Assembly (NCBI GenBank): GCA_029448655.1
Contig: JACCLO010000003.1
Span: forward strand, 1,302,001-1,366,000
From: Wolfiporia cocos
Lineage: Eukaryota; Basidiomycota; Agaricomycetes; Polyporales; Phaeolaceae
Reading direction: 5' to 3'
DNA: 64,000 nucleotides
Within the stretch, counting starts at the first letter, position 1. Each line of letters opens with the position of its first letter. This document shows, piece by piece, positions 1 to 64,000 of this stretch. The notes under the pieces were generated by a model. That model saw only the letters and a program-made list of their open reading frames with translations. It was not told the origin of the DNA and searched no databases. Both the position numbers and the translations under genes were made by a program.

Positions 1-2
1 CC

Positions 3-2763
3 ACTCCGTATAGGATAAAGTACCCCTGGAGATTAGAACAGCGCAACAAAGACAATCCAGAACGCCTCAAGGCATGGCTATCCGAGCTATATGACAAGGT
101 GGGGGTGGTGGACGTGCCGTTGGACGAGTTTCTCGATCGATTCGTACCCTGTGATACGTCGGACTATCCGCAGTTCAGGATCAAAGATCCCTTCACAGAT
201 CTTTGAGGGCTTGAGCTCAAAGAAGAGAAGGAGATGTACGCTCTATTGGTGAGTATTTGGTGTTGAGGCTATCGTGCTGCCACATACTTACATACTGAGC
301 AACATAGGTGCACGCATTCAACGCGCTGATGTTGGACATCCACGGTGAAGGCGATGGACTTACTCTCCTCAGGAGAGACAAGAAGTCGATCCCAAATCCA
401 TACAGAGAGTTGGCTCCGGCGATGAGCAAAACGTTTCCCGATATTATCGGTGTGCTGCCTGGCGCACCTGTGTACGAGGAAGTACCTTGGGCGCAGGTTG
501 GACTCGTGGTGGAAATCAAAGGAGCCAACCACCTTGACTCAATGGATAGTGCAAGCCAGTGAGCCAATGCCGATTTAGTTCAAATCACAGAAAGTGCTCT
601 TAACCTCCTCTCTGCTCATGGCGCCCAGTATGCTTATGCCCTCCACGACATGGGCAGCTTCGCTCGTATTCATTGCTTCGATCATGCCTCTGCCGTCGTG
701 TCGCGCCGCTTCAATTACATCACCGAACATGTGTTCATATCGAGGTTTTTCTATCGACTCCTCCGCCCCTCGTATTCCGACCAGGTCGTCCTGAATGGCC
801 AGGACGACTTCTCTTTCATGGTTTCGGAGAGTTTCGTCAAAGGACTAGGGATCCCCGGATTGATCGACAAAGACTTGTATTGGAATCGTATACTCACGTT
901 GCCGTCAGCGGCTCTTGATTTCTTAACCCTTCGTCCCATCCACTTCAGTCCGCGGCTATTTTCTCGGGTGACTCGGGTTGGGGAGGGGCTGCTGATCTAC
1001 CGGTGTCCGCTGCCTGAGAATTGGCACCTGACTCAGGGGGATTCTGACAGTACTCCTCCCTCATCGCAGCGCAAGGGGAAAGGGCCTGCACGCAACAATA
1101 CGTTGAGCCTCACACCGCACGGGCAAGCATGCGGAGACGACGCCGACAGCTCTTCCATGGCTGTCGGGGACTCTGGCGCGACGGATGTGTCGGCCGAGCG
1201 GACGGGTGCGGACGACCAAGTCAAACGCGTCATTATCAAGGAGCAGTATTGCTAGACCGAACGCATCAATGAAGTCGTTCACTACGTCAAGATCAATGCC
1301 TACCTCGAGAAGCACAATATCCCCCGCTATGGTTTGGCTAAGATGCTGTACGGCGAGGACCAGGGGGAGACGTCCAGTTTCCACGTCACCATATCTGCAA
1401 CGGCCAAGTATATTAAGAATGGACCGCGGAATGAGCGAAGCCACATGCGAATCGTTCTTGACATTGTCGGAGAGCCTCTAAGCAAGTTCACTTCAACGAA
1501 ACAGCTGGTCCGAGCGATTCGCGACGCAATCATAGGTGTGTCCTCTTGCTCGGAAAGTCGAATTTGTTGCTGACCATTGCCTACGCATCCAGGTCATCTG
1601 CTCGCATATCTGTCCGGTGTTCTCCATCGAGACGTCAGTTTCGGCAATGTGATGCTAGCGCGCAAAGGAGTGGTAGAGTTCTGTGGTTTCATTGACGACC
1701 TTGACTACGGCTCGCCAGTCGACTCGTCGAAGTTCAGATGGAAGGGACACCGTTTCAGGGGAAATCGCTCCGGGGGACTCCGCTCTCTGCGGGCGAGCGG
1801 AAGAAATTTGGGGAACTTGAGAACGAGCTTAAGGAGGGAACGGTGAGTCATGTATGATACACCCAGCCGTAGTTTGCTCGATTTACTAAATATCTCAGGG
1901 CACGGTTGAGTTCATGGCCATGGAACTTATGAATGCGGATCCGAAGCAAGATGTACCCCATCAAGTACACCACGACCTCGAGTCGTTCTTTTGGCTTTTA
2001 GTCTGGGTCGTGCTTCGTGACACGAACCATGACCACAAGGAAGGCAAAGGCACGTTCGCGGATATTTTCGGCGCAATCACTCCAAAGCAAGTCAAGAAGA
2101 TGAAAAAAAGACAAGAAAATGTTTGCCGTCAAGGACAATGCCCCTCTTAGCCATTTACTCAAAAGGCTGCGGTCAATGGTCTTTAAAGCTTATGTTTGGG
2201 AGGGCGAAATGGTCGAGGATATCGCACAAACACCGGTACCATTGACGTACGATGCAATGCTCAAAGCGTTTGATGAGGTGCTCGGGATGGAAGGATGGCC
2301 GAAGGACGATGCGGCGATTCCATTCAAGCCACCCTATTCAGAGACGGACGGTGGGATGGATATCAAGACGGGTGCGGGTGCGGGCATTATTGGGACTGCC
2401 AGCCGTCTCAGGAAGGAGAGAGCTGAATCTGCCCTTTCTGCTGGTGATGGTAGCGCTCCATCTTCGCCAAGCGAGTCCCAAGGCTCCCAAGATGCAGAGT
2501 CGACTCCGACTCGCCCCAAGCGCGGCACGGGACGAGGTGGCCAGGCGAAGTCTACCCGCAGCCAGGCCAGCGGCCGCGGGACCAAGAGGAAGCAGCCCAG
2601 CCGAACGCAGTCGTCTGCACAACAGACCGATGTTGGCGCGGAGTCTTCTAGCGCCGCTGCAGGCCCGCTTACCACAGACCCAGGAAGTGCTGCTGTATGT
2701 TCGCATAGTGCGGAGCCGCCGCGCAAGAAGCGTCGGGCCAAGGACTTTGAGAAGGAACAATGA
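3..2763 (+). pseudogene. FunK1-type protein kinase, degraded
   Basis: Fungal-type (FunK1) protein kinase, cut by the window start. Exons read as 3-248, 308-1535, 1593-1842 and 1899-2763, with introns of 56-59 nt and good GT/AG ends. The catalytic loop reads HRDVSFGNVML near 1630, followed by FIDDLDYG (the DFD equivalent) and EFMAMELM near 1910. A basic, low-complexity tail (KRGTGRGG, PPRKKRRAK) is typical of the family and looks like a nuclear signal. The frame is broken repeatedly: in-frame TGA at 204-206, TGA at 560-562 and TAG at 1253-1255, with clear FunK1 sequence continuing in the same frame after each; a frame change between about 1700 and 1740; and another at the A-run near 2101-2120. 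No single reading gives a kinase, so I call it a pseudogene. Unannotated introns could in principle hide one or two of the stops, but not all five lesions. Compare the intact relative at 40305-43241. Confidence 0.8.
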
Positions 2764-2814
2764 ATCTGGATGTATATGCACCAATTGTATGGATACCTGT
2801 CGGGTCGACTTATC

Positions 2815-3335
2815 TAGCTAGTCTAGCAGCCTGTTGATTGTCAATATCATCTGTGTATTTGTATAGTTGTGAAATTTCAACTTCAACCAATCTGCGTTCT
2901 GTATGATACCTGTTTCGGACTAGGCGCCCTACAAAACATAACAAATGCTCAAGCCGTACCTGGTAGACCCACAAATGACAGGTCTGTGAGTGTCGGCCCA
3001 GACAAATCAATGCACACAGCATTCTTCAGAATGGTAGCGCCCTCTCTGCAGCGTGATTCTGCAATGCCTCTGAGCTCAGCTGCAGCAACTTTTCTGCAGG
3101 TACTTTGGGATTCAAGACGGCCGCCTGCGCACGGCGCAGCATGAGTTTCACATCTGCCTTGTCGCATATCACCCCGCCGAATGGCATTTCAGTGACGCGC
3201 GCCGCACGCTGCCCATTCGGCTCGAACTCCCAGCGGATGCGAATTTGGCAGCGCCATGAGCTTGAGGACGAGCCCATGGGACATCCCATGGGACAGCGCG
3301 TGTATGTACCTGCATCGCGAGGTACTGTAATCTAT
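2815..3335 (-). pseudogene. Relic of a dynamin-family GTPase
   Basis: Minus-strand fragment of the GTPase domain of a fungal dynamin-like protein. It reads VPRDAGTYTRCP at about 3330-3300, then a stretch containing IRIRWEFEPNG, then LMLRRAQAAVLNP near 3140, then NAVCIDLSGPTLTDLSF and VGLPG near 3030-2960. These correspond in order to the region from after the P-loop to the G3 DxxG (LPG) motif. After LPG a short GT..AG intron is followed by GIIQNAD, again as in the family. The P-loop itself is not found. There is a one-base loss between ALPF and KNAVCID (around 3035-3025), so the frame is broken, and the rest of the protein is absent. It overlaps no other gene and lies tail to tail with the FunK1 pseudogene. 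Confidence 0.7.
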
Positions 3336-4308
3336 GTGGTTGAAGCCATACATTGATTGTGCCATAAAACAGAATCAATCTTTAGTACGTCACAGATGAT
3401 TCTAGTGTGGGCTTGATACTGACACCTGATGGCCTCTATACGTACAGACGCCTGACTCACGCTTGGGCTCCCTAAAAGTCATGCAGAACGGGCACGGAGA
3501 CAACGGGCGCTGCACTTCTGGTTCCGTGTGCACGTAAGCAATTGCATATTCTATGGATCGTGGAGCAAGAAGCCACTCGGCTATACGATTTACATGCGGC
3601 CGATCTTACATCGGCTTCAGATCTCACATTAGTTCTGGATCTTCGTGACTTCGAACAATGCGACCCAAACTTTTTGAGATCTGATGGTCGGCAGGAACCA
3701 CATGTGACGAAATATCGTGCAGTCATGGAAAGTTTCTCTATCCCATGGTGAGTCTAACGCATGGGCGAGATATGAAGCTTCAAGTTTGGCCTTGCGCAAG
3801 TCGCCGTCTCAGGAATTAGCCGCTTTGTGGAGCCGCAGGCAAGCTCTGTCATTGACATGTACAGTGAGTGGGGTGTCTAGATCTGAGATGTGGTCAGATT
3901 TGAGCCGTCTTCGGAAGTATCTTCGTCAATTTTGGGCTGCGGGGCAGGCCGTCTGGTAGGATTGATTCTCTACGCAAACGGAGCATTTTGGAGAGAGGAA
4001 CAAGAAGTCGGTCCAAACGACCAGGTGCTATTCTGGTTGTACAAAAGTGGCGGTAACTAGGTGTCCCGCACCATAGCCGCATGTGTTGTGGGGCACCACA
4101 TATAAACATCAGGACATACGGTATTGACATTTCTGGTTGATTGGCACACCAATGGCTGGTATATCCGAGTATCTGCGAGTATTTTTATATGCAGACGCTA
4201 ACCGTATACATGCGAATGATGTATGGACAAATGGTGTACAGACAGTAACCATACACATAAATCGTCACCGAGAATGAAAGCATCCAATGCTGTCGTGTTA
4301 CGTGATAC
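3336..4308. other. No recognisable gene
   Basis: Only short open frames with no family resemblance. The plus-strand frame at 3542-3751 (69 codons) is unsupported. The left part may hold further decayed flank of the dynamin relic. Confidence 0.5.
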
Positions 4309-6411
4309 TCAGTCTTCGAGACTGCTTAGATCGCTAGACTGGTTACCCTCATCGACCAGCACATCCCTCCGCCCCTTGCTCCCATTGCCCAGTCCATGTG
4401 CATGCGGATGTTGCAATGGGGGCACAAAGATCACGAGAGGAGAGCGCTCGACGTCGTGCTGCACAGTTCTCGGTCGCTTCGGGTAATAAGGTGTTCGATG
4501 CTTGTCGCGAGTCCATCTATTGGCAGAGGTAGCTGTCGATGTCGATGTCACGGATTGCTGCTCGCGTATACGCTCTGACTGACGGGCAGGCACGGTGTGA
4601 GCTTGTGATTTGCGCCGTGCCAGAGCCCGTTCTTTCTGTTCTTTCTGTTCTGTCTCGATGATCTTCTTATCTGTCCACTCATCCGTCTCTTCAAATTGTT
4701 GCCACGGCTTGAACGCGTCGCCAAAATCGACCGGCTCGCCAGGATCAGATATATCGCCAAGCCCAAGGTGGTGGGTGAGATTGTTTGGTTTGAGGCCCAG
4801 CACACGTAAGCCTGCGTCAATGATTCGTTTCCCGACGATCGTGAAGGACGCATAGGGCATGCGATGCTTGCGCTGTCCGTTGATCACGGGGTTGTCGCAT
4901 TCGTATGCGGCGGGATTGTGGAGCATTGCTGCTAGGGCCACAAAGGCCCTCTTGCCAATTGCTAGACAACATGTATGTCATCACGTAGAACATATCTTAA
5001 AAAAGGCAGTTACTTACTGATGAACTTCCAATTCCTCGGGAGGGCGAGTGCCATGCGATTCAGGGTATCCAGCGCATGTCCATGTTCCTGGTTGGTAGCG
5101 TAAACTCCATAGAGGTTGTCAACATGTCGCGACAACTCCGTCAGGTGAAGGGTGTTGTATTGAAAAAAATGCCCGCCGACCGTGAAGGAAGCCGTTGGCG
5201 TATAGACCGCATGAAGCTGGCCTGCAGGCTGGAAGCTGAAGCTTGCACATGAAGTATAAACCGATCAAAACAGAAGAAAAACTTACACAAGATCACCCGG
5301 TCTTATGTCAAGGACCTCTAAATCACAGATATCATCGATTGCGACACGATCCTCACCGGAATACTTGTCAAAACTCGTGAGATCCAATACGAGTTTACGC
5401 CACTCCGGACGAGGCAAGTTTTGCTTCTCAGGTTTTGGGTTGATGACAACCCAGAGCTTGATGCCGGAGTACCCTAAGATCCAAGTGTTGGCACCATCAG
5501 CGTCGTGGTGCGGGTACGTTGTGACACCTGCACAATGCAGGAGGGCCCAGCCGCGAACAAGCAAATTGTCGGGGTGAACGAGCTGATTCGAGACTGGGAA
5601 GTCAACGAAGGTCTGGTTCCATCCAATAGTTAGACCATCGTCCAGCGTTCTAAACCAGTCAGTACTGGAACAGAAACTGTGATGTGAAACTCACTGGAGT
5701 CCAGGCGGAAGGCCTTGTTGTACGTTGTAACACGCGAGAACGTATTGGGATTGGGCGGGGTCGTGCAGCGTTTCGAGCACGTCATGTATAGTACCCTTCA
5801 CGTATGGATTTGGGAAGTCCTCTGCACGTTTGTACAGGTCTGAGATGCGAATTAGAGGATGTGCATATGTATGTAAGCAACGTAGGCTCACCGTGTATGT
5901 CTACACGGGTATTAGAGAAGAGGTTGAACTCGTTCCTCAACCCTTCTTCATTGAACGTGAAGTTGCTCACGTCTTGACAATCCCGTATGACTACCATTTT
6001 CCCACGTGCGAGCCCTTCACGAATATGCTGCCTGAGATCGGAAGAAGGCATAGACTTCTCAAGGAACAAGAAGTTCGGTGACTCTGGTCCAGCTGCAGGC
6101 GCTGTGGACAGGCGCGTGACAAAGCTGGCGTCATGATGCCAATGAGGTAAGACAGTGTGGTACCCATTTCTCCAAACCACCGTCTCATTTGTTGCCGGAA
6201 GCTGCACCCCCCTAACGTTATCGACAAGATTGAATGGACTGAGAGGCGACGAGGACGTGGACTGAGGTAGAGGGAGTGAAGAAAAGGGCAGCGGGGATGA
6301 GGTTGTGGAGGGAGACGGCTGAGGGGACGGTATGTGCGGAGACGGCTGAAGAGACGGTGCACGGTGAGACAGCGTGAGAATGGCGGCAGGAACAGGTTCT
6401 AGGGGGAGCAT
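4309..6411 (-). CDS. JmjC domain protein (Fe(II)/2-oxoglutarate oxygenase type)
   Basis: Five exons on the minus strand: 6411-5892, 5839-5695, 5649-5287, 5241-5018 and 4961-4309. The introns are 45-56 nt and the joined frame is exactly divisible by three, giving 634 residues. The N-terminal ~75 residues are Ser/Pro-rich. The JmjC core has YPHHDADGANTW in exon 3 (HxD iron ligands) and DIRPGDLV spliced to FQPAGQLHAVYTPT in exon 4 (the distal His ligand), so the H-D-H iron triad looks intact. The C-terminal third is charged and basic (KEQKERALARRK, RWTRDKHR). Agaricomycetes carry many such JmjC proteins of unknown substrate; histone or protein hydroxylase/demethylase activity is only inference. 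The start is the ATG at 6411, and a stop-rich region lies upstream. Confidence 0.85.
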
Positions 6412-6824
6412 GGGAACATTTCTGTAGACAGTTCAGCGAACCGAAATGCACAACGAATAACATACATACATACACATTTTTGCTGTATTTATGAGAATGA
6501 TAATGATCCAGGGAGGCTTTGGCTCGTTTTGCTCGGTATCTACGCCAGTAATGCGAGGATAAGTAAGGGGATCAGACTATAATACTTACTCTGGATCATT
6601 ACAATGATTCAGATGGTATCTGCGTGTCCTTGCTTTGCTCTGCTCTCTTCGCCGAGCTACCTGTTCGAAGAGTGTCATTCATGTAATGCAATGGGGATCA
6701 TCACACAAACCTTTTCTTCCTCTGAGAGGCCAGACAGGTTTGCACGCGTCCGCTGTGCGGAAGGCCTGGGCACAGGTATTTCAGACATTGGTTCAAAAAT
6801 GTGGCACGTAGTATTATTGTTTTA
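6412..6824. other. Intergenic, promoter side of the JmjC gene
   Basis: No gene seen. It ends at the A preceding the TC of the first Helitron-like unit. Confidence 0.4.
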
Positions 6825-7135
6825 TCTGCTCTTATAATGGGAGCTCGCGTGCAGCTAGCGTGCAGCTAGCGTGTCGCTCGCATGGACGTTTGCCGCGTGG
6901 CGTCCATGGGCGTCATTCCTGCTCCCATTAGATAGGGCGCTTGCCACCCGGGGAGTTGGGCGATGGATTCCCACGCCCAGCGCCTGCAAGGCGCGCGTGC
7001 CGGTTGCAAAGGTGTTACAAGCGAAGCGACGACGAGGCCGAGCGTCAGCGAGGTGGAGGAGTGGCTGAGCGGGCAGATATAAGCAACAACTCCTAGAATA
7101 CAAAATTGTGGCGAAGCCACAGGTGATTGAGCTAG
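6825..7135 (+). mobile_element. Helitron-like unit, plus strand, array 0 unit a
   Basis: Non-autonomous Helitron-like unit of 311 bp. It starts TCTGCTCTTATAATGGGAGC after a host A at 6824, matching the 5' end TCTGAACTATAATGGGAGC of the short units in the large array. It ends with the hairpin GTGGC-GAA-GCCAC, then 11 nt, then CTAG at 7132-7135. The next base begins the TC of the following unit. It contains tandem AGCTAGCGTGC-type 10-11-mers near its 5' end and no minisatellite. Confidence 0.75.
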
Positions 7136-7621
7136 TCTAAATACTAAAGGGCCGTGGAAGAAAACCATGTGGTTCTCGCGTGGCAACTGTGCGTTCATTG
7201 GCCCGTAGGGCGCGCGCCACCATCCCCGTGCCATTTCCCACGCACGGCGCCTACAACACGTGCGGGGTTCAAATCCCTTCGACCGCATCCTCCCTGCGCT
7301 GTACCACGGGATTTTGCAGCTGTTGTAACGTAAATAGCCTGTAAGTACTGTAGATACCCACAAAGCTCAGGAGTTTCTGAGGCACCACATTTGTGGATGC
7401 AATGTTACAAGCGAAGCGATGACGACACCGAGCATCAGCGAGGTGGCTGAGCGGGCAGAGAACAAAGGACAGAAGAGGCAGGTGCAACAGGGTGATCACA
7501 CACCCTGGGGGTTGGGTGGACTCACTATGTCTCCATCCAATATGTTTTTCCCTTATTTTATTAGTTATCACACTTAAGTGACAATTGAGATTCGTGGCGA
7601 AGCCGCGGGTAATTAAACTCG
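7136..7621 (+). mobile_element. Helitron-like unit, plus strand, array 0 unit b
   Basis: 486-bp unit joined directly to the previous one. The 5' end TCTAAATACTAAAGGG matches that of the 39898-40181 unit. The 3' end is slightly degraded: hairpin GTGGCGAAGCCGC and terminal CTCG instead of CTAG, followed by host T at 7622. It carries an extra insert with a tRNA T-arm-like GGTTCAAATCC at 7266-7276 not present in other units. Confidence 0.65.
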
Positions 7622-7861
7622 TGAGAACAACGACACGACACGCTACGACTAGGCACGTGTCCGCAGTTGCTGAATCTAGGCTGACTCACGCTCGGGCTAT
7701 CGAGATCAAGCAACGACAACGCCTTGCTTGACTTACAGTCAATGGTAATCTTGGCGCACGTTTACCGCCTTTTTTTATGTTTCACGTTTACAAAGGGGCA
7801 GTCGTCTCAAGCGTAATACGTGTGGATCCCATGTATGGAAGTGTTGAGATAAAAATTGAAG
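7622..7861. other. No gene seen
   Basis: Spacer between the plus-strand Helitron-like pair and the flank of multicopy gene copy A. Confidence 0.4.
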
Positions 7862-8040
7862 ACCTTTGTGCTTGCTTTGTATCTCGAAGCCAAACGGAAG
7901 TGAACTACTCGGACGAAGTATTAGGCCAAAGCAACGCCACCAAGTGGTCAAGCTCAGCGTCGTCCTCATCAAGAGGCTGGCAATGTGACCCTGCCACGTT
8001 CGCGTATCGTGCAGCCAGTCTGGGAACAGTCAGGTGGTAA
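7862..8040 (-). repeat. 3' flank segment of the multicopy family (copy A)
   Basis: About 180 bp nearly matching 43655-43840. It lies immediately downstream of copy A, showing that 43600-43852 is the displaced downstream flank of copy B. Confidence 0.6.
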
Positions 8041-8064
8041 GATGCTATGCCCAAGTAGACTACA

Positions 8065-10456
8065 TCAGAACTCGACATACCGAAGCATGGATTCGGGTAT
8101 CGTGAGGTCAAGTTGTGGCTGGACTCCCAACTCAGCCCTCTGAGTATCCCTTAGCGCAGCATACCATTCAGGGTCATAAAAATTGAGCGGGAGACCTGCT
8201 ACTGGTTTGCCTGCAAGCTTAGGACGTGTTGAACTCAGCTTGCGAATCCGTGGCCAGTTGCCCCGAGTGGCGCGACCCATGCCGTTGAACTTCATGTGCA
8301 GTTGAAGCAAATCGAGGATACGCAACCACTTGGTCAGTAGCGTGTTGTTCCGCCACGTCTCGCGCATGATGGCATATTGGCGCTGACCAGCTTGATGGTC
8401 AGACTCGTCTCCACTCATACCTTCTTTGCCCATCCGTTCCAGGACAGGGATAAATTTGTGTAGATCTTCATGAAAATGACAGGCATCCAGCCGCCGTTCA
8501 AAAAGCTGAAGGGACTCAATCGAAACTTGACGAAACTAAGCGCGATGGGCTCACCGAAATTCGACGTCTACTGCGCGCATTATTCGCACGCTGGTGCATC
8601 TTCTGCGGGCTATCCTGATCGTCACCGCGCTGCTGCTCTGCGTATTGACTCTTCAAGCTCTTCAGATGAGCCATGAAGGCGTCTTGAATTCGTTCCTGAT
8701 CCCTGCATTCGTACCATCCGCTAGCGATGAACCCTTCAGCGAACACTTCTGCTGCGACCGCATTCCATCGAGACTTTGCACTGCCGTTGAAGTCGACGCG
8801 AAAGGTATCAATGGTCATATTCAGGATCCCTGACCGGGAGTACGTCGCCAATTCCTCGGCACTGGGAGGGTCTCGCAAGGGCGAGCTGGAATCTCTCCGA
8901 TTCATGATGTGCCTCGCGTATTCCCGTACATCAGCCTGGACGCTCTCAATGAGTATGGGCGACGCGCAAGTCATAGTAGGATGGGACGAACCTGCAACTT
9001 GTTGGCTGATGGTGGCCTATGTCTTGTCTTGCGGGGCGAGATAACGAGATTCGGTATAGCAGTACGTCGTCTAGGCATCGCCTGCATAAATGAGTGAGCG
9101 ACACCAGCCGACGGCAACTGTACAGATTGAGTTTCAGATGGGAATGAGACATTATGATCATCGGTGACCACGTTGGGAGTCGTCGGCATGATGGTTGGCT
9201 GAGAACCACCAATTGGACGCAGAGGAAGGTTTTCTACAAGCTGCGCCATTGTGGTGATGATCCGCCCCTCAAGCAGGGCCATCCCTTGCTCTAACCGCGC
9301 AATGTCCTGTTTGGAAGCTGGTACTGTCACAGTGACATTGTCCGGTACAACCTGCTCGTGTGTTGACATTCATGTACGAGAACCAGCAGGGAATTGATGT
9401 GACTCACTTCATTCCCGTCAAAGGCACTGGGGGCTATCATCATGAATCTTGTTCCCGCTCCACCGTCTGACCGGGAGATGTCGATACCTTCGTTGTCAGG
9501 ATCGGTGTACAGCGTCGCTCCCTTTCCTTTCACGTTACGCAGATTCCTAGATATCATAGTCACTCGTGAGCCTTACATTTCATGTTGGAAGGCGCCTCCA
9601 GAATGTGAGCAGACCTTGAAGGTTCAAGACTTCCCCTCAAAATCGCTGCTGGCGGCGAAACTTCTCGCATGTCCGTATCCTCGCATGGAAGAGGTTCTTC
9701 CATGTATTGTGTCGTATATCTGGACATAAGAAGTCAAGGTATGGACCCATTCAGAGTTGATGTAATTACACTCTAGGTCTCAATGGTCCTTGCACTTCGC
9801 CGATCTCCCGCCGTAAGGTGGAGATTGACGGCTGATTTCCTACCGAGGACTCAATGATTATGATGCAACCGTACGAGCGAGAGGAACAATGAGACTACTG
9901 ACCCACTGGCGCTACAGGGCAGGTGTCATTTCCGTCCTCCTCCGTCGATTCTGTGAAGAGTCTGGATGTAGTCGTTGAGTCCAATGCTTACGATGACTAG
10001 ATGGATGCGGGATATGCTTGCCTTGACTCCGAAGCACCCACACCCTGCACTGCTGCCGCCGGAGTGCAAGGGACAGCACCTTGTGTGACATCGGTTCGCC
10101 CTTGACGCACTTGACGTTTCGTCGAACCCTCCCACCCGGAAATAGAGATGGGATCAGACGAGAAGAGTGCCCGTTCAACACTACGCCTCCCACCAGGCTC
10201 GTAGTAGTGATAAATGATGCTGGGTGTCCGTCTACGGCGAAAATTACGCTCGGAGCTATTTGAAGGACCATCACACGATCTGAGCATGTCGGTCAGATTC
10301 AAACGATTCCCGTGTTTGGCCCGAAACTGACTCTGCGCTTGGTTCTGAAGTAATGCTGCTAAGCGTGTGGGATAATGCTTTTGACTTCGATGCATGATGC
10401 TCGGATCGTTTCCGTCGTCTTCGCTTATTTAAAGGCAGTGCGGCTGAAGCGAGCAT
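8065..10456 (-). CDS. Multicopy spliced gene of unknown function, copy A
   Basis: Unrecognised gene family present three times in this window (also 51690-53330 minus and 17300-18240 plus). Minus-strand coding blocks in order: about 10395-9997 (basic, begins MHRSQKHYPTRL), about 9560-9420 (LRNVKGKGATLYTDPDNEG to SAFDGNE), about 9356-8990 (begins QVVPDNVTVTVPA, a short helical stretch IARLEQGMALLEGRIIT), about 8920-8545 (ADVREYARHIMNRRDS to RRRIS) and about 8520-8065 (MRETWRNNTLLTKWLRILDL, GRATRGNWPRIRK, LPLNFYDPEWYAALR). Short GT..AG introns separate them, for example after AFDGNE and after ANKLQ, and a 19-29-nt gap near 8540 is less convincing. No catalytic motif, signal peptide or membrane segment is seen. 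Multiplicity in a transposon-rich region suggests a transposon-borne or transposon-spread gene, but that is inference. Exon ends are approximate. Confidence 0.45.
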
Positions 10457-10465
10457 TGGTATGAG

Positions 10466-12554
10466 TCAGACCACATGGAACATGATCGAATTACCTTCCA
10501 ACAAATTGCTGAGATTTGAGTTAATGCTCTGCATATCCGTGCTCGCTGCTGCACTGCTGGCTTCGTCATCGTCGTCGTCGTCGTCGTTGTCGTCGTTGTC
10601 GTCGTTGTCGTCGTCGTCGTTGTCGTCGTCGTCATCGTCGTCGTCGTCGCTGTCGTCGTCGTCGCCTGTGGTTGTGCCCCTGCCACTGCTGAGAGCGCTT
10701 CCAAACGTGCCGCCTTCATCTTCATTTCCCTCGCCGTCAACGGTGGTTGTGCTCCTGCTATTTCTGCTCGCTTTGGGTGTCTCTGAAGCATCGTCGCCAT
10801 CATCCCAGTCGTCGCTCGTGTTGTTAACCATTATGTCGTGGTCGTGACGATTCCCGGCCCCATCTGCGGCTGTGTCTCCTGCGCTTTCGCCCTCAACGAT
10901 CTCGATGGCGGTCGCATTCTTGCCGCATATGCTGCCTCCATTTGCTCTTGGGGTATCCATACCACTGCTGTCATCCTCCTCGTTCGAGCAGTTAACATCT
11001 GGGTTGCAATCGCGGCGACTATTGACCTCATTGACATCTTCGTCACTAAAGTCCTTCTCTTCGATGTCAGCGATGCTTGCATGTCTGCTGTAGAGACTAC
11101 TTTTGCTCGCCCTCGGTGTATCAATGCCGTCATCGCCATTCACGCTGTTGACGCCCGCATCGTCGAGAGCTGCCTCGTCACTACTTTGACTCTGACCATC
11201 GATGTCAGAGCACTCTACCACCTTAGAGTTCTCCTCACTGGAAGTCGTATGGTCCACATCGTCGTCATTGCCAATGATGTTTGTGCGAAAACTGTGAAGG
11301 CGGTTCTCTTCCTCACTTGTTTCCTCCCCACTGGGTACGTAACCATCATTGTCAGTCGTGCGAGTTTCATCGTCAGACATGCATCTCGTCGTAGGAACGG
11401 ACAGAGGTCGCGTCACACCTGACATGGGCTGTGCTTTGGTGGTAAAAGTGATGGAGGAGTTCCTACCAATAACTGTGCCTCCGCCATGCGGATGAACCGT
11501 CTCTGCCGTGATCGTTTGATAGGGACTCGCCACCTCGTCGGCAGTAGCATCGTTACCAGCCAGATAGAACTGAGCCACGGGAGGCGCTGCACCGCGTCCC
11601 AAGTCGCCGCTGTCAGGTGCGTTGTCGTCGGACGGGCAAGGTGCTGTGACGAAGCCATCCGATTCTGAATCGTCCTCAGGATCATCTTTGCTCCTGACAC
11701 CGGGGGACAATTTCTTCTTCCTCGATGTCTCATCTGTCTCAGTCAACTGTTTGTGGTCATGGGACAGAGTTGTAAGGCATGACGACGAAGTGGACGCCCT
11801 CATGTCCTTCGAAGGATCATCAGTCTCTGCACGATCTCCATTACCTGGGAGGGGGTTCGGGTAGTAGGGAGGTGATCGGGGGCGCGAGTCTAGCTCCATA
11901 GGAAGTAAGACCTGGCGGTCGTGACAAGCTGCATCTGGGCTGGAGGGTGCAGCAGAGGAACAGTCAATCGCATCCACAACTGTGTTGGAATCTCCGATCA
12001 GGGTCTGAGCTTCCAAAGGTGCTCCATGCTTATGGCTTGTGATTCGCACAGCGCATCAGTTTAAACGATACTCGAGCAATATCACATATATCTACCTCTT
12101 CAAATAGCCTGTGGAGGCGCGGCCCTTCTTCTGAGAGACATCAACTTCGGGCGTGCGCTTGCGCTTTTGGCCACGGCGCGTTGGATTATGAGCTGTGTAA
12201 TGGCTGGTTAAACCTGAGCTTGCGTCAGGTTCTCCAGTCATGACTTCTGACAGGACCCCAGGCCGATGACTGGCAATTTGAATAACACATCAGTTTCGAT
12301 TGATATATGAGTGATCATTTACACAAATACCGCTGCAGGGAGACTGTAGAGGCGCGGATCCTCTTTCGTGAGACATCAACTTCAGGCGTGTGTTTCCGCT
12401 TCTTTCCACGGTGTGTGGGACTGTCAGCTGTGGACCTCACCCGTTTGGGCCCCGTTGCAGAAAGCCGGGGTGGCTCTCGTGATAGATCTGCCATTCTCTG
12501 AGCCTTTTCCGCTATCCTCTGAGATTGCCGCAATTGAGGCAGAATCTTCTTCAC
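10466..12554 (-). CDS. Very acidic, nuclear-looking protein with poly-Asp tract
   Basis: Three exons, 12554-12331, 12269-12096 and 12035-10466, join in frame to 655 residues. The first two exons each carry the same basic module (HRGKKRKHTPEVDVS and RRGQKRKRTPEVDVS, each followed by RAST), a likely nuclear localisation signal that arose by duplication of one exon with its intron. The long third exon is Ser/Asp/Glu-rich with recurring 'DTPRAS' and 'ETPKAS' spacers and ends in a run of about 35 residues that is almost all Asp, encoded by the (GAC)n tract at 10565-10670. There is no enzymatic motif. It may be a histone-chaperone-like or phosphorylated scaffold protein, but nothing proves this. 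Similar KRKRTPEVDVS-type tails occur on some FunK1 kinases, so a lost kinase part upstream is possible. Additional exons on either side cannot be excluded. Confidence 0.6.
10561..10670. repeat. Trinucleotide repeat (TCG/GAC)n
   Basis: Imperfect trinucleotide run, in frame with the acidic gene on the minus strand, where it encodes the poly-Asp tract. Probably variable in length between strains. Confidence 0.9.
12096..12554 (-). repeat. Tandem duplication of an exon plus its intron
   Basis: Exon 12554-12331 with its intron and exon 12269-12096 with its intron are diverged copies. The coding module KRK(R/H)TPEVDVS is repeated and both introns begin GTA and share CTGATG(C/T)G before the acceptor. 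Confidence 0.7.
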
Positions 12555-14772
12555 GGGGAGAGGTCTAGATGCCGTTCAGGGACTCCAGTCAGGCCATGGA
12601 TGGTGGAATCCTCACGCTACAGTGCGCCACTCAGTCGGGCGAGTCTTCTCTCCGAGCTCCATCGGCACGTTTGGACTTCGAGCACGTCCCCTCGCGAGAT
12701 CAGCCTCGATAAAGAGTACGCCTCCTGTACCCGTTAACATAGGTTGACTGCATTCGCTGCCACAGAGACACTCAGTTGCCACATGTTCTGACAAGCATTT
12801 CATGCAAATACCTCACCTGACGGTCTCGCTGCTGCCCTGTTCCCCTTCCCTTGTACCTTTCGCTGGTGCTACTGCACCGCTCAGCGCTACGACTTCATCT
12901 TGCAGCGGCGTATCCGAAATACCGTCACAGCTAGAGTAGCACTGCAGGGTCGGTAGCCATGACATGTCGTCAGGTTCTCGCGATTCAGTATAGTATGCAT
13001 CAACTGAACAATGATGCTTGCCTGAAGGTCATCCATGCGGCCACGCAGTCACTTGACGTGTTCGTGCGATGCGTGGCAGGATGTCAGGTGGGGGACGGAG
13101 AGAGTAGGATGTCTTACATATACCGAGGGATACATACCAGGGGGCGCTTCTACGTTGCTGAGATTCAACAGGGTCAGGCAATCAAGAAGCATTCTCCGAT
13201 CAGAACTGATTGAGATTCCGTACGTGCGTTGTATTGTATCATATCCAGGATTGGTATGAGACAAGTGAAACCCAAGTGAATTCGTTAACCATCACATACT
13301 TGCTTTCAGATCAGGCTGTGATTGTCTGGGAGATCCGTAACGGGACCAATTATCCGTCCTTGCGGGGAGCCAACACTGTCCTACATTGATCACGGGTCAG
13401 CTTGCCAAATTAGAACGAAAACCACACAGAGGAGAATGAAATTCGTAATTGGCATCCAAAGGCCCCTAACTTTCCTAGCGTGTTCGCAGCACCAGGAAAG
13501 CGTACACCTTGGATGTATCGGGACCGTAGCGAAGAAAATCAGTCGTGGAGGCCTCCTGGAATCACAAAATCGTCAATCTGCGCGACCCCCGGACATCCCA
13601 CTGTGTGTGATTCCATGTTGTTCGCCACCGGCGTGAACAGCGATTCGCGAGCTTAAGCACACCCGTCTCCCCGCGTCCAGAAGTTCTCTATGCCATGCTT
13701 GCCATAATGGCAACACATTTGAGTCCTGTGAGTGAAACAGGGTTGTGTTCCAGCCGAGAGCTCACTCGTAGTTTGAGCGGCCAGAGATGGTAAGACGACC
13801 GTCGGTAATCGCACAGATTTGGCAAGAGAGCTGTGGAAATCACATCTTGCGATTAGGTGCGCCTCTCACTTCACCTTCGGTCGGTCTTTTCCAGATTGTC
13901 TTGCCCGGAACATCCTTCGCATGCGAATTTAGGATGACATGTTCGCATGACGAGGTGAACATGTGTCGAGCACTACCGGGTCAGGGTCAGAACATTCATC
14001 GTCGTCGGAACGGAAGTCTGCGAATCGGGATGGAAGGACCCTATACGCAAGGATATCTCATCGGACAGAACGAACGCAAGTGATTTTTTACCTGTTTCGG
14101 GTGTTCCTGAGTGACCTTGCTGCTTGCCGTGATCATAATGCGTCTGCGTCTGCGGAGGAATATTTATCGACTATTGCCAGAGCGATACCTTGATTGTTCG
14201 CAAAGATTTCCGGAGCCACAGTGTAAACGGCAATCAACAACTGCTGATGACATACTCCTCGTTGCAGACATCTGATGAAGAGGGACTGAGCTGCGAGCTG
14301 ATGACCTGAGTAGCGTACCTCACCGCAGGAGTCTCCGTCGGTTGTCGTTCAATGCCGAATATCTTTCCCTTCTGCACTTGTCACCTGTGTCCACCGATCA
14401 TCCGCCGATCATCCGATATCAGTAACGGACACTAGTACTCAGGGTGGGAGTTAGTATGTCGGGTGCTGTAACTAACGTATATGGAGCTCGGGATGGAGAT
14501 CAGGGTCTGCAGAAGCTGAAGCCAACAGATGATTCAAAATCAGACAGATTTCTGCAGGTTAGTTCCCACGTGCTTTGCCGACCGCTAGGCTCATGGACGA
14601 TTTGCGATTCGGATGTGATCGATCTCTTCCATATAAGCCTCACCGTGTTCATCTCCCATTGTTCGCTTGCATAAAAGTTAGCAAGATGCACTAGAGCTGA
14701 AAAGGCATGATGCCCTGCTCAATCCGCGACCAGCATGTCATAATTCGCGGTCACTGTACGTGACAAGAATAG
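12555..14772. other. No confident gene
   Basis: Contains only short frames in several phases. A possible plus-strand frame at 13787-14083 (98 codons) has no recognisable features. This stretch could hold decayed genes that I cannot identify. Confidence 0.4.
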
Positions 14773-16660
14773 TCAGGTAGGGAGGCGTGCCAGAATCTCC
14801 GGCGGGATGCCCAATGCTACAAGCGTCTTGATCCGTGCCCATTCCAACAACGAGGTGATGCTGCTATTTACTATCCAAACACTCTTTGACATCCCGAGTT
14901 TGCAGAGCTGCCAAGTCGTGCTCGCTGCGGTTCGTATATTCACGGCACCTTGAACGATCTGAAGGAGGTTCATACTCTACGGAACACGCAAAGAAAGGAA
15001 CTTACCGTAGCAGATGCTAAGTGGAGAAGCACAAGCCATGGGATTCTGCAGCATACTTGGTAGACAGCCCATACGATAGCCAGCGAGGCGATGGTCGTAG
15101 CGGACATAGCAACTGCTCCTTGGGCCGCATTCGTGTGACGTAGAATGACGCGCTGGCCAAATTATAAGCAGCCAGCGATGTAGGATCAGCTGTAGGTTGG
15201 TAGTACATGCCTCGAGAGCGAGCAACGTGGTAACGAATAGCGTCTCGGTGGCATCCTGCAGGCTTCCAGCGGCTTATTAATGCGTACCGACACCATATGA
15301 GCGTGTAGTTATCGTTAAAGCAGCGAATGAAGACTCCTCAACTCACCACGCTTCGCACGCCATATCTTCACGCATATGTTGTTGCCTTTGCCGGTCGAGG
15401 CGGTAGCGACAAAGCTGAGATCTCCGCGGTGGTATGCCTGGACGAGAGACGATGAGCACCATCTCCGTATTTTTCGTGGAACACGTCTACCGCGACCGTC
15501 TGGACGACGTCGTCTTCCAGCGTTGTCAGCTCATGTCAATATCGAATCATTAGCCTCGGCCCTTACTATCATGAGCTAGTTGTTGATAGAACTCTCCTGT
15601 CGTGGTCTCCCAGATACACACATTCCCTGTTGTGGTTCCACACACCAACGCTTGTCCTTGATGCAGGAATGCAAGCCGCAGCGCGTGTTTCGTGCGCGGG
15701 GGTACATCAAATTTGAAATGCCGGCGCGGCCTTTGCTCGCCCGACACGCCGGTACGGTACAGATGTAAGCCGTCTATCAGGTTGTGGACTGCGATGGTAC
15801 GCCCATCGGGGCTGAGGGCAGAGTATCCGCTGTGCTGATTGTTAATCTCAGGCTCACGAATCAAAATCGTACGTACATGTTTGGGTATGGAGTAGGAATA
15901 ATGTGCCAGAGCATCTCTCTTCTGTCGATGTCCCAGCATCTTCAGAACATGGTCAGTAAGGTCACTCCTGCTATAGCGGAATGCAGACTCACATTATCCC
16001 ATGAGATAAGTACGAGGCGATGATCGTCCCTCCGTCGGGTTTGAATTGTAGCGCTACGGCACGGTTCCTGCTGTCATTGGTATCGTCCGTTGCTGAGCCG
16101 CCGGGGGGACGGGGGAGTTTGATGTCGCCCGAATATGCGTCTGTTCGGGGCACAGTGAGTCGCGAAAGATGAGGCAGGAGGATTGCACTACTTCGCCTTT
16201 GTTCACACGTAACGTGCACCTCCGAACCCATGCCGATGGCCAGACATCTGGTCGTGACACCATAGTCAAGGCAGTATACTGTGCCTCTGACGCCGAGATT
16301 GATGCTATGTGAACTACACTGGGTCTGAACGTGGTCGTCATGTCAGAGCGGTCCTGCATTCTCGGAAATAACAGAACACTTGCGAGAGAGACGAACACAG
16401 CTGATACAAGCAACCGTTTTGGCAACCCACGATGAGCGTCTCCTCCTCGGTTGGAAAATATGCCAGAGTAAGCAATCGACGGCGCTATCGAAGACGACTC
16501 GATACAGAAACAATCCCTTATCGACATTCCAAATAATCACAGAGCAATCGTCTCCTCCACTGGCAAGGTATGTGCCGTCCGGTGAGAAGCATACACAATT
16601 GATGGTCTCGCTGTGTCCATCTCGCAGAGTATGCGAGAGGACGTAGGCGGTGGAGGCCAT
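14773..16660 (-). CDS. WD40 repeat protein with possible C-terminal membrane anchor
   Basis: Minus-strand beta-propeller gene. The first exon starts MASTAYVLSH and holds a canonical repeat (INCVCFSPDGTYLASGGDD, VIIWNVDKG). Further repeats: LIVGCQNGCLYQL, TVYCLDYGVTTRCLAIGMG, AVALQFKPDGGTIIASY, YSALSPDGRTIAVHN, LAFLHQGQALVCGTTTG and VCIWETTTGEF. Near 15480-15350 comes LSFVATASTGKGNNICVKIW. Further down a hydrophobic segment (ATTIASLAIVWAVYQVCC, about 15090-15040) suggests a membrane anchor, and the last exon 14976-14773 follows in phase. Propellers act as docking platforms, so no reaction is implied. Odd points: the frame changes near 16465 between CLLWH and the following repeat without room for an intron, and the 15345-15170 link is not cleanly resolved. 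The copy may therefore be slightly damaged. Confidence 0.65.
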
Positions 16661-17299
16661 CCTAATTCGAAGGCTAAGATAGTCACGGCACCTCGAGTAG
16701 CTGCCCGAAGTTTTCGACGGCTCATCTTGTGGAAGTTCCTCCTTATCAACAGGTTCAGGCTCTGGCGTGGCGACAGCGCCTCGATATGAAGAATTCTCCG
16801 GTGTGAATACTGTACTGTCACGACCTTAGACGACGGTGACCGGCGATGCACGTGATCGTGAGAAGGCAGAAATTAGGCGACAGTAGGGGGGACAGGGGAC
16901 ACTGGTGACAAGCCGATAGGCGGACCGATTGTTCGAGTGCAGGAGTGAAGCTTTGAAGCTTCACTATCGTACAGAGTGCCTAGTGAGTATTCCAGTGAGC
17001 ATTTCCACGCTGATCGCCAATGAGTCAAAACTCAGCGCGCGCTTAGCCTTCGATGAGCCTTCCATAATAGGTAAGTCTTGAAGTCGCAGCTTAGTTACAC
17101 GCATTCTGACGCAAATTCCCATAGGCGTTTTCCTCAAATCTCTATCGTGAGTCGGCGCTGGTCGGCGTTTTGTGGGGCGCCGCCGACTGGCGCCGTACAG
17201 CTTGTTGCCGATCTTCACGCGTCATGCCTCGCCTATCTGTGGCCGGCTTCTATGTCGGCATTCCTGTCGACATACTCCTAGATTCCAATGTCGTTTCTT
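16661..17299. other. Intergenic
   Basis: No gene seen between the WD40 gene and copy C of the multicopy family. Confidence 0.4.
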
Positions 17300-18240
17300 C
17301 ATGCATCTCTTATGTTGAACGGGAACCCCTCTCGTCTAATCCCATCTCTATTTGCGGGTGGGAGGATTTGACGGGACGTCAAGGGCGAACCGATGTCGCA
17401 CAAGGTGCTGTCCTTCGCACTCCGGCGGCAACAGTGCAGGGTATGAGTGCTTCGGAGTCGAGGCAAGCATATCCCGCATCCATGTAGTCATCGCAAGCAC
17501 TGACTACAACGACTTCATCCAGACCCTTTACAGGATCGATGAAGGAGAAAGAGAACAACACCTGCCCTGCAGCGCAATGGGTCAGCAGCCTCATTGATCC
17601 TCTTGCTCGTACAGTTGCATCATAATCATTGAATCTTCGGTAGGAAATCAGCCGTCAATCTCCTTACGGCAGGAGATCAGCGAAGTGCAAGGACCATTGA
17701 GACCTAGAGTGTAATTACATCAGCTTCGATTGAGTCCATACCTTGATTGAGTCCATACCTTGATTGAGTCCATACCTTGGCTTGCTATGTCCAGATATAC
17801 GACACAATACATGGGAGAGCCTCCTACATTTGAAGATGTGGACATGTGAGAAGCTTTGCCGCCAGCAGCAATTTTGGGGGAAAGTCTTGAACCTTCAAGG
17901 TCTGCTCACAGTCTAGCGGCGCCTCCCAACATGAACATGAGGCTCACGAGTGACTATGATATCTAGGAATCTGCCTAACATGAAAGGAAAGGGAAGAATG
18001 CCGCACACCAATCCTGACAACGGAGGCACCGACATTTTCCGGTCAGATGGTGGAGCAGGAACAAGATTCATGGCGGCAGCGCCCAGTGCCTTTGACGGGA
18101 ATGAAGTGAGTCACACAATTTCCTGCTGGTTCTCGTACATGAATGTCAACACACGAGCAGGTTGTACCGGACAATGTCACTGTGACAGTACCAGCTTCCA
18201 AACAGGTCATTGCGCGGTTAGAGCAAGGGATGGCCTGTCA
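17300..18240 (+). pseudogene. Multicopy family, copy C (fragment)
   Basis: Plus-strand partial copy colinear with 10200-9280 of copy A. Matching pieces include SNPISICGWE and ESRQAYPASM (17330-17487) and a block beginning NLPNMKGKGRMPHTNPDNGG (17962). It stops abruptly near 18237, within the QVVPDNVTV exon. Around 17985-18110 it is nearly identical to copy B and clearly diverged from copy A. It lacks the two downstream coding blocks, so it is not expected to be functional. Confidence 0.65.
17728..17778. repeat. 17-bp tandem repeat, three units
   Basis: Three perfect copies of GATTGAGTCCATACCTT inside copy C. Copy A has a single related unit at the equivalent place. Confidence 0.9.
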
Positions 18241-19341
18241 GACCGACGCCCAGACACAAGAGGAACTGAGGAGGATACACTTGATTAAAACCAAGCTGAG
18301 GATCAGACTTGGTGGGTTTCTACTATATATACATGAGTCTGTGTGTACCTATGTGTCTCGCATACCTGTAATGGTTTAGCGGTGTCTGGGTAGGGGCCTA
18401 GGATCGATAGACTTCATTAGACCTTTGTCAAGGGTTTCTGTGAGTTGTAACATGTGTGATATGGCTGGGGATCTGCGATGTGTGGTAACCATGTGTATCT
18501 ACTGATACCTGAATTGTGATTGAGTTAAAGTTGTATGAATGCTTCCTGGAATGTATAGGTGGTTCTGATATTCTCAGGAATGCTTCTGTGAAGTATAAAC
18601 CAAATGAAAGAAGCAAACTTAGTTTCTGTGTGGCTTTTAACCAAATATATCTCTGGTAGATCAGGAGCTTGTTAAACCTTATGTTTAAATATCGCCTTGT
18701 GGTAGCCTTGTGGTGCTGGGATTATTAGAATGTTTCCTAGGGCTTCTGTGATGTTGTTAAGGGGTTTTTATTGAAAGGTCTTCTGGGTCTTTTGTAATAG
18801 TGGGATTTATTGGTTTATCTTTAATGCTACTGTGATTTGCAGTGTTATTGCTTTATGGGTTTTTGTTAGAGGTTCAGATAGAACTGGGTTGTTATTGGAT
18901 TGAACCATTTGAGATGTGGATTTAATTTATTATGGCTGGTTCTTGAAATCCTGACATGGCCCTGCTTGAGAGGCGGATCATCACTACAGTGGCGCAGCCC
19001 TCACACTCTAACTCAGCCGTTACCAATAGCAGTAATTCCTGCGCGCCTGCTCGAACGAAATGGGGACCTAATTGATTTGTCAGCTCGGCGCATTCACTTC
19101 CTCGTTGTTTCATTCGCATATTGGGAACGTCACCTGACTTAACCACAACAGCAACGTGGGAACGCAGAGCGGCTGGTTCTAGGAGCCTGGCTTGGCTCAC
19201 GCTTGGCTCACCTTACTTGGCTTGGCACGGCTAGGAGCCTGGCTTGGCTCACGCTTGGCTCACCTTACTTGGCTTGGCAGTCACACTGGCAGTGAAGTCA
19301 CGCATAGTAAATTGGGACCGAGGATATTACAGTAATTAATA
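18241..19341. other. AT-rich non-coding stretch
   Basis: No gene seen. It holds the direct duplication at 19179-19279 and ends with the host A before the large Helitron-like array. Confidence 0.5.
19179..19279. repeat. Direct duplication, 49 bp with 52-bp period
   Basis: A 49-bp unit beginning CTAGGAGCCTGGCTTGGCTC at 19179-19227 is repeated exactly at 19231-19279, separated by CGG. Confidence 0.9.
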
Positions 19342-19461
19342 CTAGCTTAATTACCTGTGGCTTTGCCACAATTTTGTACTTTAGGAGTTGTTGTTTATCT
19401 CTGCCCGCTCAGCCACTCCTCCACCTCGCTGACGCTCGGCCTCGTCGTCGCTTCGCTTGTA

Positions 19462-22400
19462 AGGTAGGGGACGCTAGGAACGGGCACCCTTATGTAATAC
19501 TGTCACGTGATACTTTCCCATGGCCAAATCTCGGTGTCCGACCAAAAATCGGGCACGAAGCAGGAGGGAATCTGAAGCAAATAGATGTATTATGTGCCAT
19601 ATTTACTGTGGAATTCAGCTTTCAGCTCCTGTGCTATCGATGCTGGAAGTACACGGTGCCCGTGGTACTTCCGATTGGCCCATGAGGCTTCTGCTCCATC
19701 CAACCCCTGTGAATATGCAGATATAAAGCGTGCTGCACGATTGGCATATCTACAACAGTCAGGGATTCAGCAAATTAATCCAAGTAGACTCAGTTTGGCA
19801 ACTCACCGGTGGATCTGAACAAGTGAGGGCTTTTCAAGGCAGGCTATTATGTTCTCTTCCATCTGCTTGAGGTCTGCAGTTCTTGGACTAATGCGATAGT
19901 GATATTTTGAAGCTCCCCAATATTGCTCAATAAAATTGAGCTCAGGATGGTACTTTGGATAGAAGTCGCAGATATGGCCACGGGACTCAATATACTCCTC
20001 AAGCTGTGACTTCTGATTTGTGAAATCATCCTGTGTGAAGAGTAGCCGGCGGCAGCAACAATCAGTGTGCTCAGGCTCACACTTGAAGCCTGAGCATTGA
20101 GCATTGAGATCCCTTGAAGGCCACAAGCCACGCTCCTGTATGATAATCTCCATACCCTTGAACCACCCAGGCATTTCTGGATGGTCATCGGGGAAATAGA
20201 AATCCTGTATCTCACCATTAGGTAGGCGGCCAGCTCGCATCTTGACACCATCCTGGGGGCACCATGTTGGAGATGGGAATTTTGGCATGTACCGGGCAGA
20301 AAGGGCATCGGGTGCACGTTTCTGGTGACTTGGAGCATTATCGAACATCCAAAGCCCAACAGCAAAGCCCTTTGTCTTCTCTTCGAAGATGTCGATCGCA
20401 TTCTCAACCTGCCGCAAAAGATCATTTGCATTGAAATTGCCATCACGATTCTTTCCAGCGTGAAAGATCACTCTAGCATCCCTAAGAAGCATATAAGTAC
20501 ATATTGAGCTTGGACATGCTCCAATTGAGACTTACTCGCCGTCATGAGTTAGCCGTCCCCATTCCGGAGATAGAAACTCTGAAACCATAATAGATGCTCC
20601 CTCTCCCTTCTTGACAGGTTTGGGACCCTCGGACGAGTGATGCCACTTGGTCTTGCGTCGATCATTGGCATAGAAAGTCGACTCGTCATGCGTGACAAGT
20701 ATAAGCCGAAAAGGGCGACCATTGGGTACTGGAAAGCCCTTGGGAATACAAAGTACATTCCCATCATTGTCGTAGGTCACCATACGCTTCTCATACTCCT
20801 TCCATCGCTCCACGAACTTGCATCGGTACTCCACAACGTCGGGCCGCTCATGACCATCAATGTACATTCCCTTCGCCATTCTGGAATACCGCCAATCAAG
20901 GCTGTGTAGCCATCGTCGAGCAGTGCGTACCGAAATCGTCGTTTTGCCGCTGAGCTTATCTTGCATTTCAGGGGTTGACACGAAATCCACAATATCTTGG
21001 GCACGAAAATATCCTCGTTTTGCAACCTCCATCAGGTGGGATTGGATAGCTTGTGAGAGGTCTTCGTCATCAAGAATGGAAGCACGGGGGCGCTGATAGC
21101 GGTGCAATGGGAATTTCCCAGAATCAAGGAACTTGTGGATCCACATCCGCAGCGTACGTGCATACTTGACACTGCGTCCGAACGATTTCGCAGCTAGGAC
21201 AGATGCTTCACGCCAGCGATATGACAAGTCCGGGTCAAGGTAGAGATTCAAGGTCCCCACCATGGCTGTAATCTGTGCACGAAATACGACATCAAGATCC
21301 TTGTCCTTCGACTTTGCCGTAAGCTTCATTAATGCCACCTGCAGTGTCGGAAAATCCTTATATGACATATTATTCAATTTGTGATCAGCTGCACCCTCCG
21401 GCTGCATGTCATGCAGATTCTGAAGAAGTTCATCGATACGGTGCGTTGCTGCAGGGATGTCCGCACAGTGAGGTGCGTTATCTTTTGAGTGATTCTCTCT
21501 ATCAGTGATCACTGGCATCATAGTCTCGGGCGGTGGCATAGTAGCCATAAATGCATTATCAATGGGGGCGGTGCAACATCTGGGCTCTCGTTCTCATTGT
21601 CGGTTGAAACTTCGTCACTCTGTGCAGGTGAGTCAGCAATTTTTCGTAATCAAGAACACTGACTGACCATTGTGCTTGGGCTATCATCCAGCTTCTGCGA
21701 TGATGAGCTGAAGAAATGTGCAATGCTTTGATAGCCTTGCTTCTCTAGCTCTCTCTGCCTGGCGGCATGTCGCCGCTTCGTCTGGACAGAATTGCATGTA
21801 TAATGTCTTGGGCGGTGGTTATCCTCTCTCTTTGCTTTCTCTCTGGCTAATGCAGCATTGTGTGCCTGTTGTAGGAGGGATGCGAAGCGACTGAGGGCTG
21901 CTTCAGGTTCGTGCTCTGATTCCTCCTCCGAATCCTCCTCGTTCATTTCTGAGCTTGATCCTTCTGTGTCCGTCGGTCCATGACCCCCTGGTGCAGACAA
22001 AACAGCTTCAATATGTATGGGCCCATCATCGTCGTCTTCTTCGGCCATCCCGGGTGGTATTACAGGTTCTCGAAGCAGTGCCGTGGGACCTTCTTGAAGT
22101 TGGCTTCCCAGGCTGGCAGTGTCATCAGCAAGGTTGGCGGTTGGACATGCTGTATTTAGACGAGATCTAGCTTGACGTAGGTTCGCTATGTGTGCAGAGT
22201 GCTTCGCTGAGTGTTTTCCCATTATAACGCAGCAAATACAGGCTACAATTTTCGTTGCTTTGACGCAGCGGCCAATCTCTGATTGTGGCGCCCGTCACGT
22301 GTAGCGTCGCTATCAGTCACTGATAAGGTCATGTGCAAGACAGATAACAGATAGATCTAGTCACGTGATGCTTATGTAAGCGGCCAAAATTCCTGGGGTG

Positions 22401-22655
22401 CCAGATGTATATTGCACCAAATCACTTGTACAGCATTAAAAATGATGTTAGATAGAAATTCATTGAATCGCTAATATCTCAAGCTGTCGTTGGTTTTGTC
22501 AAAAACGAGTCAATAGGAATGAAAGCAGACATACAGATGAACCTTTCCTATTGAATAGATGCTCGGAACTTGCATTTTCGATGTGGCAATTTGGAGCACC
22601 GTGAATGGTGGCGGATGGCTTACGTAAGGGTGCCCGTTCCTAGCGTCCCCTACCT
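19462..22655 (-). mobile_element. Tc1/mariner-type DNA transposon, 3194 bp
   Basis: Terminal inverted repeats begin AGGTAGGGGACGCTAGGAAC and match over about 36 bp with one or two mismatches. TA is duplicated at 19460-19461 and 22656-22657. The empty site, with one TA, is visible in sister Helitron-like units, for example near 27087. It encodes one spliced transposase with an apparently intact DDE triad, so it may be active. Confidence 0.92.
19803..22222 (-). CDS. DDE transposase of the Tc1/mariner-type element
   Basis: Minus-strand exons about 22222-21666, about 21560-20536 and 20481-19803. The last splice is certain in phase (DGE joined to DARVIFHAG). The first junction is not settled, because several acceptors around 21570-21625 give stops. 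The N-terminal ~190 residues are acidic and Ser-rich. A DNA-binding helix-turn-helix region follows (VKYARTLRMWIHKFLDSGKF, then TISVRTARRWLHSLDWRYSR and GMYIDGHERPDVVEYR). Catalytic residues: first Asp in LILVTHDESTFYAND, second in VGLWMFDNAPSHQ, and Glu in YHPELNFIEQYWG. Transposition by cut and paste at TA is inferred from the family and the observed duplication. It sits inside a Helitron-like unit, so it arrived later than the array. Confidence 0.88.
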
Positions 22656-22802
22656 TAACACCTTTGCAACCAGCATGCGCGCCTTGCAGGCGCTGGGCGT
22701 GGGAATCCACTGGCCAACTTCCCAGGTCGGTGGCGCGAGTGCCACACACGTGGAAAAGCACATGGCAGTTCCCACGCAATCCACGGCCCTTTAGTACTTA
22801 GA

Positions 22803-23995
22803 CTAGCTTAATTACCCGTGGCTTCGCCACAAACACATAGTTTAATCACTTCAATATCATATCCCAATCCGTGTGTGCCTATTTGAGATAACCGGGGGAA
22901 TTCAGACCATTCACACACAAAGCAAGGGTTTTTGAACTTACTTGTGGATTCCCCATCAATTTACCGTGGATTATCCATGGGTTACCCTCTTCTGTTCCTT
23001 GTCTCTGCCCACTTAGCCACTCCTCCACCTTGCTGATGCTCAGTCTTGTTGTCACTTCACTTGCAATAATGTGTAATGCCATATGTCAAAAAATACTGAA
23101 CATTCTTCAATATTTTGGCAGGCATTTACAGCACAGGCCATTTATGTTACAAAAATTCCCGTGGCAGGGCACAAATCCCCGTAGCATAGGACACAAATCC
23201 CCATGGTGCAGGGTACAAATCCCTGTGGTGCAGGGTATTTACATTACAAAAATCCCTGTGGCATGGGGCACAAATCCCCATGGTGTGCAGTACAAATCCC
23301 TGTGGCATGTGGTACAAATCCCCATGGTGTGGGGTATTTACATTACAAAAATCCCCATGGCACAGGGCACAAATCCCTGTGGCATGGTGCACAAATCCTT
23401 GTGGCACAGAGCACAAATCCCCGTGGCATGGGGCGCAAATCCCCATGGTGTGGGGTACAAATCCCTGTGGCACGGGGCACAAATCCCTGTGGTGTGGGGT
23501 ATTTACATTACAAAAAATCCCCATGATGTGGGGCACAAATCCCCGTGCCACGGGGCACAAATCCCCGTGGCATGGGCCACAAACCCCCGTGGCAAGGGCC
23601 ACAAATCCCCGTGGTGTGGGGCACGAATCCCCGTGGTGTGGGGCACGAATCTCCATGGTGTGGGGCATGAATCCCCGTGGTGTGGGGCACGAATCCCCGT
23701 GGCATGGGGCACGAATCCCCGTGGTGCGGGGCAGGAACAGCGTGCGCGCCTTGCAGGCGCCGGGCGTGGGAATCCACCGGCCAACTCCGCGGATGGCAAC
23801 AGGCGCCCTATCTAATGGGAGCAGGATTTGACGACGCGCATGGACGCCACGCGGCAAACGTGGCATCCATGTGCGCAAAACGTGCGCTGAACGTGCGCAA
23901 AACGCGAGCGACACGCTAGCTGCACGCGAGCGACACGCTAGCTGCACGCTAGCCGCACGCGAGCGCCTACGGCGCAAGCTCCCATTACTTATAGA
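22803..23995 (-). mobile_element. Helitron-like unit 2 (long)
   Basis: 1193 bp with minisatellite from about 23150 to 23735. The 3' stem has C opposite A at the outer pair, an intermediate between the two hairpin types. It is nearly identical to unit 25 (54764-55908). Confidence 0.8.
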
Positions 23996-24783
23996 CTAGC
24001 TTAATTACCTGTGGCTTCGCCACAAACGTTATGTCTTAGGAATATATTTTAGTCTCTGCCTGCTCAGCCACTCCTCCACCTCGCTGATGCTCGGTATCGT
24101 TGTCGCTTTGCTTGTAGAATCTGTAACTGGCACGCATGCCTTGCAGGCTCTGGGTGTGGGAATTCACCCCTGTGGCATTGGGGTGCAAATACCTGTGGCA
24201 CAGGGTACAGACCCCTGTGGTGTGGAGTATTTATATTACAAAATCCCCATGCCACAGGACACAAATCCCTGTGGCATGGGGCACGAATCCCCGTGGCATG
24301 GGGCACAAACCCCCATGGCATGGGCCAAAAATCCCCGTGGTGTAGGGCACGAATCCCCGTGGCACGGGGTACAAATCCCCGTGGTGTGGGGTATTTACAT
24401 TACAAAATCCCCATGCCACAGGACACAAATCCCTGTGGCATGGGCCACAAACCCCCATGGAATCGGCCACGAATCCCCGTGGTGTGGGGCACGAATCCCC
24501 GTGGCATGGGGCACGAATCCCTGTGGCATGGGGCACGAATCCCCGTGGCATGGGGCACGAATCCCTGTGGTGCGGGGCAGGAACAGCCCGCGCACCTTGC
24601 AGGCGCCGGGCGTGGGAATCCATCGGCCAACTCCGCGGACGGCAGGCGCCCTATCTAATGGGAGGAGGATCAACGACGCGCATGGACGCCACGCGGCAAA
24701 CGTGGCGTCCATGTGCGCAAAACGCGAGCGACACGCTAGCGGCACGCGAGCGCCTACGGCGCGAGCTCCCCTTACTTTATGGA
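23996..24783 (-). mobile_element. Helitron-like unit 3 (long)
   Basis: 788 bp, with minisatellite. Its flank beside the 3' hairpin contains ACGTTATGTCTTAGGAATAT, shared with units 6, 12, 16, 18, 20, 21 and 26 (one subfamily). Confidence 0.8.
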
Positions 24784-25940
24784 CTAGGTTAATTACCCGT
24801 GGCTTCGCCACGGTCACACCACTTTTACCACTTCAATATATTATTCCAATCCATGTGCGCCTATTTCAGATAATCAGGGGTTTTTTTAAGTTACCTGTGG
24901 ATCCCCTATGAATTTCATGTGCATTACCCATGGCTTCCCCAACTTCCCTCTTTTGTCTCTTGTCTCTGCCTGCTCAGCCACTTCTGACACAGAGCTGATC
25001 CTCGGTCTCATCATCGCTTTGCTTGTTATACTGTGTAATGTGGTGTCAAAATGTTCTTCATTTTTTTTGCAATCTTTTGGCAGGCATCTACAGCACAGGC
25101 CATTTATGTTACAAAGATCCCCGTGGCATGAGGCATAAATCCCCGTGGCACAAAGCACAGATCCCTGTGGCACGGGGCACAAATCTCCATGATACAGAGC
25201 ACAAATCCCTGTGGCATGGGGCACAAATCCCTATGGTGCAGGGTGCAAATCCCCGTGGTGCAGGGTATTTACATTACAAAAATCCCTGTGGCATGGGGCA
25301 CAAATCCCCATGGTGTGCAGTACAAATCCCTGTGGCATGTGGTACAAATCCCCGTGGTGTGGGGTATTTACATTGCAAAAATCCCTGTGGCACAGGGCAC
25401 AAATCCCTGTGGCATGGTGCACAAATCCCTGTGGCACAGAGCACAAATCCCCGTGGCATGGGGCGCAAATCCCCATGGTGTGGGGTACAAATCCCTGTGG
25501 CACGGGGCACAAATCCCCGTGGTGTGGGGTATTTACATTACAAAAACCCCCATGATGTGGGGCACAAATCCCCGTGGCACGGGGCACAAATCCCTGTGGC
25601 ACGGGGCACAAATCCCCGTGGCATGGGGCACAAATCCCCGTGGCAAGGGCCACAAACCCCCGTGGCAAGAGCCACAAATCCCCGTGGTGTGGGGCACGAA
25701 TCCCCGTGGTGTGGGGCACGAATCCCCGTGGCATGGGGCATGAATCCCCGTGGTGCGGGGCAGGAACAGCGCGCGCGCCTTGCAGGCGCTGGGCGTGGGA
25801 ATTCACCGGCGCCAGGCGCCCTATCTAATGGGAGCAGGATTGACGACGCGCATGGACGCCACGCGGTGAACGTGGACGCCAGGTGCGCAAAACGCGAGCG
25901 ACACGCGATGCCTCCCATGCGAGCCCCCATTACTTATAGA
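24784..25940 (-). mobile_element. Helitron-like unit 4 (long)
   Basis: 1157 bp. It has the second hairpin type: stem CCGTGGC/GCCACGG, 7 bp, next to CTAGG on the plus strand. Same subfamily as units 9, 10, 11, 13, 15 and 24. Confidence 0.8.
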
Positions 25941-26224
25941 CTAGCTTAATTACCTGTGGCTTCGCCACAATTTTGTATTTCTAGGAGTTATTATATATCT
26001 CTGCCCGCTCAGCCACTCCTCCACCTCGCTGACGCTCGGCCTCGTCGTCGCTTCGCTTGTAATACCTTTGCAACCGGCACGCGTGCCTTGCAGGCGTCGG
26101 CGCGCACTCGATGGGCGCCCTACAGGCGCCGCCACGCGGCAAACGTGCTCGCCATGTGCGATTCTCGTGTGCGACACGCTAGCGACACGCGACGGCTCCC
26201 ACGCGAGCTCCCATTACTTTTAGA
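25941..26224 (-). mobile_element. Helitron-like unit 5 (short)
   Basis: 284 bp, no minisatellite. Nearly identical to unit 14 (32734-33017). Confidence 0.8.
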
Positions 26225-26968
26225 CTAGCTTAATTACCTGTGGCTTCGCCACAAATGTTATGTCTTAGGAATATATTTTAGTCTCTGCCTGCTCAGCCAC
26301 TCCTCCACCTCGCTGATGCTCGGTATCGTTGTCGCTTTGCTTGTAGAATCTGTAACTGGCACGCATGCCTTGCAGGCTCTGGGTGTGGGAATTCACCCCT
26401 GTGGCATTGGGGTGCAAATACCTGTGGCACAGGGTACAGACCCCTGTGGTGTGGAGTATTTATATTACAAAATCCCCATGCCACAGGACGCAAATCCCTG
26501 TGGCATGGGGCACGAATCCCCGTGGCATGGGGCACAAACCCCCATGGCATGGGCCAAAAATCCCCATGGTGTAGGGCACGAATCCCCGTGGCACGGGGTA
26601 CAAATCCCCGTGGTGTGGAGTATTTACATTACAAAATCCCCATGCCACAGGACACAAATCCCTGTGGCATGGGCCACAAACCCCCATGGAATCAGCCACG
26701 AATCCCCGTGGTGTGGGGCACGAATCCCCGTGGCATGGGGCACGAATCCCTGTGGTGCGGGGCAGGAACAGCACGCGCACCTTGCAGGCGCCGGGCGTGG
26801 GAATCCATCGGCCAACTCCGCGGACGGCAGGCGCCCTATCTAATGGGAGGAGGATCAACGACGCGCATGGACGCCACGCGGCAAACGTGGCGTCCATGTG
26901 CGCAAAACGCGAGCGACACGCTAGCGGCACGCGAGCGCCTACGGCGCGAGCTCCCCTTACTTTATGGA
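26225..26968 (-). mobile_element. Helitron-like unit 6 (long)
   Basis: 744 bp. A close copy of unit 3 with fewer minisatellite monomers. Confidence 0.8.
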
Positions 26969-27287
26969 CTAGCTTAATTACCTGTGGCTTCGCCACAATT
27001 TTGTAATTAGAACTTGTATTGCTTATCTCTGCCCGCTCAGCCACTCCTCCACCTCGCTAACGCTCGGCCTCGTCGTCGCTTCGCTTGTAACACCTTTGCA
27101 ACCGGCACGCGCGCCTTGCAGGCGCCGGCGCGCACTCGACGGGCGCCCTACAGGCGCCGCCACGCGGCAAACGTGCTCGCCATGTGCGCAAAACGCGAGC
27201 GACACGCTAGCTGCACGCGAGCGACACGCTAGCTGCACGCTAGCTGCACATGAGCGCCTACGGCGCAAGCTCCCATTATAGTTCAGA
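26969..27287 (-). mobile_element. Helitron-like unit 7 (short)
   Basis: 319 bp, 5' end TCTGAACTATAATGGGAGC. Nearly identical to units 17, 19 and 27. Confidence 0.8.
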
Positions 27288-27569
27288 CTAGCTTAATTAC
27301 CTGTGGCTTCGCCACAATTTTACTTTAGGAGTTGTTGTTTATCTCTGCCCGCTCAGCCACTCCTCCACCTCGCTGACGCTCGGCCTCGTCGTCGCTTCGC
27401 TTGTAACACCTTTGCAACCGGCATGCGCCTTGCAGGCGCTGGGCGTGGGAATCCACTGGCCAACTTCCCGGGTCGGTGGCGCGAGCCCTATGGGACGACG
27501 GACAGCACGTGGCACACGTGGAAAAGCACATGGCAGTTCCCACGCAACGGTCGTCCCTTTATTATATGA
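27288..27569 (-). mobile_element. Helitron-like unit 8 (short)
   Basis: 282 bp, 5' end TCATATAATAAAGGGACGAC. Same subfamily as units 1, 22 and 23. Confidence 0.8.
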
Positions 27570-28872
27570 CTAGGTTAATTACCCGTGGCTTCGCCACGGT
27601 CACACCACTTTTACCACTTCAATATATTATTCCAATCCATGTGCGCCTATTTCAGATAATCAGGGGTTTTTTTAAGTTACCTGTGGATCCCCTATGAATT
27701 TCATGTGCATTACCCATGGCTTCCCCAACTTCCCTCTTTTGTCTCTTGTCTCTGCCTGCTCAGCCACTTCTGACACAGAGCTGATCCTCGGTCTCATCAT
27801 CGCTTTGCTTGTAATACTGTGTAATGTGGTGTCAAAATGTTCTTCATTTTTTTTGCAATCTTTTGGCAGGCATCTACAGCACAGGCCATTTATGTTACAA
27901 AAATCCCCGTGGCATGAGGCATAAATCCCCATGGCACAGGGCACAGATCCCTGTGGTGTGGGGCACAAATCCCTGTGGTGTGGGGTATTTACATTACAAA
28001 ATCCCCGTGGCACAGGACACAAATCCCCGTGGCACAGGACACAAATCCCCGTGGCACAGGACACAAATCCCCGTGGCACAGGGCACAAATCCCTGTGGCA
28101 TGGGGCACAAACCCCCATGGCATGGGCCAAAAATCCCTGTGGTGTAGGGCACGAATCCCTGTGGCACGGGGTACAAATCCCCGTGGTGTGGGGTATTTAC
28201 ATTACAAAATCCCCATGCCACAGGACACAAATCCCCGTGGCACAGGGTGCAAATCTCCATGGCACAGAGCACAAATCCCTGTGGCACGGGGCACAAATCC
28301 CTGTGGCATTGGGATACAAATCGCTGTGGCATGGGGTACAAATCCCCGTGCCACAGGACACAAATCCCCATGGCACGGGGCACAAATCTCCATGATACAG
28401 AGCACAAATCCCTGTGGCATGGGGCACAAATCCCCATGGCATTGGGGTGCAAATCCCTGTGGCATGGGGTACAAATCCCCGTGGTGTGGGGTATTTACAT
28501 TACAAAATCCCCATGCCACAGGACACAAATCCCTGTGGCATGGGCCACAAACCCCCATGGAATGGGACACGAATCCCCGTGGTGTGGGGCATGAATCCCC
28601 GTGGCATGGGGCACGAATCCCCGTGGCATGGGGCACGAATCCCCGTGGTGCGGGGCAGGAACAGCGCGCGCGCCTTGCAGGCGCCGGGCGTGGGAATCCA
28701 CCGGCCAACTCCGCGGATGGCAGGCGCCCTATCTAATGGGAGGAGGATCAACGACGCGCATGGACGCCACGCGGCAAACGTGGCGTCCATGTGCGCAAAA
28801 CGCGAGCGACACGCGAGCGACATGCTAGCGGCACGCGAGCGCCTACGGCGCGAGCTCCCCTTACTTTATGGA
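27570..28872 (-). mobile_element. Helitron-like unit 9 (long)
   Basis: 1303 bp, the longest uninterrupted unit, with the largest minisatellite (about 27900-28660) and the 7-bp hairpin type. Confidence 0.8.
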
Positions 28873-29972
28873 CTAGGTTAATTACCCGTGGCTTCGCCAC
28901 GGTCACACCGCTTTTTCCACTTCAATACAGTATCCCAATCCATGTGTGCCTATTTCAGATAATCGGGGTTTTTTGAAGTTACCTGTGCATCCCCCATGAA
29001 TTTCCTGTGCATTACCCATGGCTTCCCCAACTTCCCTCTTTTGTCTCTTGTCTCTGCCTGCTCAGCCACTTCTGACACCTCGCTGATCCTCGGTCTCATC
29101 GTCGCTTCGCTTGTAATACTGTGCAATGTGGTGTCAAAATGTTCTTCATTTTTTGCAATCTTTTGGCAGGCATCTACAGCACAGGCCATTTATGTTACAA
29201 AAATCCCTGTGGCAGGGCACAAATCCCCATAGCATGGGACACAAACCCCCATGGTGCAGGGTACAAATCCCCGTGGTGCAGGATATTTACATTACAAAAA
29301 TCCCTGTGGCATGGGGCACAAATCCCCATGGTGTGCAGTACAAATCCCTGTGGCATGCAGTACAAATCCCCGTGGTGTGGGGTATTTACATTACAAAAAT
29401 CCCCGTGGCACAGGGCACAAATCCCTGTGGCACAGAGCACAATTCCCCGTGGCATGGGGTGCAAATCCCCATGGTGTGGGGTACAAATCCCTGTGGCATG
29501 GGGCACAAATCCCCGTGGTGTGGGGTATTTACATTACAAAAATCCCCATGATGTGGGGCACAAATCCCCATGGCACGGGGCACAAATCCCTGTGGCATGG
29601 GCCACAAACCCCCGTGGCAAGGGCCACAAATCCCCGTGGTGTGGGGCACGAATCCCCGTGGTGTGGGGCACAAATCCCCGTGGCATGGGGCACGAATCCC
29701 CGTGGTGCGGGGCAGGAACAGCGCGCGCGCCTTGCAGGCGCCGGGCGTGGGAATCCACCGGCCAACTCCGCGGATGGCAGGCGCCCTATCTAATGGGAGC
29801 AGGATCAACAACGTGCATGGACGCCACGCGGCAAACGTGGCGTCCATGTGCGCAAAACGTGCGCTGAACGTGCGCAAAACGCGAGCGACACGCGAGCGAC
29901 ACGCTAGCTGCACGCTAGCTGCACGCTAGCGACACGTGAGCGCCTACGGCGCGAGCTCCCATTACTTTTAGA
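28873..29972 (-). mobile_element. Helitron-like unit 10 (long)
   Basis: 1100 bp, 7-bp hairpin type, minisatellite from about 29200 to 29710. Confidence 0.8.
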
Positions 29973-30913
29973 CTAGGTTAATTACCCGTGGCTTCGCCAC
30001 GGTCACACAGTTTTTTCCACTTCAATACAGTATCCCAATCCATGTGTGCCTATTTCAGATAATCGGGGTTTTTTGAAGTTACCTGTGCATCCCCCATCAA
30101 TTTCCTGTCCATTACCCATGGGTTCCCCAACTTCCCTCTTTTGTCTCTTGTCTCTGCCTGCTCAGCCACTTCTGACACAGAGCTGATCCTCGGTCTCATC
30201 GTCGCTTCCCTTGTAATACTGTGTAATGTGGTGTCAAAATGTTCTTCATTTTTGCAATCTTTTGGGAGGCATCTACAGCACAGGCCATTTATGTTACAAA
30301 AATCCCTGTGGCATGAGGCATAAATCCCCGTGGCACAGGGCACAAATACCTGTGGTGTGGGGTACAAATCCCCGTGCCACAGGACAGTGCCACAGGACAC
30401 AAATCCCCGTGGCACGGGGCACAAATCTCCATGGTACAGAGGACAAATCCCCGTGGCATGGGGCACTGGAATTGGGATGCAAATCCCTGTGGCATGGGGC
30501 ACAAATCCCTGTGGAATTGGGATGCAAATCCCTGTGGCACGGGGTACAAATCCCCGTGGGGTGGGGTATTTACATTACAAAATCCCCATGCCACAGGACA
30601 CAGATCCCTGTGGCATGGGCCACAGACCCCCATGGAATGGGCCACGAATCCCCGTGGTGTGGGGCACGAATCCCCGTGGTGCGGGGCAGGAACAGCGCGC
30701 GCGCCTTGCAGGCGCCGGGCGTGGGAATCCACCGGACAACTCCGCGGATGGCAAGCGCCCTATCTAATGGGAGGAGGATCAACGACGCGCATGGACGCCA
30801 CGCGGCAAACGTGGCGTCCATGTGCGCAAAACGCGAGCGACACGCGAGCGACACACTAGCTGCACGCTAGCGACACGCGAGCGCCTACGGCGCAAGCTCC
30901 CATTACTTATAGA
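29973..30913 (-). mobile_element. Helitron-like unit 11 (long)
   Basis: 941 bp. Near-identical in its hairpin-proximal half to units 15 and 24. Confidence 0.8.
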
Positions 30914-31710
30914 TAGCTTAATTACCTGTGGCTTCGCCACAAACGTTATGTCTTAAGAATATATTTTAGTCTCTGCCTGCTCAGCCACTCCTCCACCTCG
31001 CTGATGCTCGGTATCGTTGTCGCTTTGCTTGTAGAATCTGTAACTGGCACGCATGCCTTGCAGGCTCTGGGTGTGGGAATTCACCCCTGTGGCATTGGGG
31101 TGCAAATACCTGTGGCACAGGGTACAAACCCCTGTGGTGTGGAGTATTTATATTACAAAATCCCCATGCCACAGGACACAAATCCCTGTGGCATGGGGCA
31201 CGAATCCCCGTGGCATGGGGCACAAACTCCCATGGCATGGGCCAAAAATCCCCATGGTGTAGGGCATGAATCCCCGTGGCACGGGATGCAAATCCCCGTG
31301 GTGTGGGGTATTTACATTACAAAATCCCCATGCCACAGGACACAAATCCCTGTGGCATGGGCCACAAACCCCCATTGAATGGGCCACGAATCCCCATGGT
31401 GTGGGTACGAATCCCCGTGGTGTGGGGCACGAATCCCCGTGGCATGGGGCACGAATCCCCGTGGCATGGGGCACGAATCCCCGTGGTGCGGGGCAGGAAC
31501 AGCCCGCGCACCTTGCAGGCGCCGGGTGTGGGAATCCACCGGCCAACTCCGCGGATGGCAGGCGCCCTATCTAATGGGAGGAGGATCAACGACGCGCATG
31601 GACGCCACGCGGCAAACGTGGCGTCCATGTGCGCAAAACGCGAGCGACACGCTAGCTGCACGCTAGCGACACGCGAGCGCCTACGGCGCGAGCTCCCATT
31701 ATATTATGGA
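30914..31710 (-). mobile_element. Helitron-like unit 12 (long)
   Basis: 797 bp. The terminal CTAG has lost its C on the plus strand (AGA-TAG at 30911-30916), the only eroded junction inside the array. Confidence 0.78.
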
Positions 31711-32733
31711 CTAGGTTAATTACCCGTGGCTTCGCCACGATCACACCGCTTTTTCCACTTCAATATATTATTCCAATCCATGTGTGCCTATTTCAGATAA
31801 TCAGGAGTTTTTTTAAGTTACCTGTGGATCCCCTATGAATTTCATGTGCATTACCCATGGCTTCCCCAACTTCCCTCTTTTGTCTCTTGTCTCTGCCTGC
31901 TCAGCCACTTCTGACACCTCGCTGATCCTCGGTCTCATCATCGCTTTGCTTGTAATACTGTGTAATGTGGTGTCAAAATGTTCTTCATTTTTTTTGCAAT
32001 CTTTTGGCAGGCATCTACAGCACAGGCCATTTATGTTACAAAGATCCCCGTGGCATGAGGCATAAATCCCCGTGGCACAAAGCACAAATCCCTGTGGCAT
32101 GGGGCACAAATCTCCATGATACAGAGCACAAATCCCTGTGGCATGGGGTACAAATCCCCGTGGTGTGGGGTATTTACATTACAAAATCCCCGTGGCTCAG
32201 GACACAAATCCCCATGGCACAGGGCACAAATCCCCGTGGCACGGGGCACAAATCCCCGTGGCACGGGGCACAAATCTCCATGATACAGAGCACAAATCCC
32301 TGTGGCATGGGGCACAAATCCCCATGGCATTGGGGTGCAAATACCTGTGGCATGGGGTACAAATCCCCGTGGGGTGGGGTATTTACATTACAAAATCCCC
32401 ATGCCACAGGACACAAATCCCTGTGGCATGGGCCACAAACCCACATGGAATGGGCCACGAATCCCCGTGGTGTGGGAACGAATCCCCGTGGTGTGGGGTA
32501 TGAATCCCCGTGGCACGAATCCCCGTGGTGCGGGGTAGGAACAGCGCGCAAAACGCGAGCTAGCAGCGGGCCTTGCAGGCGCTGGGCGTGGGAATTCACC
32601 GGCGCCAGGCGCCCTAACTAATGGGAGCAGGATTGACGACGCGCATGGACGCCACGCGGCGAACGTGGACGCCAGGTGCGCAAAACGCGAGCGACACGCG
32701 ACGCCTCCCACGCGAGCCCCCATTACTTATAGA
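31711..32733 (-). mobile_element. Helitron-like unit 13 (long)
   Basis: 1023 bp, 7-bp hairpin type, with minisatellite. Confidence 0.8.
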
Positions 32734-33017
32734 CTAGCTTAATTACCTGTGGCTTCGCCACAATTTTGTATTTCTAGGAGTTATTATATATCTCTGCCCG
32801 CTCAGCCACTCCTCCACCTCGCTGACGCTCGGCCTCGTCGTCGCTTCGCTTGTAATACCTTTGCAACCGGCACGCGCGCCTTGCAGGCGCCGGCGCGCAC
32901 TCGATGGGCGCCCTACAGGCACCGCCACGCGGCAAACGTGCTCGCCATGTGCGATTCTCGTGCGCGACACGCTAGCGACACGCGACGGCTCCCACGCGAG
33001 CTCCCATTACTTTTAGA
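32734..33017 (-). mobile_element. Helitron-like unit 14 (short)
   Basis: 284 bp, near-twin of unit 5. Confidence 0.8.
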
Positions 33018-34161
33018 CTAGGTTAATTACCCGTGGCTTCGCCACGGTCACACAGTTTTTTCCACTTCAATACAGTATCCCAATCCATGTGTGCCTATTT
33101 CAGATAATCGGGGTTTTTTGAAGTTACCTGTGCATCCCCCATCAATTTCCTGTCCATTACCCATGGGTTCCCCAACTTCCCTCTTTTGTCTCTTGTCTCT
33201 GCCTGCTCAGCCACTTCTGACACAGAGCTGATCCTCGGTCTCATCGTCGCTTCCCTTGTAATACTGTGTAATGTGGTGTCAAAATGTTCTTCATTTTTTG
33301 CAATCTTTTGGGAGGCATCTACAGCACAGGCCATTTATGTTACAAAAATCCCTGTGGCATGAGGCATAAATCCCCGTGGCACAGGGCACAAATACCTGTG
33401 GTGTGGGGTACAAATCCCCGTGGTGTGGGGTATTTACATTACAAAATCCCCGTGGCACAGGACACAAATCCCCGTGGCACAGGGCACAAATCTCCATGGC
33501 ACAGAGCACAAATCCCCGTGGCATGGGGCACAAATCCCTGTGGCATTGGGATGCAAATCCCTGTGGCATGGGGCACAAATCCCCATGGCACAGGACACAC
33601 AAATCCCTGTGGCATGGGCCACAAATCCCCATGATGTAGGGTATTTACATTACAAAAATCCCCGTGGCACAGGGCACAAATCCCCGTGGCATGGGGCACA
33701 AACCCCTGTGGCACAGGACACACATCCCCATGGCATGGGGCACAAATCCCTGTGGAATTGGGATGCAAATCCCTGTGGCACGGGGTACAAATCCCCGTGG
33801 GGTGGGGTATTTACATTACAAAATCCCCGTGCCACAGGACACAAATCCCTGTGGCATGGGCCACAAACCCCCATGGAATGGGCCACGAATCCCCATGGTG
33901 TGGGAACGAATCCCCGTGGTATGGGGTATGAATCCCCGTGGCACGAATCCCCGTGGTGCGGGGCAGGAACAGCGCGCAAAACGCGAGCTAGCAGCGCGCT
34001 TTGCAGGCGCTGGGCATGGGAATTCACCGGCGCCAGGCGCCCTATCTAATGGGAGCAGGATTGACGACGCGCATGGACGCCACGCGGCGAACGTGGACGC
34101 CAGGTGCGCAAAACGCGAGCGACACGCGACGCCTCCCACGCGAGCCCCCATTACTTATAGA
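33018..34161 (-). mobile_element. Helitron-like unit 15 (long)
   Basis: 1144 bp, 7-bp hairpin type, with minisatellite. Hairpin-proximal half near-identical to units 11 and 24. Confidence 0.8.
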
Positions 34162-34556
34162 CTAGCTTAATTACCTGTGGCTTCGCCACAAACGTTATGT
34201 CTTAGGAATATATTTTAGTCTCTGCCTGCTCAGCCACTCCTCCACCTCGCTGATGCTTGGTATCGTTGTTGCTTTGCTTGTAGAATCTGTAACTGGCACG
34301 CATGCCTTGCAGGCTCTGGGTGTGGGAATTCACCCCTGTGGCATTGGGGTGCAAATACCTGTGGCACAGGGTACAGACCCCTGTGGTGTGGAATATTTAT
34401 ATTACAAAATCCCCATGCCACAGGACGCAAATCCCTGTGGCATGGGGCACGAATCCCCGTGGCATGGGGCACAAACCCCCATGGCATGGGCCAAAAATCC
34501 CTGTGGTGTAGGGCACGAATCCCCGTGGCACGGGGTACAAATCCCCGTGGTGTGGG

Positions 34557-35045
34557 TGTCACAGATTTTGTGGCATGTTTTAATGTATTACCCCTCCCTG
34601 GCTCGAACCCAGGACTTCACGTTCTAGTAGTCACATGACTGGTGCCCGGTAGTGTAGTGGTATATAGCGTACTCGTCCGCCAGGACATACGGTCACATGA
34701 TAAGTAGGTCACATGGTATATACTGGGGCACATGATAGATAGCGCACGGCCCATGCCTTTAGGGCAGTACTTACATAGTAGCGCGTTGTCTCCCCATGTA
34801 TATAAACCTACTCGCTGAGGTCTTACTACCTCAGTTCGATTATCATCGGCATTGGGGCGAGTCCCTCAGTTCTACTCTGAACCTCTGCGTGCTAGACTGG
34901 TGGTCGACATAACTACTTGGTTACTGTCTACCTTGGGTCATCTATCAACACCCATCCAGTCGCCCTTCAAGACGTTAGGTCTTAGCCTTAGACGTTAGGT
35001 TATAGGCGGGGCGTTAGTATCGTACGTCACAGTAAAACTGTGTCA
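34557..35045 (+). repeat. Left LTR
   Basis: 489 bp, TG..CA ends, identical to 35833-36321. Contains TATATAAAC near 34797, a likely promoter TATA box, followed by a putative R region. It also has tRNA-like motifs (see findings). Confidence 0.9.
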
Positions 35046-35832
35046 TAATAATCGAACTACTTTACCCACCCCCCTTGCGCTTGATCATTCGCGCTTGGGG
35101 CCTGGGGTTTCCCACTCTGTAGGACAGCGACGCGGCGGGGGCACCTCCTTGAAGAGGAGGTCGGCATGAACTCGCCAGCCCCCCATTACAAGCGTTGCTA
35201 TGGCGACTGCCAGCACGACTCGCCCGGAGCCTCCTGTCAAGGAGCACGGTCGAAGCGACGTCGGCGACAGGTACGCCCTCCTACTGAGGAGTGGAAGACA
35301 GAAGCCCGCCCTCGCTGTTGAGCGATAGCAGGACAACCTCGTGGTACGTCCATCCGGCGTACGTCCTGGGCGGCAGGACCCCCTTTATGACCAGTGGGTA
35401 TGCGAAGGGCTGCAAAGCCTAACCCCACACCGACACGGTCAGTCCATCACGGACGACGAACGACATTCATTCGACATAACCAACAACCAACATCCGTATC
35501 CCCCAGAGCGGGCCATTCTCAAGTAAGTTACTACACGACTACATTAGCCAACGACGTGGCGGACCACACGACAGGCGACATACAGACCTAGGTGCCGTCT
35601 CTGTGGCCGGCGGTGGGTGGAATCATGCACGACAGGCGATATACAGACCTAGGCACCACTCCTGTGCTGACCGGTAGGCGGAGCATGCCAAGTCAGCGGC
35701 GACGTGTATGTATAGGGGCGTGGTGACCCCCAGTAGACCTTACAGGATATAGTTCAAAGCGTACAGGATTGCCGACAGGCAGGGATGGAAGTTAGTCCTT
35801 CAACGAGGACGTTGAATATGAAGCGGAGGTAA
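35046..35832 (+). other. Internal region of the LTR element, non-coding
   Basis: 787 bp. Short frames only. A primer-binding site could not be matched to a specific tRNA by eye. Ends with a polypurine tract at about 35821-35832. Confidence 0.7.
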
Positions 35833-36321
35833 TGTCACAGATTTTGTGGCATGTTTTAATGTATTACCCCTCCCTGGCTCGAACCCAGGACTTCACGTTC
35901 TAGTAGTCACATGACTGGTGCCCGGTAGTGTAGTGGTATATAGCGTACTCGTCCGCCAGGACATACGGTCACATGATAAGTAGGTCACATGGTATATACT
36001 GGGGCACATGATAGATAGCGCACGGCCCATGCCTTTAGGGCAGTACTTACATAGTAGCGCGTTGTCTCCCCATGTATATAAACCTACTCGCTGAGGTCTT
36101 ACTACCTCAGTTCGATTATCATCGGCATTGGGGCGAGTCCCTCAGTTCTACTCTGAACCTCTGCGTGCTAGACTGGTGGTCGACATAACTACTTGGTTAC
36201 TGTCTACCTTGGGTCATCTATCAACACCCATCCAGTCGCCCTTCAAGACGTTAGGTCTTAGCCTTAGACGTTAGGTTATAGGCGGGGCGTTAGTATCGTA
36301 CGTCACAGTAAAACTGTGTCA
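35833..36321 (+). repeat. Right LTR
   Basis: 489 bp, identical to the left LTR, which implies recent insertion. Confidence 0.9.
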
Positions 36322-36729
36322 GTGGGGTATTTACATTACAAAATCCCCATGCCACAGGACACAAATCCCTGTGGCATGGGCCACAAACCCCCATGGAACG
36401 GCCACGAATCCCCGTGGTGTGGGGCACGAATCCCCGTGGCATGGGGCACAAATCCCTGTGGCATGGGGCACGAATCCCCGTGGCATGGGGCACGAATCCC
36501 TGTGGTGCGGGGCAGGAACAGCGCGCGCACCTTGCAGGCGCCGGGTGTGGGAATCCATCGGCCAACTCCGCGGACGGCAGGCGCCCTATCTAATGGGAGG
36601 AGGATCAACGACGCGCATGGACGCCACGCGGCAAACGTGGCGTCCATGTGCGCAAAACGCGAGCGACACGCGAGCGACACGCTAGCGGCACGCGAGCGCC
36701 TACGGCGCGAGCTCCCCTTACTTTATGGA

Positions 36730-37059
36730 CTAGCTTAATTACCTGTGGCTTCGCCACAATTTTGTAATTAGAACTTGTATTGCTTATCTCTGCCCGCTCA
36801 GCCACTCCTCCACCTCGCTAACGCTCGGCCTCGTCGTCGCTTCGCTTGTAACACCTTTGCAACCGGCACGCGCGCCTTGCAGGCGCCGGCGCGCACTCGA
36901 CGGGCGCCCTACAGGCGCCGCCACGCGGCAAACGTGCTCGCCATGTGCGCAAAACGCGAGCGACACGCGAGCGACACGCTAGCTGCACGCGAGCGACACG
37001 CTAGCTGCACGCTAGCTGCACGCGAGCGCCTACGGCGCGAGCTCCCATTATAGTTCAGA
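36730..37059 (-). mobile_element. Helitron-like unit 17 (short)
   Basis: 330 bp, twin of units 19 and 27. Confidence 0.8.
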
Positions 37060-38011
37060 CTAGCTTAATTACCTGTGGCTTCGCCACAAATGTTATGTCT
37101 TAGGAATATATTTTAGTCTCTGCCTGCTCAGCCACTCCTCCACCTCGCTGATGCTTGGTATCGTTGTTGCTTTGCTTGTAGAATCTGTAACTGGCACGCA
37201 TGCCTTGCAGGCTCTGGGTGTGGGAATTCACCCCTGTGGCATTGGGGTGCAAATACCTGTGGCACAGGGTACAGACCCCTGTGGTGTGGAGTATTTAGAT
37301 TACAAAATCCCCATGCCACAGGACACAAATCCCCGTGGCATGGGGCACAAACCCCCATGGCATGGGCCAAAAATCCCCGTGGTGTAGGGCACGAATCCCC
37401 ATGGCACGGGGTACAAATCCCCGTGGTGTGGAGTATTTACATTACAAAATCCCCATGCCACAGGACACAAATCCCTGTGGCATGGGGCACGAATCCCCGT
37501 GGCATGGGGCACAAACCCCCATGGCATGGGCCAAAAATCCCTGTGGTGTAGGGCACGAATCCCCGTGGCACGGGGTACAAATCCCCGTGGTGTGGGGTAT
37601 TTACATTACAAAATCCCCATGCCACAGGACACAAATCCCTGTGGCATGGGCCACAAACCCCCATGGAATGTGCCACGAATCCCCGTGGTGTGGGGCACGA
37701 ATCCCCGTGGCATGGGGCACGAATCCCTGTGGCATGGGGCACGAATCCCCGTGGCATGGGGCACGAATCCCTGTGGTGCGGGGCAGGAACAGCGCGCGCA
37801 CCTTGCAGGCGCCGGGCGTGGGAATCCATCGGCCAACTCCGCGGACGGCAGGCGCCCTATCTAATGGGAGGAGGATCAACGACGCGCATGGACGCCACGC
37901 GGCAAACGTGCTCGCCATGTGCGCAAAACGCGAGCGACACGCGAGCGACACGCTAGCTGCACGCTAGCGACACGTGAGCGCCTACGGCGCGAGCTCCCAT
38001 TATATTATGGA
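37060..38011 (-). mobile_element. Helitron-like unit 18 (long)
   Basis: 952 bp. Contains an internal duplication of a minisatellite block plus its AT-rich island (37320-37440 versus 37450-37600), which lengthens it relative to unit 20. Confidence 0.8.
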
Positions 38012-38340
38012 CTAGCTTAATTACCTGTGGCTTCGCCACAATTTTGTACTTTAGGAGTGGTTGCTTATCTCTGCCCGCTCAGCCACTCCTCCACCTCGCT
38101 GACGCTCGGCCTCGTCGTCGCTTCGCTTGTAACACCTTTGCAACCGGCACGCGCGCCTTGCAGGCGCCGGCGCGCACTCGACGGGCGCCCTACAGGCGCC
38201 GCCACGCGGCAAACGTGCTCGCCATGTGCGCAAAACGCGAGCGACACGCGAGCGACACGCTAGCTGCACGCGAGCGACACGCTAGCTGCACGCTAGCTGC
38301 ACGCGAGCGCCTACGGCGCGAGCTCCCATTATAGTTCAGA
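38012..38340 (-). mobile_element. Helitron-like unit 19 (short)
   Basis: 329 bp, twin of unit 17. Confidence 0.8.
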
Positions 38341-39149
38341 CTAGCTTAATTACCTGTGGCTTCGCCACAAACGTTATGTCTTAGGAATATATTTTAGTCT
38401 CTGCCTGCTCAGCCACTCCTCCACCTCGCTGATGCTCGGTATCGTTGTCGCTTTGCTTGTAAAATCTGTAACTGGCACGCATGCCTTGCAGGCTCTGGGT
38501 GTGGGAATTCACCCCTGTGGCATTGGGGTGCAAATACCTGTGGCACAGGGTACAGACCCCTGTGGTGTGGAGTATTTATATTACAAAATCCCCATGCCAC
38601 AGGACACAAATCCCTGTGGCATGGGGCACGAATCCCCGTGGCATGGGGCACAAACCCCCATGGCATGGGCCAAAAATCCCCATGGTGTAGGGCACGAATC
38701 CCCGTGGCACGGGGTACAAATCCCCGTGGTGTGGGGTATTTACATTACAAAATCCCCATGCCACAGGACACAAATCCCTGTGGCATGGGCCACAAACCCC
38801 CATGGAATCGGCCACGAATCCCCGTGGTGTGGGGCACGAATCCCCGTGGCATGGGGCACGAATCCCTGTGGCATGGGGCACGAATCCCCGTGGCATGGGG
38901 CACGAATCCCTGTGGTGCGGGGCAGGAACAGCGCGCGCACCTTGCAGGCGCCGGGCGTGGGAATCCATCGGCCAACTCCGCGGACGGCAGGCGCCCTATC
39001 TAATGGGAGGAGGATCAACGACGCGCATGGACGCCACGCGGCAAACGTGCTCGCCATGTGCGCAAAACGCGAGCGACACGCGAGCGACACGCTAGCTGCA
39101 CGCTAGCGACACGTGAGCGCCTACGGCGCGAGCTCCCATTATATTTGGA
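38341..39149 (-). mobile_element. Helitron-like unit 20 (long)
   Basis: 809 bp, close to units 3 and 26. Confidence 0.8.
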
Positions 39150-39897
39150 CTAGCTTAATTACCTGTGGCTTCGCCACAAACGTTATGTCTTAGGAATATA
39201 TTTTAGTCTCTGCCTGCTCAGCCACTCCTCCACCTCGCTGATGCTCGGTATCGTTGTCGCTTTGCTTGTAGAATCTGTAACTGGCACGCATGCCTTGCAG
39301 GCTCTGGGTGTGGGAATTCACCCCTGTGGCATTGGGGTGCAAATACCTGTGGCACAGGGTACAGACCCCTGTGGTGTGGAGTATTTATATTACAAAATCC
39401 CCATGCCACAGGACACAAATCCCCGTGGCATGGGGCACAAACCCCTATGGCATGGGCCAAAAATCCCCGTGGTGTAGGGCACAAATCCCCGTGGTACGGG
39501 GTACAAATCCCCGTGGTGTGGGGTATTTACATTACAAAATCCCCATGCCACAGGACACAAATCCCTGTGGCATGGGCCACAAACCCCCATGGAATCGGCC
39601 ACAAATCCCCGTGGTGTGGGGCACGAATCCCCATGGCATGGGGCACGAATCCCCGTGGCATGGGGCACGAATCCCCGTGGTGCGGGGCAGGAACAGCGCG
39701 CAAAACGCGAGCTAGCAGCGCGCGCGCCTTGCAGGCGCTGGGCGTGGGAATTCACCGGCGCCAGGCGCCCTATCTAATGGGAGCAGGAATGACGCCCATG
39801 GACGCCACGCGGCAAACGTGGCGTCCACGCTAGCTGCACGCTAGCTGCACGCTAGCGACACGCGACGGCTCCCACGCGAGCTCCCATTACTCTTAGA
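39150..39897 (-). mobile_element. Helitron-like unit 21 (long)
   Basis: 748 bp, with a shortened minisatellite and an altered 5' third. Confidence 0.8.
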
Positions 39898-40181
39898 CTA
39901 GCTTAATTACCTGTGGCTTCGCCACAATTTTGTACTTTAGGAGTTGTTTATCTCTGCCCGCTCAGCCACTCCTCCACCTCGCTGACGCTCGGCCTCGTCG
40001 TCGCTTCGCTTGTAACACCTTTGCAACCGGCATGCGCGCCTTGCAGGCGCTGGGCGTGGGAATCCACTGGCCAACTTCCCGGGTCGGTGGCGCGAGCCCT
40101 ATGGGACGACGGACAGCACGTGGCACACGTGGAAAAGCACATGGCAGTTCCCACGCAATCCACGGCCCTTTAGTACTTAGA
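39898..40181 (-). mobile_element. Helitron-like unit 22 (short, 5' end of array)
   Basis: 284 bp. The 5' end TCTAAGTACTAAAGGG is preceded on the minus strand by host A (plus 40182 T). It lies 123 bp before the start codon of the intact FunK1 gene. Confidence 0.82.
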
Positions 40182-40304
40182 TTCCCAGGGTTGAGCGTTG
40201 AACATGAACGTTGACTTGTTGCCTCCGCCCTCACCTCCACCCTCACCACACCCTCGACCTCCCCCTCCTCCTGACCCTCATTGGTCAGTGCAAACGAACA
40301 TAAC
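40182..40304 (+). promoter_or_regulatory. Proximal promoter of the intact FunK1 gene
   Basis: A pyrimidine-rich tract (CCTCC/CACCCT repeats, 40220-40275) followed by ATTGG, an inverted CCAAT box, near 40280. No TATA box is seen. The Helitron-like array ends directly upstream. Confidence 0.4.
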
Positions 40305-43241
40305 ATGTCAGAGCCGTCCTACTCGAAGAAGAAGCGCGCTGCTTTCAAATTGTCCACTGACCCACCGAGAAAGCAGTCAGTGGCAGCATATCACAGACAT
40401 CAAACTCTGCACATTGGGTCGGGTAGTGTGCGATCAGAACGTCAGTCCACTGCCGTTGCTAAGCTCAGTGTTGACGTGAATATAGCGAGGAAAGCCCGCT
40501 CCGCTAGAGGAAACGGGCAATCTCAGAAGTGTAAGGACATGGTGCCACCGCTGACGCCCATCAGAAACCTGGAGAGAAGTAGGATCGAGACGCCCTTGTT
40601 ACCCGATAGCCTCCCTCAGTCGGAGCTTCTTTGTCAGCTCACGGACGAATTGCTCGACTCCTGGTCCATGATGCCTCCCGAATTTGTCGACAGAGTTTTC
40701 CCTGATGCTATATATCCCAACGATGTGTCTTCATTTCTGCTCAACGACCCCGCAATCGAATCCGTGTGGGGGGGCAGGCTACATTTTATCTCTGCTTCCA
40801 CGATCGCGACTACCGTTCTTACGCCGTCGGCTGAGGGCCTTTCGGGGGTAAGCGTAGTATCTTCGTTCCATTCGATGCCGACTCCTTATTCCACTACAGG
40901 ATCCCTCCCATGGCAGGACATCTACTGAGGTTCACGACGCATACCATCGTTACGCCGAGCATATCGCCCCAATTTCTACGGCTGCCACTTCGGTTTGTCC
41001 CACTCCTCAGGATACTCCCATTCTCATTCAACCTGATTTCTTGGGGTCGCCGACGTGGCTGTCGTCGTCACTACACCGGAGTCCTGCTGATCTGAGCGCT
41101 ACGGATCCAAGCGCCAATGACCAGGAGAAAGTCGAGGATGAGGAGGTTGTCGCTTCCTGGTTAAATCTGTTATCCAAGACTATCGATTATCGACTTCAAG
41201 AACGACGCCTGAACCGTTCGGTACTTTGCCCACAGCTCCAGCGAATGTGGTCGGGCAGTAACCCTCAGACTCCAATCATCCTCCACCACGTCATGCGTAG
41301 CCGGACTATCCAGTGGTCATACGTGCAAGCTTTGTGCGAGGTCACCAGAACCGATCAAAAGGACGATCTTGACGGTCGCCTCGCTCGCGATGCGTATCGG
41401 GTCTTCGAGAATCAGCCATTCCGGCGATTTGTCCCAGCACTCGCTATTATCGACGAGCACTTTGTTCTCTACATCTTCGACCGCTCGGGGGTTCTATATA
41501 CGGAGGATTACCCATTCACACCCGCAAACAAGCCCCTCTTCTTGCGTATTATCTACAGCCTCATGTTCGCGCCGTTGGACTACCTCGGCATTGATCTCTC
41601 CGTCACTTACCCAACGAACGGGTATTCTGTCGGCGGACCGATCACTGTCCGTGCAGACGAGTCTGAGTACGTCATCGACGACGCGGGATGCAATGTGTTT
41701 CAAAGCAACTGCCTTCAAGGCCGAGCGACGTCTTGCTGGGTGGTCCATGAGCCGGGAAGTGATCGCAAGCTGCTCCTAAAGGACAGTTGGTGCGATAAGA
41801 ATTGGAAACCTCACGAGCTGGTGGTTTACGGGGTCTTGAAGAAGGCGATCGAGGAGCATCGTGCGGAGAAGAAACCCGTCCCTGTCGCGATACCTATCAT
41901 AGAGAAAGCCAGCGTCGTCTTCGTCGACTCCATGCATCGCCGTTTCGACGACACAGAGCACGTCCGCAAACTACACACCATGTTCGAGATCCCTCAGGAA
42001 ACCACTATCCGCCAGCATATCCGCCTAATATTGCAGAACGTTGGCTATCCGCTCACAGACTTCGAGTCTCGCCTCGAGCTGATCGAAGCCATCAGAGACA
42101 TCGTCGAAGGTCAGCGGCTCTCGCCTCATCTAGCCTATCGTCTGTCTGACCGTGCGTTGACTTAGCCCATCGTTTCCTCTACTCGTGCAACTTTGTCCAT
42201 CGTGACCTGAGCCTTTCCAACATGCTTCTCCAAGATGAACCTATCCGAGATGAACAGGTCCGAGATGAACGCAGTTGCTCTGATACTCGCACGTCTGCGA
42301 CGTCTGTGCACCGTCGTCGCCGCGGCTTGCTGATTGACTTCGACCATTGTGCGTATGTAGTGTCCTCTGGGGCACCACAGGACATGGCTCCTGGGCAAGA
42401 GCGAGTTCTTCCGACTGTGACGGTATGTCCTGGCGTTATGTTTTGCGCAAGAATATTCTTGACTATTGCGTGGTAGGGAACAACTCCTTTTATGGCCGTT
42501 GGCGTCCTCCATGCGGGCACGCTTGGCACAGAAAGCGCATCTCGCTTCGTTCACTACCCCTCGTATGATCTAGAGTCTATTCTGTACGTCATAATATGGC
42601 TGTGCATCAAGTGCGTTGTCTGTGTGTCGTCATCCTGCAAACGTCTCAACCCGTTCATCAGATACAGCGGTCCTGGTAAACCCCGGGAAGAGAACCCGAT
42701 GCTCGAGCAGCTGCCAACGAACCACTGGTACAACTCAACGACCGACATTTCTAGCCAGCTCAGCTATGCCCAGTATCGTGATCATAAGGTTGCGCAGCTG
42801 ACGAACCTGAACCGCCTCATTTTTCCGTGGTTCGAGCCCTACTTCGGCGAATCGATGAAGCAGTGCGCGGCGCACTATGTGGCAGCGCTCTTTGGGTGGC
42901 CCCGTCCGGACGTCAATCTCGTCTCCGCCTTCGAGTCCTCTGGTCCCTTGGGCAGCATGATCGCGAATTCCGCTGCTAGGTGGGACGACGTTTCACGAGT
43001 CCTAGAGGAGACGGCTACAAAACTTCGGAGAGAGGAGGAGCTATCTACGGTCTCGGAGATAGATCATAGCCCAACGAACGCCCAACAAGATGTATCTCCG
43101 GGACCGGTCGAAATAGTAGATCCGAAATTCATCCTGCCTTGGGAGCAGACGTTACGACCCCTGACAAGTTGGTGGATTGGGAATGCTGCCATCTTTCGAG
43201 ATAGCCTTCGCGGATCCTTAGCACGTCTGTCGCATCAATAG
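40305..43241 (+). CDS. FunK1-type protein kinase
   Basis: Four exons, 40305-40847, 40900-42109, 42166-42422 and 42477-43241, with introns of 52, 56 and 54 nt. The joined frame gives 924 residues with no stop. The family core is complete: the EAIRDIVEAHR region leads into VHRDLSLSNMLL (HRD at about 596-598, metal-binding Asn four to five residues on), DFDHCAY (DFD at about 642-644) and GTTPFMAV at about 671, then PSYDLESILYVIIWLC. A charged insert (DEPIRDEQVRDE) lies between the HRD and DFD loops. FunK1 kinases are fungal-specific Ser/Thr-type kinases expanded in multicellular basidiomycetes; their substrates are mostly unknown. The start is the ATG in MSEPSYSKKKRAAF. A further small intron in the last exon (after LCIKC) is possible. 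Confidence 0.88.
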
Positions 43242-43599
43242 GGACCCACCCGTCTGGAATCTGAGGCGTCGTTTGAGGCTGCGTTCCAGGGTTTGGCCGA
43301 GCTTCGTCTCAGGGATTGTTCTAATTCCGACAGTATAACCATGTTGCGCTTCGAGCTTTGGTATCACACCAGCAGTGAAACATTGAAATGATATTGTATG
43401 ACAATCATCGTAGGCCTAGTGGCCGGCAAGATGTTTGGAAGCTGTCAATGGATTAGGACTACCTGTTGGAGCCTGCGATCGAGCATGAACAAGCCTGTGA
43501 CTCGAGTCAAAGATTCGCAAACTCTAGCTTTTCAGCTCGAGCGCGAAGTGAGCACCTGCGCCGCGGCGACTTGAGTCGTCAGTCTACGAGGCTAACAGC
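43242..43599. other. Intergenic
   Basis: No gene seen after the FunK1 stop. Confidence 0.4.
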
Positions 43600-43852
43600 T
43601 TGCTTTCCGGGATTGGAAGATGCAATGCGGCGTGAAAAGGTCGCGTCGCGGTTGTGATCTCATACCTTGCTTTGTATTTCGAAGCTAGACGGAAGTGAAC
43701 TACTCGTAGATAGAGAGACGAGGTATTATATGGAAGCAACGCCACCAAGTGGTCAAGCTCAGCGTCGTTCTCATCAAGAGGTTGGCAATGTGGCCCTGCC
43801 ACGTTCGTGTATCGTGCAGCGAGTCTGGGAACAGTCACTGTTAGTAAGACAC
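43600..43852 (-). repeat. Displaced 3' flank of multicopy copy B
   Basis: Similar to 7862-8040 beside copy A. In copy A this flank joins the gene directly; here a 7.8-kb insertion (43853-51681) separates it from copy B. Confidence 0.6.
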
Positions 43853-44470
43853 TCACTGCGTTCAGACCCCTAGTAATCAAGGGTGGAGCTAGCTATGAAC
43901 TGTAGGTGTAGAGCTATATGTACCACAACAGAGCTTGCCTTGCTAGCTCAACTGGAGCTAGCCCTACAGAGTCGGAAAATACCCACCTATGCACATGCTG
44001 CTAAGTCACCTAGCTTGTAGTTGAGGTTATATTGGCACTTGAAGGCTATACCCGTATCTCTCTAATTAGTGTAGGTATCAAGGGCCAGGTATTGTACAGG
44101 TCTGACAAGATCGTCTATGCCTGTTTAAGAGCATCGATGTAGAGGATCTATGTCCAGCTAAATCCGACACGGTAGTTCCACAATCCTAGCCTCAATAATA
44201 AAATATAGCACGTTATTCTCATGAGTTTGGGCGAACAAATAATCTCATTATTGACCCGATCAGGCGAAAACGCGATCATGTGCTCATTGCGAGAGACAAC
44301 CATTTATACCCCGCAGTCAGTATCCTATGTACATGTGCGGCAGCTAACTAGAGCCACAGTGAAAGTAAAGAGTATCGTAGTAATGAGTAGGGTGGTGTGA
44401 GCGGTCGTACTTGTGTTAGGTATCGTAACGTAATGTCATGGTCGTAGCCAGTAATGGCGGTGATGTTGGC

Positions 44471-47400
44471 TTATCCTGGGTCGAAAATCCTTCGGGGGCC
44501 GTCTTGTTTGATAAATGCGCAGGAGTGCTTGAGGAACGATATTATTGCCCGCCAGCCTTTGACGGTACCGAGGATGAAGGAGAGTTGGAGCGAAGGTGAA
44601 GCTTCTCGAAGGAAAGAACGTGCGTGGTGGTGTAAAGGGCATTGCAGTAAGACGTGACGTCTCGTTTGGATCGTGTTGTTGTCGCAAGGACAAAGTGGTG
44701 ATTCGTTAGGTACGAAACGTTGGTAGTATTCGCCGATAAATGCGTGGCCGGTAATGCATTGTAGGAGGCGAGATTGGATATGTCTAGTCTCCGTAAAGTT
44801 TCGTAGAACGGGGTGGAGCGTGTACGTAGGTAGTGCGGTTAACGCATATCTCGAAGAGTTTATGCGATTTTTAGAAACCCACTCCTTTTGCCAGCGTCGT
44901 AGTGTGCGGTGGCGAGCATTGGACCGTAACCAAGTTATGGTGGGTGGTATGTGGTCAGGTAGGAGAACTGCTGCGCGTGCTAGCTGGTCGACGTGCTCGT
45001 TGCCCGGAATGCCCTTGTGACTGGGGCACCAGTGAATGGTGACGGAGATATCAACGTATGTGCTAAGAAGTTCGTTGGTGGCATCGTGGAAGAGAATGCC
45101 GTCGATTTGGCCTGGGTGTTTCGACGTGTCGTAGACTTTGTCGATGACCGCAGTGTTATCGATGAAGTAGTGAATGTGGGTGGTACGGTAGCCGTGTGTG
45201 GGTAGGATGTCAAGGATGCGATTAGCGGCCATGGCAGCTGCACATAGTTCCGCATCGAAAGATGTGGCTTGTGGGCCTAGTCCTCTCGCCTCGTGGTGAA
45301 GGTGTGCGCCTCGATGGGTAACGAGGAATGCTGCACCGGTATGCGGTTTGCGTCGGTAGCGTGGCGTGCGTGATGATCCATCGGTATATATAGCGAGGTG
45401 ATCAGGGTTGGTGGCGATGACGTCGATCAGGTGTTGGATTCGACGACGGTGGGTGTGGCGTTCGTTCTTTGTGGACTTCTGCGCAATGGTATCAAATTGA
45501 AGACGGTTGCCCCATTTTGGTTGACGATCCCAGGGTGCCTGTATGAAAGGGTCAAGTCGTTCAGTATCAGTAGGGAGTAGGTGGTGGACGTAAGTAAGTG
45601 GGTTCGTGTAAGGGTAGGTTTTGTTGATCGTACGTAAAGTAAGAGGGTATGGTTGTTTGACATTGGAGTAACAACGGTTATGGACAGGGGAGTGGGCAGG
45701 GAGGGTACGAGTACGAATGGCATATTGAGTGACGATTTGATGGAGAGTAAAAGGAATGGGGAGAATGGATGCAAGGTGTTCACGAGAGTCGATAGGTGTG
45801 GTACGAAAAGTGCCTAGGATCATAGTGAGACATTGATTTTGTACACGAATGAATGGTTGAACGAGTGTAAGTTGTCGGTGTCCATTGTAATATAGCGGTG
45901 CACCGTAAGTCATGATAGGAAGGATTGTCGCAAGGTAGAGGTGGCGGATGGCGTTGACATGAAGTCCCCGGGTGGAGGTGACAAGTTGTCGGAGTGCGTA
46001 GGAGGTGGTGAGTGCGAAACGTGCTCGTGTGGCGATATGGTCACGGAAGGTAAGGTGGGAGTCGATCCAGAAGCCTAGCCAGCGTATGGATTTGGATGGC
46101 GTGACAGTTAAGTCGCTGTGGTCGGGAAGGGATAAGTGAAGGGAAGGTTGGAATGGGGTGTGGTGTCGTCGGCGGGTTGGAAAAAGGTGACAGAGATCGA
46201 TTTTGTCGGCTCCGATGAATAGGCCTATGTCGTGTAAAATGGTGCATGCTTTGCGCACATTGGTGGCGATACTTGTGGTGGTCATTTCGAGGTTCGGTCC
46301 TGCACAAAGTAGGGCGAAGTCGTCGACATAGGAGTAAAGGGTACAATCAGTAACATTGGAGGAGTCGAGGGGATGAGGGAAAGCTCGAAGAAGTGGTGAT
46401 GCGTAGATGGTAGAAAGGACGGGGGATAGCGGCGATCCTTGGGGGATTCCCACATTGCCGACGGGGAAGGTGCGGCTGGTGGAAGAGTTGATGTGAAAAG
46501 CTACGGTACGGTCAGTGATAAATGATTGTGTCCAACGAATGACGTTGTTGGAAAAACCTAGAAGGTATAGCTGGTATAAAAGTCGATCGTGATTGATGTT
46601 GTTGAAGAATCCGGAAATGTCGAGTGTAACGAAGGTGGCGACGCGGCCCTGTTTCCAAATATTTTTAACGTCAGTAACGAATGTGGTACCTGCATCGATC
46701 GTGGACGAGTTATTGCGTCCACCAAATTGGTAAGCTGGTATGAGGTCGTAGTGGCCAATGTCGTAGAGAATGCGTCGTGCGAGGATCTTTTCGATAAGCT
46801 TAGACAGGTTTTCAATGAGTGTGATGGGTCGGTACGCTTTAGTGTTAGTATAATCGTTCTTGTTGGGTTTAGGGATTGGGGTGACATATCCGTGTCGGAG
46901 ACAAGTTGGGAGATAACCTAGTTGGAGGGATGCGTTAATAAAATTAACGAGGAGGGGTGCGTTTGACGTGGTAAGTGCCCATTTTAGAGCACGCCAATTG
47001 GTGCCAGACAAGCCTGGGGCTGTAGAGTTAGAGCAGTCCCGAATGGCGTGTAGGATCTCGCCAAGAGTGACTGGTGGAAAGTCACGAGTGGGTAATGGAG
47101 GTGGGTCGTGTGGGAGTTGAATAGGAATTGGTGGGCCGTGTGGTGGAAAGAACGTCTGTGCTAGTGCGTTAGCTTTTTCGTCAATGGTATGAATGAGTGT
47201 ATCGTGAAAAAGAAGTGGAGGAAAGTGCAATCTGCGTCGTTGATAAGGCCATTTTGCAATGGACCAGAGATCGGAGTGTTGTTGTCGGTCGATGATGTCG
47301 TGTGCCCAGTTGCGTTTTGCCTTGCGGGCTACGTAGCGTAGTTGTCGACGTAGTCGTTGTTGGTCTTGGCGGTTGGTAGTGTTTGCGATTAGGTTGGCTA

Positions 47401-48400
47401 ACTGGTCGCATTCGTGATTCCACCAATATGCCTTAGTGCGTGTGGTGGTTCTTCGGGGGCGCATGGTGTCGGCAGTAGCAGTGCGACAGGCAAGAAGAAA
47501 GTGTTGTGCTGCCTCGTCGAGTTGGTGTGTAGTCGTATAAGTGAGAGGGAAGGAGTGAAAGGAAAGAGCGTGGTTGAAAGCGTCTTTCCAGTTGCGGTAG
47601 TGTGCTGGGTCGATGCGATAAGACTTGGGTGGGTTAGGTGTAGGGGTGTAATCGAACAGAGTAAGGTGGCAAATGGACGCGAGATGATCAGAATGCCAGA
47701 GAGGGTTATCGGAAATTTCAAAGTGATGGAATATCATGGAGGGCATGGAGCGTATAAAGGTGAGGTCGAGGATGGAAGGTTGTTGATTAGCATGCCCATG
47801 ACGGGTGGGTGTAGTGTTGTCGTTTAAGAGGACGAGGTGTGCGTGTTGCGTCCAAGCGAGGAGGGAGTCACCATGGGCGAAGTGGAAATGAGGGAGTGTG
47901 TTAGCGAGTGCCCATGTCGGGTGATGGAGGTTGAAGTCGCCGGAAAGAAGTAGAAAATTGTCCGGTGGAGGGTTGGTGTCGAGAAGATCTAGTAAAGGTT
48001 GATGGAGAAGGGAAGGTTGGTTGTAAAAATTACAAATGGTGAACGTATGAGAGGGTGATGTGAACGATAGTGGAAGAATATGTGGGTGGGGTGGGACGAA
48101 GGGGTGGTAGGTAATGTGGAAGTGTTGTGTAAGTCTGGGTCGAACGTAGATGGCCACGTATGGTCTGATGTGAGTTGGTAGGGTGGGGAGGAAAAGAGTC
48201 CATGCGATATTAGTGTTAGTGTGTGAACGAGGGAGTGGTGCGATGCCTAGTGTGGCTTTCGACATCCAAGAATGATCGTACCAGATTTCCTGTAAAAGAA
48301 CGATGTCGTAATCTGTGGCTGTATTGAGGACAAGGTGAGTAAGTATGTTAGATCCCGCAACGTTGAGAGAAAGAATACGAATTTGATCACAGATTTTCAT
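44471..48400 (-). CDS. LINE ORF2: endonuclease, reverse transcriptase, RNase H
   Basis: 1309 residues without a break. The N-terminal APE-type endonuclease shows ILSLNVAGSN near residue 9, VLLQEIW, LLLSGDFNLHHPTW and a WHSDHLAS motif. The reverse transcriptase shows TLDISGFFNNINHDRL, GIPQGSPLSPVLS and the catalytic SYVDDFALL near residue 690. The RNase H domain shows AIYTDGSS near residue 1001, FDAELCAAAMAANR, FIDNTAVID and WCPSHKGIPGNEHVD. The C-terminal Cys/His cluster CPCDNNTIQTRRHVLLQC is typical of LINE RTs. Role: nicking of the target and target-primed reverse transcription of its own RNA. Its ATG overlaps the ORF1 stop as ATGA (48400-48397), which suggests translation by termination-reinitiation. 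Confidence 0.95.
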   Translation of the reverse strand: MKICDQIRILSLNVAGSNILTHLVLNTATDYDIVLLQEIWYDHSWMSKATLGIAPLPRSHTNTNIAWTLFLPTLPTHIRPYVAIYVRPRLTQHFHITYHPFVPPHPHILPLSFTSPSHTFTICNFYNQPSLLHQPLLDLLDTNPPPDNFLLLSGDFNLHHPTWALANTLPHFHFAHGDSLLAWTQHAHLVLLNDNTTPTRHGHANQQPSILDLTFIRSMPSMIFHHFEISDNPLWHSDHLASICHLTLFDYTPTPNPPKSYRIDPAHYRNWKDAFNHALSFHSFPLTYTTTHQLDEAAQHFLLACRTATADTMRPRRTTTRTKAYWWNHECDQLANLIANTTNRQDQQRLRRQLRYVARKAKRNWAHDIIDRQQHSDLWSIAKWPYQRRRLHFPPLLFHDTLIHTIDEKANALAQTFFPPHGPPIPIQLPHDPPPLPTRDFPPVTLGEILHAIRDCSNSTAPGLSGTNWRALKWALTTSNAPLLVNFINASLQLGYLPTCLRHGYVTPIPKPNKNDYTNTKAYRPITLIENLSKLIEKILARRILYDIGHYDLIPAYQFGGRNNSSTIDAGTTFVTDVKNIWKQGRVATFVTLDISGFFNNINHDRLLYQLYLLGFSNNVIRWTQSFITDRTVAFHINSSTSRTFPVGNVGIPQGSPLSPVLSTIYASPLLRAFPHPLDSSNVTDCTLYSYVDDFALLCAGPNLEMTTTSIATNVRKACTILHDIGLFIGADKIDLCHLFPTRRRHHTPFQPSLHLSLPDHSDLTVTPSKSIRWLGFWIDSHLTFRDHIATRARFALTTSYALRQLVTSTRGLHVNAIRHLYLATILPIMTYGAPLYYNGHRQLTLVQPFIRVQNQCLTMILGTFRTTPIDSREHLASILPIPFTLHQIVTQYAIRTRTLPAHSPVHNRCYSNVKQPYPLTLRTINKTYPYTNPLTYVHHLLPTDTERLDPFIQAPWDRQPKWGNRLQFDTIAQKSTKNERHTHRRRIQHLIDVIATNPDHLAIYTDGSSRTPRYRRKPHTGAAFLVTHRGAHLHHEARGLGPQATSFDAELCAAAMAANRILDILPTHGYRTTHIHYFIDNTAVIDKVYDTSKHPGQIDGILFHDATNELLSTYVDISVTIHWCPSHKGIPGNEHVDQLARAAVLLPDHIPPTITWLRSNARHRTLRRWQKEWVSKNRINSSRYALTALPTYTLHPVLRNFTETRHIQSRLLQCITGHAFIGEYYQRFVPNESPLCPCDNNTIQTRRHVLLQCPLHHHARSFLREASPSLQLSFILGTVKGWRAIISFLKHSCAFIKQDGPRRIFDPG

Positions 48401-50337
48401 ACTGCATGGAAGGGGAGGGGGTCGTCTTCGGTGAAGGATGGGATGTATACGGGGTCAAGGGGTAGGCGGAATTGTTCCCGGTGTGGGCAGTGGACATCGT
48501 CGGCAAAGTGTGGGCCGCCACATTCTGCACAACGTTTGTAGTCGCATTTGGGTTCGGCGGATCCTGTGGATTGGCAATGGTAGCAGTTACGTCTGTGGGT
48601 GATTTCGGCATGGTCGTCTCCGCATTGTCGGCACGTTTGAGGTGCGCGGCATGGGTTCTTGGGGGTGCTGACGTGGCCGAGTTTCCAGCAACGTCGGCAT
48701 TGGACGAGGCGGGGTTTGTCACGGTAGTCGACTGCTGTGACTCGTCGTCCAAACATACCTAGGGTGGATGACTTCACTGCAGTTGCCAGTTTACCTGTTG
48801 GATCTTCGAAGCTAATGACGACATTAGCATAGAGTTGGTCTACCATATTTTCTTCACGGCGCAACCAGCGTATGTCGTGAGTGAGGGAGACTGTGGAGAG
48901 GATGCGGTTGTGGCGTAAGGTGTTTTCAAGTGCTTCGGCATTGTATCGTGGTGCGGTGGGGTAAGGTCGACAAGGGACGCCTTGTAGAACGAGTCGTGCC
49001 CAAGGAATGTTTTGCGAAATGATGACATGGTCGGGTAGGGAGAATTCCTGTCTGATACGAGGTATGACGTTAGTGCGGATATAATCGTGAGTGACATTAT
49101 TTTCGAAGTAGAGAAGAATGTTGTTGTTGAGGGTCCACTTGATGTATGCGACTGTTGCATCACGAGATTGGATCGCTTTGTGGAGACCGGCATTGATGCG
49201 TTGGCAAATGGAATCATCACTAGCTTTCTTGTTGATGTTTCCCGGAATGCGGTTGCCGAATCTAATTACCCATTCGAGCTTGTCTTGGGTGGAGCGTGTA
49301 GGGATGTCTGCGGTGGGTCGGTTGGGGTGAGCTGGTGGTGGTTGGTTGGGTCGACGTGGTCCTTGGTTGGACGCGGTTGCCTGTGCATAGGACTGCGGTT
49401 TCTTGCGTTTAGTGACTGTGGTGAACGAGGGAGGGGTAGGTTGTGGTAGCGATGGGAAGTGATCTTCGTCAAGGTATAAGTCGTAGTCGTCAGTGGTTGC
49501 TGTGGGTTGAGGGGGTGGGTTGGTAGTGCGGACGTGAGATTCCTGAGTGCGAGGCTGCTTGGGCGGTGCGGTCGGTGGATTAGTGGGTGGTTGTTTGCGG
49601 ATGTGTGGGTTGGGCGGTGCGGGCGGCTGTACGGGCGTAGGGTTGTTGACACGTTGTTCCAGCCTGTCTAGGCGCTGAAGAATAAGTTGCAAGGTGGTGG
49701 TAAGAACGTCAGGTTCTGCAATAGCTGGGGGTTGGGTGAGTGGAGTGGGAACGAGTGGTACGATGGTAGGAGGTGGAATGGCTTCAATGGGAATGGGAGA
49801 GGGTTGACGTTCAGGTGTGGGAGGTTGAGAAATGCGCGGGAGCGATTCAGAGTCGTCCATGTCCGAAAAGGTATCGTCCCGTTTGTGGATGAGGTCGTCG
49901 ATGTAGTGGTGAAGATGCATAAGTTCGTCGCGGAGACGAGTCATAAATACGTGGTCACGGAGGCCGCGAGCGGCGAATTCGGTGGCTCCGGTGCCGATGG
50001 ATTCGAGCATACGGTGGGTGGCAGTGGAGTAGGTGAGAAGAGGGTGGGTGAGATCGGTATCGTGATGGAGGTCATATTCATGTTGAGCGTCGCGAGCGAG
50101 AATACCAAGAGCTATTACCGCGGAAGCAGAGGTCAAGGATCCTTCATAGTCGTTGTCATAAATATCGAGAAGAGGATAATTGGGCATATAGGAGAGAGGT
50201 GATGATTCGCGAGAAGGGGGTATGGGTTTTGGAGCCTCTAAAGAAACGTCGGGAGGGTTGGGGGAGGGAGGAACCGATGGTGGCGAAGGCTCTGGGAGAG
50301 GGGGAGAGTCTTCGTGGTTGGGCGCCTGTTCAGACAT
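48397..50337 (-). CDS. LINE ORF1: gag-like nucleic-acid-binding protein
   Basis: 646 residues, starting 27 nt inside the element. The N-terminal third is Pro/Ser-rich with a possible helical segment (TRLRDELMHLHHYIDDLI). The middle is Pro/Thr/Gln-rich. The C-terminal ~100 residues carry three Cys/His clusters: CRRCWKLGH...C, CRQCGDDHAEITHRRNC and CAECGGPHFADDVHC (zinc knuckles, about residues 544-625). Expected to bind the element RNA. Stop TGA overlaps the ORF2 start. Confidence 0.92.
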   Translation of the reverse strand: MSEQAPNHEDSPPLPEPSPPSVPPSPNPPDVSLEAPKPIPPSRESSPLSYMPNYPLLDIYDNDYEGSLTSASAVIALGILARDAQHEYDLHHDTDLTHPLLTYSTATHRMLESIGTGATEFAARGLRDHVFMTRLRDELMHLHHYIDDLIHKRDDTFSDMDDSESLPRISQPPTPERQPSPIPIEAIPPPTIVPLVPTPLTQPPAIAEPDVLTTTLQLILQRLDRLEQRVNNPTPVQPPAPPNPHIRKQPPTNPPTAPPKQPRTQESHVRTTNPPPQPTATTDDYDLYLDEDHFPSLPQPTPPSFTTVTKRKKPQSYAQATASNQGPRRPNQPPPAHPNRPTADIPTRSTQDKLEWVIRFGNRIPGNINKKASDDSICQRINAGLHKAIQSRDATVAYIKWTLNNNILLYFENNVTHDYIRTNVIPRIRQEFSLPDHVIISQNIPWARLVLQGVPCRPYPTAPRYNAEALENTLRHNRILSTVSLTHDIRWLRREENMVDQLYANVVISFEDPTGKLATAVKSSTLGMFGRRVTAVDYRDKPRLVQCRRCWKLGHVSTPKNPCRAPQTCRQCGDDHAEITHRRNCYHCQSTGSAEPKCDYKRCAECGGPHFADDVHCPHREQFRLPLDPVYIPSFTEDDPLPFHAV

Positions 50338-50540
50338 GATGGTGGTTCGAGTGCAAGAGGCTTGTCATGTGCTCATTGCGTCGCCTGGTAGCTTTGCTGC
50401 ATCAATGAGATATCGGGCCTGGACCCCTGCTCGTCCTCCACCTCAGTCTGGCCCTTCTGCCATGTCTGCTATACCTCCTGGCCCCGGAACTGACTCCTGA
50501 GGTCGCCAACCTGCGAAATGAATCGAACGAGTTAAAGGCA

Positions 50541-51065
50541 GTGTCCACAAGGAGAGAAGATGATGAGAGAGGGACTGACGGAGAAGATGAAGACGAGCAC
50601 GTAAGACGGTCCCATAATGTCTCAAGAAGAGCGGAAAGGTACCAGGGTCTGTTCCTCAGCATTAAGCTAGAAGAGTTGAGTGAGAAGCAGCTTACCACAT
50701 GTGCAGAGCTCCAGGTCGTGTCTCAAATATTGAGATTAATTCACTGTAAATGGCTGATCCCACTTGACAAAGAAGCTGTTGGTGATGGGGTAGTATTGAA
50801 GGAGGATAGTCAGTCAGAGAATGATAAAGAAAATGGGGGCACCGACCCCAAGCTCCACTTTGGTTTCGAGAAAGACGTTGCAGCCGATGCTAATGCGCAA
50901 ATCATCACGCATATAGCGAGCATCGTCTATAATGAACAAACGGTACACGTCATTAGAATTGAGTGGGTCCACAACTTACAATATTTGATGCCCAGAACCC
51001 CGAGACATGTACGCTCAAGCATGCCAATGTCAAATTCACAATGCATGATATTGAAGAACTCTTGA
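50541..51065 (+). CDS. Hypothetical charged ORF in the insertion
   Basis: A 174-codon plus-strand frame beginning after the LINE. It is strongly charged (STRREDDERGTDGEDEDEH) with no family I recognise, and the frame extends somewhat upstream of its first start candidate. It may be the remnant of a gene in the 1.74-kb host element, cut by the LINE. Weak evidence. Confidence 0.25.
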   Translation: MSTRREDDERGTDGEDEDEHVRRSHNVSRRAERYQGLFLSIKLEELSEKQLTTCAELQVVSQILRLIHCKWLIPLDKEAVGDGVVLKEDSQSENDKENGGTDPKLHFGFEKDVAADANAQIITHIASIVYNEQTVHVIRIEWVHNLQYLMPRTPRHVRSSMPMSNSQCMILKNS

Positions 51066-51681
51066 AGACCTGTTTCCGCACGTACAAGAAGGCGTATCAG
51101 CGACAGCGTGATAGCGTTACGATTATAAGCCCTACAAAAGCACGGCACCTTCTCCTTCTCATAGTCATACTATTCATAAGTGAGTAGTTGAGTGCGATTG
51201 ATTCTCGTTAATAGTTACCTTAGATCTTTGTGGCGGCATGAAGGTGTTGGGTTGCATGTACTGCCATCGTCGTTGTGGTCAGAGTGCAAATCAGAAAAAT
51301 ATATCGGCCATGCTTCTGAGTCAAACATGAGTGTCCAAGCAGCGTACAGGTCCTGCTAGACTGGGTAGACCATGTGCGCCTATATCAGAACAGGGCGCAT
51401 GGTCAGGAGGTAAATCAGGATCGGTATATACCATATATTTCTGCTTGAATCTATAAGGCCTGGACCGAGCTATCTCCACATATACTCATATGGACCTGCC
51501 ATGTATACACTGCATAATTTAACCATGATCATACATGGGCATAGCTGCCATATTCTACATGAAGTTCAAGGGCGGCATATATGATTAGTGCAGACCCTTT
51601 GGCTACCCAGATACTACACTGCCTAACTCCATTTATCCCCATCTACACGACCTTAGAGTAGGCAGCCCTTGAACGCAGTGA
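51066..51681. other. Right part of the candidate insertion element
   Basis: AT-rich, no ORF. Ends in the 12-bp inverted terminus at 51670-51681. Confidence 0.4.
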
Positions 51682-51689
51682 CTATCTCC

Positions 51690-53330
51690 AAGTAGACTAC
51701 ATCAGACGTCGGCACACTATATCAGACGTCGGCACACCGAAACATGGATTCGGAAATCATGAGGTCAGGTTCAGGCTGGACTCCCAACTGAATATCCCTT
51801 AAAGCAGCATACCATACATGGTCATAGAAATTGAGCGGGAGACCTGTGACTGGTTTACCTGCAAGCTAAGGACACGCCGGTCTCGGCTTGCGAATGCGTG
51901 GCTAATTGCCCCGAGCGGCACGGCCCATGCCGTTGAACTTCATGTGCAGCTGAAGAAAATCGAGGATACGCAACCATGTGGTCAGTAGCATGTTGTTCCG
52001 CCATATCTCGTGCACGATGGCATATTGGCGCTAACCACCTTGATGGTCAGACTCGTCTCCGCTCATACCCTCTTTGCCCATCTGTTCCAGGACAGGAATG
52101 AATTTGCGTAGATCTTCATGAAAGTGACAGGCATCCAGCCGCCATTCGAAAAGCTGAAAGGACTCAATCAAAGCTTGACGAAAGTAAGCGAGATGGGCTC
52201 ACCGAAATCCGACGTCTATTGCGCACATTGTTCGCACGCTGATGCATCTTCTGCAGGCTATCCTGATCGTCACCACGCTGCTGCTCTGCGTATTGACTCT
52301 TCAAGCTCTTCAGATGAGCCATGAAGGCGTCTTGAATTCGTTCCTGATCCCTGCATTCGTACCATCCGCTAGCGATGAACCCTTCAGCGAACACTTCTGC
52401 TGCGACCGCATTCCATCGAGACTTTGCACTGCCGTTGAAGTCGACGCGAAAGGTATCAATGGTCATATTCAGGATCCCTGACCGGGAGTACGTCGCCAAT
52501 TCCTCGGCACTGGGAGGGTCTCGCAAGGGCGAGCTGGAATCTCTCCGATTCATGATGTGCCTCGCGTATTCCCGTACATCAGCCTGGACGCTCTCAATGA
52601 GTATGGGCGACGCGCAAGTCATAGTAGGATGGGACGAACCTGCAACTTGTTGGCTGATGGTGGCCTATGTCTTGTCTTGCGGGGCGAGATAACGAGATTC
52701 GGTATAGCAGTACGTCGTCTAGGCATCGCCTGCATAAATGAGTGAGCGACACCAGCCGACGGCAACTGTACAGATTGAGTTTCAGATGGGAATGAGACAT
52801 TATGATCATCGGTGACCACGTTGGGAGTCGTCGGCATGATGGTTGGCTGAGAACCACCAATTGGACGCAGAGGAAGGTTTTCTACAAGCTGCGCCATTGT
52901 GGTGATGATCCGCCCCTCAAGCAGGGCCATCCCTTGCTCTAACCGCGCAATGTCCTGTTTGGAAGCTGGTACTGTCACAGTGACATTGTCCGGTACAACC
53001 TGCTCGTGTGTTGACATTCATGTACGAGAACCAGCAGGAAATTGTGTGACTCACTTCATTCCCGTCAAAGGCACTGGGCGCTGCCGCCATGAATCTTGTT
53101 CCTGCTCCACCATCTGACTGGAAAATGTCGGTGCCTCCGTTGTCAGGATTGGTGTGCGGCATTCTTCCCTTTCCTTTCATGTTAGGCAGATTCCTAGATA
53201 CCATAGTCACTCGTGAGCCTCATGTTCGTGTTGGGAGGCGCCGCTAGACTGTGAGCAGACCTTGAAGGTTCAAGACTTTCCCCCAAAATTGCTGCTGGCG
53301 GCGAAGCTTCTCACATGTCCACATCCTCAA
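51690..53330 (-). pseudogene. Multicopy family, copy B
   Basis: Colinear with copy A at a constant offset of 43648 bp. The block 52280-53047 appears identical to 8632-9399, whereas both flanks differ often. Copy B has lost the first coding blocks (its upstream end runs out near 53330), carries a changed intron acceptor (AG to AC near 52188, by comparison with copy A near 8540) and is separated from its 3' flank by the 7.8-kb insertion. A short direct duplication (ATCAGACGTCGGCACAC) lies at about 51704-51741. Function unknown. Confidence 0.6.
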
Positions 53331-53434
53331 ATGTATTTGTACTTCGTTTACTGCGGCGGGATACAAATGTATTCGAAAAGATGTGACACGTGAGACTCTC
53401 TGCTGGATAGCAGTCCGACCCTCCATTTTAACAA

Positions 53435-53704
53435 CTAGCTTAATTACCTGTGGCTTCGCCACAATTTTGTACTTTAGGAGTTGTTGTTTATCTCTGCCCG
53501 CTCAGCCACTCCTCCACCTCGCTGACGCTCGGCCTCGTCGTCGCTTCAACCGGCATGCGCGCCTTGCAGGCGCTGGGCGTGGGAATCCACTGGCCAACTT
53601 CCCGGGTCGGTGGCGCGAGCCCTATGGGACGACGGACAGCACGTGGCACACGTGGAAAAGCACATGGCAGTTCCCACGCAATCCACGGCCCTTTAGTACT
53701 TAGA
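53435..53704 (-). mobile_element. Helitron-like unit 23 (short)
   Basis: 270 bp, like unit 22 but lacking about 14 bp (the TCGCTTGTAACACC region). Confidence 0.8.
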
Positions 53705-54763
53705 CTAGGTTAATTACCCGTGGCTTCGCCACGGTCACACAGTTTTTTCCACTTCAATACAGTATCCCAATCCATGTGTGCCTATTTCAGATAATCGGGG
53801 TTTTTTGAAGTTACCTGTGCATCCCCCATCAATTTCCTGTCCATTACCCATGGGTTCCCCAACTTCCCTCTTTTGTCTCTTGTCTCTGCCTGCTCAGCCA
53901 CTTCTGACACAGAGCTGATCCTCGGTCTCATTGTCGCTTCCCTTGTAATACTGTGTAATGTGGTGTCAAAATGTTCTTCATTTTTTGCAATCTTTTGGGA
54001 GGCATCTACAGCACAGGCCATTTATGTTACAAAAATCCCAGTGGCATGAGGCATAAATCCCCGTGGCACAGGGCACAAATACCTGTGGTGTGGGGTACAA
54101 ATCCCCGTGCCACAGGACACAAATCCCCGTGGCACGGGGCACAAATCTCCATGGTACAGAGGACAAATCCCCGTGGCATGGGGCACAAATCCCTGTGGCA
54201 TTGGGATGCAAATCCCTGTGGCATGGGGCACAAATCCCCGTGGTGTAGGGTATTTACATTACAAAAATCCCCGTGGCACAGGGCACAAATCCCTGTGGCA
54301 TGGGGCACAAACCCCTGTGGCACAGGACACACATCCCCATGGCACGGGGCACAAATCCCTGTGGAATTGGGATGCAAATCCCTGTGGCACGGGGTACAAA
54401 TCCCCGTGGGGTGGGGTATTTACATTACAAAATCCCCATGCCACAGGACACAGATCCCTGTGGCATGGGCCACAGACCCCCATGGAATGGGCCACGAATC
54501 CCCGTGGTGTGGGGCACGAATCCCCGTGGTGCGGGGCAGGAACAGCGCGCGCGCCTTGCAGGCGCCGGGCGTGGGAATCCACCGGACAACTCCGCGGATG
54601 GCAAGCGCCCTATCTAATGGGAGGAGGATCAACGACGCGCATGGACGCCACGCGGCAAACGTGGCGTCCATGTGCGCAAAACGCGAGCGACACGCTAGCT
54701 GCACGCTAGCTGCACGCTAGCGACACGTGAGCGCCTACGGCACGAGCTCCCATTACTTATAGA
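53705..54763 (-). mobile_element. Helitron-like unit 24 (long)
   Basis: 1059 bp, 7-bp hairpin type, mosaic of the unit 11 and unit 15 forms. Confidence 0.8.
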
Positions 54764-55908
54764 CTAGCTTAATTACCCGTGGCTTCGCCACAAACACATA
54801 GTTTAATCACTTCAATATCATATCCCAATCCGTGTGTGCCTATTTGAGATAACCGGGGGAATTCAGACCATTCACACACAAAGCAAGGGTTTTTGAACTT
54901 ACTTGTGGATTCCCCATCAATTTACCGTGGATTATCCATGGGTTACCCTCTTCTGTTCCTTGTCTCTGCCCACTTAGCCACTCCTCCACCTTGCTGATGC
55001 TCAGTCTTGTTGTCACTTCACTTGCAATAATGTGTAATGCCATATGTCAAAAAATACTGAACATTCTTCAATATTTTGGCAGGCATTTACAGCACAGGCC
55101 ATTTATGTTACAAAAATTCCCGTGGCAGGGCACAAATCCCCGTAGCATAGGACACAAATCCCCATGGTGCAGGGTACAAATCCCTGTGGTGCAGGGTATT
55201 TACATTACAAAAATCCCTGTGGCATGGGGCACAAATCCCCATGGTGTGCAGTACAAATCCCTGTGGCATGTGGTACAAATCCCCATGGTGTGGGGTATTT
55301 ACATTACAAAAATCCCCATGGCACAGGGCACAAATCCCTGTGGCATGGTGCACAAATCCCTGTGGCACAGAGCACAAATCCCCGTGGCATGGGGCGCAAA
55401 TCCCCATGGTGTGGGGTACAAATCCCTGTGGTGTGGGGTATTTACATTACAAAAATCCCCATGATGTGGGGCACAAATCCCCGTGCCACGGGGCACAAAT
55501 CCCCGTGGCATGGGCCACAAACCCCCGTGGCAAGGGCCACAAATCCCCGTGGTGTGGGGCACAAATCCCCGTGGTGTGGGGCACGAATCCCCATGGTGTG
55601 GGGCATGAATCCCCGTGGTGTGGGGCACGAATCCCCGTGGCATGGGGCACGAATCCCCGTGGTGCGGGGCAGGAACAGCGCGCGCGCCTTGCAGGCGCCG
55701 GGCGTGGGAATCCACCGGACAACTCCGCGGATGGCAAGCGCCCTATCTAAATGGGAGGAGGATCAACGACGCGCATGGACGCCACGCGGCAAACGTGGCG
55801 TCCATGTGCGCAAAACGCGAGCGACACGCTAGCTGCACGCTAGCTGCACGCTAGCTGCACGCTAGCGACACGTGAGCGCCTACGGCGCGAGCTCCCATTA
55901 CTTATAGA
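54764..55908 (-). mobile_element. Helitron-like unit 25 (long)
   Basis: 1145 bp, close copy of unit 2, with the same intermediate hairpin. Confidence 0.8.
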
Positions 55909-56696
55909 CTAGCTTAATTACCTGTGGCTTCGCCACAAATGTTATGTCTTAGGAATATATTTTAGTCTCTGCCTGCTCAGCCACTCCTCCACCTCGCTGA
56001 TGCTTGGTATCGTTGTCGCTTTGCTTGTAGAATCTGTAACTGGCACACATGCCTTGCAGGCTCTGGGTGTGGGAATTCACCCCTGTGGCATTGGGGTGCA
56101 AATACCTGTGGCACAGGGTACAGACCCCTGTGGTGTGGAGTATTTATATTACAAAATCCCCATGCCACAGGACGCAAATCCCTGTGGCATGGGGCACGAA
56201 TCCCCGTGGCATGGGGCACAAACCCCCATGGCATGGGCCAAAAATCCCTGTGGTGTAGGGCACGAATCCCCGTGGCACGGGGTACAAATCCCCGTGGTGT
56301 GGGGTATTTACATTACAAAATCCCCATGCCACAGGACACAAATCCCTGTGGCATGGGCCACAAACCCCCATGGAATGGACCACGAATCCCCGTGGTGTGG
56401 GGCACAAATCCCCGTGGCATGGGGCACGAATCCCTGTGGCATGGGGCACGAATCCCTGTGGTGCGGGGCAGGAACAGCGCGCGCACCTTGCAGGCGCCGG
56501 GCGTGGGAATCCACCGGCCAACTCCGCGGATGGCAGGCGCCCTATCTAATGGGAGGAGGATCAACGACGCGCATGGACGCCACGCGGCAAACGTGCTCGC
56601 CATGTGCGCAAAACGCGAGCGACACGCGAGCGACACGCTAGCTGCACGCTAGCGACACGTGAGCGCCTACGGCGCGAGCTCCCATTATATTATGGA
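55909..56696 (-). mobile_element. Helitron-like unit 26 (long)
   Basis: 788 bp, close copy of units 3 and 20. Confidence 0.8.
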
Positions 56697-57026
56697 CTAG
56701 CTTAATTACCTGTGGCTTCGCCACAATTTTGTAATTAGAACTTGTATTGCTTATCTCTGCCCGCTCAGCCACTCCTCCACCTCGCTAACGCTCGGCCTCG
56801 TCGTCGCTTCGCTTGTAACACCTTTGCAACCGGCACGCGCGCCTTGCAGGCGCCGGCGCGCACTCGATGGGCGCCCTACAGGCGCCGCCACGCAGCAAAC
56901 ATGCTCGCCATGTGCGCAAAACGCGAGCGACACGCGAGCGACACGCTAGCTGCACGCGAGCGACACGCTAGCTGCACGCTAGCTGCACGCGAGCGCCTAC
57001 GGCGCGAGCTCCCATTATAGTTCAGA
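56697..57026 (-). mobile_element. Helitron-like unit 27 (short, 5' end of array)
   Basis: 330 bp, twin of units 17 and 19. Followed on the plus strand by host T. Confidence 0.82.
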
Positions 57027-57994
57027 TACTTGGGCAGAAAATACTCGAGAAATACTTTAAGTGCATTCACAGGATTTCCTGCCGTAAAAACTGTGTGAAT
57101 ATTTAATATAATCCACGCTCACAATATTTTATGTCAGACAAGCAGCTTTTTTCTGCAGGAAAGATGCTGTACATATTTTAAACAAGTTCACGGTTTGTCC
57201 CAGGTTTTCAAGGACAATTTACTTTATTTGTTTCTATCAGTTTGTTCAGGGTATTTCCGTGGTAAAGATTGTGCTATGCACGTAGTGGTACTCGAGGGAA
57301 TTCAGCCACTGCCGTCGGACTCGGCGTGTGAAATCTGAATGGCTTTCAATTGGCCGAGATCTATGTTCGGCGCTCGTTGTCTTATCGTATTGGCGCTCCA
57401 GCCCGGGCCTCTGAATTCAGGACCTGAAATTCATCACTCAGCATTAGGTGAATGGGGGCGTTTATACGGAAGAATATACTGATCTGACCTCGGCAAGATT
57501 TCTGTTCTCACGTGAGGATGCTGCAGCGAGTCATTCAATATTCTAGAACTCAATTGAACGGGATACAGTGTACCGTGACGGTTCGGGCTTGGGAAGGTCC
57601 ATGAGATGTATAAATCATGTTATCGAGTGAGCTTGAAGTTGAGCATGTGGTCTTCAGAGTGATTGAGAGGTCCGCCACAATCCGCACCACAGCCATCTAT
57701 GGTACTGTGCATCATCATATTCCTCCGATTCGCGAGTCGACCCAGATCATTCCAATGCAGAAAGCGCTGCACAATAGACATTCTCATATCACCACGCTAC
57801 TACAACTTGTGTTACTATCAGTATTGAGATATACAAACGCCCATGCAGTGCGCCACAACGTTGCCGGTACCCACAGCGCCATCGTCTGCCATAAATCAGC
57901 AGTATTCCTGCATGAGAATCATTTTAACATGTATGCTCAACATGTTTCCTAATACTAGAAAATTGCAGTGGATGTAAATCAAGGACGACGGAAC
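57027..57994. other. Intergenic
   Basis: No recognisable gene. An open plus-strand frame at 57617-57952 has no support. Confidence 0.4.
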
Positions 57995-59146
57995 CTATCT
58001 GATCATGCCAGAGCGCTGCAGACGTGAGAACAAGCCTCCCTTGGGTACATGGCCCCCATACGACTTGCTTTGTGTCCACGCAGCCAGAGTACCCTTGCCA
58101 ACCCCCTTGTTCCCGAAACCGAAGAGTCGGAGAATGGACTTGAAGAGTAGTTTCTCTGCGGTGAATGCAACTATCGCAGTGACGACTACCTTGGCGAGAA
58201 ATGGATGCTGCTCGCCAAGGTCGCCTGCATTGATGATCACACAATGTTCAGTTATCGAGAATCGCGTGTCACTCATCAAAGAACAATTTGACGCACCGAT
58301 CGTAACGACAAGGAATTCGATCTGTAGACGGATCTTCTCCAAAATCTCTCTCGTTGCTTTCGCCTCCATGCCGTGTTCCACACAGAAGCCCATCACCACG
58401 TTCATAACTCTATCGAGGAATTTGCCCACCCTCTCCTTCCTTTCATCATGGCCTTGAGCCCGATCAGGAGGAGGGAATTCGGCCTTGAATTGTTTGATGA
58501 GATTTTCAAGCAAATCCTCAAGAGCTGTGGCAACTTCCTCTGGGTTCTCGTTGGAACGCTCCGCCGCGGACTTGAGACCCTCCTTCATGACTACTGCAAA
58601 GGAGCTGATTGACACCACTGTATCTTCAATTTGGCGCAGCTCCTCATCTACCCCCGGGATGTTCCTGCGTGCCTGGTCAATGATAGTCTGAGCACGTTGC
58701 AGCGTGTCATCCCCGAACTCAGTGACGTGGTCCCAAATGTTGTCAGTATGAGCACCGAACTGCTCGGCGACTTCAGGAGCGGCCCTTCCGGCTCCGTCTA
58801 CCAAGATCTGTAGATGTTGTTGCGCACGATCCACGAAATCTGTGGCCTGGTTCCACGCGTCCTTAGGATTGAGATTGAGATTGTTTTGATCGATGATATC
58901 CGCTGGGTCAGTACCATAAGCAGCGCCTTAACAACGTCGATGTGGCGCAGAAAACCACATACATGTGAAATCGCTGATAGTGGTCCATTGCTGGCCAGCA
59001 AAGTCCTGCGCTTGTTTGAGGAGTCTTGGCGCGAGACTCTCTACATCTACGCCGCGTATTGGTAGCGGAAGGCGGCTGAAGTCAAGACCTGCTACCTCGA
59101 TACACGCAGCAATACCAATGAGGCCTGCTACGGCGACTGTCCGCAT
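57995..59146 (-). CDS. Secreted/membrane helical protein with C-terminal IFI6/IFI27-like domain
   Basis: Three minus-strand exons, 59146-58963, 58902-58297 and 58224-57995, with introns of 60 and 72 nt, give 339 residues. The start ATG at 59146 opens a likely signal peptide (MRTVAVAGLIGIAACIEVAG). The middle is long and helical, rich in Glu/Gln/Ala (DFVDRAQQHLQ, TLQRAQTIIDQARRNIPG, ATALEDLLENLIKQF). The C-terminus has a hydrophobic helix (KVVVTAIVAFTAEKLL), then FGFGNKGVGKGTLAAW and YGGHVPKGGLFSRLQRSGM. That matches the 'AAxWQS..YGG.V..GSLFA.LQS.GM' pattern of the Ifi-6-16 family known from animal interferon-induced proteins and found in fungi. The role in fungi is not established; in animals the family sits in ER or mitochondrial membranes. 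Splicing is supported by in-phase joins. Confidence 0.75.
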
Positions 59147-59899
59147 CGATGTCAACGAATATGATAACGATTTATGTGAGCTGATGAGTGTTGAAGCTTT
59201 GAAGCTACAGTCTGGACTTCGCGTTGTATCAACGTGGGCTTCGTCTTCATGGGCGTTTATGTAACGCTAAAAGGCAGTTGCGATTTCTCGAGAGAACCTT
59301 CTGAATCCGCAAGCGCGCAGGAATATAAGTCCGTCTTCGATCCTCAGATTCAGCCTCTTGCTGAATGGAAGCACAAGGACACTTCCAGGATACAGAAGGC
59401 AGCTCTTGAGAAATTGTGCTGTTCAGCAAGCATACAGCATTCTCACTATTAGCTGAAACCTGCAGGCGAGCGTTGAAGCTTGACAACAGAACGACCTCTC
59501 TTTGTCTGATCAGCTATGCATACACGAATGATAGAAAGCGCATCGTGAATCGATGCGCCTCACTTGGGCCCATCCTCTCGGTCTCCTAGGTCCCATCCGC
59601 CTAGGTCCCATCCGCAAGTGTAAGCAATACCTCGCTCTTTCCCAGAAAATAATATCCACTTGCTAATTTATAGCTATTCGGAGCGGCTGACTTACATAAT
59701 ACGCAAGAGGTGTTTCGCTAACGATAATTATCGCTGTGTCGCCAATTTTTTGAGCTCCACAGCCAGATGTTTGAAGTGGAGTGGGTGGAGCGTAGTGCTT
59801 GATCTTTGCGATGCATACCGTTACCCCGCATCGGATGTACGAAAACATACGCCAAAAGCATAGCCAACAGCGATGGCGACAGATGCTGCTTATAAAGTA
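59147..59899. other. Intergenic
   Basis: No gene seen. Contains a short tandem CTAGGTCCCATCCGC twice near 59588-59620. Confidence 0.4.
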
Positions 59900-60444
59900 A
59901 GGTAGGGGACGCTAGGAACGGGCACCTTTACATAATCTGATCACGTGTTATTTCCCACGGTCAAATCCTGAGGATTCTCCGTTGCCGTATGGTAATGTAT
60001 TTCCGGAAGACATAGGGTAGGTGTAGCATGGTTCAAATACAGTTTCTGTAACTGCAATAATGCAGTTTAAAGCTAATCGAAAGGTGCTATTGCTGTCTGC
60101 GTATGTCACTGAAGTTTACCAGGATGTTTAGACTTGCCTGATTTGTACCATCACGTGATATAGCCCTAGGCTAGGTGTGGCCAAATCCCAGTGCTTGCGG
60201 AATCAAAAATGCTCCAGGAGCCTCAAAATGTGCAGAAAAAGTCAGAACTAAAAATTTCACTTTTTTGGAAATTGCTTGGTCAATTCTCAACATCTCAAGA
60301 TTTCGCTCAATAGGATTGAAAGAGGACGTCCTTTCCCATCATTCCTATCCACAAAACGTTGCCCGTGGTCAATGTTATTAGGGTGGTTGGTATCGGTAGC
60401 GCCTTGATTATGTAAGGGGTGCCCGTTCCTGGCGTCCTCTACCT
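59900..60444. mobile_element. 545-bp MITE related to the Tc1/mariner-type element
   Basis: Begins AGGTAGGGGACGCTAGGAAC and ends in the inverted form with a few changes (GTTCCTGGCGTCCTCTACCT). TA duplicated at 59898-59899 and 60445-60446. An internal stretch near 60290-60330 (ATCTCAAG ... TCAATAGGATTGAAAG) resembles the subterminal region of the autonomous element near 22480-22530. No coding capacity. Confidence 0.88.
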
Positions 60445-60693
60445 TAGCATGTTGCCATGCATTTTGCCTAGATTAACTCTCTGGGGTATTTAAGTGATAA
60501 TTATCGTTAGCGAAACACCTCTATTGTCCGTTTGGTTTTCCTTTTCGGGTTATTTCCTTACGTATACTGTTGTCCTATGTCCATGTTATATATGGCTTCC
60601 CACACGTTCATATTCCAGGGTTTATATCTAGCTGGCAGTTGTTGAGCGAACGAATAGGTGATTGCGACAGGAGTTGGACCAGGACCTAATCGA

Positions 60694-60762
60694 ACGCGCT
60701 CCGTCACGCGATAGTCACGTGTGACTAATCGTGTATGTCACAGGCTTCGGTAACGCGACGCG
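60694..60762 (+). promoter_or_regulatory. Four MCB-core (ACGCG) motifs and a palindrome before the methyltransferase gene
   Basis: ACGCG at 60694-60698, 60706-60710, 60753-60757 and 60758-60762, all within 120 bp of the chosen start. AGTCAC-GT-GTGACT at 60713-60726 is a perfect inverted repeat containing CACGTG. ACGCG is the core site of the fungal G1/S factor MBF; binding here is inferred. Confidence 0.4.
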
Positions 60763-60809
60763 CTTGCGCTTGCGCATTTGTCATCCGTCTTTCACTCCAC
60801 TCTACTACA

Positions 60810-63800
60810 ATGGCGAAGGGCTCAAAAACTACTGCTGCATCATCTTCGAAGGGGCAAAAGGCCATCACGTCGTTTTTCAAGGGCTCGAGGCCTCCTCCAG
60901 CAGAGGACCCAGCAGAGGATTCAGAGTCTGCTATGGATCCGGAGCCACTGGACGACGAGTCGCCCGCCTCCGACGTTGAGATGTCTGCGGTAGCTACAAC
61001 ATCCAAGAACACGGCCCCTGACGCCTTCGACCTCCCGCCAATACACAACATCCCCGCCATCTTCTCTGATCTGGTCAGTCGCGTCCCCGAGATCAAGTCC
61101 GTCGCGCAACATCTCGAAGGGCGCAAAATGCGCGTAGCCACAATGTGTTCTGGGACCGAGTCGCCGCTGCTCGCTCTTGATCTTATCCGAAGATCAATAC
61201 TGGACCACTACAAGATAAACCTCGTTTTCGAGCACGTCTTCTCGTGCGAAATCGAGCCGTTTAAGCAGGCGTACATTGAGCGAAACTTCCAGCCACCGCT
61301 GTTGTTCCGCGATGTCTGCGAGCTGGGAGACACACACGCGTGAGTTCACTGCTGAGAAGTATTGTACATGATTTAACTAGATGACTGCGACTAGAACCAC
61401 TGCCTACGGTTCGCTAGCACTAGTGCCCGGCGACGTAGACATCCTTATTGCAGGGACGTCATGCGTCGACTACTCAAATCTCAACAACGAGAAGCAAGAT
61501 ATCGACGACAATGGCGAGTCTGGGCGGACGTTCCGAGGTATGATGTCGTGGGTCAAGAACCATCAACCACCTCTCGTTATCCTCGAGAACGTATGTTCGG
61601 CACCGTGGAAACGCGTCGTCGGATACTTTCAGAAGGAGGGTTACAGCGCCACTTTTCTGAGAGTGGACACCAAGCAGTTCTATATTCCGCACACTCGCAC
61701 GCGGGTGTACCTTCTCGCCGTTAACCAGAAACGCTCAGACATCCCGGATAAGTGGCTGGATTGGATCAACAAGCTCAAGCGGCCCGCGTCTTCGACACTT
61801 GACGCGTTTTTACTGCCCTCAGACGATCCTCGAATTCATCAAGCGAGGGAGAAGCTCGTTTCGGAGAGTTATAATGCAGTGGTCCGTCGTACTGGTCGTA
61901 CGGACTGGGGTCGTTGCGAGTCTCGTCACCAGCGTGCTAGGCTGGAAGAGGAGTTGGGTCTTAAGCGACCACTCACCAGTTGGGATGAAGGTGGGTACCT
62001 GTTGAGTTGTGCTCTTGATTTGCCGACTCATCTGGCTACCAGGCGGTTTCTGCAAGATGCCTGACTTTGCGTGGAACGACTGGGGTGTCGGACAGGTCGA
62101 GCGCGTCTGGGATTTGATGGACATCAGTCTCCTTCGCTCTGCGAAGAAGGGTGTTGATCCATCTTACAAGACGTACGTGATTTCCTGCGCCTTTATGTGC
62201 CGTTTCTTAGCTCGCTGGTCGATTTCAGTCAAGTGTGGAATCTGTCGCAGAACGTCGACCGTACAATCGGGTCAAACAAGGTTGGTATTTGCCCATGTCT
62301 TACTCCCTCCATGATCCCGTACATCACGAACCGCGGCGGGCCTATGGTCGGCATCGAGGCGCTTTCCATGCAAGGCCTGCCTGTCGACGAACTTCTCCTC
62401 ACCCGTGAGACCGAAGACCAGCTTGCCGATCTCGCTGGCAACGCCATGTCCACGACGGTCGTTGGCGCATGCATCCTCGCTGCTCTGGTCGTCGGAAAGA
62501 AGCTGTTGAAGGAGGGCAGCGATCGGACCTCGTACGAGTCCCGGAACGACATGGACGTGGACGACGCCAGTGTCCACGACGACACGATGGACGTTGACCA
62601 AGTCCAGGACGACACAGCCTCTATCGAAGATCACGTCTCCGGCGAGGGGCAGCTCATCGAGAGGCCGCTCGACCTCACGTCGACCTCGCCAGTGCCCCTC
62701 AACCGCCTCCTCGCCAACGCCGAGAAGAGCGCGCGCCTGTGTGAGTGCGAGGGGAGAAAGGACATCACGGACCGCGTTATCAACCGCTGTCTCGACTGCG
62801 GTTCCTCGTCCTGCGTGAAATGCGGTGGCCGCCCGGAACACAACTTCGAGCCCGTCGATGTCATGGCGAATCCGCGTCTCCCTCCTCTAACGTTTGCTAG
62901 GGAGCTGAAGTCGACATTGCCCATGTCCCTGTCCCTCTCGAATGTCTCTCAACAGCATCTTGACGGACTGAAGGCGGCGTCAGGTGTCGACATTCCCGCG
63001 AAGCGTTGGTCAGCATGGTGTGCTGCCGTGCTGCGCGCCGCACAGCAGGAGCTCCGCTTCGTCGAGCCGAAACGCCAGGAGATCTGGGTCGCGACTTACC
63101 AATCGCCCGTGGCGTACCTGGAGCTGCAGCTCAACCCGCAGCAACCCGAATGGCGTCTGTTCGCCAAGCCCAAGGAGAGCGAGCCCGCCAACTCGGAGAC
63201 GCGCAAGCTGCTGGAGTCGCCGGTTGGGCGATTTGTCTGCAAGGACGGCCTGTTCAGTGGGCGATGGGAGTTCGCACTTCCGCACACTACCGAAGTGCGC
63301 ATCACTATCACGGGCAGTGAACTCGTACCTGCCTGGGAGCAGAAGCTGGGTTTGCAGGGGCAGGAGTTCCGTGACAAGATGGTGAACTCAAAGCTTCAAA
63401 TCAGCGTGCCTGCGTCCGACTTGAAGCATTTCGACCGCGATATTTCGGGAGTGTACACGCTCTTGGACAGGTGTGGTACGGCGAATTCCGCGCTGCATAG
63501 GAAGGCTGCGAGTGACAAAGATGGAAAATTGCCTCCGCTCTTCCTCCTGCTCGATCCAACTCGATGCGGAGATCCGAAAGACGACTGTTTCGTCATCTCG
63601 ATCAGTAAGATACGGTACGAGTACGGCGAGACGCGTCCAATCATCTGCCAGCTGGGGCCGAAGTGGCGGCAGTCCGATGCGGAGGAACCTCAGAGCGTGC
63701 GATGCAGCATCCCGTACAAGTGGATGGAGTCTGCCGTGGTGCGCTTAACGGTCAGTGTTGTCGCGTCTCGAGTTCGCGATAGTAGCTAATAATGTCTTCT

Positions 63801-64000
63801 AAACAGCCGGCAACTGGCTACGAAGCGCATTATGCCGTCCCTGGAGAGCACCTGGAGATCAGTGTCTCGAACGATGCATGCTCAAGTGCAAGCGCTCTGC
63901 TTGTCTGTCGTGTTCCCCTTCTGCAGCAAGCAGGTTCGGAATGGCCCCGTGGCGCATGGAAGGAGGTCGACAAAGTGCATGAGCGTGTCACATACAAAGC
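60810..64000 (+). CDS. DNMT5-like DNA (cytosine-5) methyltransferase, 5' part
   Basis: Exons 60810-61339, 61395-61990, 62043-62172, 62229-63750 and 63807 to beyond the window, all joined in phase, give about 990 residues so far. The N-terminus carries a PCNA-interacting (PIP) box, QKAITSFF, at residues 16-23. Methyltransferase motifs: SAM-binding TMCSGTESPLLAL near residue 112; motif IV GTSCVDYSNLN with the catalytic Cys near residue 200 (TSC in place of the usual PCQ); VILENV (motif VI); HTRTRVYLLAV (motif VIII); and DLAGNAMSTTVVG (GN of motif IX/X). An acidic linker leads to a Cys cluster (CECEGR...CLDCGSSSCVKCGG, about 590-620) and a long region typical of DNMT5-type proteins, in which a SNF2 ATPase follows downstream; that part is outside the window. 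An in-frame ATG at 60735 would add 25 residues; I prefer 60810 because the PIP box is then close to the N-terminus and the ACGCG sites stay upstream. Confidence 0.85.

What the first reader, a model, noticed from the sequence alone, without database searches (positions are those of the whole stretch)
19342..40181. A 20.8-kb head-to-tail array of 22 non-autonomous Helitron-like units
Seen: 22 units on one strand, each with 5' TC, a 3' hairpin GTGGC-GAA-GCCAC, 11 nt and CTAG. Units are joined CTAG|TC with no spacer, and the array is bounded by host A and T. Known: Helitrons end in TC...hairpin...CTRR, insert between A and T and make no target duplication; short head-to-tail tandems have been described. 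Inference: this array arose by repeated insertion at an existing Helitron end or by read-through of rolling-circle transfer. The scale, and the mixing of short and long subfamilies, appear unusual.
Basis: partly seen in the sequence, partly recalled or inferred. Interest (0 to 1): 0.9.

Follow-up and report, generated by a model that had tools for sequence, protein, structure and literature searches.

The report
Self-stacking Helitron array in a fungus
A family of rolling-circle jumping genes in a fungus-like genome appears to keep landing on the left edge of copies already present, so that copies pile up end to end in layers of different age, which bears on how such tandem arrays form.

Summary
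Confirmed: window 19342-40181 (minus strand) holds 22 head-to-tail Helitron units filling one host A|T site; two partial paralogues of the flanks lack them. The genome has 413 exact 3' ends; 411 are followed by T, 341 by TC. A RepHel element with an uninterrupted 1,757-codon frame and the same ends sits inside a sister array.

Among 106 units parsed at 14 loci, a unit's closest relative is in its own array no more often than chance (7.4% vs 11.7%), against local duplication or one concatemer. Pooled over nine arrays, terminal mutations and CpG decay rise towards the 3' edge. A 'founder' class is 3'-most at 9 of 10 loci but only 3 of 59 inner units. So arrays seem to grow by separate insertions at the A|TC 5' edge of the outermost copy. 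In this array alone the age signal is weak.

Read-through also occurs: a dimer whose inner CTAG lost its G has at least 14 copies, four of them starting in unrelated host flanks.

Tandem Helitrons are in print, 5'-edge insertion included as one option for a triple. New here: scale, layering, marked dimer. Active edge targeting is inferred.

The parts
19342..40181 (-). array A: 22 head-to-tail Helitron units, 5' edge at 40181, 3' edge at 19342
40182..40182 (-). host A next to the 5' TC edge (A|TC)
19341..19341 (-). host T next to the 3' CTAG edge
39898..40181 (-). u1, 284 bp, founder-class 5' end although outermost
39150..39897 (-). u2, 748 bp
38341..39149 (-). u3, 809 bp (pairs with u4 like the fused dimer, but CTAG intact)
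38012..38340 (-). u4, 329 bp
37060..38011 (-). u5, 952 bp (pairs with u6, CTAG intact)
36730..37059 (-). u6, 330 bp
34162..36729 (-). u7, 2,568 bp, interrupted by about 1.77 kb of other DNA
33018..34161 (-). u8, 1,144 bp
32734..33017 (-). u9, 284 bp
31711..32733 (-). u10, 1,023 bp
30914..31710 (-). u11, 797 bp, 3' end GCTA (terminal G lost)
29973..30913 (-). u12, 941 bp
28873..29972 (-). u13, 1,100 bp
27570..28872 (-). u14, 1,303 bp
27288..27569 (-). u15, 282 bp, founder-class 5' end although internal
26969..27287 (-). u16, 319 bp
26225..26968 (-). u17, 744 bp
25941..26224 (-). u18, 284 bp
24784..25940 (-). u19, 1,157 bp
23996..24783 (-). u20, 788 bp
22803..23995 (-). u21, 1,193 bp
19342..22802 (-). 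u22, 3,461 bp, 3'-most unit, founder class, holds a nested element
19460..22657 (.). nested element with 33-bp exact inverted ends inside u22
53435..57026 (-). array B: 5 units (330, 788, 1145, 1059, 270 bp), same family, A|TC at 57026, T after 53435
7108..7621 (+). family piece: a CTAG 3' end at 7108-7135 joined to a founder-class unit 7136-7621 ending CTCG

Best explanation
Array A is a layered stack of separate Helitron insertions. A founder copy landed in a host A|T. Its 5' edge, A|TC, is itself an A|T site. Further copies made by family RepHel elements elsewhere inserted at that edge; each re-created A|TC outermost and buried a CTAG|TC join, which is G|T and so no longer a target. The array therefore grows at its 5' side and the oldest unit is at the 3' edge. 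Shown: ends and joins, a single site, units most alike to units of other arrays, and, in the pooled arrays, wear rising towards the 3' edge. Inferred: that RepHel actively seeks resident 5' ends, perhaps because it binds and nicks there on a donor. A side route exists: a join that lost its last G, and two units that now move as one. The shared movement is shown; that the lost G disabled the inner terminator is inferred.
For: Spacer-free CTAG|TC joins, A and T at the edges. Paralogues without the insert. 341 of 413 exact 3' ends followed by TC, 70 by T plus another base. Nearest relative in the same array 7.4% vs 11.7% on shuffles, immediate neighbour 2.0%, 101 of 106 units. Terminal 28-mer mutations rise towards the 3' edge in nine arrays: p=1e-4, without the C1 array 0.006. 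Class-adjusted CpG decay in 81 non-founder units: p=5e-5, without C1 0.0018. Founder class 3'-most at 9 of 10 loci, 3 of 59 inner, Fisher p=3.7e-8. RepHel element inside an array with both joins CTAG|TC. Array A has 1,359 AT sites, yet no further family 3' end with up to 3 mismatches on either strand.
Against: In array A alone the trend is weak: CpG p=0.12, terminal mutations p=0.04 resting on one unit, 5'-end distance p=0.0016. Without founders and without the C1 array the terminal-mutation trend vanishes (p=0.31). Distance of the 3' 120 bp shows no trend (p=0.20), that of the 5' 120 bp none without C1 (p=0.16). u1 and u15 are founder class but not 3'-most. The founder class was defined after seeing the data; one of the 10 loci (L003) is a single copy; at C2_701, C7_168 and L008 the 3' flank begins TC and might be an unrecognised unit. 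Loci were partly hand-picked. One copy is nested inside a unit of the C1 array in the other orientation. CTCG-ended copies rarely stand before another unit (about 7 of 66), which needs a time order or another preference.
Confidence: 0.82

Rival explanations
1. Termination bypass or rolling-circle concatemers: RepHel runs past the 3' end or goes several times round a circle and lays down many units in one event. This is the reading given in PMC4067079 (passages) for tandem Helitrons.
For: It happens here at least once: the GCTA|TCTGAAC dimer moved as one. L004 holds two adjacent identical 284-bp units. The pairs u3-u4 and u5-u6 are 98.4% identical.
Against: Neighbours are of different classes and lengths, and the nearest relative is the immediate neighbour in only 2.0% of 101 units; layering by class and wear.
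Confidence: 0.07
2. Local tandem duplication by unequal crossing-over, as in a satellite.
For: Head-to-tail order in one orientation.
Against: Units are no more alike within an array than between arrays; the same joins occur at many loci.
Confidence: 0.03
3. Arrays form in any way and are then shuffled by recombination or gene conversion between arrays, which makes relatives lie elsewhere.
For: Identical units in different arrays, e.g. C12_508_4 and C2_1665_5, 952 bp; recombination breakpoints were not analysed.
Against: Shuffling would erase the founder position and the wear gradient; the dimer has four unrelated host flanks.
Confidence: 0.06
4. The stacking is real, but there is no active targeting: insertions elsewhere are purged by selection and those at old copies persist. 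This rivals only the inferred targeting step.
For: Selection against insertions near genes is general knowledge; no experiment is at hand.
Against: Purging would also spare insertions at the many AT sites inside units (1,359 AT in array A), yet none with a recognisable end was seen in array A, against 21 joins at edges.
Confidence: 0.2

Closest known systems
Helitrons HELPO1/HELPO2 of Pleurotus ostreatus (PMC4289320, passages)
   Same: A basidiomycete Helitron with AT insertion, TC 5' end, CTRR-type 3' end, hairpin and RepHel.
   Different: No 'tandem' in that paper's main text; here about three quarters of copies stand in tandem (estimate).
Tandem Helitrons of bat, silkworm, maize and other genomes (PMC4067079, PMC5876387, PMC5148889; passages)
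   Same: Head-to-tail or directly adjacent copies.
   Different: There explained chiefly by bypass of termination, or left open; here the pooled evidence favours repeated 5'-edge insertion.
Triple Helitron of Metarhizium acridum (PMC5148889, passage)
   Same: [quoted passage not shown] so the idea is in print.
   Different: One locus, undecided; here hundreds of joins with tests of direction and origin.
Truncated centromeric Helitron arrays in plants (Xiong et al. 2016, seen only through PMC12628747)
   Same: Long Helitron arrays.
   Different: Truncated units with many 5' ends and one 3' end, explained by rolling-circle amplification; here complete units, each with both ends.
TE dimers by insertion preference in Drosophila (McGurk and Barbash, seen only through PMC12628747)
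   Same: Tandem copies through insertion-site preference.
   Different: Dimers of several TE kinds; here stacks of up to at least 24 Helitron copies.

Membership tests
Canonical Helitron (Helitron1 type) | 5' TC and 3' CTRR (CTAG) ends | tested here: met
   22 of 22 units start TC; 21 of 22 end CTAG, one CTA
Canonical Helitron (Helitron1 type) | short hairpin about 10-12 nt before the 3' end | tested here: met
   stem GTGGC/GCCAC 11 nt before CTAG in 22 of 22; folds at -4.6 and -5.8 kcal/mol, z -2.4 and -3.0
Canonical Helitron (Helitron1 type) | insertion between A and T | tested here: met
   array A and B edges; 411 of 413 exact 3' ends followed by T
Canonical Helitron (Helitron1 type) | no target-site duplication | tested here: met
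   paralogue comparison of array A only; alignment is imperfect next to the site
Canonical Helitron (Helitron1 type) | RepHel protein with HUH, two tyrosines and PIF1 helicase in an element with the same ends | tested here: met
   L050:1249-8068: PF14214 and PF05970, HVH at 810 and YIHKY at 946; a strict Walker A pattern gave no match
Canonical Helitron (Helitron1 type) | rolling-circle or circular intermediate | not testable with these tools
   no experiment; the join CTAG|TC would equal a circle junction (inference)
Helitron2/Helentron type | asymmetric terminal inverted repeats and hairpins at both ends | tested here: inconclusive
   many units have a GCGCC-GTA-GGCGC hairpin near the 5' end (sequences, one folded); terminal inverted repeats were not tested
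Satellite DNA by local duplication | neighbouring units most alike | tested here: not met
   2.0% immediate neighbours; same array 7.4% vs 11.7% on shuffles

The most novel reading that the evidence does not exclude
The family practises self-targeted transposition: RepHel carrying a copy recognises the 5' end of a resident element and inserts at the very A|T that it nicks on a donor. Roughly three quarters of the surviving insertions would then fall on about a hundred edges among some 4 million AT sites, a preference of the order of 10,000-fold (rough estimate, the AT number extrapolated from the window). Arrays are one-way stacks that record the order of arrival, and loss of one G at a join makes a new composite transposon.
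Probability: 0.6. Interest if true: 0.8.

Novelty: new variant of a known kind. Interest (0 to 1): 0.68.

Why it matters
How tandem Helitrons arise has been left open between termination bypass and re-insertion (PMC5148889, PMC4067079, passages). This genome offers hundreds of joins, a RepHel element with an uninterrupted frame and a natural marker (the lost G). The pooled evidence points to one-way re-insertion at the 5' edge, with bypass as a side route that makes composites. It gives testable predictions on Helitron target choice and on the role of the last base of CTAG, suggests how a transposon may load its own old sites and so perhaps spare genes, and supplies loci in which the order of arrival of subfamilies may be read.

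Tried and rejected
Rejected as the main route: satellite-like duplication, a single concatemer, shuffling between arrays (see rivals). Insertion at the 3' edge was set aside because CTAG|T is G|T, not A|T, and because the most worn units lie there in the pooled data.

Tests that gave nothing or less: CpG content of the ends without class correction showed no trend in array A (rho -0.02, p=0.94) but a strong one in the C1 array (rho -0.78, p=6e-6); whole-unit CpG gave p=0.12 in both. Distance of the 3' 120 bp: p=0.20; of the 5' 120 bp: p=0.009, without C1 0.16; both together: p=0.019, without C1 0.10. Terminal mutations without founders: p=0.0023, without C1 0.31.

Dropped before counts: loci with fewer than five units in the trend tests (nine arrays kept); five units without a comparable relative (101 of 106); founders and one degenerate start, C1big_23, in the class-adjusted test (81 units). 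The piece at 7108, L001, L002 and L007 were scanned but are not among the 106 units; L005 and L006 were not scanned (they overlap L004 and L007). could not see joins whose partner has T as 9th base, such as u11|u12 and C2_1665 u3|u4, so its 14 of 14 for one partner is not a count of all joins without G. The host species was not identified; the fungal kinase (PF17667) suggests a mushroom-forming fungus (inference). Relatives of the RepHel in other species could not be sought.
Full report
What is there. On the minus strand, 22 units run head to tail from 40181 to 19342. All start with TC; 20 of 21 joins read CTAG|TC, and u11|u12 has lost the G. The array lies between host A and host T. Its right flank, upstream of a fungal kinase frame (PF17667), has a close paralogue (93%, L048) and a short one (82% over 72 bases of the query, L049) on contig C10. 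In both, left-flank and right-flank sequence meet without the array. Close to the junction the alignment is imperfect, and both paralogues read G where this locus reads A. So the 20.8 kb fills one site.

The family in the genome. The window is part of a 64.4-Mb assembly in 76 contigs. The exact 3' end occurs 413 times: 341 followed by TC, 70 by T plus another base, hence 2 by something else. Some of the 341 must be host TC, so about three quarters of copies stand directly before another copy (estimate). From the 5' side, the class TCYAWAADTAAKGGGRGCT is preceded by A 67 times (a few of these are joins without G, such as window u12, or lie 3-5 bp behind another copy) and by another base 118 times, the 100 printed being all G. 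A second pattern has 169 matches with A, C or G in front; the 100 printed show only A or G. The TCTAAGTACT class has 61 such matches, 29 A and 32 G. A related end, CTCG, has 66 matches (sixth letter after it not T), all followed by T, about 7 by something like a unit start.

The motor. PF14214 has 34 matches. On contig C1 one RepHel frame lies in a complete element of 6,820 bp, L050:1249-8068, with 5' TCTAAAAG and 3' hairpin plus CTAG, joined to other units by CTAG|TC on both sides. Its 1,757-aa protein matches Helitron_like_N and PIF1 and has HVH at 810 and YIHKY at 946; a strict Walker A pattern gave no match. For 16 of the 34 matches a 5' end of the family that I picked lies 2.9-4.8 kb upstream on the same strand; two of the 16 are pieces of one gene, and for C1:4711880 another 3' end lies between.

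Where units come from. I parsed 106 units at 14 loci; some loci were chosen because they were long or held the dimer. For 101 of them the nearest relative lies in the same array in 7.4% of cases against 11.7% on shuffled labels, and is the immediate neighbour in 2.0%. Units thus seem drawn from a genome-wide pool.

Direction of growth. In nine arrays of five or more units, mutations in the terminal 28 bases rise towards the 3' edge (p=1e-4; without the C1 array 0.006). Without founder-class units the trend holds overall (p=0.0023) but not without C1 (p=0.31). Class-adjusted CpG decay in 81 non-founder units gives p=5e-5, without C1 0.0018. The founder class, defined after seeing the data, is the 3'-most unit at 9 of 10 loci whose 3' edge was read (one of them, L003, a single copy) and 3 of 59 inner units (Fisher p=3.7e-8). 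At C2_701, C7_168 and L008 the 3' flank begins TC and might be an unrecognised unit. In array A alone the signals are weak: CpG p=0.12, terminal mutations p=0.04 from a single unit, 5'-end distance p=0.0016; u1 and u15 are founder class though not 3'-most. u22 carries a nested element, but so does u7.

Mechanism. Helitrons insert between A and T (PMC4289320 and PMC13286980, passages). A resident copy offers A|TC at its 5' edge. Insertion there gives A|TC...CTAG|TC..., which again offers A|TC outermost, while the buried join is G|T. This predicts spacer-free head-to-tail stacks growing at the 5' side. Array A holds 1,359 AT sites, yet no further family 3' end within 3 mismatches was seen in it on either strand. 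In the C1 array one copy does sit inside a unit in the other orientation. That RepHel seeks resident 5' ends is inferred. A few copies stand near, not on, an edge: 5 bp at C3_2232, and 3-4 bp at C12 (two places), C29 (two places, the same spacer) and C13, by subtraction of coordinates.

Read-through as a side route. Fourteen places show GCTA|TC followed by TGAACTA. That search could not show joins whose partner has T as its 9th base; two such joins with other partners are known (array A u11|u12, C2_1665 u3|u4) and a third, degenerate one (C1big u22), so G loss happened more than once. Eight of the 14 dimers were fetched: they are 97.85-100% identical over aligned columns, four begin at a host A, and the 5' flanks of those four share no similarity at E 1e-3. 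Two of them, 1.8 Mb apart on C12, are identical over 1,138 bp. The deletion at the join travelled with both units, so the pair moved as one. That the lost G disables the inner terminator is the simplest cause, not shown.

Known and new. Tandem or adjacent Helitrons are in print for bat, silkworm and maize (PMC4067079), bat and plants (PMC5876387), and a Metarhizium triple for which insertion into the 5' end, twice, and rolling-circle replication are both offered (PMC5148889); truncated centromeric arrays in plants (Xiong et al.) and Drosophila TE dimers (McGurk and Barbash) I saw only through PMC12628747. PMC4067079 gives bypass of termination as the reading. I saw passages of eight papers, none whole, and listings of searches. 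In these I saw no family with this share of tandem copies, no age layering and no marked composite; subscription papers are mostly missing from that library. I therefore call it a new variant of a known kind.

Noticed in passing
window 44471-50337, minus strand: Two long adjoining frames (1,309 and 646 aa) that by eye look like a non-LTR retrotransposon; GC skew rises to 0.32-0.44 between 44001 and 50000. No domain search was made.
   Followed up: no
window 18300-18956: Left flank of array A is an interspersed repeat: 39 other places 81-92% identical over most of it among 40 candidates scored of 173.
   Followed up: partly
window 19460-22657: Element with 33-bp exact inverted ends and several frames inside u22; one frame (20532-21548) has no Pfam match at E 0.001.
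   Followed up: partly
window 34162-36729 (u7): About 1.77 kb of unrelated DNA interrupts u7 in its repeat region; its nature is unknown.
   Followed up: partly
window, inside most long units of arrays A and B: A degenerate 22-bp repeat (AAATCCCCGTGGCATGGGGCAC and variants) fills the middle of the long units and varies in number.
   Followed up: no
window 60735-63789, plus strand: Frames that by eye resemble a DNA methyltransferase; not tested.
   Followed up: no
contigs C12:2774549-2779800 and C29:19600-24851: The same three 5' starts and two spacers in mirror order on two contigs: C29 may be a duplicate of this part of C12.
   Followed up: no
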